From Streptomyces sp. LS1784 (GTDB lineage Bacteria > Actinomycetota > Actinomycetes > Streptomycetales > Streptomycetaceae): a stretch of 44,844 nucleotides of DNA. The DNA lies in the NCBI RefSeq assembly GCF_020103755.1, contig NZ_JAHSQD010000012.1, positions 1 through 44,844 of the forward strand. The letters run 5' to 3'. The translations under genes and the position numbers were made by a program. Position 1 is the stretch's first letter. Every line of letters starts with the position of its first letter. This document shows positions 1 through 44,844 of the stretch, one piece after another. The notes below the pieces were generated by a model, which was given only the letters and a program-made list of their open reading frames with translations, searched no databases and was not told where the DNA came from.

Positions 1-473
1 CGCGGGACGCGCGGCGGCGGTAGTGCCCTGCGCATGAGCATGCGCAGGGCGGTCGAGCGGGAGATCCAGCAGGCCGGCACGCGCGAGAGGCGGGCGCCCG
101 CCCGGCCCGCTAACTCCTTGACCACCGAGCCGAGTTGGTCGGCCAGGCGGCTGGTGCGGCGCTGGTAGCGCTCCACGACGCCGGGAACCTGCTCGCGGAA
201 CGTCTGCCGCCGGCAGCCGAGCACCGGGCACGCCAGGCGCCGCAGCCTCACCGAGACGACGACCCGCCGTCCGTCCACCGGCACGTCCGCGACCCTCCGC
301 CCGTGGAAACCGTGCACCCGCGCTGTCGGCGTCCCGCACACGGGGCACGGCACCGGATCATCCCGGGTCCGCGCCGTCACCCGGATCAGATCGCCCTCGT
401 CCGCCACATCCTCGATGACCAGCGCCGACAACCCCGAAAACACCACGCTCACAAGCTCGTTGACATCTCGCAC
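1..473 (-). mobile_element. ISL3-family transposase, N-terminal part, cut by window edge
   Basis: Reading the minus strand from a GTG near 473 gives about 157 open codons that run off the left edge. The product starts VRDVNELVSVVFSGLSAL and has a zinc-finger-like CPVCGTPTARVHG, followed by the ISL3-typical blocks RRLACPVLGCRRQTF and VPGVVERYQRRT and the segment KELAGRAGARL. These match the DNA-binding N-terminus of actinomycete ISL3 transposases. The DDE catalytic part would lie outside the window. The exact start is uncertain because the frame stays open upstream of 473. A hairpin-like inverted repeat at 26-49 lies within the coding sequence. Whether the element is complete cannot be judged here. 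Confidence 0.75.
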
Positions 474-545
474 ACCATGCCGACGACGCCCGTCACCCTT
501 CGTTACCACCGATTACGGGACAGAGCCGAAGACCGTACAGACCCC

Positions 546-1133
546 CTGCGCCGAGCGATGGTCGAGGCTGCGGAATCCCGGCCGGGCACCGATCCCGATC
601 GCCGCGGTTTCACCATCGCATTCCAGGCCGCCCGGGACCTGCTGACCCGTGCGGAAGGAATCATCGAGCAGGGCATCGGGGAGATCGGCCGCCGGCTCCT
701 GTCGGCCCTTCTGCCTGCGCGCCGCTTCCGCATCGGCACCCGTAAGGTGAAGTCCCCCATCTCGCGTTACGCGGAAAGGAAGCTGGACGGCCGCCCCGAT
801 GACAGCCAGGCCGTGACCTCGATGACCATCACGGCCCTTCCGCCCCCATCGCCCGAGCCGCCATTGCCTGCGACGACCATCCCGCAGTACGCCGGGCCCG
901 GCAGAACCAGCAACCGCATGACACGTGTCCTGGCCCTCCTGCAGACAGAACCCCAACGGCAGTGGCGGGCACGGGAGATCGCCGAACTCCTCGGCGACGT
1001 CACCCTCGTCGCCACATATCGGCAACTCGCCCGCTGGGCCGAGAGAGGACTGATCACAAGAGTCAGGACCGGCCGCTACACAGCGGCCCCACCGGCCACG
1101 CCGTTCCGCTTGCGTCCTCCAACGAAACGCTAA
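546..1133 (+). pseudogene. IS4-family transposase remnant, C-terminal part
   Basis: The plus-strand frame ending at 1133 contains LRRAMVEAAESRPGTDPD, GFTIAFQAARDLL, LLPARRFRIG and KVKSPISRY, the C-terminal pattern of Streptomyces IS4-type transposases. A winged-helix-like tail follows (WRAREIAELLGDV, TYRQLARWAERGLI). No catalytic DDE core precedes it. The frame upstream of about 546 is instead antisense to the ISL3 fragment and does not resemble a transposase. This is therefore a 3' remnant, probably truncated when the ISL3 element inserted or recombined here. It marks the left border of the biosynthetic cluster. Confidence 0.7.
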
Positions 1134-1366
1134 CTACCCGGCCTTGGGGATACTTCAACTCGCCAAGGTGCCCCGGCGCGGACACACCCGGGGCTGTCGT
1201 GATCGTCCGGGTGATGACAGACTTCTCCTGTAACAGGACCCCTGGTTCTAGATCATCTTGCTCGACACAAGTGATCTACCAGAGGTCCCGTTCCTCGTCA
1301 TCACGGACTTGACCAACCGTCGACTGGCCAAACGCAACGGTGTTGGGTTTGCGGATCGCTTCTGAT

Positions 1367-2140
1367 CTACAGGATCGGGGACTGCCCGCCGTCGCAGCGC
1401 AGCGCCGTGCCGGTCACATACGCGGCGGCGTCGCTGCAGAGGAAGGCGGCGCAACGGGCGAACTCCTCAGGGGATCCGTAGCGCTTCATCGGTATCCGGC
1501 CGGCGGACTTGGCACGCTCGGTTTCGATGTCGCGGCCCGACCGGGCGGCCCGGGCGGCGTCGAGTTGCTCCACTCGGTGGGTGGCGATGCGTCCTGGAAG
1601 CAGCATGTTCACAGTGACGCCGTTCTCGGCCACGTCGGTGGCCAGCATCTTTAGGTAGGCAGCGAGCGCGGTGCGGCCGATGCCGGAGAGGGCCAGGTCA
1701 CCGATGGGGGACACCACCGCGCTGGATCCGATGGCGAGTACCCGCCCCCACCGTTGCCGCCGCATGTGCGGCAGGGTGAGCGATAGGAGACGATGGTGTG
1801 CCGTCAGGAGTGAGTCGACGGCTTCGCCTAGCTCGTGGGCTTCGATGTCCGTGACCGGTGCGGGGCGTGGCCCCGGGCCGTTCAGCACCAGGATGTCGAT
1901 CGGTCCGAACGCCGCGGTGGCCTGCCGCACGAGCTCAGTGGGGCCGCCGGGCGCGAGCAGGTCGGCGCCGATGCCGGTGGCGACCGGAAGCTGTGCCGCG
2001 ATGTCGCGGGCAAGCTCCGCGCGGCGGCCGCAGACCACCACGTTGGCGCCTTCGTGCGCGAGCAACTCGGCGACCGCGCGGCCGAGACCGGACGTCGAGG
2101 CGCACACCAGGGCGGTCCGCCCGGAGATCCCCAGTTCCAT
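1367..2140 (-). CDS. Atypical short-chain dehydrogenase/reductase (NGPGP type)
   Basis: A 257-residue SDR. The start is the ATG at 2140, preceded by GGGAG six bases upstream. The N-terminal Rossmann loop reads ASTSGLGRAVAE (about residues 14-25), and the usual NNAG is replaced by LNGPGPRP (about 86-93). The serine region is IGSSAVVSPIG, but the YxxxK position reads SGIGR (152-156), so the catalytic Tyr and Lys are both absent. SDRs with NGPGP and this LALSxxxR-like segment are a known FabG-like side group whose chemistry is poorly defined. The C-terminus ends in CDGGQSPIL. It is the last gene of a minus-strand run, 79 bases after the FAH gene, so probably co-transcribed. A role in modifying a cluster building block is inferred from position only. 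Confidence 0.85.
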   Translation of the reverse strand: MELGISGRTALVCASTSGLGRAVAELLAHEGANVVVCGRRAELARDIAAQLPVATGIGADLLAPGGPTELVRQATAAFGPIDILVLNGPGPRPAPVTDIEAHELGEAVDSLLTAHHRLLSLTLPHMRRQRWGRVLAIGSSAVVSPIGDLALSGIGRTALAAYLKMLATDVAENGVTVNMLLPGRIATHRVEQLDAARAARSGRDIETERAKSAGRIPMKRYGSPEEFARCAAFLCSDAAAYVTGTALRCDGGQSPIL

Positions 2141-2219
2141 TGCTGACTCCCGATGTGTGTTGCTCGCGAGTTGGGGGCCGGCCGGCGGGGGCTGGCCGAC
2201 CCGGTGCTGCCGGCGACGG

Positions 2220-3077
2220 CTACCGGGCGGCCCGGCGCACGGTGTTCTGAAGGGTGCCGACCCGCTCGACGACCGCCTCGACGACGTCGCCGTCGCGGAT
2301 GACACAGGCCCCGGGCGTGCCGGTCGCGATGACGGACCCCGCGTCGAGCATCATGCCGCCGGAGAAGTAGGCGACCTGCCAGTGCGGGTCGCGCATCATG
2401 GCGGCGACCTGATTGGTGGCGATGGTCTCGCCGTTCACGACGGTCGAGATGCGGATCGAGGCGAGCTCGCCGACCTCATCCGGCGTCACGACCCACGGGC
2501 CGAGGCTGCAGAAGGTGTCGAACGCCTTGGACCAGGGGATGTAGCGGGGGTTGATCCGGATCGCGTCCTCCGCAGTCATGTCCAGGATGGTCGTGTAGCC
2601 GAAGATGACGGACTCGGCGTCCTCGGCCGCGACGTCCCGGCAGGTGCGGCCTATCACCACTCCGAGCTCGGCCTCCGCGGTGACCCGGTCCGACTGGGTC
2701 GGCAGCACGATCTCGTCCCCGTAGCCTATAACGCAGTTGCTCGGACGCAGGTAAGAGCCCGGGGTGCCGCTAGGCTGCTCGACTTCGAGGTCGTCGGCGT
2801 GCCGACGGTAGTTCAACCCGACCCCCCAGAGCTTGGGCGGGTGGCGATAGATCGGCCCGAAGGCCACCTCCGCGGACCAAACGGCCTTGGCCTGGATCTC
2901 CGGATCGGCCAACGCCAGCCGGATCTGCTCGGCCTGGCCGTCGACGACCACGTCGAGCAGCGTCGGCCCGAGCTTCGTTTCGGTCAGCTCGGCGAGGATG
3001 CTGAGCCGGGCGATTCCACCGTCGACCGCGATTCCGACATCCTCCTGGCCGTCCACGGTCATGGTGCAAAAGCGCAT
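2220..3077 (-). CDS. Fumarylacetoacetate hydrolase-family protein
   Basis: A 285-residue FAH-fold enzyme. The start is the ATG at 3077 with GGAG seven bases upstream. Typical FAH features are GVGLNYRRHADDL (about residues 98-110), the metal-site segment AEAELGVVIGR, the acidic segment ILDMTAEDA, CSLGPWVVTPDE, and FSGGMMLDAGSVIATGTPG near the C-terminus. The family includes acylpyruvate hydrolases, 2-oxo-acid hydratases and decarboxylases, and the exact reaction cannot be read from sequence. Since the cluster also encodes a 4-hydroxy-2-oxoacid-type aldolase (5253-6284), a hydratase or decarboxylase acting on a 2-oxo acid is an attractive inference. It lies between the regulator and the SDR in one apparent operon. 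Confidence 0.88.
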   Translation of the reverse strand: MRFCTMTVDGQEDVGIAVDGGIARLSILAELTETKLGPTLLDVVVDGQAEQIRLALADPEIQAKAVWSAEVAFGPIYRHPPKLWGVGLNYRRHADDLEVEQPSGTPGSYLRPSNCVIGYGDEIVLPTQSDRVTAEAELGVVIGRTCRDVAAEDAESVIFGYTTILDMTAEDAIRINPRYIPWSKAFDTFCSLGPWVVTPDEVGELASIRISTVVNGETIATNQVAAMMRDPHWQVAYFSGGMMLDAGSVIATGTPGACVIRDGDVVEAVVERVGTLQNTVRRAAR

Positions 3078-3134
3078 GTGAGTACTCCGGTTCCTGTGGC
3101 AGAAGGCTTTGCTGTGAAGGAAGATGAATGAGAG

Positions 3135-4430
3135 TCAGCTCGCGGCAAGTGCGAGGCGGGGGACCAGCGGGGTGCGATCGCGCAGGGCGACGCGGACGAG
3201 GTTGAGCAGGGTGAAGCGGACCGGACCGCCCGTGCGTGACGGAAGCTCGACGATCAGGCCGGCGTGCAGCAGGGACTGGATGGCGAGGGCGGCCTGCACC
3301 CGGGGGAGCCCTGACAAGCGGACCACCTCCTCGATGGTCCAGCCGTTGGGCCGGTCAGCGAGTTGGAGCGCCAGGTCCTGGGCGACCGGGGTCTGCCGGC
3401 CCAGCACGGCCTGAGCGGCGGCCACCGGGTCGATGCGCGTTGCCGGGTGGCTGGCGAGTGCTTCCGGCTCCTCCCGCGCCATGGTGAGCAGTTCGTCGAT
3501 GGAGATCACCGTGGCCCAGGAGGCGGCGGATTCGAGAGCGCCCGGCAGGCCGTCCAGTCGGCGGCAGACCTCGGCGAGCTTGGTCAGATCGCTTTCGTCG
3601 ACCTGGAAGTTGGGCCGCAGGTCAGCGAGGCGCCGAAGCAGGAACTCCAGTGCGGGCGCGGTCGTGCTTTCGGCATGCTCCGTGCCGGCCCGCCAGCTGG
3701 CGAGCGGGGCCACCGGGAAGCGATGGTGATCCGAGACGTCGTGCGGGACGCGGCTGGTCTCCAGGACGCTCAGGTTGGGGCACTCGCGGATGAGGGTCCA
3801 CACGGTCTCGCGGCGGACCTGGCCGCTGTCGTTGCCGTCGAGGACGAGCAGCGTGGCGCGCTCGCCGATCTGCCTGGCCAGCCGGTAGACCCCGGCACCC
3901 TCACCGACCAGCAGTTCGGCGATCGCCGCCTGGAGTGGGCCGCGGTCGACCTTTTTCTGCAGTTGAACCCAGAGGATCGGGGTGGCCGTCAGCGCCTGGA
4001 TCGATCGGGCCACGGCGACCGCCAGGTGGGTCTTGCCGACGCCGGCGAATCCGGACATGACCGTGATTCGCTGCTGATCGTTCAACAATTGCCTCATGAG
4101 CACGTCAAGCTCGCGAGTGCGGCCGACCAAGGGGCGGGCCAGCACATTGGTGGGCAGGCTGAGGGTGCCGAAGAGCGCCTCGTCGACCTCGCCCCCGGCT
4201 GCGAGCTCGAACGAGAGTCGCTCGTGCGGGGTCAACTGGAGGGCGTCCGCGAGCAGTCGCACGGTCTCCCGGCGTGGTGCGGCGACCTGTCCAAGCTCCA
4301 GGTTGCGGACGGCCCGAACGCTCACCGTGGAGAGGCCGGCCAGGGTCTTCTGACTGAGCTGGGACCTCCTGCGATAGCGCTGAAGTTGGATCCCGAAGTC
4401 CTCGACATTAGCCCAGTTAATCATCGTCAC
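3135..4430 (-). CDS. XRE-family regulator with NB-ARC-type ATPase domain
   Basis: A 431-residue likely pathway regulator. Residues about 10-70 form an XRE-type helix-turn-helix (QLQRYRRRSQLSQKTLAGLS, then VRNLELGQVAAPRRETVRLL). A STAND/NB-ARC-like ATPase follows: LVGRTRELDVL, Walker A GFAGVGKTHLAV, Walker B LLVLDGND, and a downstream LDGLPGALESAASW of the GLPLA type. The C-terminal part looks like a winged helix. No WD40 or TPR array follows, so it is short for the family. The start is GTG 4430 or ATG 4424; GGAG lies three bases before the GTG and nine before the ATG. Proteins of this design usually act as ligand- and ATP-gated activators. It lies directly downstream of the MbtH gene and is probably cluster-specific, but no operator site was recognised. 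Confidence 0.85.
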   Translation of the reverse strand: MTMINWANVEDFGIQLQRYRRRSQLSQKTLAGLSTVSVRAVRNLELGQVAAPRRETVRLLADALQLTPHERLSFELAAGGEVDEALFGTLSLPTNVLARPLVGRTRELDVLMRQLLNDQQRITVMSGFAGVGKTHLAVAVARSIQALTATPILWVQLQKKVDRGPLQAAIAELLVGEGAGVYRLARQIGERATLLVLDGNDSGQVRRETVWTLIRECPNLSVLETSRVPHDVSDHHRFPVAPLASWRAGTEHAESTTAPALEFLLRRLADLRPNFQVDESDLTKLAEVCRRLDGLPGALESAASWATVISIDELLTMAREEPEALASHPATRIDPVAAAQAVLGRQTPVAQDLALQLADRPNGWTIEEVVRLSGLPRVQAALAIQSLLHAGLIVELPSRTGGPVRFTLLNLVRVALRDRTPLVPRLALAAS

Positions 4431-4620
4431 ATGCTCCAGAATTGGATACCTGCGCGTGCCGCCGCCTGGGTGGGGCGGCGATGTCAGCGCAGCCGACAGC
4501 CATTCCCTCGTGGGAAATTCTCCTGGCCCCCGTAAGTCGGATGAAGGGTAATTCGGCGGATCAGCCGAGGAGCACTCCGGAGAGCCTCGCCGGACGCGGA
4601 TCCGGCCAGTTCGCCTCGAT

Positions 4621-4770
4621 TTAGTCGAGGCAATCCCCGTGTCTTCCTGGGCCGAAGACCGCGTCCCAGCCTGGCGGAAGGCCGATGGTGTCGGGCCAGA
4701 GGCTGTGCTGCCCGTCCCCGTTCACGAGCACCACAAATTCCACGTTGGGATTGTCGAAAAGGTTCGCCAC
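4621..4770 (-). CDS. MbtH-like protein, interrupted by an in-frame TAA
   Basis: The GTG at 4770 follows AAGGAG with five-base spacing and opens a protein beginning VANLFDNPNVEFVVLVNGDG. QHSLWPDTIGLPPGWDAVFG and GDCLD follow, the signature of MbtH-like chaperones that activate NRPS adenylation domains. Translation stops at TAA (4621-4623) after 49 residues. In the same frame the next codons read IEANWPDPRPARL and continue to a TGA at 4561. That matches the usual MbtH ending CLDY-IExNWxDxRP, so TAA sits exactly where the conserved Tyr codon should be. Read through, the protein would be 69 residues, a normal length. The gene is therefore a one-base nonsense allele, a sequencing error, or suppressed. 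It is the only MbtH gene seen here. Confidence 0.85.
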   Translation of the reverse strand: MANLFDNPNVEFVVLVNGDGQHSLWPDTIGLPPGWDAVFGPGRHGDCLD

Positions 4771-5252
4771 TAATACTCCTTGAGCGCAGGAACTGCGCCG
4801 CCACGAACTCCGGTCGGTGTACCGACAAGACTCGACCTTAACCGTAGTGGCTCTGCCAGGGAACCCCCAGTGATTAAGTGCCGCGCGTCGAACAGGAGGC
4901 ATTTGGGCAGTTGAGGCTGCCGCCGACTGCCTCGGGGTGACGGCGGGGGATGCGACGGCGGTGCCGTTCGGCCGCCCGGCACCTTGTCCAGCCCCGGTCA
5001 ACGGGGATCCCCGGTATGGAGCCGGTGCTTTCGGGAGCGGCGCACTGAGGGCCCTTGCGTGAGGCATGTCACGTCATGCATGCCCGCCCGCGGCGCGGGC
5101 CCTGCGGTGCGGGGTGCGGGGTGCGGGGTGCGGGTGCGGGTGCGGGTGCGGGGTGCGGGGTGCGGGGTGCGGCGGTGCGGGGATGTGCGAAGGCCGGCTG
5201 CCCGGGGTTGCATCCCGCGGGAGCTGGCCGCGTGCCGTTCGCTGTCGGGGGC
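4771..5252. other. Intergenic region with G-rich repeat
   Basis: This 482-base stretch lies between the stop of the aldolase gene and the start of the MbtH gene, both on the minus strand. It must hold the MbtH/regulator promoter unless transcription continues from the aldolase. Apart from the G-rich repeat at 5103-5182, I see no convincing gene. The ORFs across it are low-complexity by-products of the repeat. Confidence 0.6.
5103..5182 (+). repeat. Short-period G-rich tandem repeat (G2-4 TGC unit)
   Basis: About eleven imperfect tandem units of TGC followed by two to four G residues. Middle units are GGGTGC and flanking ones GGGGTGC. Ten or more consecutive G-tracts on the plus strand, spaced by three bases, would permit G-quadruplex formation in single-stranded DNA. 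It lies just downstream of the aldolase stop and upstream of the MbtH gene. Confidence 0.85.
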
Positions 5253-6284
5253 TCAGGACCGCAGCCCGGCGGCGATCTCCTTGACCAGTACCTCCGTCGG
5301 GCGGACTCGCTCGACCTTGGCCACGGCGGCCATCAGGTCGAAGACGTCGACCCTGGCTGCCTCGGCGCAGCGCGTGATCAGTGGGAAGAAGCTGGAGTGC
5401 GTCTGCGTCAGGCCGCCGAGCACCTGCAGGGTCCGGTCGTCGTGCAGCCGGGGGAGCGGGCGCACGATGGCCTCACTGAGCTCGGCGAGCGCGCGATAGT
5501 CGTACTCGGCGGGGTTCCGGTGGTGCGTCAGGATCGCCGCGAAGGCTTCGGTCACGGTGTTCCCCGCACCGCGTCCGATGCCGTCGAGGGTGGTGTCCAC
5601 GTACCGTGCCCCCGCGGTCGCGGCGGCTAGGGCGTTGGCGTTGGCGAGGCCGAGGTTGTCGTGGCCGTGGAAGCCGAGCGGTACCGGCACCTCCGCGCCG
5701 ACCCGCCGGAACAGCTCCGCGACCTCGTACGGCAGGTAGCCGCCGACGGAGTCGACCAGGTAGACGCTGTCGGCCCCGAAGCCGGCGCACCGCCGGACCG
5801 CGGCCACCACGCCGTCCGTGTCCAGGACGTTGGTCTTCATCAGGTTCACGAAGGTCCGTAGGCCCAGCTCCTTCGCCAGTCCGACGAAGTGCTCGGCTGG
5901 GGAGACATCGGTGATGTCGACGCCGATGCGGACGAAGCCCATGCCGGCCTCGGCGGCGCTCCGCAGCTGGCCCGGATCGGCGAGTCCGGGGATGCAGAAC
6001 ATGCCCCAGGCGGCCCGGCGCAGCGTCTCGGCCGCGACCGTGAAGCACCGGTCGTCGGCGATCAGGCTGGGCTGCGACAGCGCCTCACCCGCGCCGAGGC
6101 CCAGGCCGTGGCCGAGCTCGACGAGGCCGATCCCCGACTTCTCCAAGCCGGCCAGGACCGCTCGAATGGTTTCCTCCGTGAATTTGAAGTCCACGGAATA
6201 GCTTCCATCCCGGAGCGTGCAGTCGAGAATCTCGACCGCCGTTGCAGTCGTACGGACAGCGGGCTCCCGCGAGACGCCGGTCAT
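5253..6284 (-). CDS. DRE-TIM metallolyase, 4-hydroxy-2-oxovalerate aldolase-like
   Basis: A 343-residue HMGL-like TIM-barrel enzyme. The start is the ATG at 6284 with AGGGAG five bases upstream; the longer open frame upstream is not protein-like. Residues 19-27 read ILDCTLRDG, carrying the catalytic and metal Arg-Asp pair. VELGHGLGLG follows around residue 56, and the metal-binding HxH plus Asn occur in GFHGHDNLGLANAN, followed by DTTLDGIGRGAGN. The VELGHGxGLG block resembles the DmpG class (pyruvate plus aldehyde giving a 4-hydroxy-2-oxo acid) more than isopropylmalate or homocitrate synthases. Activity towards acyl-CoA cannot be excluded. It is divergent from the dioxygenase/aminotransferase operon, consistent with making a carbon skeleton that is later hydroxylated and transaminated. 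No acetaldehyde dehydrogenase partner, normal in catabolic pathways, is present. Confidence 0.85.
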   Translation of the reverse strand: MTGVSREPAVRTTATAVEILDCTLRDGSYSVDFKFTEETIRAVLAGLEKSGIGLVELGHGLGLGAGEALSQPSLIADDRCFTVAAETLRRAAWGMFCIPGLADPGQLRSAAEAGMGFVRIGVDITDVSPAEHFVGLAKELGLRTFVNLMKTNVLDTDGVVAAVRRCAGFGADSVYLVDSVGGYLPYEVAELFRRVGAEVPVPLGFHGHDNLGLANANALAAATAGARYVDTTLDGIGRGAGNTVTEAFAAILTHHRNPAEYDYRALAELSEAIVRPLPRLHDDRTLQVLGGLTQTHSSFFPLITRCAEAARVDVFDLMAAVAKVERVRPTEVLVKEIAAGLRS

Positions 6285-6537
6285 AGCACTCCCTAGCCGT
6301 CGGAAAAATCGCACAGGGAACGTCACGGTACCCAGCGGAAGCCGGCTTGAGCGGCAGTAGCAGAGGCACCTTGGATGCGCTGTCGAGCACTCAAGATGCC
6401 TCCCTGGGAGCGCTGTTGATGCTTGTGGGTCCCCGCGAGCGGTGCGAGACTCCTGGCATAGATCGTTCACATGCTTGTGCCGACGGACCGCGCACCGACG
6501 GTCATCACGCGGCGATTGCCGGAAAGAGAGTCAATTC
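6285..6537. promoter_or_regulatory. Divergent intergenic region between aldolase and dioxygenase genes
   Basis: This 253-base gap separates two divergently transcribed genes with good ribosome sites at both ends, so it should hold promoters for both directions. No convincing -35/-10 pair or operator palindrome was recognised by eye. Confidence 0.5.
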
Positions 6538-7449
6538 ATGGGACACGTCCTCTCCGAGAGCCAGCTCGAAAACTATCGGGACAACGGGTTCCTGGTCGTC
6601 GAGGGACTCCTCGACGGCGACCTGGTGGCTCGGGCCCGCCAGGTTGTCGACGACCTACTCTCCGCTCCGGAACTGGACTCGGTCGCCGAGAAGGAGCCCG
6701 GTGACGCCTCCAAGGCCCGCCGGATCTGGGCCCCGACCAGCCGCGATCAGGTGTTCGCCGACCTCGCGGTGGACGCGCGCCTGCTGGACGCCGTCGCGGA
6801 CCTGATCGGCGAGGACCTGATCCTGCAGTACTCGAAGCTCAACGTGAAGGCGCCCCACGTCGGCAGCGTCGTGGAGTGGCACCAGGACTTCGCCTACTAC
6901 CCGCACTCCAACACGGACCTGGTGGCCGCGCTCATCTACCTCGACGACGCGACCCGGGAGAACGCCTGCCTGCGGGTGGCCGCCGGCTCGCACAAGAAGG
7001 GCCTGCTCAGCCACGAGGTGGACGGATTCTTCGGTGGGAAGATCGTGAGCCTCGACGGTGTCGGTGTCGACGCGTCCACCGTCGTGGACTGTCCGGGGAC
7101 CGCTGGCAGCGTGGTCTTCCTGCACCCGCTGGTCGTCCACGCGTCCGAGCAGAACCGCTCCGACCGCTACCGCCGCGCGTTCATCCCCGCCTACCGCGCC
7201 ACCGACGCCTTCCCGCTGTACTACGGGCCGCATGCCGCGCACAACGAGCCGACCGCCAAGCTGGTCCGCGGCAAGCTCTCCAAGACCGCCCGCAGCGAGG
7301 GCGGCACCTGGCGGCTGCCGATCGCTGCGGCCGAGTTCAACTCGCTCTTCGAGATCCAGGAGGGCGCCCACCTGCGGGCCGACCGCAAGGTGGCCACCGG
7401 CTACTTCTCGCACGAGGTGGACTCCGCCGCCGCGGGCGCCACCATGTAG
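6538..7449 (+). CDS. Phytanoyl-CoA dioxygenase (PhyH) family Fe(II)/2-oxoglutarate oxygenase
   Basis: A 303-residue oxygenase. The start is the ATG at 6538 after a GGAAAGAGAG ribosome site. The iron facial triad is visible as HQD (His115, Asp117) in VVEWHQDFAYYPHSN and a distal His201 in FLHPLVVHASEQNRS. An Arg at about 212-213 is placed to bind 2-oxoglutarate. SHKKGLLSHE (about 151-160) is also typical of PhyH proteins. Members in natural-product clusters mainly hydroxylate, and some halogenate, desaturate or cyclise. Here Asp117 is present, so this is not a halogenase of the His-Gly type. It heads a four-gene operon with hydrolase, aminotransferase and exporter. The substrate is inferred to be a free or carrier-bound amino or oxo acid. 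Confidence 0.9.
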   Translation: MGHVLSESQLENYRDNGFLVVEGLLDGDLVARARQVVDDLLSAPELDSVAEKEPGDASKARRIWAPTSRDQVFADLAVDARLLDAVADLIGEDLILQYSKLNVKAPHVGSVVEWHQDFAYYPHSNTDLVAALIYLDDATRENACLRVAAGSHKKGLLSHEVDGFFGGKIVSLDGVGVDASTVVDCPGTAGSVVFLHPLVVHASEQNRSDRYRRAFIPAYRATDAFPLYYGPHAAHNEPTAKLVRGKLSKTARSEGGTWRLPIAAAEFNSLFEIQEGAHLRADRKVATGYFSHEVDSAAAGATM

Positions 7450-7485
7450 CCTCCGCAGGAAACGCCTGATCGGGAGGGACTCGGC

Positions 7486-8268
7486 ATGTCGTACGCCTGG
7501 GCCGCGGATGGAACGCGCATCGCCTGCCAGCTTCGGGGGACGGGTTCCCCACTGGTCCTGCTCGCGGGTCAGGCGAACGACCACCACTGGTGGGACGGTG
7601 TGCGCGAGGACTTCCACAGTGCCCGCAGCACGATCACGATCGACTACCGCGGGACTGGGGACAGCGACAAGCCGGATGTGCCGTACAGCACCAGGCTGCT
7701 GGCCGACGACGTGCGTGCGGTGCTGGACGAGCTCGGGATCGATCGGGCGGACGTGTACGGCACCTCGATGGGGGGCCGGGTGGCGCAGTGGCTGGCGGTC
7801 GACCAACCGCACCGCGTCCGCTCCCTCGTCCTGGGCTGCACCTCGCCCGGTGGGCCGCACGCGGTCGAGCGCGACGCGGCCGTCCGCAGGGCGCTCGCGG
7901 ACCGCGACCCCGTCGCGGCCCGCGCCGCGCTGCTCGACCTGATGTACACCCCGGCCTGGCTGGCCTCACACCCAGGCCCGCACAACACCGTCGGCGATCC
8001 CGCGATGCCGGCCTTCGCCCGGACCCGGCACCTGGTGGCCAGCAACCGGCACGACGCCTGGGACGTCCTGCCGCGGATCACCTGCCCCACCCTGGTCGTG
8101 CACGGCACCGACGACCTGCTCAACCCGACGGTCAACTCGCGTCTGCTGGTGCAGCGCATCCCCGACGCCCGGCTCGAGCTGCTGGCGGGGGCGCGGCACG
8201 CGTACTTCGAGGAGTTCCGGGCGATCGCCGGACCCCTTGTGTCGGACTTCCTGGACTTCATCGACTGA
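7486..8268 (+). CDS. Alpha/beta hydrolase
   Basis: A 260-residue alpha/beta hydrolase. The nucleophile elbow is YGTSMGGR with Ser94. The acid lies in [11 protein letters not shown] (Asp209 or Asp210) and the catalytic His is His238 in GARHAYFEE. An oxyanion-type segment, [14 protein letters not shown], is at residues 23-36. The architecture is that of small-molecule esterases, lactonases and C-C hydrolases, without a lipase lid or signal peptide, so it is cytosolic. It is 36 bases after the dioxygenase and 11 bases before the aminotransferase start. It could release a thioester or open a lactone intermediate, or inactivate the product, and the sequence does not decide between these. Confidence 0.9.
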
Positions 8269-8279
8269 AGGACCCGTTC

Positions 8280-9374
8280 ATGGTCAGCATCGCGGACCTG
8301 CCCATCCGCCCCGAACTGAAGGGGCTGACCGCCTACGGCGCCCCGCAGCTCGATGTTCCCGTGCGGCTCAACACGAACGAGAACCCGTATCCGCTGCCCG
8401 ACGGGCTGGTGGCGGAGATCGCGGCCCGGCTGGTGCCGGTGCTGCGCGAACTGAACCGCTATCCGGACCGGGACGCGGTGGCCCTGCGCATCGCGCTCGC
8501 CAAGCACCTGGAGGGCAGCACCGGGGTCGCGCTGAGCGAGCGGCAGGTCTGGGCGGCCAACGGATCGAACGAGGTCATCCAGCAGCTGCTGCAGGCGTTC
8601 GGCGGGCCCGGGCGAGTCGCCCTCGGCTTCGAGCCGTCCTACGCGGTGCACCGCGAGATCGCCCGCAGTACGGGCACCCGCTGGGTCTCGGCGCCCCGGG
8701 CCGCGGACTTCACGATCGCGCCGGCCGCGTCGTGCGCGGCGATCGCCGAGCACCGGCCGCAGGTCGTCTTCATCACCGCGCCGAACAACCCGACCGGCAC
8801 CGGGGTTAGCGCCGACACCGTGGCCGCGCTCTACGACGCGGCCCAGGAAGCGGGTCCCTCGCTGGTGGTTTTGGACGAGGCGTACGTCGAGTTCCAGCGC
8901 ACCCCGTCTCTGCTGCCGCTGATCGCCGGCCGGCCGCTGCTGGTCGTGGTGCGCACCCTGTCGAAGGGGCTCGGCTTGGCCGGGCTGCGCCTCGGCTACC
9001 TGGCCGGCTGCGCCGCAGTCGTCGAGGCCCTGCAACTCGTGCGTCTGCCCTATCACTTGTCCGCCCCCACGCAGGCCGTCGCGCTGACGGTGCTGGAGCA
9101 CGCCCCAGCCCTGCTGGCCAACATCGAGAGGATCACCGCGGAGCGGGACCGGCTGGTGCGGGAACTACGCGCGGCCGGCTACGAGGTGGCCGCCTCCGAG
9201 GCGAACTTCGTGCAGTTCGGCCGGTTCCGGGACACCCGCCGGGCCTGGCGGGAGATCGCGGCCCGCGGTGCGCTCGTCCGCGACAGTGAAGTCCCCTCCT
9301 GGTTGCGGGTCTCGGTGGGGACGCAGGCGGAGAACGACGTGTTCCTGGCGGCCGTCCACGAACGGCTGCCGTAG
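8280..9374 (+). CDS. HisC-like class I/II PLP aminotransferase
   Basis: A 364-residue fold-type I aminotransferase. The start is the ATG at 8280, with AAGGA seven bases upstream; a longer open frame reaching back into the hydrolase gene is spurious. Landmarks are [11 protein letters not shown] (about residues 30-40), [18 protein letters not shown] (about 167-176), LDEAYVEF (199-206) and the PLP lysine in [16 protein letters not shown] (Lys229). The protein closely resembles histidinol-phosphate aminotransferase, but no his genes surround it. HisC relatives are often recruited to transaminate unusual 2-oxo acids. In this operon it probably converts the aldolase/dioxygenase-derived oxo acid into an amino acid for the NRPS. 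Its stop codon overlaps the exporter start. Confidence 0.92.
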
Positions 9375-9991
9375 TGCCTGCGCACCTGCCGCTCTTCGTG
9401 CTCACCACCTGGCTGCTGGCGATGTTGCCGGGCGCCGGACACGCCCTGATGTTGCGCCAGACCCTGGAGGGTGGGCTGCACATCGCCAGGGTCACCATTG
9501 TCGGCAACGCGACGGGCCTGCTGCTGTGGTCCCTGTCCGCAGCGGCTGGCCTGTCCGCGCTGCTGTCGGCCAGGCCGGGTGTGTACGTCGTGGTCCGGAT
9601 CGCCGGCGGCGTCGTGCTGTGCGTGCTCGGGATCAACACGTTCCGGGCGCGCCGCGGCCGTCCGCAGCCACCCGGAGCGGCCGCCGCACCCGGCCGGCGG
9701 TGGGGCGCCTTCGGAGCCGGGCTCGCGACGAACCTGGGCAATCCGAAGGCCGGTGTCTTCGCGGTCTCGGTACTGCCGCAGTTCGTCACCACACACGGCC
9801 CGGTCTTCGCGTCGAGCGCGTTGCTGGGCGTGGTCTGGGCGGGTGTGAACGCCTGCTGGTACCTGCTGTTCACCTGGGGCGTCAGCCGTGGCCGGTCACT
9901 GGTGACCCGGCCGGCCGTACAGCGGGCCCTGCGCCTGGTGACCGGGCTAGTGCTGGTGCTGCTCGGGGTCGCGGTCGCGGCGGGATACTGA
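9374..9991 (+). CDS. LysE/RhtB-family amino-acid exporter
   Basis: A 205-residue membrane protein with about six hydrophobic segments and the family landmarks LPGAGHALMLRQTLEGG (about residues 18-34) and FGAGLATNLGNPKAGVF (about 115-131). LysE-type proteins export amino acids and small analogues. The GTG start at 9374 overlaps the aminotransferase TAG by one base, so translation is coupled. This suggests it exports the amino acid made by the preceding enzymes or the finished product. Confidence 0.9.
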   Translation: MPAHLPLFVLTTWLLAMLPGAGHALMLRQTLEGGLHIARVTIVGNATGLLLWSLSAAAGLSALLSARPGVYVVVRIAGGVVLCVLGINTFRARRGRPQPPGAAAAPGRRWGAFGAGLATNLGNPKAGVFAVSVLPQFVTTHGPVFASSALLGVVWAGVNACWYLLFTWGVSRGRSLVTRPAVQRALRLVTGLVLVLLGVAVAAGY

Positions 9992-10016
9992 CCGGGGAAC
10001 GGACGATCTGCTGCCG

Positions 10017-10040
10017 GGGTACTGCCGGCCGGCAGTACCC
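10017..10040. terminator. Perfect 24-base palindrome between convergent genes
   Basis: A 12-base arm GGGTACTGCCGG is followed at once by its exact reverse complement. It lies between the LysE gene (ends 9991, plus) and the ATP-grasp gene (ends 10060, minus). The position and symmetry fit a bidirectional terminator. There is no T-tract, which is common for Streptomyces terminators. Confidence 0.75.
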
Positions 10041-10059
10041 GGGTGCGTTGCGAAGCCGC

Positions 10060-11355
10060 TCAGTACTGCGGCAGCTCCAACCCGGTCAGGCGGCGGGGGC
10101 CGTCCTCGAAGCACAGCTCGAAGGTGAGGGCGGCCCGGGCGGCCTCGATGCAGGCGAGCACCGCGTCGTGGTCCTCGCCCACGCCGGAGACGGTGTCCAG
10201 CGTGCGCGTGGCGGTGCCGCCCGACAGGTCCGTACCGGGGCGGACGAAACTCCGGTAGGCCGTGACACCAGGCAGGCTCCGCACCTCCTCGGCACCTTCG
10301 ACGCCTTCCAGCCGGCACGGGCGCTGCGGCGCCAGGTTGTTGTACTGGAAGTACACCTTGCCGCCGAGGTCGAACGGCGCCGGCAGCCGGGACTCGCCCA
10401 GCGCGACGCGGGCGCCGAGCTCCACCAGGTCCACGTCGCAGGTCTCCCTGGCCATCATGTTGACGTAGCCGGAGATGCGGCCGTTGATCTCGATGATGCG
10501 CGGTCCATCGGCGGTGAGCTTGACCTCCGTGTGGGTGAAGCCGCAGTTGGCCCCGACCGCCCGGAGCGCGGCGCCGACCAGGTCGAGTACCTCACGCTGC
10601 TCCGCCTCGGGCAGGTGGCTCGGCCAGATTCGGCCGGTACCCCGGAACGGCGGCATGACCGGGGTCTTGTCGGTGAGCACCAGGTGGGTGATGCCCTCCG
10701 GGGTGCAGACGCTCTCCACCGAGACGTAGTCGCCGAAGGGCTCGCTCGGCCGGCCCTGCAGGAACTCCTCGACGATGAACGGCCCCCACTGCCCCGCGGC
10801 GACCAGCCGGTCCAGATACTCGCGCACCTCGGCGCGGTCGGCCGGCGAGCGTATGGCGAAGGTGTGCCGGCTGAGGGTCCCCTCGACGGGTTTCACGATC
10901 GCGGGCAATCCGACGGCGTCCAGGGCACGGTCCCAGCCGGTGATCGAGTTGATCAGCGCGGTACGGGTCCGGTCCACGCCCGATTCGGCCAGGGCCCGGC
11001 GCTGAAGTCCCTTGTCGGTGAAGAGGCGGGCGGTCCGTTCGGACGGCCCGGGGACGCCCGCCGCGGCGGCGAGCGCCGCCGCGGGCCGGATCAGCTCGTC
11101 GCAGAAGGTGAGCACCGCGTCGGGAGCGATCGTCCGGATCAGGTCGGCGTCCGCGGCCGGTACCCCGGACAGGGTGTGGACCTCGCCGAGCATCTCCATC
11201 ACCGGCCGCAGCTGCTCGACGTGGTCGGAGTGGGCCGGTACCAGGAAGGCCACGTCGCCCAGATCGGCCAGGCCCGCGCCGATCTCGCCGGCGGGCACGG
11301 CGCCGAGGTCGTAGAGGACGGCGAAGCGCGGCCTGGAGCGGGTTGCCATGATCAC
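10060..11355 (-). CDS. ATP-grasp carboxylate-amine ligase
   Basis: A 431-residue ATP-grasp enzyme. The central region carries FTDKGLQRRALAESGV, PAIVKPVEGTLSRHTF (nucleotide-binding Lys) and FIVEEFLQG. The metal-binding block is HTEVKLTADG followed by PRIIEINGRISG (Glu, Asn). This is the layout of the L-amino-acid ligase type (DdaF- or TabS-like), which activates a carboxylate as an acyl phosphate and couples an amine. The GTG start at 11355 overlaps the TGA of the PCP-C gene as GTGA, so translation is coupled. It probably adds a residue or cap to the peptide outside the NRPS line. Self-resistance by modification is less likely. Confidence 0.9.
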   Translation of the reverse strand: MIMATRSRPRFAVLYDLGAVPAGEIGAGLADLGDVAFLVPAHSDHVEQLRPVMEMLGEVHTLSGVPAADADLIRTIAPDAVLTFCDELIRPAAALAAAAGVPGPSERTARLFTDKGLQRRALAESGVDRTRTALINSITGWDRALDAVGLPAIVKPVEGTLSRHTFAIRSPADRAEVREYLDRLVAAGQWGPFIVEEFLQGRPSEPFGDYVSVESVCTPEGITHLVLTDKTPVMPPFRGTGRIWPSHLPEAEQREVLDLVGAALRAVGANCGFTHTEVKLTADGPRIIEINGRISGYVNMMARETCDVDLVELGARVALGESRLPAPFDLGGKVYFQYNNLAPQRPCRLEGVEGAEEVRSLPGVTAYRSFVRPGTDLSGGTATRTLDTVSGVGEDHDAVLACIEAARAALTFELCFEDGPRRLTGLELPQY

Positions 11356-13061
11356 TGGTCACTTTCCTGTGTCGGGTCGGGGTCTGCGGTGAGCTCCGAG
11401 CGTTCCCCGGCCGCTGAGGTGGCCGCGGTCAGTGCGGCGGCCGGGGTGCTCCCGGCCGGATCGGCGGCGAGGCGGACGAGGCTCTCGTGCAGGGTGCGGG
11501 CGTACGCCTCGACCGAGGGCCGGGCGATGAAGCCCGGGTCGAAACCGATGCGCAGCTGCCCGCTCTCGCCCGTGATCTCCACGTTGACGTGGAAGGCGAA
11601 GCTGGGCTTGCCGCGCCGCCACCGGCCGCGAATGGGCGTGGCCGACGCCTCGTCGAGGTCCCGGTGGGCATGGAAGTGCATGTAGTTGAAGACCACCTGG
11701 AACGCGGGCCGGCCCAGGCGCTCGGTCAGCAGTGCCTGCGGGAAGTGCCGATGGGCGTAGCCCGTGCGCTCCAGCTGGTCGGCGGACCGGACCAGGTCCG
11801 CCCAGCTGCCGGCGACGGTGGCGAAACGGACCGGCAGGGTGTTGAGGAAGAGCCCGCTCGCGCGGTCCGAACCCTCGCTCTCCGGGCGGGTGTTGAACAC
11901 CAGTCCGGTCACGAGGTCCTGCTCGCGGCCGGACCAGGCGCCCAGCGCCGAGGCGTGCGCGGCCAGCAGCACCGACTTGAGCGAGGTGCCCAGCACGCGC
12001 GCCGCGTCCGACAGCGAGCCGACCAGGTCCGCCGCCAGGTCCAGCTCGTACCGCTCCGCCGCGTCCACCACGTGCGCGGGGGCGACGGGCCGGACGAGCC
12101 CGGCCGCGTCGCCCGCCTGGGCGAGCCAGTGCTCCGCCGCCTCCGCAGACGCGGCGGCGGCCAGTTCCGCGGCGATGAAGTCGTGCTGGACCCGGGCGTT
12201 GACCGCGGCCACCCGTTCGGCAGCCGCCGGGTCGACGCCCGCCTCGTAGAGGTGCACGAGTTCGACCGCGAGCCGGCTGAAGCTCCAGCCGTCCAGCACC
12301 GCGTGGTGAGCGGAGAGCGCCACATGGAACGAGTCGGGCAGCGTGACGACCAGGAACCGGACCAGCGGCGCGGTACGCCAGTCCAGCGGTGCGGCGCTCC
12401 GCAACGAGCGCCAGTCGTCGACCTGCAGCAGTGCCTGGTCCGCGGACTCGGCGTGCTCGACCCGCAGCTCGGGCTCGACCTGCTGCCACACCAGTTGGGC
12501 CGGTACGGACAGGTCGCCGAAGTCGAACGAGGTCCGCAGCGCGGGATGCCGGCGGGTCAGGCCCTGCACAGCTGCCCGGAACCGGTCCTCGTCGAACGGG
12601 GCGCACACCTTCCAGCCCTCGACGCTGTGGTACAGGTGAGGGTCCTGGCTGGTCTCGCACAGGTACAGCATCCCGGTCTGCAGCGCGGACGCGGGCAGCG
12701 CGTCCTGGAGGCTGTCCGGCAGGCGTTCGCGGTCCTCGTCGGTGAGCAGCGAGAAGGGACCGCCCGCCGCGGGCACCCCGGCGGCGGGGGCGGCTGCCGT
12801 GGTGTCCGGGGCCTCACCCGGCTGGAGGCCGGCGGCGTTCTGCAGCAGTGCGCGGACCGTCTGGTGGACCAGCAGGTCGCGCAGCGAGAGGTTGATGCCG
12901 TTGGCCCGTGCCTCGTTCACGACGCGCACTGCGAGAAGTGAATCGCCGCCCATGGCATAGAACTTGCTGTCGAGCGTGACCTCTGACGCCTCCAGGCTCT
13001 CCCTGAATATGGCCAGCAGGGTGCCCGCGGTCTCTTCCACGAGTATTTCTTCCGTACTCAT
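11352..13061 (-). CDS. Free-standing PCP-condensation NRPS didomain
   Basis: A 569-residue protein. Residues about 5-80 are a peptidyl carrier domain with FYAMGGDSLLAV (phosphopantetheine Ser41). After a Pro/Ala-rich linker (about 82-102), a condensation domain spans about 110-540 with an intact HHAVLDG motif (252-258) and the typical downstream segment VTGLVFNTRPE. There is no adenylation domain, so the carrier must be loaded in trans, probably by one of the A domains at 14623-17034 or 25310-28168. The ATG at 13061 overlaps the MFS stop as TGATG with GAGGGG upstream. It is the only working condensation domain in the cluster besides that of NRPS2. Confidence 0.92.
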   Translation of the reverse strand: MSTEEILVEETAGTLLAIFRESLEASEVTLDSKFYAMGGDSLLAVRVVNEARANGINLSLRDLLVHQTVRALLQNAAGLQPGEAPDTTAAAPAAGVPAAGGPFSLLTDEDRERLPDSLQDALPASALQTGMLYLCETSQDPHLYHSVEGWKVCAPFDEDRFRAAVQGLTRRHPALRTSFDFGDLSVPAQLVWQQVEPELRVEHAESADQALLQVDDWRSLRSAAPLDWRTAPLVRFLVVTLPDSFHVALSAHHAVLDGWSFSRLAVELVHLYEAGVDPAAAERVAAVNARVQHDFIAAELAAAASAEAAEHWLAQAGDAAGLVRPVAPAHVVDAAERYELDLAADLVGSLSDAARVLGTSLKSVLLAAHASALGAWSGREQDLVTGLVFNTRPESEGSDRASGLFLNTLPVRFATVAGSWADLVRSADQLERTGYAHRHFPQALLTERLGRPAFQVVFNYMHFHAHRDLDEASATPIRGRWRRGKPSFAFHVNVEITGESGQLRIGFDPGFIARPSVEAYARTLHESLVRLAADPAGSTPAAALTAATSAAGERSELTADPDPTQESDQ

Positions 13062-14356
13062 CAATGCCCCTCGACCTTGGTCGGGATTCCGGGAATGTCA
13101 CGCATGGTGCGCAGCGGCGAGAACACGACGAAGAGCGCCGCGCTCCACATGCCGAAGGTGCAGACCCACATGGTGGTGCGAAGGCCGGCGGTGGCACCGA
13201 GCGACCCGCCGAAGAGCGAGCCCAGCGGCACCACCCCGTAGCAGATCCACAAATACACCGAGCTCACCCGGCTCAGCAGGTCGGGCGGGCAGACCCGCTG
13301 GCGGTAGGAGAGCGAGGCGCTGTTGAACAGCGTCGAGTTCGCCGACAGGGCCGCCAGGCCGACGGCGAACATGGCCAGTCCCCAGCCCGGGCGGGCGGCC
13401 GGCATCAGCAGGTAGAGCGGCCCGGGGACCAGCATGGACAGCCAGACGATCCGCGCCGAGCCGACCGCGTTCGAGAGCCGGCTGGCGAACGCGCCGGCGA
13501 GCAGGCCGCCGATCGCGGCGGACGAGAAGACCAGGCCGATGGCCGTCGAGGAGGCGTGCAACTGCCGTGACATGAAGGTGACCTGGACCGAGGAGGCGGC
13601 CATGACGAAGAAGTTGGAGACGCTGGTGCAGATCAGCATCCGTCGCAGGACCGTCTCGTGGCGCACGAAGGCCAGCCCCTCAGCCATCGCGGTACGGAAC
13701 GGCGGGCGCTTGGCCGCATCCGCCGGCTCAGCGGCCGCGGGGACCCTGATCAGCCCGAGAGTGAGCGCGCTCAGCCCGTAGGTGGCGGCGTTCGCGAAGA
13801 GCCCGCGCGCGGCGCCCAGCCAGCCGACCAGCAGGCCGGCCAGCGCCGGCCCGCCCATCTCGGCGAGTGAGTCCGACATGCCCAGCTTGCCGTTGCCGTC
13901 GACCAGTTGGGTGCTGCTGACCAGCTTGGGCAGCTGGCTTCGGTAGGCGACGGTGAAGAGCACCGTCAGGGTGCCGGTCGCGCCGACCACGAGGTAGAGG
14001 TAGGGCAGGCTCAGCCAGCCGGTCATGCTCGCCACCGGGATCGACACCAGCAGCAGCATCCGGCCGAGGTCGCACGCGATCATCGTCCTGCGCTGGTCGA
14101 GGCGGTCGGCGACCACTCCGGCCGGGAGCGAGAAGAGCAGGTACGGCAGCCAGCCGAGCAGAGTCAACAGCGAGACCTGGAACGTTGACGCGTGTAGGAC
14201 GTCGAGAGCCAACAGCGGCATGGCGACCAGGGCGACCCGAGGGCCCAAGGTGCCCATTCCCTGGCCGGTCCACAGCAGCATGAAGTTCTTGTTCCGCCAC
14301 AGCGAGTCCGCGGGACCCGCCTCGGTGCGCCGCGCGGGCGCCGTCCGTTGTGTCAC
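13061..14356 (-). CDS. MFS efflux transporter (EntS-like)
   Basis: A major facilitator of about 431 residues with roughly twelve hydrophobic helices. The motif-A loop PAGVVADRLDQRRTMIACD follows helix 2. I chose GTG 14356 (VTQRTAPARR), preceded by AGGACAGGACA; upstream residues look non-coding, though the frame stays open to 14431. The sequence pattern (RNKNFMLLWTGQGMGTLG, NSASLSYRQRVCPPDLLSRV) fits the EntS/MFS_3 branch, which often exports siderophores or antibiotics. It is first in the operon with PCP-C and ATP-grasp, so it probably exports the finished peptide and confers self-protection. Confidence 0.88.
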   Translation of the reverse strand: MTQRTAPARRTEAGPADSLWRNKNFMLLWTGQGMGTLGPRVALVAMPLLALDVLHASTFQVSLLTLLGWLPYLLFSLPAGVVADRLDQRRTMIACDLGRMLLLVSIPVASMTGWLSLPYLYLVVGATGTLTVLFTVAYRSQLPKLVSSTQLVDGNGKLGMSDSLAEMGGPALAGLLVGWLGAARGLFANAATYGLSALTLGLIRVPAAAEPADAAKRPPFRTAMAEGLAFVRHETVLRRMLICTSVSNFFVMAASSVQVTFMSRQLHASSTAIGLVFSSAAIGGLLAGAFASRLSNAVGSARIVWLSMLVPGPLYLLMPAARPGWGLAMFAVGLAALSANSTLFNSASLSYRQRVCPPDLLSRVSSVYLWICYGVVPLGSLFGGSLGATAGLRTTMWVCTFGMWSAALFVVFSPLRTMRDIPGIPTKVEGH

Positions 14357-14622
14357 TGTCCTGTCCTGCCTTGCCTGACAACGTTGGGAACTCTGCCAGG
14401 CATACAGTGCCAGCTCCGCCGTAGCGCGCACCAGACCAGTGAGTGCGAACTACCGCCATTGTGCCCGGGGTTCTGCCGCCCGCCCGGCCGGACCGGTGCC
14501 TAGCATCGGTCTGCGCGTTTGTTGCCGACGGCACCGCGCCGAACATGAGGACATGTGCCGGCGGCCGTTGCTGCCTCACGGGAAATGCCCGTGCAAACCG
14601 ATCGAGATAGGTGAAAGCGCTC
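14357..14622. promoter_or_regulatory. Divergent promoter region between exporter operon and NRPS operon
   Basis: This 266-base gap lies between divergent MFS and NRPS1 genes and must carry the promoters for the two main biosynthetic operons. It is the most likely target for the XRE/NB-ARC regulator. I see no clear operator repeat. Confidence 0.5.
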
Positions 14623-17034
14623 GTGGGAAATGAGCTTCCGGGGCAGGCCGACGCCCCCACCGGGTTCCCCTTCGGCGGAACATGCTGTGCGACGGCGCCC
14701 TGCCGGAAGTCGCGGTCGACCCGCATTCTTCCGGCCGAGTTGGCGAGCCGCATCGGCGCCCACGCCGAGGAGCTCATCTGCGCGGCCGTGCTCGTCCTGG
14801 CACGCAAGTACGCCGACAGCACCGCCTTCTCGCTGGGGATCCGGCGGACGACCTGGTCGCCGACCGCGTCGGCCCGCGATCTGGTCGCCTCGATGCCCTC
14901 CTCGCTACGGCTGGCCGACCATCTCGCCTTCGTCGCCGCGGCGTTGCGGGCGGTGCGCGCCCCCGAGCCGGAGCGGGACGCCACGGCCGAGATCGTCTGC
15001 GTGCTCGACGGGCCGGCCGCAGTCGGCCTGGGTGCGGAGCTGGTCGTCTCGCACGAGCGATCCCAGGAGGGTGCCATCGTTCTGCACGCGGACGCCGACG
15101 AACACCGGTTCGGCACCCCCTTCGTGCAGCGGATGCTCGGACACCTGGAGCGGCTGCTCTATCAGATGTGCACTGAGGTGGAACTGACTATCGGGCAACT
15201 TTCCGTCACCACGGACGCCGAGGTCGAGCAGCTGCGTGCACTGACCTGCACGCGGCGGGACTACCCGCGCGACTCGGGCGTCTACCAGCTGTTCGCCGAA
15301 CAGGCGGCGGCCCGGCCGGACAGCGTGGCGATCAGTCACCAGGACGGGCCCACCAGCTACCGGGAGTTGCAGCAGCAGGCGGAGGAGCTTGCCCGCTGGC
15401 TGCGGGCGCAGGGGGTGTCCGCGGGCAGCCGCATCGCGTTCCTGCTGGAGAAGACCCCGCGGCTGCTCGCGGTGGTGCTGGCGATCGTGCGGCTGGGCGC
15501 CTGCTACGTCCCGATCGATCCCAGCACGCCGGCCGAGCGCCGGGCCTTCCTGCTCGCCGACAGCGGCGCCCGTCTGCTGGTCACCGAGGACCCGCGGGTC
15601 AGCGCCGACATCCCGGTGTTCGACCTCACCGCGTCCCGGGCGAACCCCGCGGACGGTGGACCGCTGCCGGCACCGGCGGGGCCGGAGGCCGAAGCGTACG
15701 TGATGTACACCTCGGGGACCACCGGCCGCCCCAAGGGCGTGGTGATCAACCAGCGCGCCGTGGTCCGGCTGGTGTACAACACCGACTTCGCGGACCTGTC
15801 GCCGGACGCCCGCATCCTGCAGACCGGCGCCATCGCCTTCGACGCCACGACCTTCGAGTTCTGGGGAGCGCTGCTCAACGGCGGCACCGTCGTGCTGGTG
15901 CCCGCCACCACCATGCTCAACGCAGTGGAGCTGCGGGCCGCCATCGAGCAGCACCGGGCGAACCTGATGTTCCTGACGGCCGCACTGTTCAACCAACTGG
16001 TCGACCAGGACCCGACGGCGCTGGCCGGCTGCCATGTGCTGGTGGGCGGCGAGGCGCTGTCCCCGGCGCATGTCGCGCGGGCCGTCGAGGCATGCCCGAG
16101 CAGCACCTTCAGCAACGCCTACGGTCCGACGGAGAACACCACGTTCTCAGTGGCGCAGCGCATCACCGAGACCGGCCAGGGCCGGATACCGATCGGGCGC
16201 CCGATCGCCAACTCCACGGCCTGGGTGCTTGACCGCGACGGCCACCCCCAGCCGCTCGGTGTCCCCGGCGAACTCCACGTCGGCGGCGACGGGCTGAGCT
16301 CCGGCTACCTCAACCGGCCCGAGCTCAACCAAGCGGCGTTCGTGGCGGCGCCCGGGATCGGCGAGGGCCGCCTCTACCGCACCGGTGACATCGTCCGCTG
16401 GACCGAGGACGGCCTGCTGGACTACCTCGGGCGCGCCGACAACCAGGTCAAGATCCGCGGTTACCGCATCGAACTGGGCGAGATCGAGGTCCAGTTGGGC
16501 CTGCTCCCGGGGGTCCGGGAGGCGGCGGTGGTGCTCCATCCGCTGGCCGACGGCATCCCGGCACTGCGGGCCTTCGTCACCGCGGAAGCCCGGATCGACG
16601 CGGCCGGCCTCGGCGAGCGGCTCGCCGCGGTGCTGCCCGAGTACATGATGCCCTCCGTGATCCAGCAGGTGCCCGCGATGCCCCGGACCCAGAACAACAA
16701 GATCGACCGGGCCGCACTGAACACGATCGCGCTGCCGTCCGCGGCCGCCGCAGCAGGGGAGCGCGCCCCGCGGACGGAGCTGGAGACCACAGTGGCCGCG
16801 GCCTTCGCCGAGGTGCTCGGGGTGGCGTCGGTCTCCCTGGACGACGACTTCTTCGAGCTCGGCGGCCACTCGCTGCGGATGATGCGGCTGTGGAACCGGC
16901 TCCGCTCGGTCACCGGCGTGCCGATCGAGCTCAAGCAGGTGCTCGACACCCCGACCGTGGCCGGCATCGCGGCCCTGCTGGAGCAGGGCGCCGCCGGGAG
17001 CGTGACGCGGCCGCGCCTGGTGCGCCGTTCGTGA
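14623..17034 (+). CDS. NRPS1: vestigial condensation domain, adenylation, PCP
   Basis: About 803 residues. AGGTGA eight bases upstream favours GTG 14623; GTG 14611 is in frame. Residues about 25-205 resemble only the later part of a condensation domain ([32 protein letters not shown]) and lack HHxxxDG. The adenylation domain follows with [45 protein letters not shown] and the A10 lysine in NNKIDR. The hand-extracted specificity code is about D-A-F-F-L-G-A-T-F-K, closest to branched aliphatic (Ile/Val) types. The PCP has [12 protein letters not shown] with Ser750. It starts the long plus operon, 46 bases before NRPS2. The module cannot condense on its own, so it probably loads a starter or serves PCP-C in trans. 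Confidence 0.9.
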
Positions 17035-17080
17035 CCCGCCACCCGTGCTGTCCGTCGGCCAGGGATTCCAAGGAGTGAGC

Positions 17081-20000
17081 GTGTTCCCGCTGTCCTACGC
17101 CCAACAGGGGCTCTGGTTCCTCAACCGCCTGGAGGGACCCAGCTCCACCTACAACGTGCCGGTGCTGGTGCGGCTGACCGGACCGCTCGACGCGCCGGCG
17201 CTCGAAGCCGCGCTGCTGGACGTCCTCACCCAGCACGAGAGCCTGCGCACAGTCTTCGGCGAGCACGAGGGCGTGCCGTACCAGCGCGTCCTCCCGGTGG
17301 CCGACACGGGCTTCGACCTGGTCCGGCTGGACACCGGCCGGCGGCCGCTCGCACAGGTGCTCCGGGACATCGTCGGCGAGCCCTTCGACCTGGCCGACGA
17401 CCTGCCGACGCGGGCCCGGCTGATCCAGGTGGCCGGCGAGGAGCACGTGCTGGCCCTGGTGCTGCACCACGCGGTCTGCGACGGCTGGTCCCTGACGCCG
17501 CTGCTGCGGGACCTGAGCACGGCCTACACCGCCCGCCGCGACGGCCGCGCACCCGACTGGGCCCCGCTGCCGGTGCAGTACAGCGACTACACGCTCTGGC
17601 AGCGGGAGTTGCTCGGCGACGACGAGGACCCCGACAGCCTCGTCAACCAGCAGCTGCGGTTCTGGCGGCAGACCCTGTCCGGGCTGCCCGACGAACTCGT
17701 GCTGCCGGACCAGGGCAGCGGCCAGCCGCGTGCCGCCGCCGCGCCGGCTAACGCCGAGGCCCCGGGAGCCACCTACGACCACCGGGTCGAGGCGGCCCTG
17801 CACGGCAGGCTGCTGGGTGTCGCCCAGCAGCACGGCTGCAGTCTGTTCATGCTGCTCCAGGCGGCGGTGGCTGCGCTGCTCACCCGCTGCGGCGCGGGGG
17901 TCGACATCCCCTTCGGCACCCCCACCGCGGGCCGCGCCGACGAGGCTCTCGACGCCCTGGTCGGTTACTTCGTCAACACCCTGGTGCTGCGCACGGACAC
18001 CTCGGGCAACCCGACCTTCGCGGAGCTGCTCGCCCGGGTGCGGGCGGCCGACTTCGACGCCTACAGTCACCAGGACCTGCCCTTCGACCGGCTCGTCGAG
18101 GCGCTGAACCCGAAGCGGTCGGCCTCCCGCCACCCGTTGTTCCAGGTGATGCTGGCCCTGCACGAGGGCAGTCCGGGCGACGCGCTCCAGCTGCCCGGGC
18201 TGAGCGCGCAGCTGCTCCGTCTCGGGACGCGGACCTCGAAGTTCAACCTCTCCATCGACTTCGAGGACCGGCGCGACGCGGCCGGGCAGGCGGCCGGGCT
18301 GCGGATCTCCCTCGAGTACGCGACGGACCTCTTCGAAGAGGGCGCCGTCCGGCTGCTAGCCGATCGCCTCGAACGGGTGCTGGCAGGGGTCGCTGACGAC
18401 CCGTCGGTGCGGCTGCGCGAGCTGCCGGTCCTGTCCGAGGCCGAGCAGCACCAGCAGCTCGTCGAGTGGAACGGTGCGCAGGTCGCGGAGCAGCCGGTCG
18501 ACCTCGCCCGAACTGTGCAGACCCGGGCGGCCAGGCAGCCGGACGCGGTCGCGGTGTCCGGCACGGACACGCGCTACACCTACCAGGAGCTCACCGACAC
18601 CGCGGCGGCCGTCTCCCACGCGCTGACCGCGTCCGGTGCCCGGGCCGACGACCTGACTGCGATCGTCTCCCGGCGTAGCACCTGGTTCGTCATGGCCGCG
18701 CTCGGCGCCCTCGGGGCCGGCACCGGCTACCTTGCGCTGGACGCCGAACTCCCCGCGGAGCGGGCGCAGAAGATGCTCGTGGACAGCCGCGCGCGGTTCG
18801 TGCTCACCGAACCCGGGCTGGCGGAGCTGAGCGCCGAGCTGCTGGCGGCCAGCGAGGGCGTGCAGTGCGTCGAGCCGCGGCCCGGAGCCGCTGGCCTGGC
18901 GGCCGGGGAGCTCTCCCCGGCCGCCGACGCCGGCACGCACCCGCTCGCCCTCGCCTACGCCGTGTTCACCTCCGGGTCCACCGGCCGGCCCAAGGGCGTC
19001 CTGGTGCCGCACCGAGGCCTGTCCAACCACCTGCTCGCCGTCGTCGAGCTCTACGGCCTCGACGAGCGCGACACGATGGCCTTCAACGCGCCGCTGACCT
19101 TCGACGTCGCTGTTTGGCAGGCGCTGACCATGGCGGTGGTGGGCGGTCGGGTCCACGTGCTGGATGAGGACACTATCCGCGACCCGCTGGCGCTCGTCCA
19201 GTGCGTCGCCGCCGAGGGCATCACCGTGCTGCAGATCGTGCCTCAGGTGCTGCGGGCGATCCTCGACCTGTGGGATCTCGACGACCGGTACGTCGACCTC
19301 CTGGGCGGGCTGCGCTGGATGCTGGTGCACGGTGAGGAGCTTCCCCCGGACTTGGTCGACCGATGGTTCTCGCGCCACCCCGGCATCCCGCTGGCCAACG
19401 TCTACGGGCCGGCCGAGTGCTCGGACGACGTGTCGATCTCGGTGATCCGCGCCGGCGACGACTACCGCCGCAAGCGGGCCCCGATCGGGCAGCTGCTGCG
19501 CAACATGAGGGCCTACGTCCTGGACGACTTGCTCCAACTGGTGCCGGCCGGTGTGGTGGGGGAGCTCTACGTCGGCGGCGCGGGCCTCGCCCGGGGCTAC
19601 GCCGGCCGGGCCGACCTCACCGCCCAGCGCTTCGTCGCCGACCCGCTCGGCACGCCTGGCGAACGGATGTACCGCACCGGTGACCTGGTCCGCTGGAGCG
19701 CCGGCGGTGAGCTGGAGTTCATGGGGCGGGCCGACCACCAGGTGAAGATCCGCGGGCACCGGATCGAGCCCGGCGAGGTGCAGGCCGTCCTGGAGCAGCA
19801 CGCCCTGGTCCACCAGGCGTTCGCGCTGGCCCGCGAGGACCGGCCCGGCGACACCCGCCTGGTCGCCTACGTGGTGCCGGTTTCGGGCGCTGCGCCCGAG
19901 CCGGCCGAGCTGCGGCGCCATGCCGTCGAGCAGCTGCCGGACTACATGGTCCCGTCGGCGTTCGTGTGCCTCGCCGAACTCCCGGTGACACCGAACGGCA

Positions 20001-21079
20001 AGATCGATCGGAAGGCCCTGCCGACCCCCGAGCCGGCCGCGACCCGGCTGGGAGCGGCGCCGCGTACCCCGCAGGAGGAACTGCTCTGCGGCCTCTTCTG
20101 CGAGCTGCTGGACCTGCCCCAGGTCGGCGTCGAGGACAGCTTCTTCGACCTCGGCGGGCACTCGATGCTGGCGATGCGCCTGCTCAGCCGCATCCGCACG
20201 GTGCTGGGACTGGACGTCACGGTGCGCTCGCTCTTCCAGGCGCCGACCGTGGCGGGGATCCTCGCGGCCAGCGGAGCGCGCGACGATGGTGAGGACTTTG
20301 GTGTGCTGCTGCCGCTGCGGCCCGGCGCCGACAGCCCACCGCTGTTCTGCGTCCATCCGGCCACCGGTCTGGCCTGGACCTACGCCGGGCTGGCCGCGTA
20401 CCTGCCGCCCACCGTGCCGCTGTACGGGCTGCAGGCCCCCGGCCTGGCCGAGGGGGCGAGCCGCCCCGCGGACCTGGCCGAGCTGACCGACCGGATGCTC
20501 GCCGAGATCCGCGGCGTGCAGCCGGAAGGCCCCTACCGGCTACTCGGCTGGTCGCTGGGCGGCAACATCGCCCAGGCGCTCGCCGCCCGGCTGGAGGGCG
20601 AGGGACACCGCGTCGACCTGCTCGTCCTGGTCGATGCCTACCCCGGCGAGGTCTGGCCCTACCCGGCCCACGCCACCCCCGAGCAGTGGGACGAGTTCAG
20701 CCTGCTGAGCACGCTCGCGCCGGAGGCGGTCGACCCCACGCGGGTCGACACGGACCTCAGCGGCGTGCTGGACCTGCTGCGCCCGGCCGCCCTGGAGCGG
20801 TTGGCGGTGGCGCCCGAGGTGCTGGACCGGCTGGTCCGGGTTGGTGTCAACGCCAGCCGGCTGGTGGCCCGGCACCGCCCGGCGCGCTTCACCGGCCGGA
20901 CCGTCTACTTCACCGCCACCCGCAGCCGCGGCGCCACCCGGCCGAGCCCGCGCTCCTGGGAGCCGTACCTGGCCGACCTCACCGAGCACGACCTCGACTG
21001 CCGGCACGAGGAGGCCATGGACGCCGAACCGCGCCGCCGGATCGCCCGGATCATCACGCCCGACCTGACCCGCCCGTGA
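17081..21079 (+). CDS. NRPS2: condensation, adenylation, PCP, thioesterase
   Basis: About 1332 residues forming a terminal module. GTG 17081 is chosen because AAGGAG lies five bases upstream and the protein then begins [16 protein letters not shown], the normal C1 motif; GTG 17045 is in frame but less likely. The condensation domain has HHAVCDG (129-135). The adenylation domain shows [50 protein letters not shown] and the A10 lysine in TPNGKIDRK. The hand-read code, about D-V-W-Q-L-H-V-D-D-K, matches no specificity I can name. The PCP serine is Ser1028 (LGGHSMLA). The type I thioesterase carries LGWSLGG with nucleophile Ser1158. It adds the last residue and releases the product by hydrolysis or cyclisation. 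Confidence 0.93.
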
Positions 21080-21118
21080 GGGCAACGAACGTGAGCCATC
21101 GGAAGGCGAGTAACACCC

Positions 21119-22528
21119 ATGACCGAACTCCTGCAACCGACCTCCTCACCCGCCGCCGAGTCGGAGCTGCGCAACCGCTTCCAGGGCCCGATCGTGGGGC
21201 CCGCCGACCCTGACTACGACACTGTGCGGGCGGTGTGGAACGGCATGCACGACCGCCGGCCGAGCCTGATCCTGCGCTGCACCGACACGACCGACGTCAG
21301 CGCCGCGCTGCGCTACGCCAAGGCGAGCGGCCAGGCGGTGACGGTCCGCGGCGGCGGCCACAACGTCGCGGGTACCGCGCTGGCCGACGGCGCCGTGCTG
21401 ATCGACCTGTCGCTGATGCGGGAGGTGACGATCGACCCGGAGCAGCAGCTCGCCCACGCCCAGGGCGGCTGCCTGCTCGGCGACGTCGACGCTGCGACCA
21501 CCGCGTACGGCCTGGCCTGCCCGGCCGGCGTCGTCTCGCACACGGGTCTGGGCGGACTCGCACTCGGCGGCGGCTACGGGTGGCTCGCCCGCAAGTGGGG
21601 CTTGACCTGTGATCACATCATCGCCGCGGAGGTTGTGCTGGCCGACGGCAGCGTCGTGGTGGCCGACGAGAGCAAGCACGCCGAGCTGCTCTGGGGGCTG
21701 CGCGGCGGCGGCGGCAACCTGGGCATCGTCACCCGCTTCACGCTCCGGCTGCGCCCGGTGGGCTCGGTGCACTTCCACACCGGTGTCTTCGCCCTCGCCG
21801 ACGGGGTGGCGGCGCTCGCTCGCTACCGGGAGTTCGCCGAGGCGCAGGCGCCCGACCTGCACACCGTCGGCGCTCTGAAGTACGCCGGCTCGCAGGACTG
21901 GGTGCCGGCCGAACTGCGGGGCAAGCCGGCGCTGTTCCTGACCTCGGTCTGGTTCGGCGACCCGGCCGAGGGGCCGGCGCAGACCGAGCCGCTGTTCGCG
22001 ACCGCGGCCGGCGACGAGGCCCGGCTGATGAGTTACGCCGAGCTGCAGGCCCTGGGCGACCACGGCGAGCCGCACGGGAACCGCTACTTCACCAAGTCCT
22101 GCTACCTGACCGAGCTCACCGCGGGTGCCGCCGAGGAGCTGATCGCGAGCGGGGCGGCGATGGTGTCCCCACGCTCGTCCATCGACTTCGAGTACCTGCG
22201 CGGCGCCATCGCCGAGGTCGCCGACGAAGCCTCCGCCTTCCCGCGCCGGGACGCCCCGTACATCGTCACCGTCTCGGCCCAGTGGACCGATCCCGCGCAG
22301 GACCAGGCCAACGCGGCCTGGAGCCGCGCGGGCGTCGAGCGGCTCGCGCCGTGGCACCTCGGCGGTGCCTACGTCAACTACCTGCAGGACGAGCAGCCGG
22401 GCAAGGTCGCCGAGGTCTACGGGACCCGGCGGTACGAGCGCCTGGCCGATCTCAAGCGCCGTTTCGACCCGGAGAACGTGTTGTCCGGCAACCAGAACAT
22501 CCCTCCCACCGCATCCGCGCACCAGTAA
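21119..22528 (+). CDS. BBE-like FAD-linked oxidoreductase
   Basis: A 469-residue flavoenzyme of the berberine-bridge/PCMH type. The FAD-binding loop is VRGGGHNVAG, where His81 is the expected 8-alpha covalent attachment. The second attachment Cys of bicovalent members is replaced: the segment reads CPAGVVSHTGLGGLALGGGYG, with Val at the equivalent place. A single covalent link is therefore predicted. The C-terminus has the BBE-type motif AYVNYLQDE and RYERLADLKRRFDPENVL. No signal peptide is visible, so it is cytosolic. Relatives oxidise alcohols or amines or drive oxidative ring closure. It lies 39 bases after NRPS2 and 14 before the AsnRS-like gene, so it is probably a late tailoring oxidase. 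Confidence 0.92.
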   Translation: MTELLQPTSSPAAESELRNRFQGPIVGPADPDYDTVRAVWNGMHDRRPSLILRCTDTTDVSAALRYAKASGQAVTVRGGGHNVAGTALADGAVLIDLSLMREVTIDPEQQLAHAQGGCLLGDVDAATTAYGLACPAGVVSHTGLGGLALGGGYGWLARKWGLTCDHIIAAEVVLADGSVVVADESKHAELLWGLRGGGGNLGIVTRFTLRLRPVGSVHFHTGVFALADGVAALARYREFAEAQAPDLHTVGALKYAGSQDWVPAELRGKPALFLTSVWFGDPAEGPAQTEPLFATAAGDEARLMSYAELQALGDHGEPHGNRYFTKSCYLTELTAGAAEELIASGAAMVSPRSSIDFEYLRGAIAEVADEASAFPRRDAPYIVTVSAQWTDPAQDQANAAWSRAGVERLAPWHLGGAYVNYLQDEQPGKVAEVYGTRRYERLADLKRRFDPENVLSGNQNIPPTASAHQ

Positions 22529-22542
22529 GAAGGGGCATCCCA

Positions 22543-23601
22543 ATGTCGCAGCACACTTCGCATACTCCGAGTGTCATGCCCCCGGCAACCTATGCCAGCA
22601 ACGAGCCGGGAGCCTTCGTCAAGGCCCTGCGCTCGCCCTGGTACCAGCTCGTGGCAGAGCTCCACGAGACCCTCCAGTGGGCGACCATGGAGTACGCGCG
22701 CTCGCAGGGCCTCAAGCACCTGTGGCTGCCGATCACCACACGCACGGTCACCTGCCCGACCGCGCTGGGCAGCGACACCGAGGCGGTCAAGGTCAGCGTC
22801 AGCGGCGTTGACACCTACCTGGCGGACTCGATGCAGTTCGCGCTGGAGTACGGCTGCCGCCTCTCGCCCGGCGGGTGCTACAGCATCCTGCCGTCCTTCC
22901 GCGGCGAGACCCCGGACGCCACACACCTGAACCAGTTCACGCACAGCGAGGCCGAGATCCCCGGTGGGATGGAGGACCTCATCCGTTACGTCAACGGCTA
23001 CGTCAAGGCGCTCGCCGCGGCCGTGCTCGACCAGCACGGCGACCGGCTGGCCGACGCGCGCGGCGACATCTCCCACCTGGAGCGAATGGTCAACCACACC
23101 GCCCCGTTCGAGCGGCTGACCTTCGACGAGGCCGTCAGGTTGGTGCAGGACGAGGACGGCTGCGTCCGTGACGAGGGAGACTGGCGCACCCTCACGCGCA
23201 AGGGCGAGCGCCTGCTGATGACCAAGGTCAGCGAGTTCCTCTGGGTGCACGACCTGGACACCCTGGCGGTGCCGTTCTACCAGGGCTTCGGTCCGGACGA
23301 CAGCAGCCGAGCCCGCTGCGCCGACCTCTTCTTCGGGATGGGCGAGGTCGTCGGCTCCGGGGAACGCCACGTCGACGCCGACCTGCTGCGCAAGTCCATG
23401 GCGATGCACAACGTCAAGGAGGACGAGTACGACTGGTACGTCCGCATGCGCGAGGAGAGTCCGATGCTGACCTCCGGGTTCGGCATGGGCTTCGAACGCT
23501 TCCTGATGTGGGTGCTCAATCATGACGACATCCGCGACCTCCCGCTGATCTCCCGGGTCAACGAGCCCGAGGCGTGGCCCCCGGCGGTTGTCCGGCCGTA
23601 G
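22543..23601 (+). CDS. Asparaginyl-tRNA-synthetase catalytic-domain paralog (AS-A/amide ligase-like)
   Basis: A 352-residue class II aminoacyl-tRNA-synthetase fold. Motif 2 is SFRGETPDATHLNQFTHSEAE. The AsnRS-type late segment is GEVVGSGERH, then KEDEYDWYVRMREE. Motif 3 is TSGFGMGFERFLMWVL, followed by DIRDLPLISR. Real AsnRS has an N-terminal OB-fold anticodon-binding domain of about 100 residues; here the catalytic core starts within about 30 residues of the ATG, so tRNA binding is probably lost. Stand-alone AsnRS-core proteins of archaea (AS-AR) make asparagine from aspartate, ATP and ammonia. By analogy this enzyme probably adenylates a carboxylate and transfers it to ammonia or another amine. 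It sits mid-operon, 14 bases after the flavoenzyme, so it is likely biosynthetic. A resistance role is less likely. Confidence 0.85.
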   Translation: MSQHTSHTPSVMPPATYASNEPGAFVKALRSPWYQLVAELHETLQWATMEYARSQGLKHLWLPITTRTVTCPTALGSDTEAVKVSVSGVDTYLADSMQFALEYGCRLSPGGCYSILPSFRGETPDATHLNQFTHSEAEIPGGMEDLIRYVNGYVKALAAAVLDQHGDRLADARGDISHLERMVNHTAPFERLTFDEAVRLVQDEDGCVRDEGDWRTLTRKGERLLMTKVSEFLWVHDLDTLAVPFYQGFGPDDSSRARCADLFFGMGEVVGSGERHVDADLLRKSMAMHNVKEDEYDWYVRMREESPMLTSGFGMGFERFLMWVLNHDDIRDLPLISRVNEPEAWPPAVVRP

Positions 23602-23628
23602 CTCCGGCCCGTGTCCCAAATCCTTCGA

Positions 23629-23671
23629 ACGTGCCGTCCCCATCCACCCGGTGGGTCCGGGGACGGCACGT
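23629..23671 (+). terminator. Long hairpin inside the NRPS operon
   Basis: Thirteen base pairs (23629-23641 with 23659-23671) flank a smaller inner stem ACCC/GGGT closed by GGT. It lies in the 98-base gap between the AsnRS-like gene and the type II thioesterase, the only sizeable gap in the operon. It may be a partial terminator, attenuator or RNA-processing site that lowers expression of the downstream genes. Confidence 0.6.
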
Positions 23672-23699
23672 CCCACCGCACGAATCGAGACACAGCGCG

Positions 23700-24476
23700 A
23701 TGACGCTCCAGCCCGTACCGCTCCTGTGCCTGCCTTACGCGGGCGCGGGTGCGAGCGTGTTTTGGAAGTGGCGCCAACTGGCGCCGCTGGGCCTGCGACT
23801 CGCGCCCCTGCAGCTGCCGGGGCGCGAGGAGCGGACCAACGAGGAACCGTTCCGTAGTGTGGCCGACGCCGTTCATGCCCTGCTGCCCGACGCCGTGGCC
23901 GCGGCGGCCGGACATCGCCGGGTCGCCGTGTTCGGTCACAGCATGGGCGCCGTCCTGGCCTTTGAACTCGCCCGCGCCCTTGAGGAGCGCACCGAGATCC
24001 CGGTGGCTCACGTGTACGTGAGCGGATCGCCGGGGCCTTACCACGGCCGCGCCGAGAACACCGTCGACCTCGACGACGACACCTTCCTCGCCGCTGTGGA
24101 GCAGTTCGCCGGGCACCGGCACCCGGCCTTCGAGTTCCCGGAGTTCCGGGAACTGCTGCTGCCGATGTTGCGCGCGGACGTGGCCATGCACGAGAGCTAC
24201 CGCCCGCTGTCCGACGCCCCGATCCAGGCGCCGGTCAGCTGCCTACGCGGCGACCAGGACACCCTGGTCAGCGCGGACGACGCTGCGCAGTGGTGCAAGG
24301 TGACGACCGGTCGGTTCACCTACATCGAGCGGCCCGGCGGCCACATGTACCTGCTCGACACGCCTGCAGAGCTGCTGCGCCTGATCGCCGCGGACCTGCA
24401 CCCCGACGCGCCGGCAGAGGCGCTCGCCGGCCCGGCGCAGGGTGCTTCGAGCAGTCGGGAGACGCCGTGCGACTAG
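23700..24476 (+). CDS. Type II thioesterase
   Basis: A 258-residue external thioesterase. The start is the ATG at 23700, since the upstream in-frame extension is not protein-like. Diagnostic segments are LCLPYAGAGASVFWKW (about residues 9-24), LQLPGREER, the nucleophile elbow VFGHSMGAVLAFELAR, MLRADVAMHESY, LRGDQDTLVS (acid) and GGHMYLLD (catalytic His). Such proteins clear misacylated or blocked carrier domains of NRPS lines. The short unstructured tail overlaps the start of the following SDR by ten bases, so the two are translationally coupled. Confidence 0.94.
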   Translation: MTLQPVPLLCLPYAGAGASVFWKWRQLAPLGLRLAPLQLPGREERTNEEPFRSVADAVHALLPDAVAAAAGHRRVAVFGHSMGAVLAFELARALEERTEIPVAHVYVSGSPGPYHGRAENTVDLDDDTFLAAVEQFAGHRHPAFEFPEFRELLLPMLRADVAMHESYRPLSDAPIQAPVSCLRGDQDTLVSADDAAQWCKVTTGRFTYIERPGGHMYLLDTPAELLRLIAADLHPDAPAEALAGPAQGASSSRETPCD

Positions 24477-25291
24477 CAGACAGGACTGTCATCGTGACCG
24501 GGGCCGGCCGCGGGCTCGGCCGTGCGACCGCCGTCCGCTTCGCCCAGGAGGGCGCGGATCTCGTGCTCCTCGACGTCGGCGCGGACATCAAGGGCGTGCC
24601 GTACCCGCTGGCCAGCCGCGACCAGCTGGACCGGACCAACGAGTTGTGCCGGCAGGCCGGCGCCTCCACCCTGCCGCTACTAGCGGACGTCCGCGACAGC
24701 GCGTCGGTGCGGGCGGCGGTCGACGGCGCGCTGCGGCGGTTCGGCCGGGTCGACGCGCTGGTCAACAACGCCGGTATCGCGGCTCCGTCGGGCAAGCCGG
24801 TGCACGAGATCAGCGACGACGAGTGGGAGTTGATGCTCGACGTCGACCTCTCCGGGGCCTGGCGGATGATCCGGGCCGTCGCGCCCGCCATGCTGGAGCA
24901 GCGCAGTGGCAGCATCGTCAACGTCTCCTCGACGGCCGGCCTCGTCGGGTACCGGCACTTCGCGGCCTATGTCGCGGCGAAGCACGCCCTGGTCGGGCTG
25001 ACCAAGGCGGCGGCGCTCGACTTCGCCCCGCGTCAGGTGCGGGTCAACGCCCTGTGTCCGGGCTCGGTGCGCGACGCCGCCCACGTCGAGGGCCGCATGC
25101 TCTCCGAGATCGCCCGCAGTCTCGACGTGGACGTCGACGAGCACGAGCAGACTTTCGTCACGGCCCAGCCGATGAACGCGCTGATCGAGCCGGAGGAGAT
25201 CGCGAACGCGGCGCTCTGGCTGGCCGGCGACGACTCCCGCCAGGTGACCGGAACCACGCTCACTGTCGACGGCGGCTTCTCCGCCCGATGA
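24467..25291 (+). CDS. Mycofactocin-type short-chain dehydrogenase
   Basis: A 274-residue SDR from GTG 24467 (GGGAG five bases upstream), overlapping the thioesterase stop. It has TGAGRGLGRATAV (cofactor loop), NNAGIAAPSG, NVSSTAG and the catalytic YVAAK. Between beta-2 and the next helix it carries the insertion GADIKGVPYPLASRDQL, characteristic of the mycofactocin-coupled SDR subfamily, whose members hold nicotinamide tightly and need an external redox partner. No mycofactocin genes (mftA-F) are in this window, so the partner must be elsewhere or the flavoenzyme may substitute. It ends 18 bases before NRPS3. A role in oxidising an alcohol of the peptide or a building block is inferred. Confidence 0.88.
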   Translation: MRLADRTVIVTGAGRGLGRATAVRFAQEGADLVLLDVGADIKGVPYPLASRDQLDRTNELCRQAGASTLPLLADVRDSASVRAAVDGALRRFGRVDALVNNAGIAAPSGKPVHEISDDEWELMLDVDLSGAWRMIRAVAPAMLEQRSGSIVNVSSTAGLVGYRHFAAYVAAKHALVGLTKAAALDFAPRQVRVNALCPGSVRDAAHVEGRMLSEIARSLDVDVDEHEQTFVTAQPMNALIEPEEIANAALWLAGDDSRQVTGTTLTVDGGFSAR

Positions 25292-25309
25292 GCGACCTTC
25301 TCGGCTGAT

Positions 25310-28168
25310 GTGGATGAAGAGATGACTGAACAGACTCACACAGGGACCGACACCTGGCCCGTGCTCGGCGGCCAGGCCGAGCACGGCCTGGTCCTCCGGC
25401 TGTCCGGCGCCGCCGCGATCGAGCGGGCGGCGGCGGAGGTCACCCAAGCGGCCGCGTCAGCGCGACTGGCCGAGATGGGCAGCTACTGGATCACCGACGC
25501 CGGAGCTGGGTCGTGCTCGGCCGCGGCCGCCGGGCGCGGGCGCCGGGAGGCGCTGCGCCCGCTTCCGCGTGGCGCCGGTCTACGCGTGGTCCTGACACGC
25601 TACCAGGACGAGGCCGCCGACCTGAGCATCGTCGCCCGCCGTGGGCTGCTGGACCACGGCGGCCTGCGCAGGCTGGCTGGGGCGCTGACGACCGCCGACG
25701 CCGAGGCGACCGCCGTGCTCGGTGCCCTGCACGAGGCGGGCGTGCCCGGGACCGCGGGCTGGCGTCCGGCCGCCGCACCTGGCTGGGGGCTGGCCGGTGA
25801 CATCGTGTCCGTTCCCGTGCCGGCAACCGGCCCCGAGTCCCGCGAAGCGGCTGGCCGGACGCCCGTGCGCCCCGGCTGCGTCGTCGCCGCCGCCGCTCTC
25901 GCCCTGAGCCGGTACGAGCGCAGCGCCGCGGTACGGCTGGCCGTAGTGTCGACGGAGTCCTTCGGGTACGCCCCCGAGGCCAAGGTGGTCCAGATCGAGG
26001 TCGACGAGGATCTGGCGATCGGGCAGTTGCTCGGCCAGGTCGAGTCCAGGCTCCGCGATCCGGGAGAGGCCGGTGGCGAGGAGAGTCCCGCGGTCTGCGT
26101 GGTGCTGACCGACCGCCGGCTTGACGAGACATACCTGCCCTTCGCCCCGCACGCCTTCCCGTTGGTACTGACATTCGTCCAGGAGCAGGGCGATGTCCTC
26201 CTCGACACGTCCGCCGGGGCGCCCGAGGCCGTGCACGCGACCGTCGCCGAGGCGTTCACCCGCCAGGTCGAGTGGCTCGCGTCCCAGCTGGACCGTGCGC
26301 CGGCCGAGCAGACCGTCAGCAGCCTCTCGCTTCTCTCCGACGCGCAGGCGCATGCCGTCGTCGCACTGGCGGACAACACCGCGCTGGGCGGTGCGCAGCT
26401 CACGGCCATCCCTGGCATCATCGAACTGCTGGCTCGGGCCCAGCCGGACGCGATCGCCGTGAGCGACGAGACACGGCAGTTGAGCTACCGGGAACTGGAT
26501 GAGTCTGCCTCGACGTGGGCCCGCGCTCTGGTGCGGCAGGGCGTTGCATCCGGCGAGTTCGTCGGCGTCTGCCTCAAGCGCACCGTCGACCTGGTGGTCG
26601 CCCTGCTGGCCGTGCTGAAGACCGGTGCTGCCTACGTCCCGCTCGACCCGCACGCGCCGGACGAGCGCCTGCGGTATATCGCACAGGACGCCGAGCTCAG
26701 CGTGGTCATCAGCACCCTCTCCACCTTCCCCGCTCGGCCGGGTACGCCGGTACTCTCGCCCAGTGCCCTCTCGGAGGCGGCGCGGACGTCACCCGACCTG
26801 ACACTGCCGGCTGTCCGCCCCGAGGACACCGCCTATGTCATCTACACCTCCGGAACCACCGGGCGGCCCAAGGGCGTGGTGGTGCCGCACGGCAACGTCG
26901 TGGCCCTGCTGGAGGCCACGCGCAAGGATATGGCGCTCGGCTCGGACGACGTCTGGACCTTCTTCCACTCGGCGGCCTTCGACTTCTCGGTCTGGGAGAT
27001 CTGGGGCTGCCTGATCACGGGGGGACACCTGGTCGTCGTGCCCTACCTGGTCACCCGGTCGCCCGAGGACTTCCACGCCCTTCTGGTGCGCGAGGGCGTC
27101 ACCTTGCTGAGCCAGACCCCGTCCGCCTTCGCCGGCCTGTTGGAGGTCGACGCGTCCAAGGGAGGGCCCTCACCGCGCATCGTCGTCTTCGGCGGCGAGG
27201 CCCTCGACCCGAAGATGCTGGGCGGCTGGTTCCGTCGCCATCCGGTCCGCGAGAGCCGGCTCATCAACATGTACGGCATCACTGAGACAACTGTGCATGT
27301 CACTCTGCACGACGTGCAGCCCTGGGCGCCCGCCGAGCGCGCTCGCACCGTAGGGCGCCCGCTCGCCGGGTGGTCCCTCTCCATCCGCGACGCGCAAGGC
27401 CGCCCGCTGCCCCCCGGCGCGGTCGGCGAGATCTGGGTCGGGGGAGCCGGACTCGCGAAGCAGTACCTCAACCGGCCCGAACTCACCGTCGAGCGCTTCG
27501 TGGTTGACGGCGTCACAGGCCAGCGCCTGTACCGCAGCGGCGATCTGGGGCGGCTCAGGCTCGATGGCTCGGTCGACCACGTCGGACGGCTGGACGACCA
27601 GGTCAAGATCCGCGGTTTCCGCATCGAACTGGGCGAGATCCGCTCGGTTCTCCTCGACGACCCCGGCGTGACGGATGCCGCGGTGATCGTCCGCGGCCAG
27701 GAAGCCGGACCGGCCCACACACGCATCGTCGCCTACGTCGTGGCGGCCGACGGCTCGAGCGCCGCGGACATCCGGCGGCGCGCCTCGGGCCTGCTGCCCG
27801 ATTACATGGTGCCGGCGGAGCTGATCACGCTACCCGCACTGCCGTTGACCATCAACGGCAAGCTGGACCGCGCGGCGCTGCCCGATCGAGCCACGGCTGC
27901 GGGGCGGACGGAGGAGGTGCTCGCCTCCGATCACCCCGCGGCTTCCGACACCCTGGACAGGCTCCTCGCCATCTGGCGGGCCGTCGTGGCGCCGGACGCC
28001 CGAGCCGACGACCACTTCTTCGAGAACGGCGGTAACTCCCTGCTCGCGGTCCAGCTCCTGAGCGCTGTGCGCAAGGCAGGACTGGGCTCGGTCGCGTTGC
28101 GCGACCTCTACGCCCACCCCACGCCGTCGGGGCTGGCGGCCTGCCTCATGCCCGGCGTGCCAGGCTGA
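25310..28168 (+). CDS. NRPS3: inactive condensation-like domain, adenylation (Thr-like code), PCP
   Basis: 952 residues from GTG 25310; ATG 25322 is an alternative. Residues about 20-345 form a condensation-like fold in which HHxxxDG reads RRGLLDH (110-116), so both catalytic histidines are lost. The adenylation domain follows with [65 protein letters not shown] and the A10 lysine in INGKLDR. The hand-read code D-F-W-S-V-G-M-V-H-K differs from the standard threonine code (DFWNIGMVHK) at two positions, suggesting Thr or a Thr analogue. The PCP has FFENGGNSLLAV with Ser910. With no working condensation or release domain, it must act with the PCP-C protein or NRPS2. It is the last gene of the plus operon. 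Confidence 0.92.
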   Translation: MDEEMTEQTHTGTDTWPVLGGQAEHGLVLRLSGAAAIERAAAEVTQAAASARLAEMGSYWITDAGAGSCSAAAAGRGRREALRPLPRGAGLRVVLTRYQDEAADLSIVARRGLLDHGGLRRLAGALTTADAEATAVLGALHEAGVPGTAGWRPAAAPGWGLAGDIVSVPVPATGPESREAAGRTPVRPGCVVAAAALALSRYERSAAVRLAVVSTESFGYAPEAKVVQIEVDEDLAIGQLLGQVESRLRDPGEAGGEESPAVCVVLTDRRLDETYLPFAPHAFPLVLTFVQEQGDVLLDTSAGAPEAVHATVAEAFTRQVEWLASQLDRAPAEQTVSSLSLLSDAQAHAVVALADNTALGGAQLTAIPGIIELLARAQPDAIAVSDETRQLSYRELDESASTWARALVRQGVASGEFVGVCLKRTVDLVVALLAVLKTGAAYVPLDPHAPDERLRYIAQDAELSVVISTLSTFPARPGTPVLSPSALSEAARTSPDLTLPAVRPEDTAYVIYTSGTTGRPKGVVVPHGNVVALLEATRKDMALGSDDVWTFFHSAAFDFSVWEIWGCLITGGHLVVVPYLVTRSPEDFHALLVREGVTLLSQTPSAFAGLLEVDASKGGPSPRIVVFGGEALDPKMLGGWFRRHPVRESRLINMYGITETTVHVTLHDVQPWAPAERARTVGRPLAGWSLSIRDAQGRPLPPGAVGEIWVGGAGLAKQYLNRPELTVERFVVDGVTGQRLYRSGDLGRLRLDGSVDHVGRLDDQVKIRGFRIELGEIRSVLLDDPGVTDAAVIVRGQEAGPAHTRIVAYVVAADGSSAADIRRRASGLLPDYMVPAELITLPALPLTINGKLDRAALPDRATAAGRTEEVLASDHPAASDTLDRLLAIWRAVVAPDARADDHFFENGGNSLLAVQLLSAVRKAGLGSVALRDLYAHPTPSGLAACLMPGVPG

Positions 28169-28198
28169 GCCCGGTCGGGGGCACGGCCCGGCTCAGCC
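28163..28198 (+). terminator. Stem-loop at the end of the NRPS operon
   Basis: GGCTGAGCC (28163-28171, containing the NRPS3 stop codon) pairs with GGCTCAGCC (28190-28198). With one bulged base, further C/G pairs extend it. Its position at the operon end fits a terminator without a T-tract. Confidence 0.6.
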
Positions 28199-28410
28199 CG
28201 TGCCGACGCCCCGACGGACGCTCGGGCGGGCCTGGTCGAACTCGCCACGGCCGTTCCTCCCACCAGCCGACAGTACGGCGGCACGAGCCGATCAGCCCGG
28301 GTACGCCGCGCTGAGGCGGGGAGGAGCGACCGAGCACCTTCCCGGTGCCGACCGCCGCCCGGAGTCACCGCCAGGGTGTCTGCTGAAGCGACGTCAGGAA
28401 GTGGTGGCAC

Positions 28411-29694
28411 ATGCGTCAGCCGGTGCGTATCCCCATACCGGCCGCACCGGAGCGGATGAACCCCGTCATCACCACGGTGCTGGCGGTGGCCTGCGGGCTG
28501 ACCGTGGCCAACCTCTACTACGCCCAGCCTCTGCTCGAACTCGTCGCCCGTTCATTCGGGGTGAGCCAGGGCACGGCGACAACAGTGGTGACACTGACTC
28601 AGGTGGGCTACGCTCTCGGGCTGTTGTTCGTGCTCCCGCTCGGCGACCTGGTCGAGAACCGCCGACTCGCCACCCGGACGCTGGTGGTGACGGCGACCGC
28701 GCTGCTGCTCGCCGCGGCGAGCCCGTACTTCGCCATGTTCCTCGCCGCCTCGGTGCTGGTAGGCACCACGTCCGTGGTCGCCCAGGTGCTCGTCCCGCTC
28801 GCCGCCCACCTCGCGCCCGCCGACCGGCGCGGCGCGATCGTCGGCCAGGTGATGAGTGGCTTGCTGATCGGCATCCTGCTCGCCCGCACGGTCGCCAGCC
28901 TGGTGGCCGATCTGCTCGGCTGGCGGGCGATCTACTGCGTCTCCGCGGCGCTGATGGTGCTGCTCGCCCTGGTGCTGCGCTGCGTACTGCCGCACCGTGC
29001 CCCCGAACACACCGCCAACTACCGCTACCTGCTTGCCGGCCTGGGCGAACTGGCGCGCCGGGAACCGGTGCTGCGCCGCCGCGCGCTCTGCCAGGCGACG
29101 ATGTTCGCAGCCTTCACGGCCTTCTGGACCGTCATCGCCTACGAGCTCATCGACGAGCACCACTTCGGCCAGGCCCAGATCGCCCTCTTCGCTCTGGCCG
29201 GCGTGGGCGGTGCGGCCGCGGCCCCGGTCGCTGGCCGCATCGCCGACCGCGGCCATGGCAGCAGCGCCAGCGGTGCCGCGCTGCTGCTTGCCTCGCTCGC
29301 CTTCTTTCTCGCCGCCGCCGGACACCGGTGCGTCCCACTGCTCGCCGCCGCCGCGGTGCTGTTGGACTTCGCCGTCCAGGCCCACCAGGTCATGAGCCAG
29401 CACGAGATCTACGCCCTGCGCGGCGACGCCCGCGCCCGGATCAACACCGTCTTCATGACCTCCGTCTTCGTCGGCGGCGCCGGCTCCTCGGCCGTCGCCG
29501 GCGTCCTGCACACCGCGTTCGGCTGGCGCGGCGTCTGCGCGTTCGGCGCCCTCCTCCCACTGGTGGGCCTGCTCATGTGGGCTTACGGCGCGTGGACGAT
29601 GACACCGCGTGGTCGGCCGTCCGCAGGCCCGGAGCATCCAGCGGAGCCCGCGCGGAGCGCGACCCGTACCCAACAGCGAGTGACCGGGCTGTGA
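28411..29694 (+). CDS. MFS transporter (YnfM/NepI-like)
   Basis: A 427-residue major facilitator with about twelve membrane helices. Early features are GLTVANLYYAQPLLELVARSF and the motif-A-like loop LPLGDLVENRRLATRT. Other landmarks are LLIGILLARTVASLVADLLGWR and MSQHEIYALRGDARARINTVFM, typical of the YnfM/sugar-efflux branch. The hydrophilic tail (about residues 395-427) is unstructured. The gene is 242 bases after NRPS3, beyond a likely terminator, so it may have its own promoter. It probably exports the product or an intermediate, but it might be an unrelated flanking gene. Confidence 0.88.
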   Translation: MRQPVRIPIPAAPERMNPVITTVLAVACGLTVANLYYAQPLLELVARSFGVSQGTATTVVTLTQVGYALGLLFVLPLGDLVENRRLATRTLVVTATALLLAAASPYFAMFLAASVLVGTTSVVAQVLVPLAAHLAPADRRGAIVGQVMSGLLIGILLARTVASLVADLLGWRAIYCVSAALMVLLALVLRCVLPHRAPEHTANYRYLLAGLGELARREPVLRRRALCQATMFAAFTAFWTVIAYELIDEHHFGQAQIALFALAGVGGAAAAPVAGRIADRGHGSSASGAALLLASLAFFLAAAGHRCVPLLAAAAVLLDFAVQAHQVMSQHEIYALRGDARARINTVFMTSVFVGGAGSSAVAGVLHTAFGWRGVCAFGALLPLVGLLMWAYGAWTMTPRGRPSAGPEHPAEPARSATRTQQRVTGL

Positions 29695-29889
29695 CCTCCG
29701 TGCGGCGTCCGAGCCATCCTTGTGACGTCTCGTTGGCCAGACTTGCGAGCCGACCCGGCTACCTTCACCAGTCAGGCGTCGAGCACCGCCTCCTTGAGCT
29801 GCACGAAGTGCGCCAGATGGCATCCTTCCGCGTACCGCTGCCGGACGAAGCTGACTCGGCTTCCGAGGCGCCGGTGCGGAAATCACCGG

Positions 29890-30006
29890 TGCAGCCAGGA
29901 AGTGATGCAGCCGGGCTCCGAGATCGAGGACCTCGACCGTCACGTTCTTCGGATCCCCGAAGGTCCATCGGGTGACGGTCGCGGACCCCGACCTGGTTGT
30001 GCTCAT
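29890..30006 (-). pseudogene. Aldose 1-epimerase-like N-terminal fragment
   Basis: From the ATG at 30006 the minus strand encodes MSTTRSGSATVTRWTFGD and then VTVEVLDLGARLHHF, which resembles the first beta strands of aldose 1-epimerases (R-W-T-x and V-x-V-L-x-L-G-A). The similarity ends after about 40 residues and the frame turns into low-complexity sequence. None of the catalytic His or Glu regions are present. It is probably a dead 5' remnant, but the resemblance is short. Confidence 0.4.
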
Positions 30007-30064
30007 GTGTTCGGGGTTGCGGGTGAGGTCGACTGATGTGGTTACTTGAAGCAAGGTGCGTCCT

Positions 30065-30102
30065 CCGCTGGCGTGCTCTCACTGGTGAGAGCGCGCCAGC
30101 GG
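30065..30102. terminator. Strong hairpin (about 18 bp)
   Basis: CGCTGGCGTGCTCTCAC and its near-perfect complement (one G-T pair) are separated by two bases. It is terminator-like, but no intact gene ends next to it. It probably belonged to a gene now lost. Confidence 0.5.
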
Positions 30103-30333
30103 GGGGGATAGGTGGAGCCACCCTGGGTCGATCCCGTGTTGGTGTCACGTGGCCCTTTTCGTCAGTCGGTGCCTGCCGCGACCCTGCCGTGAGGTGGTGC
30201 AACGAATCGACTTGTCAAAAGCCGGCTGGGCGAGATCGGAGGCCTCGTTCGCTGGCGCGAGTGGGGCTGGGTCGGGGGTTGCCGCAGGCCGGGGCCTCCG
30301 CCTTGGTCCTGCTCAACTATGGCTGCTTGCAGG

Positions 30334-30480
30334 TCAGTTATCGCCGAAGTTGAACACCGCGGTGACGGGTGCATGGTCGCTCCAGCGCTCCGCGTGGGAG
30401 GCGGCGCGCTCGACGTGGGCCTCGATGCATTTGCCCGCAATGCCCGGAGTTGTCACGATAAGGTCGATGCGCCAGCGGAA
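30334..30480 (-). pseudogene. Exodeoxyribonuclease III C-terminal remnant
   Basis: The last 45 or so codons of this minus frame read RIDLIVTTPGIAGKCIEAHV and then ERWSDHAPVTAVFNF, followed closely by a stop. This is the conserved C-terminus of XthA-type exonuclease III, including the catalytic SDHxP motif. Upstream codons do not continue the family (the normal DNA-binding WWSYR-type segment is missing and the sequence is Arg/Ser-rich). The 5' four-fifths of the gene has therefore been lost or replaced. Confidence 0.75.
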
Positions 30481-31410
30481 CGACACCTTTCGAAAAAGGT
30501 CCACCCGTTCGAGCATGGCTTGTTCGAGGGTGCTCGCTGGCCTGGTCGTGGCGGCCCGCCCGGCACCGCTGGGGCGCGAGCGCGAACCGGAGCCGGCAGA
30601 GGTGATCCGGAGGGCCGCCTGGGCGCAGATCACCGAGCGGACCGACCAGCCGGCATACGAGGCGGCGTTGTACGCGCGGCGGTGGGATGGCGGCGCCGAC
30701 TGGCGCTCGGGGGAGAGCTGTGGACTGTACCCGCAGGGCAGCGCGCCGGCGGCCGGCCTGCCGGTCGTTCGGACCATGACATAGGCCTTCCCCGGTGGGA
30801 CTGCCCGCAGGGCTGCGGCCTTCGTGCCTTCAGGGACGGGTCGGGAAAGGCGGCAAGGGAACGCCCGCGCCCCGGACCCGGACCTGATCCGCCCGGGCTG
30901 GCGAGTGGCAGCGAAGGGTGTCCCGGCCGGCCGGCAGGCGGTGTGGGATCCCAGATTCCGTGTCCTCTCCCCATGGGCGATGTCCACCGCGTGGCCAAAA
31001 GGACACGGGAACGGAAATCGGCAGGTGAATCGCCGCTGCCCGAGCCAAGGGTTGTCACGCAACGGCGGGACGCAAGTGAGATGACCTCTCATGCCATCAG
31101 TGTGCTCGCGACCACTGGCAGTGCCGCCGCGGCCCGGCAACGCCCATCTGGACACGGCGGGCGGCGACGACCGGCGGGTGCCGGCGGGTGCTGGCGGTGC
31201 TGGGATTCCGAAGGAACCGGTCGGCCCCGGGCGCTCGCCGAAGGCCCGGCCGACGCGGGGGCGGCGAAAAGGTTGGTGTGCAGGGCCGACGGAACCGGGT
31301 AACGTCTGTGTCATGTTCTTCCAGACGCCGATTTACGAGTGAGCGCGTGATGGGCCCCTGCTGACGTCCTTCGACGTCGCCGCCCGTCCCCCACCGATGA
31401 ATCCGTAGAT

Positions 31411-31429
31411 CACTTCACTTCACTTCACT
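31411..31429 (+). repeat. CACTT tandem repeat upstream of a small gene
   Basis: Nearly four copies of the pentamer CACTT lie just before the ribosome site of the DUF6243-like gene. Slippage here could change leader length, but no regulatory role is shown. Confidence 0.7.
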
Positions 31430-31448
31430 ACCGGGAGAACCCACGACC

Positions 31449-31658
31449 ATGAGCAAGAACATCAACAACCCCGTGGGCATGGGCGGCGGCCAGCGCAAGA
31501 GGCAGTCCCGCGCCGAACGGCAGAACAACGGTCCGCACCGCAACCTCGACCGCCAGGGTGCAGCCGACCAGAAGGCGGAGCTGGTGCGCAAGATGCGCGA
31601 GAAGGCAGGAACGGCTGAGGGCGCCGGGCAGGCGGGCGGCGACACCGTACAAGGCTGA
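31449..31658 (+). CDS. Small basic protein, DUF6243-like
   Basis: A 69-residue hydrophilic protein starting MSKNINNPVGMGGGQRKRQS, then RAERQNN, HRNLDRQGAADQ and a helix KAELVRKMREKAG. This resembles the small Streptomyces DUF6243 proteins, whose function is unknown. GGGAG precedes the ATG by 11 bases. It has no signal peptide or Cys. It is followed by a strong terminator and stands alone as a transcription unit. The family assignment is from memory of the pattern. Confidence 0.75.
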   Translation: MSKNINNPVGMGGGQRKRQSRAERQNNGPHRNLDRQGAADQKAELVRKMREKAGTAEGAGQAGGDTVQG

Positions 31659-31690
31659 CGCACCGCCGCTGCAGCGCGGCACCGCACGGG

Positions 31691-31727
31691 GCAGGGCTCG
31701 GACCGCGACGCGCGGTCCGAGCCCTGC
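31691..31727. terminator. 17-bp hairpin terminator
   Basis: GCAGGGCTCGGACCGCG, a three-base loop ACG, and the exact reverse complement. It lies 33 bases after the DUF6243-like stop and before the convergent LuxR gene end, so it may serve both directions. Confidence 0.85.
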
Positions 31728-31838
31728 TGCCGTACCGGGCGCGGCCGGTCCCGCTCGGCTCTGGCCGGCCGTCGCACGGCCCGGTCTTCGAGGGTGTCGA
31801 CGACGCGGTCGGACAGGGCGACCGAGGCGGTGATGCCC

Positions 31839-32324
31839 TCACGGTCCCTCCGCGGCGCTCTCTGCGGGGCCGGGAATCCTGCCACCGGGCACGGTTCCCC
31901 GTCGGCAGAGGTGGTCGTGCTGGACGAGGGCGATCAGGCCTGCTTCCAGTCGTGAGTTCACGCCGAGTTTGCCGAGGATGCTCGTCACGTGTTTCTTGAC
32001 GGTCCGTTCGGTGATGCCCATGCGCGAGGCGATGGGAAGGTTTCCCAGCCCGACACCCAGGAGGAGCAGGACGCTGGACTCCCGGAGGGTGAGGGCGGAC
32101 AGGTCGCGCGTTGGCCGGAGGGCGGCGAGCATGATGCCGCCGCAGGGGCAGTCGGTGGATCTCGGGAGGGCGTGGGGGGCCACCGGTGATGTCGTCCGTT
32201 CATCGTGGGGTGGTGTCGTGAGGCGTCGCGCGGGAGTCGGCCGGACGAGGAGGCGGGTGTTCCATCTGGTTGCCCGCTGTTCGACGGCGGTCAGGGCGTT
32301 CCATGGAACCGGCGCGATGTTCAT
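31839..32324 (-). CDS. LuxR-type HTH regulator
   Basis: 161 residues from ATG 32324 (AGGA nine bases upstream); the longer open frame upstream is Pro/Arg-rich and unlikely. The N-terminal 70 residues have no recognisable receiver domain. The C-terminal part is a LuxR/NarL helix-turn-helix: LTLRESSVLLLLGVGLGNLP, IASRMGITERTVKKHVTSIL, GKLGVNSRLEAGLIA. It is a single-domain-style regulator, which cannot be phosphorylated at a receiver. The target is unknown; the neighbouring secreted-protein genes on the same strand upstream are candidates. Confidence 0.85.
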   Translation of the reverse strand: MNIAPVPWNALTAVEQRATRWNTRLLVRPTPARRLTTPPHDERTTSPVAPHALPRSTDCPCGGIMLAALRPTRDLSALTLRESSVLLLLGVGLGNLPIASRMGITERTVKKHVTSILGKLGVNSRLEAGLIALVQHDHLCRRGTVPGGRIPGPAESAAEGP

Positions 32325-32735
32325 GTCCTGTGATCCTAGGTTCGCGGGAGCGGGCAGGACCGGGGTCAGGCGGCTGGACCCGACCCCCTGGCCGGTTGGA
32401 TGAAGCCCGCGAGGCGGGGCCTTGACAGCCCGTCGGTCGGCCGGTGGATTCGCGTCGGGTGGTGAGGATCGCCCCCGCCGATCGGCGGGGGCGGTGGCGG
32501 ACGTCTGGCCGGAGGAAGGGGGTGGCGGCCGGTTCGCTGCCGGACGGCCGGCGTCATTGTCGTGCTGGGACATGGGTGTGTCAGTACCGTCCCAGGTCAA
32601 TGGTGTCAGGCGCCGCCGGTGATGGCCTGGGTGTGTGCGTCCAGGGTCCGGCGGGCGTCGACAGCAGCGTACCGGGCAGCCGGCTGTGACAGTTGCTCCG
32701 GCGGGGCCGTAGGTGAGTGGCCTCGCCGGTATCTG
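32325..32735. other. Intergenic region with perfect palindrome
   Basis: 411 bases between the start of the LuxR-type gene and the end of the small membrane-protein gene. It holds the palindrome at 32470-32493 and otherwise GC-rich sequence with no supported gene. Confidence 0.6.
32470..32493. terminator. Perfect 24-base palindrome
   Basis: The 11-base arm CGCCCCCGCCG, central AT, and the exact complement. It lies downstream of the minus-strand secreted/membrane protein pair (ends 32736) and upstream of the LuxR gene. Probably a terminator. Its GCCGATCGGC core recurs in the larger palindrome at 35869-35912. Confidence 0.6.
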
Positions 32736-33116
32736 TTAGAACATGTAGGGTGCGAGCCCTGCCGTGCCTCCGCCGATGACGGGCACTGCCAGCACGAACC
32801 AGCCTCGCAGGCTCTTAACGGGAGAGCCTTCCTGTCGGAGTATCAGCGCCAGTGCCATGCCCGCCGTGGCGGGCAGCAGGACTCCGAGCAGCACCAACGT
32901 CAGGAGGTTGGGGACCTCGTGGCGGGTGATGGCCCAGCCCGCTCCGAGGCTGAGGGCTGCCGCTGTCAGCAGGTCCCTGGTCGGCGTGAGCAGTTCGTGT
33001 CGGGCCCTGCTGGCGCCCGCGATGCGCGCACGGTGACGGATACCCAGCAGCATCCAGGCGACCCCGACGATGACGAGCGCGGTCTCCGCGCCGAGAACGA
33101 GTTGTGCCGGTTCCAC
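32736..33116 (-). CDS. Small polytopic membrane protein
   Basis: 126 residues from GTG 33116 with AAGGAG six bases upstream. About four hydrophobic segments can be seen: LVIVGVAWMLLGI, LLTAAALSLGAGWAI, LLTLVLLGVLLPATAGMAL and GWFVLAVPVIGGGTAG. There is no recognised family. The gene starts only 12 bases after the stop of the secreted-protein gene at 33129-33740, so the two form an operon. Pairing of a secreted cationic protein with a small membrane protein suggests export help or immunity, but this is inference. Confidence 0.75.
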   Translation of the reverse strand: MEPAQLVLGAETALVIVGVAWMLLGIRHRARIAGASRARHELLTPTRDLLTAAALSLGAGWAITRHEVPNLLTLVLLGVLLPATAGMALALILRQEGSPVKSLRGWFVLAVPVIGGGTAGLAPYMF

Positions 33117-33128
33117 TGCTGTCTCCTT

Positions 33129-33740
33129 CTATGAGCATGCCTGCTGGATGCCGTCCAGGCCGAGCAGGATCAGGGCTGCGTCCTTCAGGTCGGCTCCCAC
33201 CGTGGCGCCCTGGCCTTTGCGGATGCCCTTGATGGCGTTGACGACTCTGCGGACTCCGTACTTCTTGAGGATCTTCGCGACCTTCCACACCTTCGAGGCC
33301 GGGAGCAGGGTCCCGGCGGCGGCGGCGGTCACCAGGCCGATGCACTTGATGTCGAACCAGCCGGCCTGCACCGCCCGGGTGTCGCCGTAGCGGGGACCGG
33401 GCGCCTCGGCGATCTGCTGCTTCAGGCGGATGATCACCGCGTCGCCGCCTTGGTCGACAATGGTGTCCGGGACCGCCTCCAACTGGGTCAGGTACGGCTC
33501 GTACGCGGCGGTCACGAGTTGTTCGAACTCCGCGTCCGTCAGGTTCTGGAGCTTTGCGGGCACCTTGTTCACTGCGGAATCGGCCGGCTGAGCCGGGGCC
33601 GCCACGTGGGCTCCCGGGCGCTCGGACCACGCCGCGTGGGCACCGGACACCGTTGCGACCATGGCGCCGGCGGTCAGCGCCGCGACGAGCATCGCCGCCG
33701 CGGGCGACAGGAACCGGCCGGCAGCCGTTGTGTGGGACAT
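33129..33740 (-). CDS. Secreted protein with cationic C-terminal region
   Basis: 203 residues from ATG 33740 (GGGGAG nine bases upstream). A signal peptide spans about residues 1-36 (AAAMLVAALTAGAMVATVSG, cleavage after AHA). An acidic helical middle (DAEFEQLVTAAYEPYLTQLE) is followed by a C-terminal part with Cys in DIKCIGLV, a hydrophobic Ala-rich stretch, the basic amphipathic segment VWKVAKILKKYGVRRVV and GIRKGQG, and a last Cys at ACS. No family was recognised. The two Cys flanking a hydrophobic/basic region could form a disulfide. The design recalls secreted antimicrobial or membrane-active proteins but is not proof. Confidence 0.8.
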   Translation of the reverse strand: MSHTTAAGRFLSPAAAMLVAALTAGAMVATVSGAHAAWSERPGAHVAAPAQPADSAVNKVPAKLQNLTDAEFEQLVTAAYEPYLTQLEAVPDTIVDQGGDAVIIRLKQQIAEAPGPRYGDTRAVQAGWFDIKCIGLVTAAAAGTLLPASKVWKVAKILKKYGVRRVVNAIKGIRKGQGATVGADLKDAALILLGLDGIQQACS

Positions 33741-34191
33741 CTGTAGTCACTCCCCGCTTATTGGTTGGGCATGCCGCCACGCAGTGACTTGGGTACCTGC
33801 CGCGCCACGCCGTCTTGACGAAACCCATCGCTGAAGCTCGACCTCCTCCGGCGCCGAATCCCTCCTCGCTCCGTGGCGGACCGTGGCCGAATCCGAAATG
33901 TGGATCAGAGTTATTTGGGCGTGTCCGTTGACGCCGGCCGCCGCAAAGGAGGTCGGCGTCAACGGACACGCCCACCGGGTGAAGTCCCCTGAGGAATTAC
34001 TCGCGGAATGGAACCGGTCCTTGTGCGGCTTCAGCGACCGCGGTCACCGATTCTGTCGAGGGCCCAGGCCATCGGGACAGCGGTGACAATGGCGACGACG
34101 ATCCGGCACCATGCCGAGGAGGACACGTGGTCGGTCGTCACCAGGGTCCCGCCCCACAGGGCGAGGACCCCTGCTTTGGCGAGGCCCCTGT
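33741..34191. other. Intergenic region with long inverted repeat
   Basis: 451 bases between two minus-strand secreted-protein genes. It holds the inverted repeat at 33917-33973 and the promoter of the 33740 gene. Short ORFs on both strands (for example a plus frame ending at 34086) cannot be supported. Confidence 0.55.
33917..33973. terminator. 20-bp perfect inverted repeat with 17-base loop
   Basis: The arm GGGCGTGTCCGTTGACGCCG (33917-33936) is exactly complementary to 33954-33973, and one more T-A pair lies outside. The loop contains AAAGGAGGT, a perfect Shine-Dalgarno sequence on the plus strand, but no start codon follows at normal spacing. It lies about 220 bases downstream of the secreted-protein gene at 34192-34614 and could be its terminator. 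Confidence 0.6.
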
Positions 34192-34614
34192 TCACGTGAG
34201 CAGGGCCGTCAGGCAGCCCGAAGCCCCGGCCCCCACGACGTTCACCGCGATCTCCCTGGCCGCCTTCTTGTTGACCTTCCCGACGACCAGCGCGGCAGCA
34301 CCGCCGACCCCCATCCGCATCAGGCAGTTCTTCGCCGTTTCCGTCATCTTCTTGGTCTCAAGGGCCTTGCAGTACTTCTCCCGGTCCTGCTCCGTCTTGT
34401 TGAAACGGCAGTTGATGGCGTTGTGGTCCTGCCGCGGGTCCACGAGATCGGGGGTGTCGACCGGGTCCGTTTCCACCGTGGCCGTTCCCGCGGAAATGGT
34501 GGTCACCGGCACCGGATTCGCAACCGGGGGCCCGGCGTAGGCGGCACCGGATCCCGCCAGAAGAAGGCTTCCCGCTATCGCTGCCGCAGTGAATCCCGCT
34601 GCAAGGTTCTTCAA
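34192..34614 (-). CDS. Small secreted protein with Cys-rich hydrophobic C-terminus
   Basis: 140 residues from a TTG at 34614 (GAGGA seven bases upstream). This start gives a normal signal peptide, KNLAAGFTAAAIAGSLLLAG, with cleavage near AYA-GPP; the open frame upstream is unlikely. The mature part has a Pro/Thr/Asp-rich linker, then NCRFNKTEQDREKYCKALET, and a C-terminal half KNCLMRMGVGGAAALVVGKV followed by NKKAAREIAVNVVGAGASGC. Four Cys may form two disulfides. No family was recognised. Like its neighbour at 33129-33740, it ends in a Gly/Ala-rich hydrophobic region bounded by Cys with interspersed Lys/Arg. Confidence 0.75.
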   Translation of the reverse strand: MKNLAAGFTAAAIAGSLLLAGSGAAYAGPPVANPVPVTTISAGTATVETDPVDTPDLVDPRQDHNAINCRFNKTEQDREKYCKALETKKMTETAKNCLMRMGVGGAAALVVGKVNKKAAREIAVNVVGAGASGCLTALLT

Positions 34615-34824
34615 TTCAATTCCTCTGAACCGATGAGTACGAGGAGCCGATTGGCTCTCCCCTTTGCCGTCGAACCTAACGGTGGAATTCACCCCATGAA
34701 ATGGGACCTTCGTACACCGGCCCGGTCGTACACCTTTCCGAGGCAGGGTCGCTCCGTAAATGATCACTGCCGGACGCATTGTTCGAGGCCAGGGCACCAC
34801 ATGCCGCCGCGTCGCCGGCCGCGT

Positions 34825-35499
34825 CTAGGCAGGTCGCCTGCCCGGGTTCCGATCATGGGGGAGCAGTCCCGCCCGCTGGGCCCACAGGGCGGCCTGGAGA
34901 CGGTTGGCCAGGCCCAGCCTGCGGAGAAGGGCTCCGATGTTGTCCTTGATGGTGCCCATGCTCAGGTGGAGATGCTGACCGATCTCGGTGTTGGACAGGC
35001 CTTCGGCGAGCAGGATCAGGATGTTGCGCTCTCGTTCGCTGAGGCTGACCGTCTCATGGGCCCGGCGGTCCACGCATCTGTGGTGTTCTAGGTAGCCGGC
35101 GACCACCGCAGTGGTGATCTCGGCCGAAAGCACGACCCTGCCTGTCATCAAGTCCCTCACCTGCGAAGCGAGTGTGTCGGGATCAACGTCCTTGAGGAGG
35201 AAGCCGGAAGCGCCGGCTCTCAGTGCGGAGGCGACGTAGGCGTCATGGTCGAAGGTAGTGAGCATCGCCACCACGGGGGGCGCGGCCAACTCCATCAGAC
35301 GCCGCAGAAGAGTGAGCCCATCGATGTCCGGCATCCGCACATCCAGCAGTACAAGATCGGGCGTGTGCTCCATGACCGCCGCCATGGCCTGACCACCGCT
35401 GATGGCCGCCACGACCCGGATGTCCTCAGCGATGTTCAGGACCAGCTCCAATCCTGACCGGATCAGAGCCTCGTCGTCGACCACCACTACATGAATCAC
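34825..35499 (-). CDS. NarL-type response regulator (orphan)
   Basis: 224 residues from GTG 35499 (GGGAGG eight bases upstream). The receiver domain has acidic residues Asp8/Asp9, phospho-acceptor Asp53 in LVLLDVRMPD, MLTTFD and the conserved Lys in FLLKDV. The C-terminal LuxR helix-turn-helix begins VSLSERERNILILLAEGLSN and continues TEIGQHLHLSMGTIKDNIGA. No kinase is adjacent on the same strand. The nearest kinase (36407-38020) is divergent and has its own regulator partner. Small secreted-protein genes lie directly downstream and may be targets. Confidence 0.92.
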   Translation of the reverse strand: MIHVVVVDDEALIRSGLELVLNIAEDIRVVAAISGGQAMAAVMEHTPDLVLLDVRMPDIDGLTLLRRLMELAAPPVVAMLTTFDHDAYVASALRAGASGFLLKDVDPDTLASQVRDLMTGRVVLSAEITTAVVAGYLEHHRCVDRRAHETVSLSERERNILILLAEGLSNTEIGQHLHLSMGTIKDNIGALLRRLGLANRLQAALWAQRAGLLPHDRNPGRRPA

Positions 35500-36406
35500 T
35501 GCCTCGGCCTCCCGCCGGCGAGGTTGCCCTGCCCGTCACCGCTCCTGCTTTGTGTGCATCCCGTTGTGCCGGGCACGCACTCGTCCGCCCCGTCGACGCG
35601 GCCGAGGCCAGCCCGTGCAGGCGGTCGGCCACCCGTGCGGCCCGCCGCCGGGATGTCCGCCATCGCGCCGGACCTGCGGGCGACGGATCCCGGAACAGAC
35701 CGCCGAGGTCCGGCTCTCATCGAGGAACCCGGCTTCCACCAGCGGATCCGCTGCGTCCGCTCCCGTACCGTCACACACCGGCCCGCGCCCGGACATCGGC
35801 CTACAGAGCTGCTTCGGGCATCCGGGCAGCCGGTTGCGGTGTTCCTCGGACGGAGAGTCACGACCTGGCCCGCCGGATGGCCTCTGCCGATCGGCAGAGG
35901 CCATCCGGCGGGGGCCGCGCGGGGAGCCTCCACCTGCGGTCGGATCCCTGACCGGCGGTCGGGGGCCAAACTACTGCTGTGGGTCCCCGCCCTGCGGACT
36001 CATGGCCCCGTGGACGGCCCCGGGCGAGGTCCCAGCGCCGCCGGTGCGAGCCGCTGGGGCCCGCACCAGGACGGTCACTGCCGCACGTCCGATCCCTCAT
36101 GGAGTACGTCATCCTTGCGCTCCGTTCCACCCGGCGCCCTCGCCTCGCGGCGGCTCCGCCGGCATCGCCGTTGCGGCTGCCGCACATGGCCGACGGCCAC
36201 CATCGTGTCGGCGAGGTCCCGGTGCGCGGCTCTCGAAGGTCCTGCGACAGTTGCGGCACGGCCGGTGTCCTGGGCAGGGTGGGACATCGGCAACGTCATA
36301 TCCGGCAGGCACACGGATTTCGCCCCCTTCTCCGCGCAGGCATGCTGGAAGCGACACGCGCGCGGAGCCGACGGGACGACCGCGGGGAGAGGAACAGCAA
36401 ACCGGC
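35500..36406. other. Long divergent intergenic region with large palindrome
   Basis: 907 bases between the orphan response regulator (minus) and the kinase gene (plus). It should carry promoters for both. Apart from the 44-base palindrome at 35869-35912 I see no gene. The frames open across it are Arg/Pro-rich and lack family features. Confidence 0.55.
35869..35912. repeat. Perfect 44-base palindrome with no spacer
   Basis: Two 22-base arms meet directly. The left arm begins CCCGCCGGATGG and the centre is CTCTGCCGATCGGCAGAG. As RNA it would form a very stable hairpin. As DNA it could form a cruciform or bind a dimeric protein. A terminator is odd here because the two adjacent genes diverge from this region, unless it ends an unrecognised transcript. 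Confidence 0.85.
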
Positions 36407-38020
36407 ATGAGCATCCGGTCACGCCGGTTCGCGGCCGATATCGGCCTCCTCGCGGTGGGCTCCCTGACCGTGTACCTCCTGTTCGTGCGGCTGGCCGAGT
36501 GGCCGGCGGGGACCTGGCTGCTCGGCGAATCGCCGGCGAACCTGTTGGTCGCCGCGTGCGCCGTGGCGGCGACGACGGCCCGTCGCCGCCTCCCGCTGGC
36601 GGCCGTGGTGGTCGCGGCGGCCCTGGTGGCGCTCGATCCGCTGGCCGGCGGCGTTCTGCCGGTGCCGGCGTACACGGCCGGCCAGCGTTGTACCCGGCTG
36701 TGCCACAGGCTCGCCCTGGGGACCGTCCTGCTGGGAGTTCCCGCTGCCGTCACCGCGGCCAGTGCCGTCCTCGGCTCGGCGCCGCTCCTCGACCAGCGGA
36801 TCATGGTCGTCATGGTCTCGACCGTGGTGTGCGGAGTGCTGCCCGGCATGGCCGGAGCACTCGAGGGCCAGCGCCGACGCCTTGAGTCGGCCCTGCGCCA
36901 GCGCAACGCCTACCTCGAACAGGCCCAGCAAGCGGCGGAGGAACGGGCCAGGTCACACGAGCGAGCCCGGATCGCCGGCGAGATGCACGACCTGCTCGGC
37001 CACGGCCTGAGCCTGGCGGCCCTGCACTCCGGTGGTCTGGTCCTGGCGAGCAAGGGCACCAGCCCCGTGCTGCGCGAGAGCGCGGTCCTGGTGAACAGCA
37101 CGGTGCGGCAGTCGATGAAGGAGCTGCGCGAGATCCTCGGGGTGCTCCGTGCCGCGGCGCCCGCCGCGGCCGAACCCCTCACCGGGGCGAGCGGCACTCG
37201 CGCGGACATCGCCGCGCTGGCCGATGAATCCCGGGCCGCGGGCGTGATGGTGAGGCTGGACTGGCAGGGAGCCGACCTGGCCGGCGCGGCGTCGCCCGTA
37301 CGACACGCGGTGCACCGGGTGGTGCGCGAGGCACTGACCAACGTTCACAAGCACGCGGCCGCTTCCGAGGTCGAGGTGGTGGTCCGCCACGGCCGGAAGG
37401 CGGTAACGGTCGGGGTCCGCAACGGTCCGGTGCTCGTGCCGAGGCTGCTTCAGCCCCTGCCGGGCAGTGGGCTCGGACTCATCGGCCTGCACGAACGTGT
37501 CCGGCTGCTCGGAGGTACGCTGCGGACCGCGCCGACCGCGCAGGGAGGCTTCGCGGTCGAGGCGCACATCCCGCTGGACACCCCAGTCGGTGAGATGCCC
37601 GAACCATTGCCGCATGTCACCGGGCGGCCGACGGCGGCGAGCAGCCCGCAGAGGTGGCTGAACCGGAGCGCCGGCCGCCTGGTACCGGTGCTCGGGCTGA
37701 TCGGCACCATCACGCTGCAGTTCTTCACCCTCGTCTTCGTCCCGTACCGCGGAGGCGAGGTGCCGCCTGCGCCGCCCGCCGAGCTCTCCCACGACGAGTT
37801 CGTCCGCTACCACGGTCCCGGAGACCCGTTTGCGCAGGCGGCCGTCCGGCGGCGGGAGCCCGAGGCGCCGGCCGATACCGTGCGCGCGTGCTACCCCGAC
37901 TACGGCGACGGGCCGGCAGCCCGTCCGACGGTGCACCGTTACTGTTTCCTCGGCGGCCGGCTCGTCCAGGACACCGTGATCCCCGCCGACATTCCCGTCC
38001 CGAGAGGCCCCGGCCCGTGA
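36407..38020 (+). CDS. Sensor histidine kinase (HisKA_3) with extra C-terminal membrane segment
   Basis: 537 residues from ATG 36407. Residues about 8-155 hold several membrane helices. A coiled linker (LRQRNAYLEQAQQAAEERAR) leads to the HisKA_3 box ARIAGEMHDLLGHGLSL with phospho-His194. The ATPase shows REALTNVHKHAA (N box) and GSGLGLIGLHERV (G box). Unusually, the protein continues about 145 residues past the ATPase, with another hydrophobic helix LVPVLGLIGTITLQFFTLVF (about 424-443) and a roughly 90-residue hydrophilic tail with two Cys that is probably outside the cell. The response regulator gene overlaps its stop as GTGA. The ribosome site is weak (AGAGGA too far upstream). The signal sensed is unknown. 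Confidence 0.9.
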   Translation: MSIRSRRFAADIGLLAVGSLTVYLLFVRLAEWPAGTWLLGESPANLLVAACAVAATTARRRLPLAAVVVAAALVALDPLAGGVLPVPAYTAGQRCTRLCHRLALGTVLLGVPAAVTAASAVLGSAPLLDQRIMVVMVSTVVCGVLPGMAGALEGQRRRLESALRQRNAYLEQAQQAAEERARSHERARIAGEMHDLLGHGLSLAALHSGGLVLASKGTSPVLRESAVLVNSTVRQSMKELREILGVLRAAAPAAAEPLTGASGTRADIAALADESRAAGVMVRLDWQGADLAGAASPVRHAVHRVVREALTNVHKHAAASEVEVVVRHGRKAVTVGVRNGPVLVPRLLQPLPGSGLGLIGLHERVRLLGGTLRTAPTAQGGFAVEAHIPLDTPVGEMPEPLPHVTGRPTAASSPQRWLNRSAGRLVPVLGLIGTITLQFFTLVFVPYRGGEVPPAPPAELSHDEFVRYHGPGDPFAQAAVRRREPEAPADTVRACYPDYGDGPAARPTVHRYCFLGGRLVQDTVIPADIPVPRGPGP

Positions 38021-38688
38021 TACGCGTGCTCCTCGCCGACGACCAGGACCTGGTCCGCGCCGGCATCAGGCTCGTCCTCGGGTGCGCGGACGACATCGAC
38101 GTGGTGGCACAGGCGCGCAACGGCGACGATGCGATCCGGCTGGTCACCCGGGTCCCGGTCGATGTCGCGCTCCTGGACATCAGGATGCCGGAAGCGGACG
38201 GTCTGTCGGCGGCCGAACGGATCGCCGAGCTGGCCCCCGCCGTGAAGGTCGTCATGCTGACCACCTTCGGCGAGGAGGAGAACATCGCCCGCGCGCTCCG
38301 GGCCGGCGCGGCGGGCTTCCTCCTCAAGGACAGCCCACCGGAGGAGCTCATCCAGGCGATCCGGACGGTGGTGCGCGGCGACCCCGTGGTGTCCCCGCGT
38401 GTCACCCGCCATCTCATCGACCGGTACCTCGCGGCGAGCGCTTCCCGCAACGAACCGGCCGCCGACCACCCGGGGCCCGGCCGCTTCTCCAGCCTCACCG
38501 CCCGGGAGCACGATGTCTTCGTCCTCCTCGGGACCGGTGCCTCCAACGCCGACATCGGAGTATCGCTGCAACTGGGCGCGGGCACGGTGAAGACGCACGT
38601 GAGCAGCGTGCTGGCCAAGCTGGGGTGTGCCAACCGTGTGCAGGCCGCCATCCTCGCCCACGACGCGGGGCTGCTGGGCGGTGTCTGA
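38017..38688 (+). CDS. NarL-type response regulator, partner of the upstream kinase
   Basis: 223 residues from GTG 38017, overlapping the kinase stop (GTGA), so the two are translationally coupled. The receiver has LLADDQDLVRAG, phospho-acceptor Asp54 in ALLDIRMPEADG, MLTTFG and Lys in FLLKDSPPEEL. The LuxR helix-turn-helix runs SLTAREHDVFVLLGTGASNA, DIGVSLQLGAGTVKTHVSSV, LAKLGCANRVQAA. It is a normal DNA-binding output regulator. The target genes are unknown. Confidence 0.94.
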   Translation: MIRVLLADDQDLVRAGIRLVLGCADDIDVVAQARNGDDAIRLVTRVPVDVALLDIRMPEADGLSAAERIAELAPAVKVVMLTTFGEEENIARALRAGAAGFLLKDSPPEELIQAIRTVVRGDPVVSPRVTRHLIDRYLAASASRNEPAADHPGPGRFSSLTAREHDVFVLLGTGASNADIGVSLQLGAGTVKTHVSSVLAKLGCANRVQAAILAHDAGLLGGV

Positions 38689-39182
38689 GCCCGGCCCCGA
38701 GCCCCTGGGCACCGCGTGCGCCGGTGGCCCGCGGCAGCCTGTGGTGGTCTCACCCGTCGTGCCGGCAGCGCACTGGAAGCGGGCGGCAGGGCGGAGCCGC
38801 TGCCGTGCACCGAGCGGTCTGCACGGCGGCGGGTGTCATCGCACGATAGGTGCCCTGCTCCAGCTACGCGGCCGGTTTCTCCAACCAGTGCGGGGACAAG
38901 GGGGCACCGGGATCCGCTCGGGCCGCGGGAGGCCAGAGCCCCGGCCCCGCCCTCCCGCCACGACCCGTGCCAACCGGGACGTGGACCGCCGCCGGTCTCC
39001 CGGCCCACGGCTCCCGGCTGATCAGGTTCACCGGCAGCGCCGACGGGGCCCCGAGCACGGGCATCCGGCTCGTGGGCCCGACGACCCCACGGCGGCATGG
39101 CGGAAGGCGTCGCCGAACCTCAGGCAGGGCCCGCCCGAGTCAGTTGCCGTTTCTCTGCCGGACCAGGGACCCGAGGGCCCGC
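38689..39182. other. Convergent intergenic region
   Basis: 494 bases between the response regulator (plus) and a secreted-protein gene (minus) that converge. I see no gene, no repeat and no convincing long terminator hairpin. Confidence 0.5.
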
Positions 39183-39746
39183 TCACACGGGGTCGTACGC
39201 AATCTGCAGGTCCGACGAGTAAGCCTCCTCCTGCGCATCGCCCGCGCCCGGCTCGACGGAGCTCCTGCTGATGCCGTCGACGAGCGAGTAGTTGAAGCGG
39301 AACCCCAGGTTTGCCGTCCCGGCGCGGCCGGACACCTTGACCCGGAACGTGCAGTTCCCCCAGAGCTTGTAATTGACGTTGTGGCGGTTGTCCGGCACGG
39401 TGGAGTGCCAGAAGTAATCGACCCCGACGTTCGGGTGTGAATCGCTGTAGGGGAGCTGCATGTGACCCGCCTTGCAGGTCATGTTTCCCGCGGCGATTGC
39501 CCGGATGCTCGGCGAGGTCGTGAAGGACCAGGCCATGGGGGCGTTCCTGCCGACATGGCCCGCCATGTTCACCTGCCCGTTGAAAGTACCGTTCGTGTCC
39601 GTCCTGTTGTAGGACGGCGCAGACATCTTGAACGTGTGACTGCCCTCGTTGACGCCGGCGTGTGCCGGAGCGGAGCCTGCGAAGAGAGCCAGCGCGAGGG
39701 CGGGCATCGATATGGCCGCGAGTCGCTTGCCGGAGATAACAGACAC
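39183..39746 (-). CDS. Secreted protein of unknown function
   Basis: About 187 residues from GTG 39746. The signal peptide is SGKRLAAISMPALALALFAG with cleavage after AHA. The mature protein is rich in Asn, Ser, Gly and aromatic residues, with TFKMSAPSYNRTDTNGTFNG, NMTCKAGHMQLPYSD, FWHSTVPDN, and KLWGNCTFRVKVSGRAG; its two Cys may pair. It looks like an all-beta secreted domain. The start is not certain because the ribosome site is weak. It lies 71 bases after the cold-shock-like gene on the same strand, so they are probably co-transcribed. Confidence 0.7.
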   Translation of the reverse strand: MSVISGKRLAAISMPALALALFAGSAPAHAGVNEGSHTFKMSAPSYNRTDTNGTFNGQVNMAGHVGRNAPMAWSFTTSPSIRAIAAGNMTCKAGHMQLPYSDSHPNVGVDYFWHSTVPDNRHNVNYKLWGNCTFRVKVSGRAGTANLGFRFNYSLVDGISRSSVEPGAGDAQEEAYSSDLQIAYDPV

Positions 39747-39817
39747 GAGAAATCCGATTCTGATCGTAGGGTGTACGAGAAGGGCTGCGCCATGAAAGTT
39801 GCCTGAGCTCGGGACAG

Positions 39818-40135
39818 CTACTGGTCGAATGTGATGTCGAGCTCCGAGACGTACCCGGGGCCGCCGTCCTGCCCGGTGCCGCGCTCGGTCGGGCCCTGGC
39901 CCGGAAGCTCCACCCGTACTGCCCTCCAGTTGAACGAGTCCTGCGAGGCCTGCTCCACGGAGAAGCGGACGACCTGCCCCTCCGTCAGTTCCCGGTATCC
40001 GTCGGCGGCGATGCACGAGAAATGTGCCCACACCGGCTCCGGAATTGCCGACGTGACCAGAACACCCCATCCCTCCTCGGGGTGCCATTCGCGGACACTG
40101 CCTTCATGGAGTTCCTCTGTCGGGTCGTCGGACAT
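39818..40135 (-). CDS. Cold-shock-domain-like small protein
   Basis: 105 residues from ATG 40135 with AAGGTGG upstream. Residues about 10-77 resemble an OB-fold cold-shock domain: EGSVREWHPEEGWGVLVT, VWAHFSCIAADGYRELTEGQ, VVRFSVEQASQ. The classic RNP motifs (KGFGFI, VFVHF) are altered to EGWGVL and VWAHFS, so nucleic-acid binding may be changed. The acidic C-terminal tail (about 78-105) ends in SELDITFDQ. It is probably a cytosolic RNA- or DNA-binding relative found in Streptomyces. Confidence 0.78.
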   Translation of the reverse strand: MSDDPTEELHEGSVREWHPEEGWGVLVTSAIPEPVWAHFSCIAADGYRELTEGQVVRFSVEQASQDSFNWRAVRVELPGQGPTERGTGQDGGPGYVSELDITFDQ

Positions 40136-40460
40136 TTCTGGCCACCTTCCTGAACAGTTGCGGGAGCCATCAGCGAGGGCACCCAGTAGTTGCTCCGCTC
40201 AGCCGGAACCGAAGTCCGCGGCCGAGATCGCTCGGCAAGAGAGTACGGGAACCAGGACTGCTGCGAATCCGCCGAAAGGCAGGGTGCAACCAGCCGATCG
40301 GCTGCCTCCGTATCCGTCTGAAGTGCCGACTTCAGCCCGGGAGATGAAGGTCCGTGACTACCTCTAGCGCTTATCGGCGAATATTCATTAACGTCCCGGT
40401 CACCCCAGTGCACCTGCCACACCGCAGCTGCCACATGACGACTCGGGAGGACCAACCCCA
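40136..40460. other. Divergent intergenic region
   Basis: 325 bases between the cold-shock-like gene (minus) and the S8 protease gene (plus). It should hold both promoters. No operator or RNA was recognised. Confidence 0.5.
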
Positions 40461-41951
<1,491 letters not shown>

Positions 41952-41983
41952 CGCGCTGACCGCGACGACACCTGAGCGCTGAG

Positions 41984-42017
41984 CTGGGGAGCGGGCCACT
42001 TGGGTTCCGCTCCCCGG
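41984..42017 (+). terminator. Stem-loop after the S8 protease
   Basis: GGGGAGCGG (41986-41994) pairs with CCGCTCCCC (42007-42015), with flanking C-G and T-G pairs and a loop of about 12 bases. It is 32 bases after the stop, as expected for a terminator. Confidence 0.7.
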
Positions 42018-42150
42018 TTGCCCGTGCAGGCCGCGGATCGGCGGGATCGAGTCCAGGAGCGGCAGCAGTTCTGTGACGTCGTGGCGGTTCCCGCCGGTCA
42101 GTGTGACGGTGAGCGGGGTGCTGTGCCGGTCGACGATCAGGATGCTGCGC
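42010..42150 (-). mobile_element. IS5-family transposase internal remnant
   Basis: The minus strand encodes IVDRHSTPLTVTLTGGNRHD followed by VTELLPLLDSIPPIRGLHGQ, the conserved block of actinomycete IS5-type transposases (DRHGTPLAVTLTGGNRHDV type). Neither the start nor the catalytic C-terminus is present, and the fragment abuts the frameshifted gene at 42158. It is a dead IS scar. Confidence 0.75.
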
Positions 42151-42157
42151 GGCGGAC

Positions 42158-42566
42158 TCAGTGGGTCGGCCCCTCCAGTTCCTTGACCAGCAGGTGGGTG
42201 GTGGTGAGGTCGAGGTCGGTGGCGCGGCGCAGGCATCGGATCGTCTCGTCGCGGTCGCAGACCAGTCGGGCGGAGGCCTCGGTGGGGTGGTGGGCAAGCG
42301 GCCATCCCGGACCGGGGCGGCGAGGGCGGCCGGGCCGTGGACGAGGGCGAGGAAGGTGCCGTCGCGCAGAACACGGACGGCCGTGACCTCGGCGCCCTCG
42401 GCGTGCAGGGCGAGGGCCTCCTGCTGGGCGGCAGTGGGGATCGGCGTCAGGGTGGCAGCGGCCGCTGCGAAGGCGACCACGGTCAGCAGTTGTTCTTGAC
42501 CGTGGTGATTCCCGGGACCTCGGCGACGAGTGAGCCGAGGACGGCACTCAAGTGCTCGATCGCCAT
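42158..42566 (-). pseudogene. Frameshifted small gene of unknown function
   Basis: Three consecutive pieces in different frames read as one protein. MAIEHLSAVLGSLVAEVPGI-TTVK starts at ATG 42566. LLTVVAFAAAAATLTPIPTA, EALALHAEGAEVTAVRVL and FLALVHGPAALAAPVRDG follow after a shift near 42490. AHHPTEASARLVCDRDETIR, LDLTTTHLLVKELEGPTH and a stop at 42158 follow after a shift near 42300. Each segment looks protein-like and they join without overlap, so one gene with two indels is the simplest explanation. The function is unknown. The end touches an IS5 remnant. Confidence 0.65.
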
Positions 42567-42721
42567 GGTGTAGCAGACTCATCCTCACGGCCTTCGTGCT
42601 GATCGCGCGCGTTCCTCGGTCGGAGAGCATGATCAGGAGGAGGTCGTTTCCACGTACGGCAGTTACCGATACGAGTGACCAAGTTCAGCAGTCCGTTCGA
42701 GGTGGCTGCTTAAGGATCAGT

Positions 42722-43036
42722 TCAGCCACAGTTCGGGGAGTGGGCAAGCAGGATGGTGGCCAGGCCGAGGAGGGCCGCGATGACGGCGGCCATCCAGGCG
42801 GTGCGGGCTGCGGCCCAGCGGACCGCGAGCCAGGAGCCGGCCAGCGCCAGCACGCCGAGGCCTCCCAGGACGATCGTGCCGAGTTGGGCGTAGACGTAGC
42901 CCGGTCCCTTGCCCCAGCAGGAGAGGTCGCGGTGGAAGAGGAACCAGGAGACCGTTGCGGACACGGCCAGGACGACGGTCGCGGTGAGCGGGGCGGCCGC
43001 ACGGCGCCATGGGTTCGCGGCGGAATTCTCATTCAC
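42722..43036 (-). CDS. Small membrane protein
   Basis: 104 residues from ATG 43036 with AGGAG six bases upstream. Three hydrophobic helices are visible: PLTATVVLAVSATVSWFLF, LGTIVLGGLGVLALAGSWLA and WMAAVIAALLGLATILLA. Cys occur in DLSCWGKGPGYVY and at the end (HSPNCG). There is no recognised family. It follows the S1 protease gene on the same strand, but a hairpin lies between them. Confidence 0.75.
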   Translation of the reverse strand: MNENSAANPWRRAAAPLTATVVLAVSATVSWFLFHRDLSCWGKGPGYVYAQLGTIVLGGLGVLALAGSWLAVRWAAARTAWMAAVIAALLGLATILLAHSPNCG

Positions 43037-43056
43037 GAGGGCTCCTAGGTGAGGGT

Positions 43057-43082
43057 GGGGAGGACGCCGGCGCGCCCTCCCC
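43057..43082 (-). terminator. Stem-loop after the S1 protease
   Basis: GGGGAGG pairs with CCTCCCC, continuing after one mismatch into CGC/GCG around a four-base loop. It begins 17 bases beyond the S1 protease stop on the minus strand. Confidence 0.6.
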
Positions 43083-43098
43083 GGTCTCGGTCACTCGG

Positions 43099-44223
43099 TC
43101 ACTGGCCGCGGACCGCTGCGTTGAGCAGCGCTGCCGTGCGGCTGTTCCACAGCACGGCGGACGAGACATTGTCGCTCTTGCCGCCGTCGTCGACGCCGCC
43201 GAGGGAGGCGATGGCGGTGCCGAGCTGGCTGCCGTTGTTGAAGTTCTCCATCAGCAGCGAGCCCGACACGCCGTTGGCGAAGCCGTCGCACGGGAACTCG
43301 ACGTGCCAGGCGTACTTCTTCAGCTGGCGGGTGGAGGTGATGCACTGGAGCGGGGTGTTGCGGTTGCCCGGGTAGCCGGTGATCTCGACGTAGTTGAAGT
43401 AGGGGGCGTTGGTGCGCCAGCCGTTCCCACCGGTCACGTCCTGGACGCGGCGGCCGCGCTGGTCCTTGAGCACGAGGAAGCCGTAGTCGTAGTCCGGGTT
43501 GCGGTTCTTCTTCCAGGTGGTGTCGATCCAGCGGGACTTCACCGACCACTTGCCGTACGGGCTCTGGCCGTCGCGGTAGCCCGGCACGAAGACGCCGCTG
43601 GGCATCGGGACGTACTTGAAGATGCAGTGGCCGGCAGTGGCGATGATGTTCTTGGACGCCGTGTTGATGACCGTGCCGGTACAACGCCAATTGGTCAATC
43701 CGATCTTGAAGAAGATCGCACCGACGGTTGGGACGCCGGACGAGGGCCAGGACCCCCGCGGGGACACGACGCCGTCCTGCGTCTGCGGCGCAGCGGCCTC
43801 GGCCGGGCCGGCCGAGGCCTGGTCGATCGGTCCCGACGCGGCCTCGGCATCGGCGCTGCCGTTCGGGGTGGCATCGCCGGCCGGCTGGGGCTGGTCGGCG
43901 ATTTTCCGGTCCATAGGGATGGCGGCCCGCATCTCCTCGGGTGTCCAGGAGTCCTGGGCCGCCTGGTCGGCCGCCGGGTCGTCGGTGGCGTCGCCGGCGA
44001 GGCGCTCCACCCCGGTGTACGGGGAGGGGTCGCCCTGGCCGACGATCGCGGCGTCGGCTCGGCCGGTGGCCGCGGGGGCCGCCGAGGCCGGGGCGGCGAT
44101 CGAGCCTGTCAGGGCCAGGACCGCCGTCGCGGCCAGGACGGTTCGCCCGAGCGAGGACCGCGGAGTCCGCGCGGCATGCGGAGCCTGCGAGTCATAAGAG
44201 TTTTGCGGATTGCGGAGACGCAT
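43099..44223 (-). CDS. Secreted trypsin/V8-like S1 serine protease
   Basis: 374 residues from ATG 44223 (GAGG six bases upstream). The signal peptide is about residues 22-48 (LGRTVLAATAVLALTGSIAA-PASA). An acidic Ala/Asp/Pro-rich pro-region runs to about 155. The protease domain has WRCTGTVI, the catalytic His199 in IATAGHC, Asp246 in PDYDYGFLVL and Ser320 in NGVSGSLL (the usual GDSGSP altered to GVSGSL). The spacing fits the glutamyl-endopeptidase/V8-like group of Streptomyces. Cys181/Cys200 and Cys294/Cys312 are likely disulfides. It is secreted and probably self-processed. The Asp-to-Val change before the Ser may alter activity. Confidence 0.9.
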   Translation of the reverse strand: MRLRNPQNSYDSQAPHAARTPRSSLGRTVLAATAVLALTGSIAAPASAAPAATGRADAAIVGQGDPSPYTGVERLAGDATDDPAADQAAQDSWTPEEMRAAIPMDRKIADQPQPAGDATPNGSADAEAASGPIDQASAGPAEAAAPQTQDGVVSPRGSWPSSGVPTVGAIFFKIGLTNWRCTGTVINTASKNIIATAGHCIFKYVPMPSGVFVPGYRDGQSPYGKWSVKSRWIDTTWKKNRNPDYDYGFLVLKDQRGRRVQDVTGGNGWRTNAPYFNYVEITGYPGNRNTPLQCITSTRQLKKYAWHVEFPCDGFANGVSGSLLMENFNNGSQLGTAIASLGGVDDGGKSDNVSSAVLWNSRTAALLNAAVRGQ

Positions 44224-44715
44224 GGGAAACCTCACGATCTGCGTCGATGGCACGCGGGCGTGGAGGGTCGAATGAACGGAGTAGCGGAGTACACCTGGCT
44301 CCCCCCAGCCGGCATGGCCGCCTGATCAGGCGGCGCTGGCTAGAGACTCTCGCAGAGCAATGATCGACTATTCGTCAGGCCGAAGAAGGAGGAGGTGCCA
44401 GCTCACTGGCTGTCAACCTGCCTGCCATTCGGCGGTGTTGTTGACCATCGCGGTTGGGTTATCTTCATCGAGCGTGCATGACGGGCTCGTTGTATTGGGG
44501 TCTGTTCCGACTCGCGGGGAAGTGAACCGTTTCCGAGGTCCATTGGCGAGATGTCAGGTAAGCAACGCCTTATGAGGATCGCTGGAACGAGACGGCTACC
44601 GATCGCCCGCTGATCGTCGCAACCGTCCTGCTGGCCCCCTTCGCGAACACGGGCCGCCCGGCGCTGAAAGCGGCGGCAGCTAGGCCGTGTCCTGTCGATC
44701 AGTTGAGTCGTTGAT
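44224..44715. other. Intergenic region before IS5 element
   Basis: About 490 bases with the S1 protease promoter at its left end. I see no gene. The sequence GGCCGTGTCCTGTCGATCAG near 44693-44712, just before the transposase, may be the left end of the IS, but the matching right end is outside the window. Confidence 0.5.
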
Positions 44716-44844
44716 ATGACTATGGGGAGTAGGGGTGATCTGACTGACAGTCAATGGGAGCGGCTCCGGCCGCTGCTGCCGGTGAGCAACGGGCGTTGTG
44801 GCAGGTGGCGGGACCACCGGCAGGTCATCGACGGCATCCTGTAC
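44716..44844 (+). mobile_element. IS5-family transposase, N-terminal part, cut by window edge
   Basis: From ATG 44716 (alternative ATG 44722) the frame is open to the window end and encodes 43 residues: GDLTDSQWERLRPLLPVSNG, then RWRDHRQVIDGILY. This is the standard N-terminus of IS5/IS4-group (InsH-like) transposases of Streptomyces. Whether the element is complete cannot be seen here. Confidence 0.85.

Follow-up and report, generated by a model that had tools for sequence, protein, structure and literature searches.

A stand-alone AsnRS core assigned to the AgnA family in a Streptomyces NRPS gene cluster

The gene at 22543-23601 encodes P0001, an intact AsnRS catalytic core without an OB-fold that sits in a compact NRPS operon, and by sequence comparison the protein is a member of the AgnA family, named here after the agrocin 84 synthetase. 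We propose, with moderate confidence, that P0001 is an AgnA-family enzyme with an AsnRS core which adenylates an Asn-like amino acid for a building block or end group of the NRPS peptide. The window is the whole stretch of DNA analysed, 44,844 nucleotides from Streptomyces sp. LS1784, and the window clade denotes P0001 together with its 14 closest family members in the tree described below.

The core gene and its cluster

The open reading frame of P0001 spans exactly 22543-23601 on the plus strand, from ATG to stop (352 aa). The motif AAGGGG ends 7 bases upstream of the start codon, and 14 bases separate the gene from the stop codon of the upstream gene. A previous reading made from the sequence only (the sequence-only reading) had placed the gene in an NRPS operon, and this location is borne out by a same-strand run from 14611 onward that contains A-T, C-A-T-TE and A-T proteins. 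The features of the cluster are:

10060-11355, minus strand: ATP-grasp ligase, BacD-like
11352-13064, minus strand: NRPS T-C didomain, the carrier without an A-domain of its own
13061-14431, minus strand: MFS transporter
14611-17034, plus strand: NRPS A-T, code Val/Ile-like (by eye)
17045-21079, plus strand: NRPS module C-A-T-TE, A-domain at 18518-20005 with code DVWQLHVDD, common across the clade
21119-22528, plus strand: FAD-dependent EncM homologue (414 bits, E 5.7e-123, alignment over EncM residues 7-465 of 469)
22543-23601, plus strand: P0001, AgnA-family AsnRS core without OB-fold, 352 aa (by Pfam, model and tree)
22606-22782, plus strand: N-terminal helices and putative lid loop (67-RTVTC-71) of P0001, residues 22-80, the stretch setting the window clade apart from the rest of the family
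23700-24476, plus strand: type II thioesterase (start picked by eye)
24467-25291, plus strand: short-chain dehydrogenase, SDR (start picked by eye)
25310-28168, plus strand: NRPS A-T, code DFWSVGMVH, Thr-like (by eye)
28411-29694, plus strand: MFS transporter

Relatives of eleven window genes surround the core in the cluster of genome G040, namely both A-T proteins, the C-A-T-TE module, the FAD enzyme, the core, the thioesterase, the SDR, the ATP-grasp ligase, the T-C protein, an MFS transporter and a regulator. Left of the NRPS genes, 1367-9991 of the window holds genes for an SDR, a FAH-family hydrolase, an HTH regulator, an HMGL-like aldolase, a PhyH oxygenase, an alpha/beta hydrolase, a HisC-like aminotransferase and a LysE exporter. 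These genes possibly form a second precursor pathway, and among them only the regulator has a match in the G040 cluster.

Fold and loss of the OB-fold

P0001 matches Pfam tRNA-synt_2 (E 9.6e-31), and a sequence profile of 14 relatives picks out AsnRS as the closest proteins of solved structure (1x54, E 9.7e-36). The structure predicted for P0001 has a mean pLDDT of 91.5 (built with 52 sequences), and its best match is the AsnRS of P. horikoshii with Asn-adenylate (1x54; Z 36.8, rmsd 2.2, 316 residues). The archaeal AspRS 3nel comes next (Z 34.9), and the archaeal asparagine synthetase A 3p8t, a shorter chain, reaches Z 29.1. The structural comparison with asparagine synthetase and AsnRS proposed in the sequence-only reading hence came out on the side of AsnRS, and the modelled fold alone would separate AsnRS from AspRS weakly. 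The model aligns to 1x54 from residue 110 onward only, and therefore the OB-fold anticodon domain is missing, as expected from the earlier description of an AsnRS core without an anticodon-binding domain. P0001 shares with AsnRS (1x54) the catalytic-core fold, the ATP-site residues and the amino-acid pocket residues, but AsnRS has the OB-fold and differs in its motif-2 loop and lid.

Relatives of P0001 at 33-71% identity are found across many genomes and plasmids, which rules out chance. Matches of the P0001 type (E <= 1e-20) occur in 16 of 297 related genomes, its own included, which tells against a housekeeping gene.

Catalytic, pocket and lid residues

We compared residues between P0001 with 95 relatives (96 family rows), two AsnRS and two actinomycete asparagine synthetase A proteins of the archaeal type (L004 and L122_7206), and the same pocket positions were also read from alignments in 3p8t and 1nnh. 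R120 of motif 2, E268 and R275 of the late GE..G.GER region, and R319 of motif 3 are invariant in 96/96 family rows, which upholds the earlier observation of intact motifs 2 and 3 and an intact late AsnRS region. E122 is present in 95 of the 96 rows and is D in the remaining one.

The amino-acid pocket, for which we assume residue roles as in AspRS and AsnRS structures, is of the AsnRS type. Gln98, Glu102 and Glu136 occur in all 96 family rows and in AsnRS, compared with Ile, Gln and Asp in asparagine synthetase A; position 101 is Leu in 95 rows and Phe in one, Val in AsnRS and Lys in asparagine synthetase A. Lys101 and Asp136 (P0001 numbering) are present in 3p8t, 1nnh, L004 and L122_7206, and we take these two to be the Asp-binding residues of AspRS. 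P0001 does not have them, with Leu at 101 and Glu at 136. Archaeal asparagine synthetase A has been described as an AspRS descendant that binds Asp in the AspRS manner (PMC3532385).

Motif-2 loop positions that are basic in AsnRS are non-basic in the window clade, with T127 in 15/15 members vs R in both AsnRS rows. In the putative lid, R67, T68, T70 and C71 are common to all 15 members, and position 71 is Ser in 81/81 other family members. By analogy with AsnRS, we infer that loop 67-71 may be the flipping loop. The window clade also has a C-terminal RP tail that is absent from the other 81 family members.

Membership in the AgnA family

AgnA, the agrocin 84 synthetase of pAgK84 (L123 14977-16038), was found by a plasmid search and is 36% identical to P0001 over 337 aa. 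In a tree of 101 rows, a 100/99 branch separates the 96 family rows, AgnA among them, from AsnRS and asparagine synthetase A. The 15 proteins of the window clade form a single 100/100 clade within the family, the remainder of which is paraphyletic, and AgnA itself sits on a long branch (1.49). Judged by sequence, P0001 is therefore a member of the AgnA family, and its gene lies inside a specialised-metabolite cluster. We know of no AgnA-family member with a solved structure.

AgnA is presented in a review as an AsnRS homologue without an anticodon-binding domain that serves antibiotic biosynthesis (PMC4392301). Like P0001, it is a stand-alone AsnRS core with the same pocket and the motif-2 loop RGExxDxTHL, encoded by an antibiotic-cluster gene. 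However, its cluster carries an MccF-like peptidase, methyltransferases and an immune LeuRS, none of which occurs in the window. The AgnA cluster makes an N-acyl phosphoramidate nucleotide, the toxic moiety of agrocin being described with an N-acyl phosphoramidate bond (PMC4307249), whereas the window is an NRPS cluster.

Gene neighbourhoods of the family

Neighbouring genes within +-10 kb were counted for the 15 loci of the window clade and 81 others (96 in all), in a sample that includes the best 80 of 125 loci found and whose loci are often cut by contig ends. The neighbour profiles were made from the counted loci themselves, with Pfam checks on single representatives. Left out of the count were nine duplicates (L043, L051, L053, L076, L077, L087, L089, L105 and L108), L041 (about 29% identity, grouping with the outgroup), and L024, L027 and L029, which are second pieces without the core.

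In this sample with the best 80 of 125 loci found, an S66 peptidase lies within 10 kb at 69 of the 81 non-clade loci (12 are without), S66 and a methyltransferase together at 60/81, an extra aaRS (MetRS, LeuRS, AlaRS or class IIa-type) at 34/81, and any of the three at 73/81. Within the same +-10 kb, S66, methyltransferase and extra aaRS were each found at 0/15 window-clade loci. The S66 contrast gives a Fisher p of 1.3e-10, which is overstated since the absence is one evolutionary event. A single S66 gene is present in the 9.56 Mb of the window genome, and a chance neighbour within 10 kb is thus expected at about 0.2%. As a control, none of eight asparagine synthetase A loci, five of which are close orthologues (89-97% to the copy in the window genome), had any of nine profiles. 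The S66 proteins are called MccF-type from their Pfam family and cluster context, and their specificity may be that of MccF or of LdcA.

By analogy, S66, methyltransferase and extra aaRS genes near the family cores would be features of aminoacyl-nucleotide antibiotics. Neighbours of an agrocin 84-type cluster, that is an MccF-like S66 and an immune aaRS nearby, were found at none of the 15 window-clade loci. The absence of S66, methyltransferase and aaRS from 15/15 loci suggests that the chemistry of the clade may have shifted from that of the rest of the family.

Core relatives also occur on the annotated plasmids L123, L125, L127, L128, L129 and L130, beside S66 or LD-carboxypeptidase and SAM methyltransferase genes, and five of these six loci (not L130) have an extra AlaRS, LeuRS or class II aaRS. 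No S66, methyltransferase or extra aaRS was found near the core at plasmid locus L126 or in the Pantoea record L124. In Pantoea agglomerans plasmids (L124 11389-12984), an N-terminal GNAT acetyltransferase is fused to the core and followed by an MFS gene. MccE and MccF are described as inactivating microcin C, the reactions being acetylation and hydrolysis (PMC7916415). The Pantoea pair is reminiscent of MccE-type immunity and may by analogy be a unit of two genes for an antibiotic or for resistance. A conserved Streptomyces cluster (L109, L113, L115 and L040) combines an AgnA relative with an APH-type kinase, a ParA-type NTPase, a decarboxylase, a methyltransferase and S66.

The EncM-like gene and the shared A-domain

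EncM is an enzyme of the enterocin polyketide cluster. The FAD enzyme upstream of P0001 is homologous to it along the whole length but, unlike EncM, is paired with an AsnRS core next to NRPS genes. At 11 of the 15 window-clade loci, the gene immediately upstream of the core, on the same strand, is EncM-like (61-71% identity), and the other genomes have no more than relatives at <= 43%, or none at E <= 1e-60 (G304). Clusters with NRPS genes likewise surround 11/15 clade loci. A relative of the A-domain in the window's C-A-T-TE module is found within the cluster at 8 of the 11 EncM-bearing loci and was not found in the cluster at L045, L052 and L122. With code positions that we take from GrsA, the code DVWQLHVDD is present at the seven loci where the full domain is readable (the window, L023, L028, L042, L044, L046 and L048), and L047 has DVWQ in a truncated A-domain and DTWQMHMDD in a second. 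The best PDB relative of this A-domain is linear gramicidin synthetase A, a match that does not settle the substrate, and a literature search found no occurrence of the code. The recurrence of this A-domain together with the EncM-like gene favours a shared monomer.

At L025, L026, L049 and L050 (4/15), a tRNA_edit protein lies just upstream of the core (by tblastn at all four and by Pfam on the L049 copy), and the flanks also hold MFS and ATP-grasp genes. The flanks fetched for these loci yielded no carrier, C or A domain; an ORF at the edge of L049 groups in an NRPS similarity cluster, yet no A or C domain was detected there. As such domains were not found near these four EncM-less members, the core can act on free substrates. 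Their stand-alone tRNA-editing protein possibly gives self-protection against a mischarged product.

In Streptomyces lavendulae CCM 3239, the cluster with the EncM-like gene and the core is present on both chromosome arms (L042 and L043).

Proposed function

The AsnRS-type pocket of P0001 would take up ATP together with an amino acid that resembles asparagine in having a carboxamide or similar group on its side chain, and the adenylate formed would never be handed to tRNA. The product would be a modified building block or end group of the NRPS peptide, worked on jointly with the EncM-type flavoenzyme, and is probably tied to the monomer activated by the DVWQLHVDD A-domain. Within this scheme, the class of substrate, its adenylation and the connection with the shared monomer are our inferences.

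For the AgnA branch, a stable P-N link plausibly takes the place of the mixed anhydride, with S66 peptidases and immune aaRS as guards. With the guards gone and the lid altered, the window branch might either deliver a P-N product as a peptide or turn the adenylate into a monomer, through attack of a nucleophile or through rearrangement. Within the AgnA-family explanation, AMP could stay attached by a P-N bond, as it does in agrocin 84, or be displaced by a nucleophile; the former is by analogy a serious prospect that falls somewhat short of even. A more specific proposal, which we put forward tentatively and consider rather unlikely as a whole, is that the clade makes NRPS peptides in which the AsnRS core joins a nucleotide by a P-N bond to an asparagine-like end or side chain, with EncM-type oxidation as a further step. 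If true, this would be an assembly-line route to peptide-nucleotide antibiotics, where microcin C is made ribosomally.

Alternative explanations

Stand-alone cores of this kind had been likened in the sequence-only reading to archaeal asparagine synthetases, an analogy that the present comparisons do not support for P0001. An amide synthetase of this kind would activate the carboxylate of Asp, a cluster-derived acid or a peptide and transfer ammonia or an amine. Like P0001, archaeal asparagine synthetase A (3p8t) is a stand-alone class IIb core without an OB-fold and aligns well enough with the model to give the Z score above; the nearest NCBI models are named 'asparagine synthetase A', and the related cluster L122 has methylaspartate mutase genes. 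However, 3p8t has the AspRS-type Lys and Asp in its pocket in place of Leu and Glu, and P0001 falls short of the curated cut-offs set for asparagine synthetase A (202.1 bits vs 322, and 180.4 vs 389). All eight AgnA-family proteins scanned, P0001 included, remain under these cut-offs (190-271 bits vs 322 or 389), and their best models are the ones named asparagine synthetase A or have scores below them. In contrast, L122 carries both a P0001-like gene and a separate asparagine synthetase A (L122_7206) which passes NF005052 (456.9 bits vs a cut-off of 368). The window genome likewise has its own true asparagine synthetase A-type gene, L004, which is 24% identical to P0001 and of a type present in 8 of 41 genomes searched, its own included. 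Because of the AsnRS-like Leu/Glu pocket and the separate true-type gene, P0001 appears unlike asparagine synthetase; on pocket residues and curated cut-offs we demoted this assignment, and an amide synthetase of this kind is unlikely. Amide or ester formation driven by ATP, as first suggested for P0001, is possible. AgnA relatives, including agnA copies on Agrobacterium plasmids, are publicly annotated 'asparagine synthetase A' despite their scores below the cut-offs, and the label is probably misleading.

Two further explanations are, in our view, each improbable. SerRS-derived amino acid:carrier protein ligases are a precedent for P0001 loading an amino acid onto a carrier, here the T domain of the T-C protein without an A-domain. 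The orphan carrier domain in the window (11352-13064) and the NRPS genes around 11/15 clade loci agree with such a role, but the flanks fetched at L025, L026, L049 and L050 contain no carrier domain, and both carrier domains found in L122 sit in proteins annotated with adenylation domains. The enzyme could instead activate an amide, the adenylate collapsing to an AMP-free nitrile, amidine or ring and so to an unusual amino acid for the DVWQLHVDD A-domain. The pocket suits a carboxamide, an A-domain of identical code recurs with the core, and a tRNA-editing protein adjoining the core in four members would be expected if the product were a mischargeable amino acid. Least probable by far is that P0001 serves tRNA charging or self-resistance, or is a decayed housekeeping gene. 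The AsnRS function is formally vacant in the window genome, as the top asnS score of any protein there is 248.6 bits against a cut-off of 342.6, but gatB is over its cut-off (484.9 vs 314.8), and the two together point to the indirect Asn-tRNA route. P0001 has no OB-fold, and in all likelihood, judging from these sequence features, it is not a tRNA-charging enzyme. A housekeeping gene would sit poorly with matches in so few of the related genomes, and P0001 is not decayed because its catalytic residues are intact.

Wider family and literature

By its neighbours, an aaRS-core family annotated 'asparagine synthetase A' appears dedicated to antibiotic-like clusters in many phyla, and agrocin 84 is the one named member that we met in it. 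The window branch connects the AgnA family with NRPS assembly and with an EncM-type flavoenzyme, centred on a single monomer that recurs. The core, the EncM-like enzyme and the A-domain are three small proteins that can be expressed and assayed, which makes the chemistry of the family testable, and the loop RGExxDxTHL, the RTxTC lid and an EncM-like gene upstream provide a signature for genome mining. In open-licence PMC literature, we found no report of AgnA homologues tied to NRPS genes or of S66 genes beside members of the wider family. In PMC5047915, a 'lysine-tRNA synthetase-like' gene is hit in transposon mutants defective in antifungal activity, and a nucleotide antibiotic is guessed at.

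A connection with three nucleotide antibiotics, EM2487, 1100-50 and K-563, was dropped as too weak. It was based on S. lavendulae being a producer of 1100-50 and on S. lavendulae CCM 3239 having a 70% relative; as described, compounds of this type combine cytidine or uridine with a cyclopentane and an alkylamine and are unfit for an NRPS cluster.

Towards the right end, the window encodes a mycosin-like subtilase (40461-41951, plus strand) and an ORF predicted by eye to be a secreted serine protease-like protein (43099-44253, minus strand).
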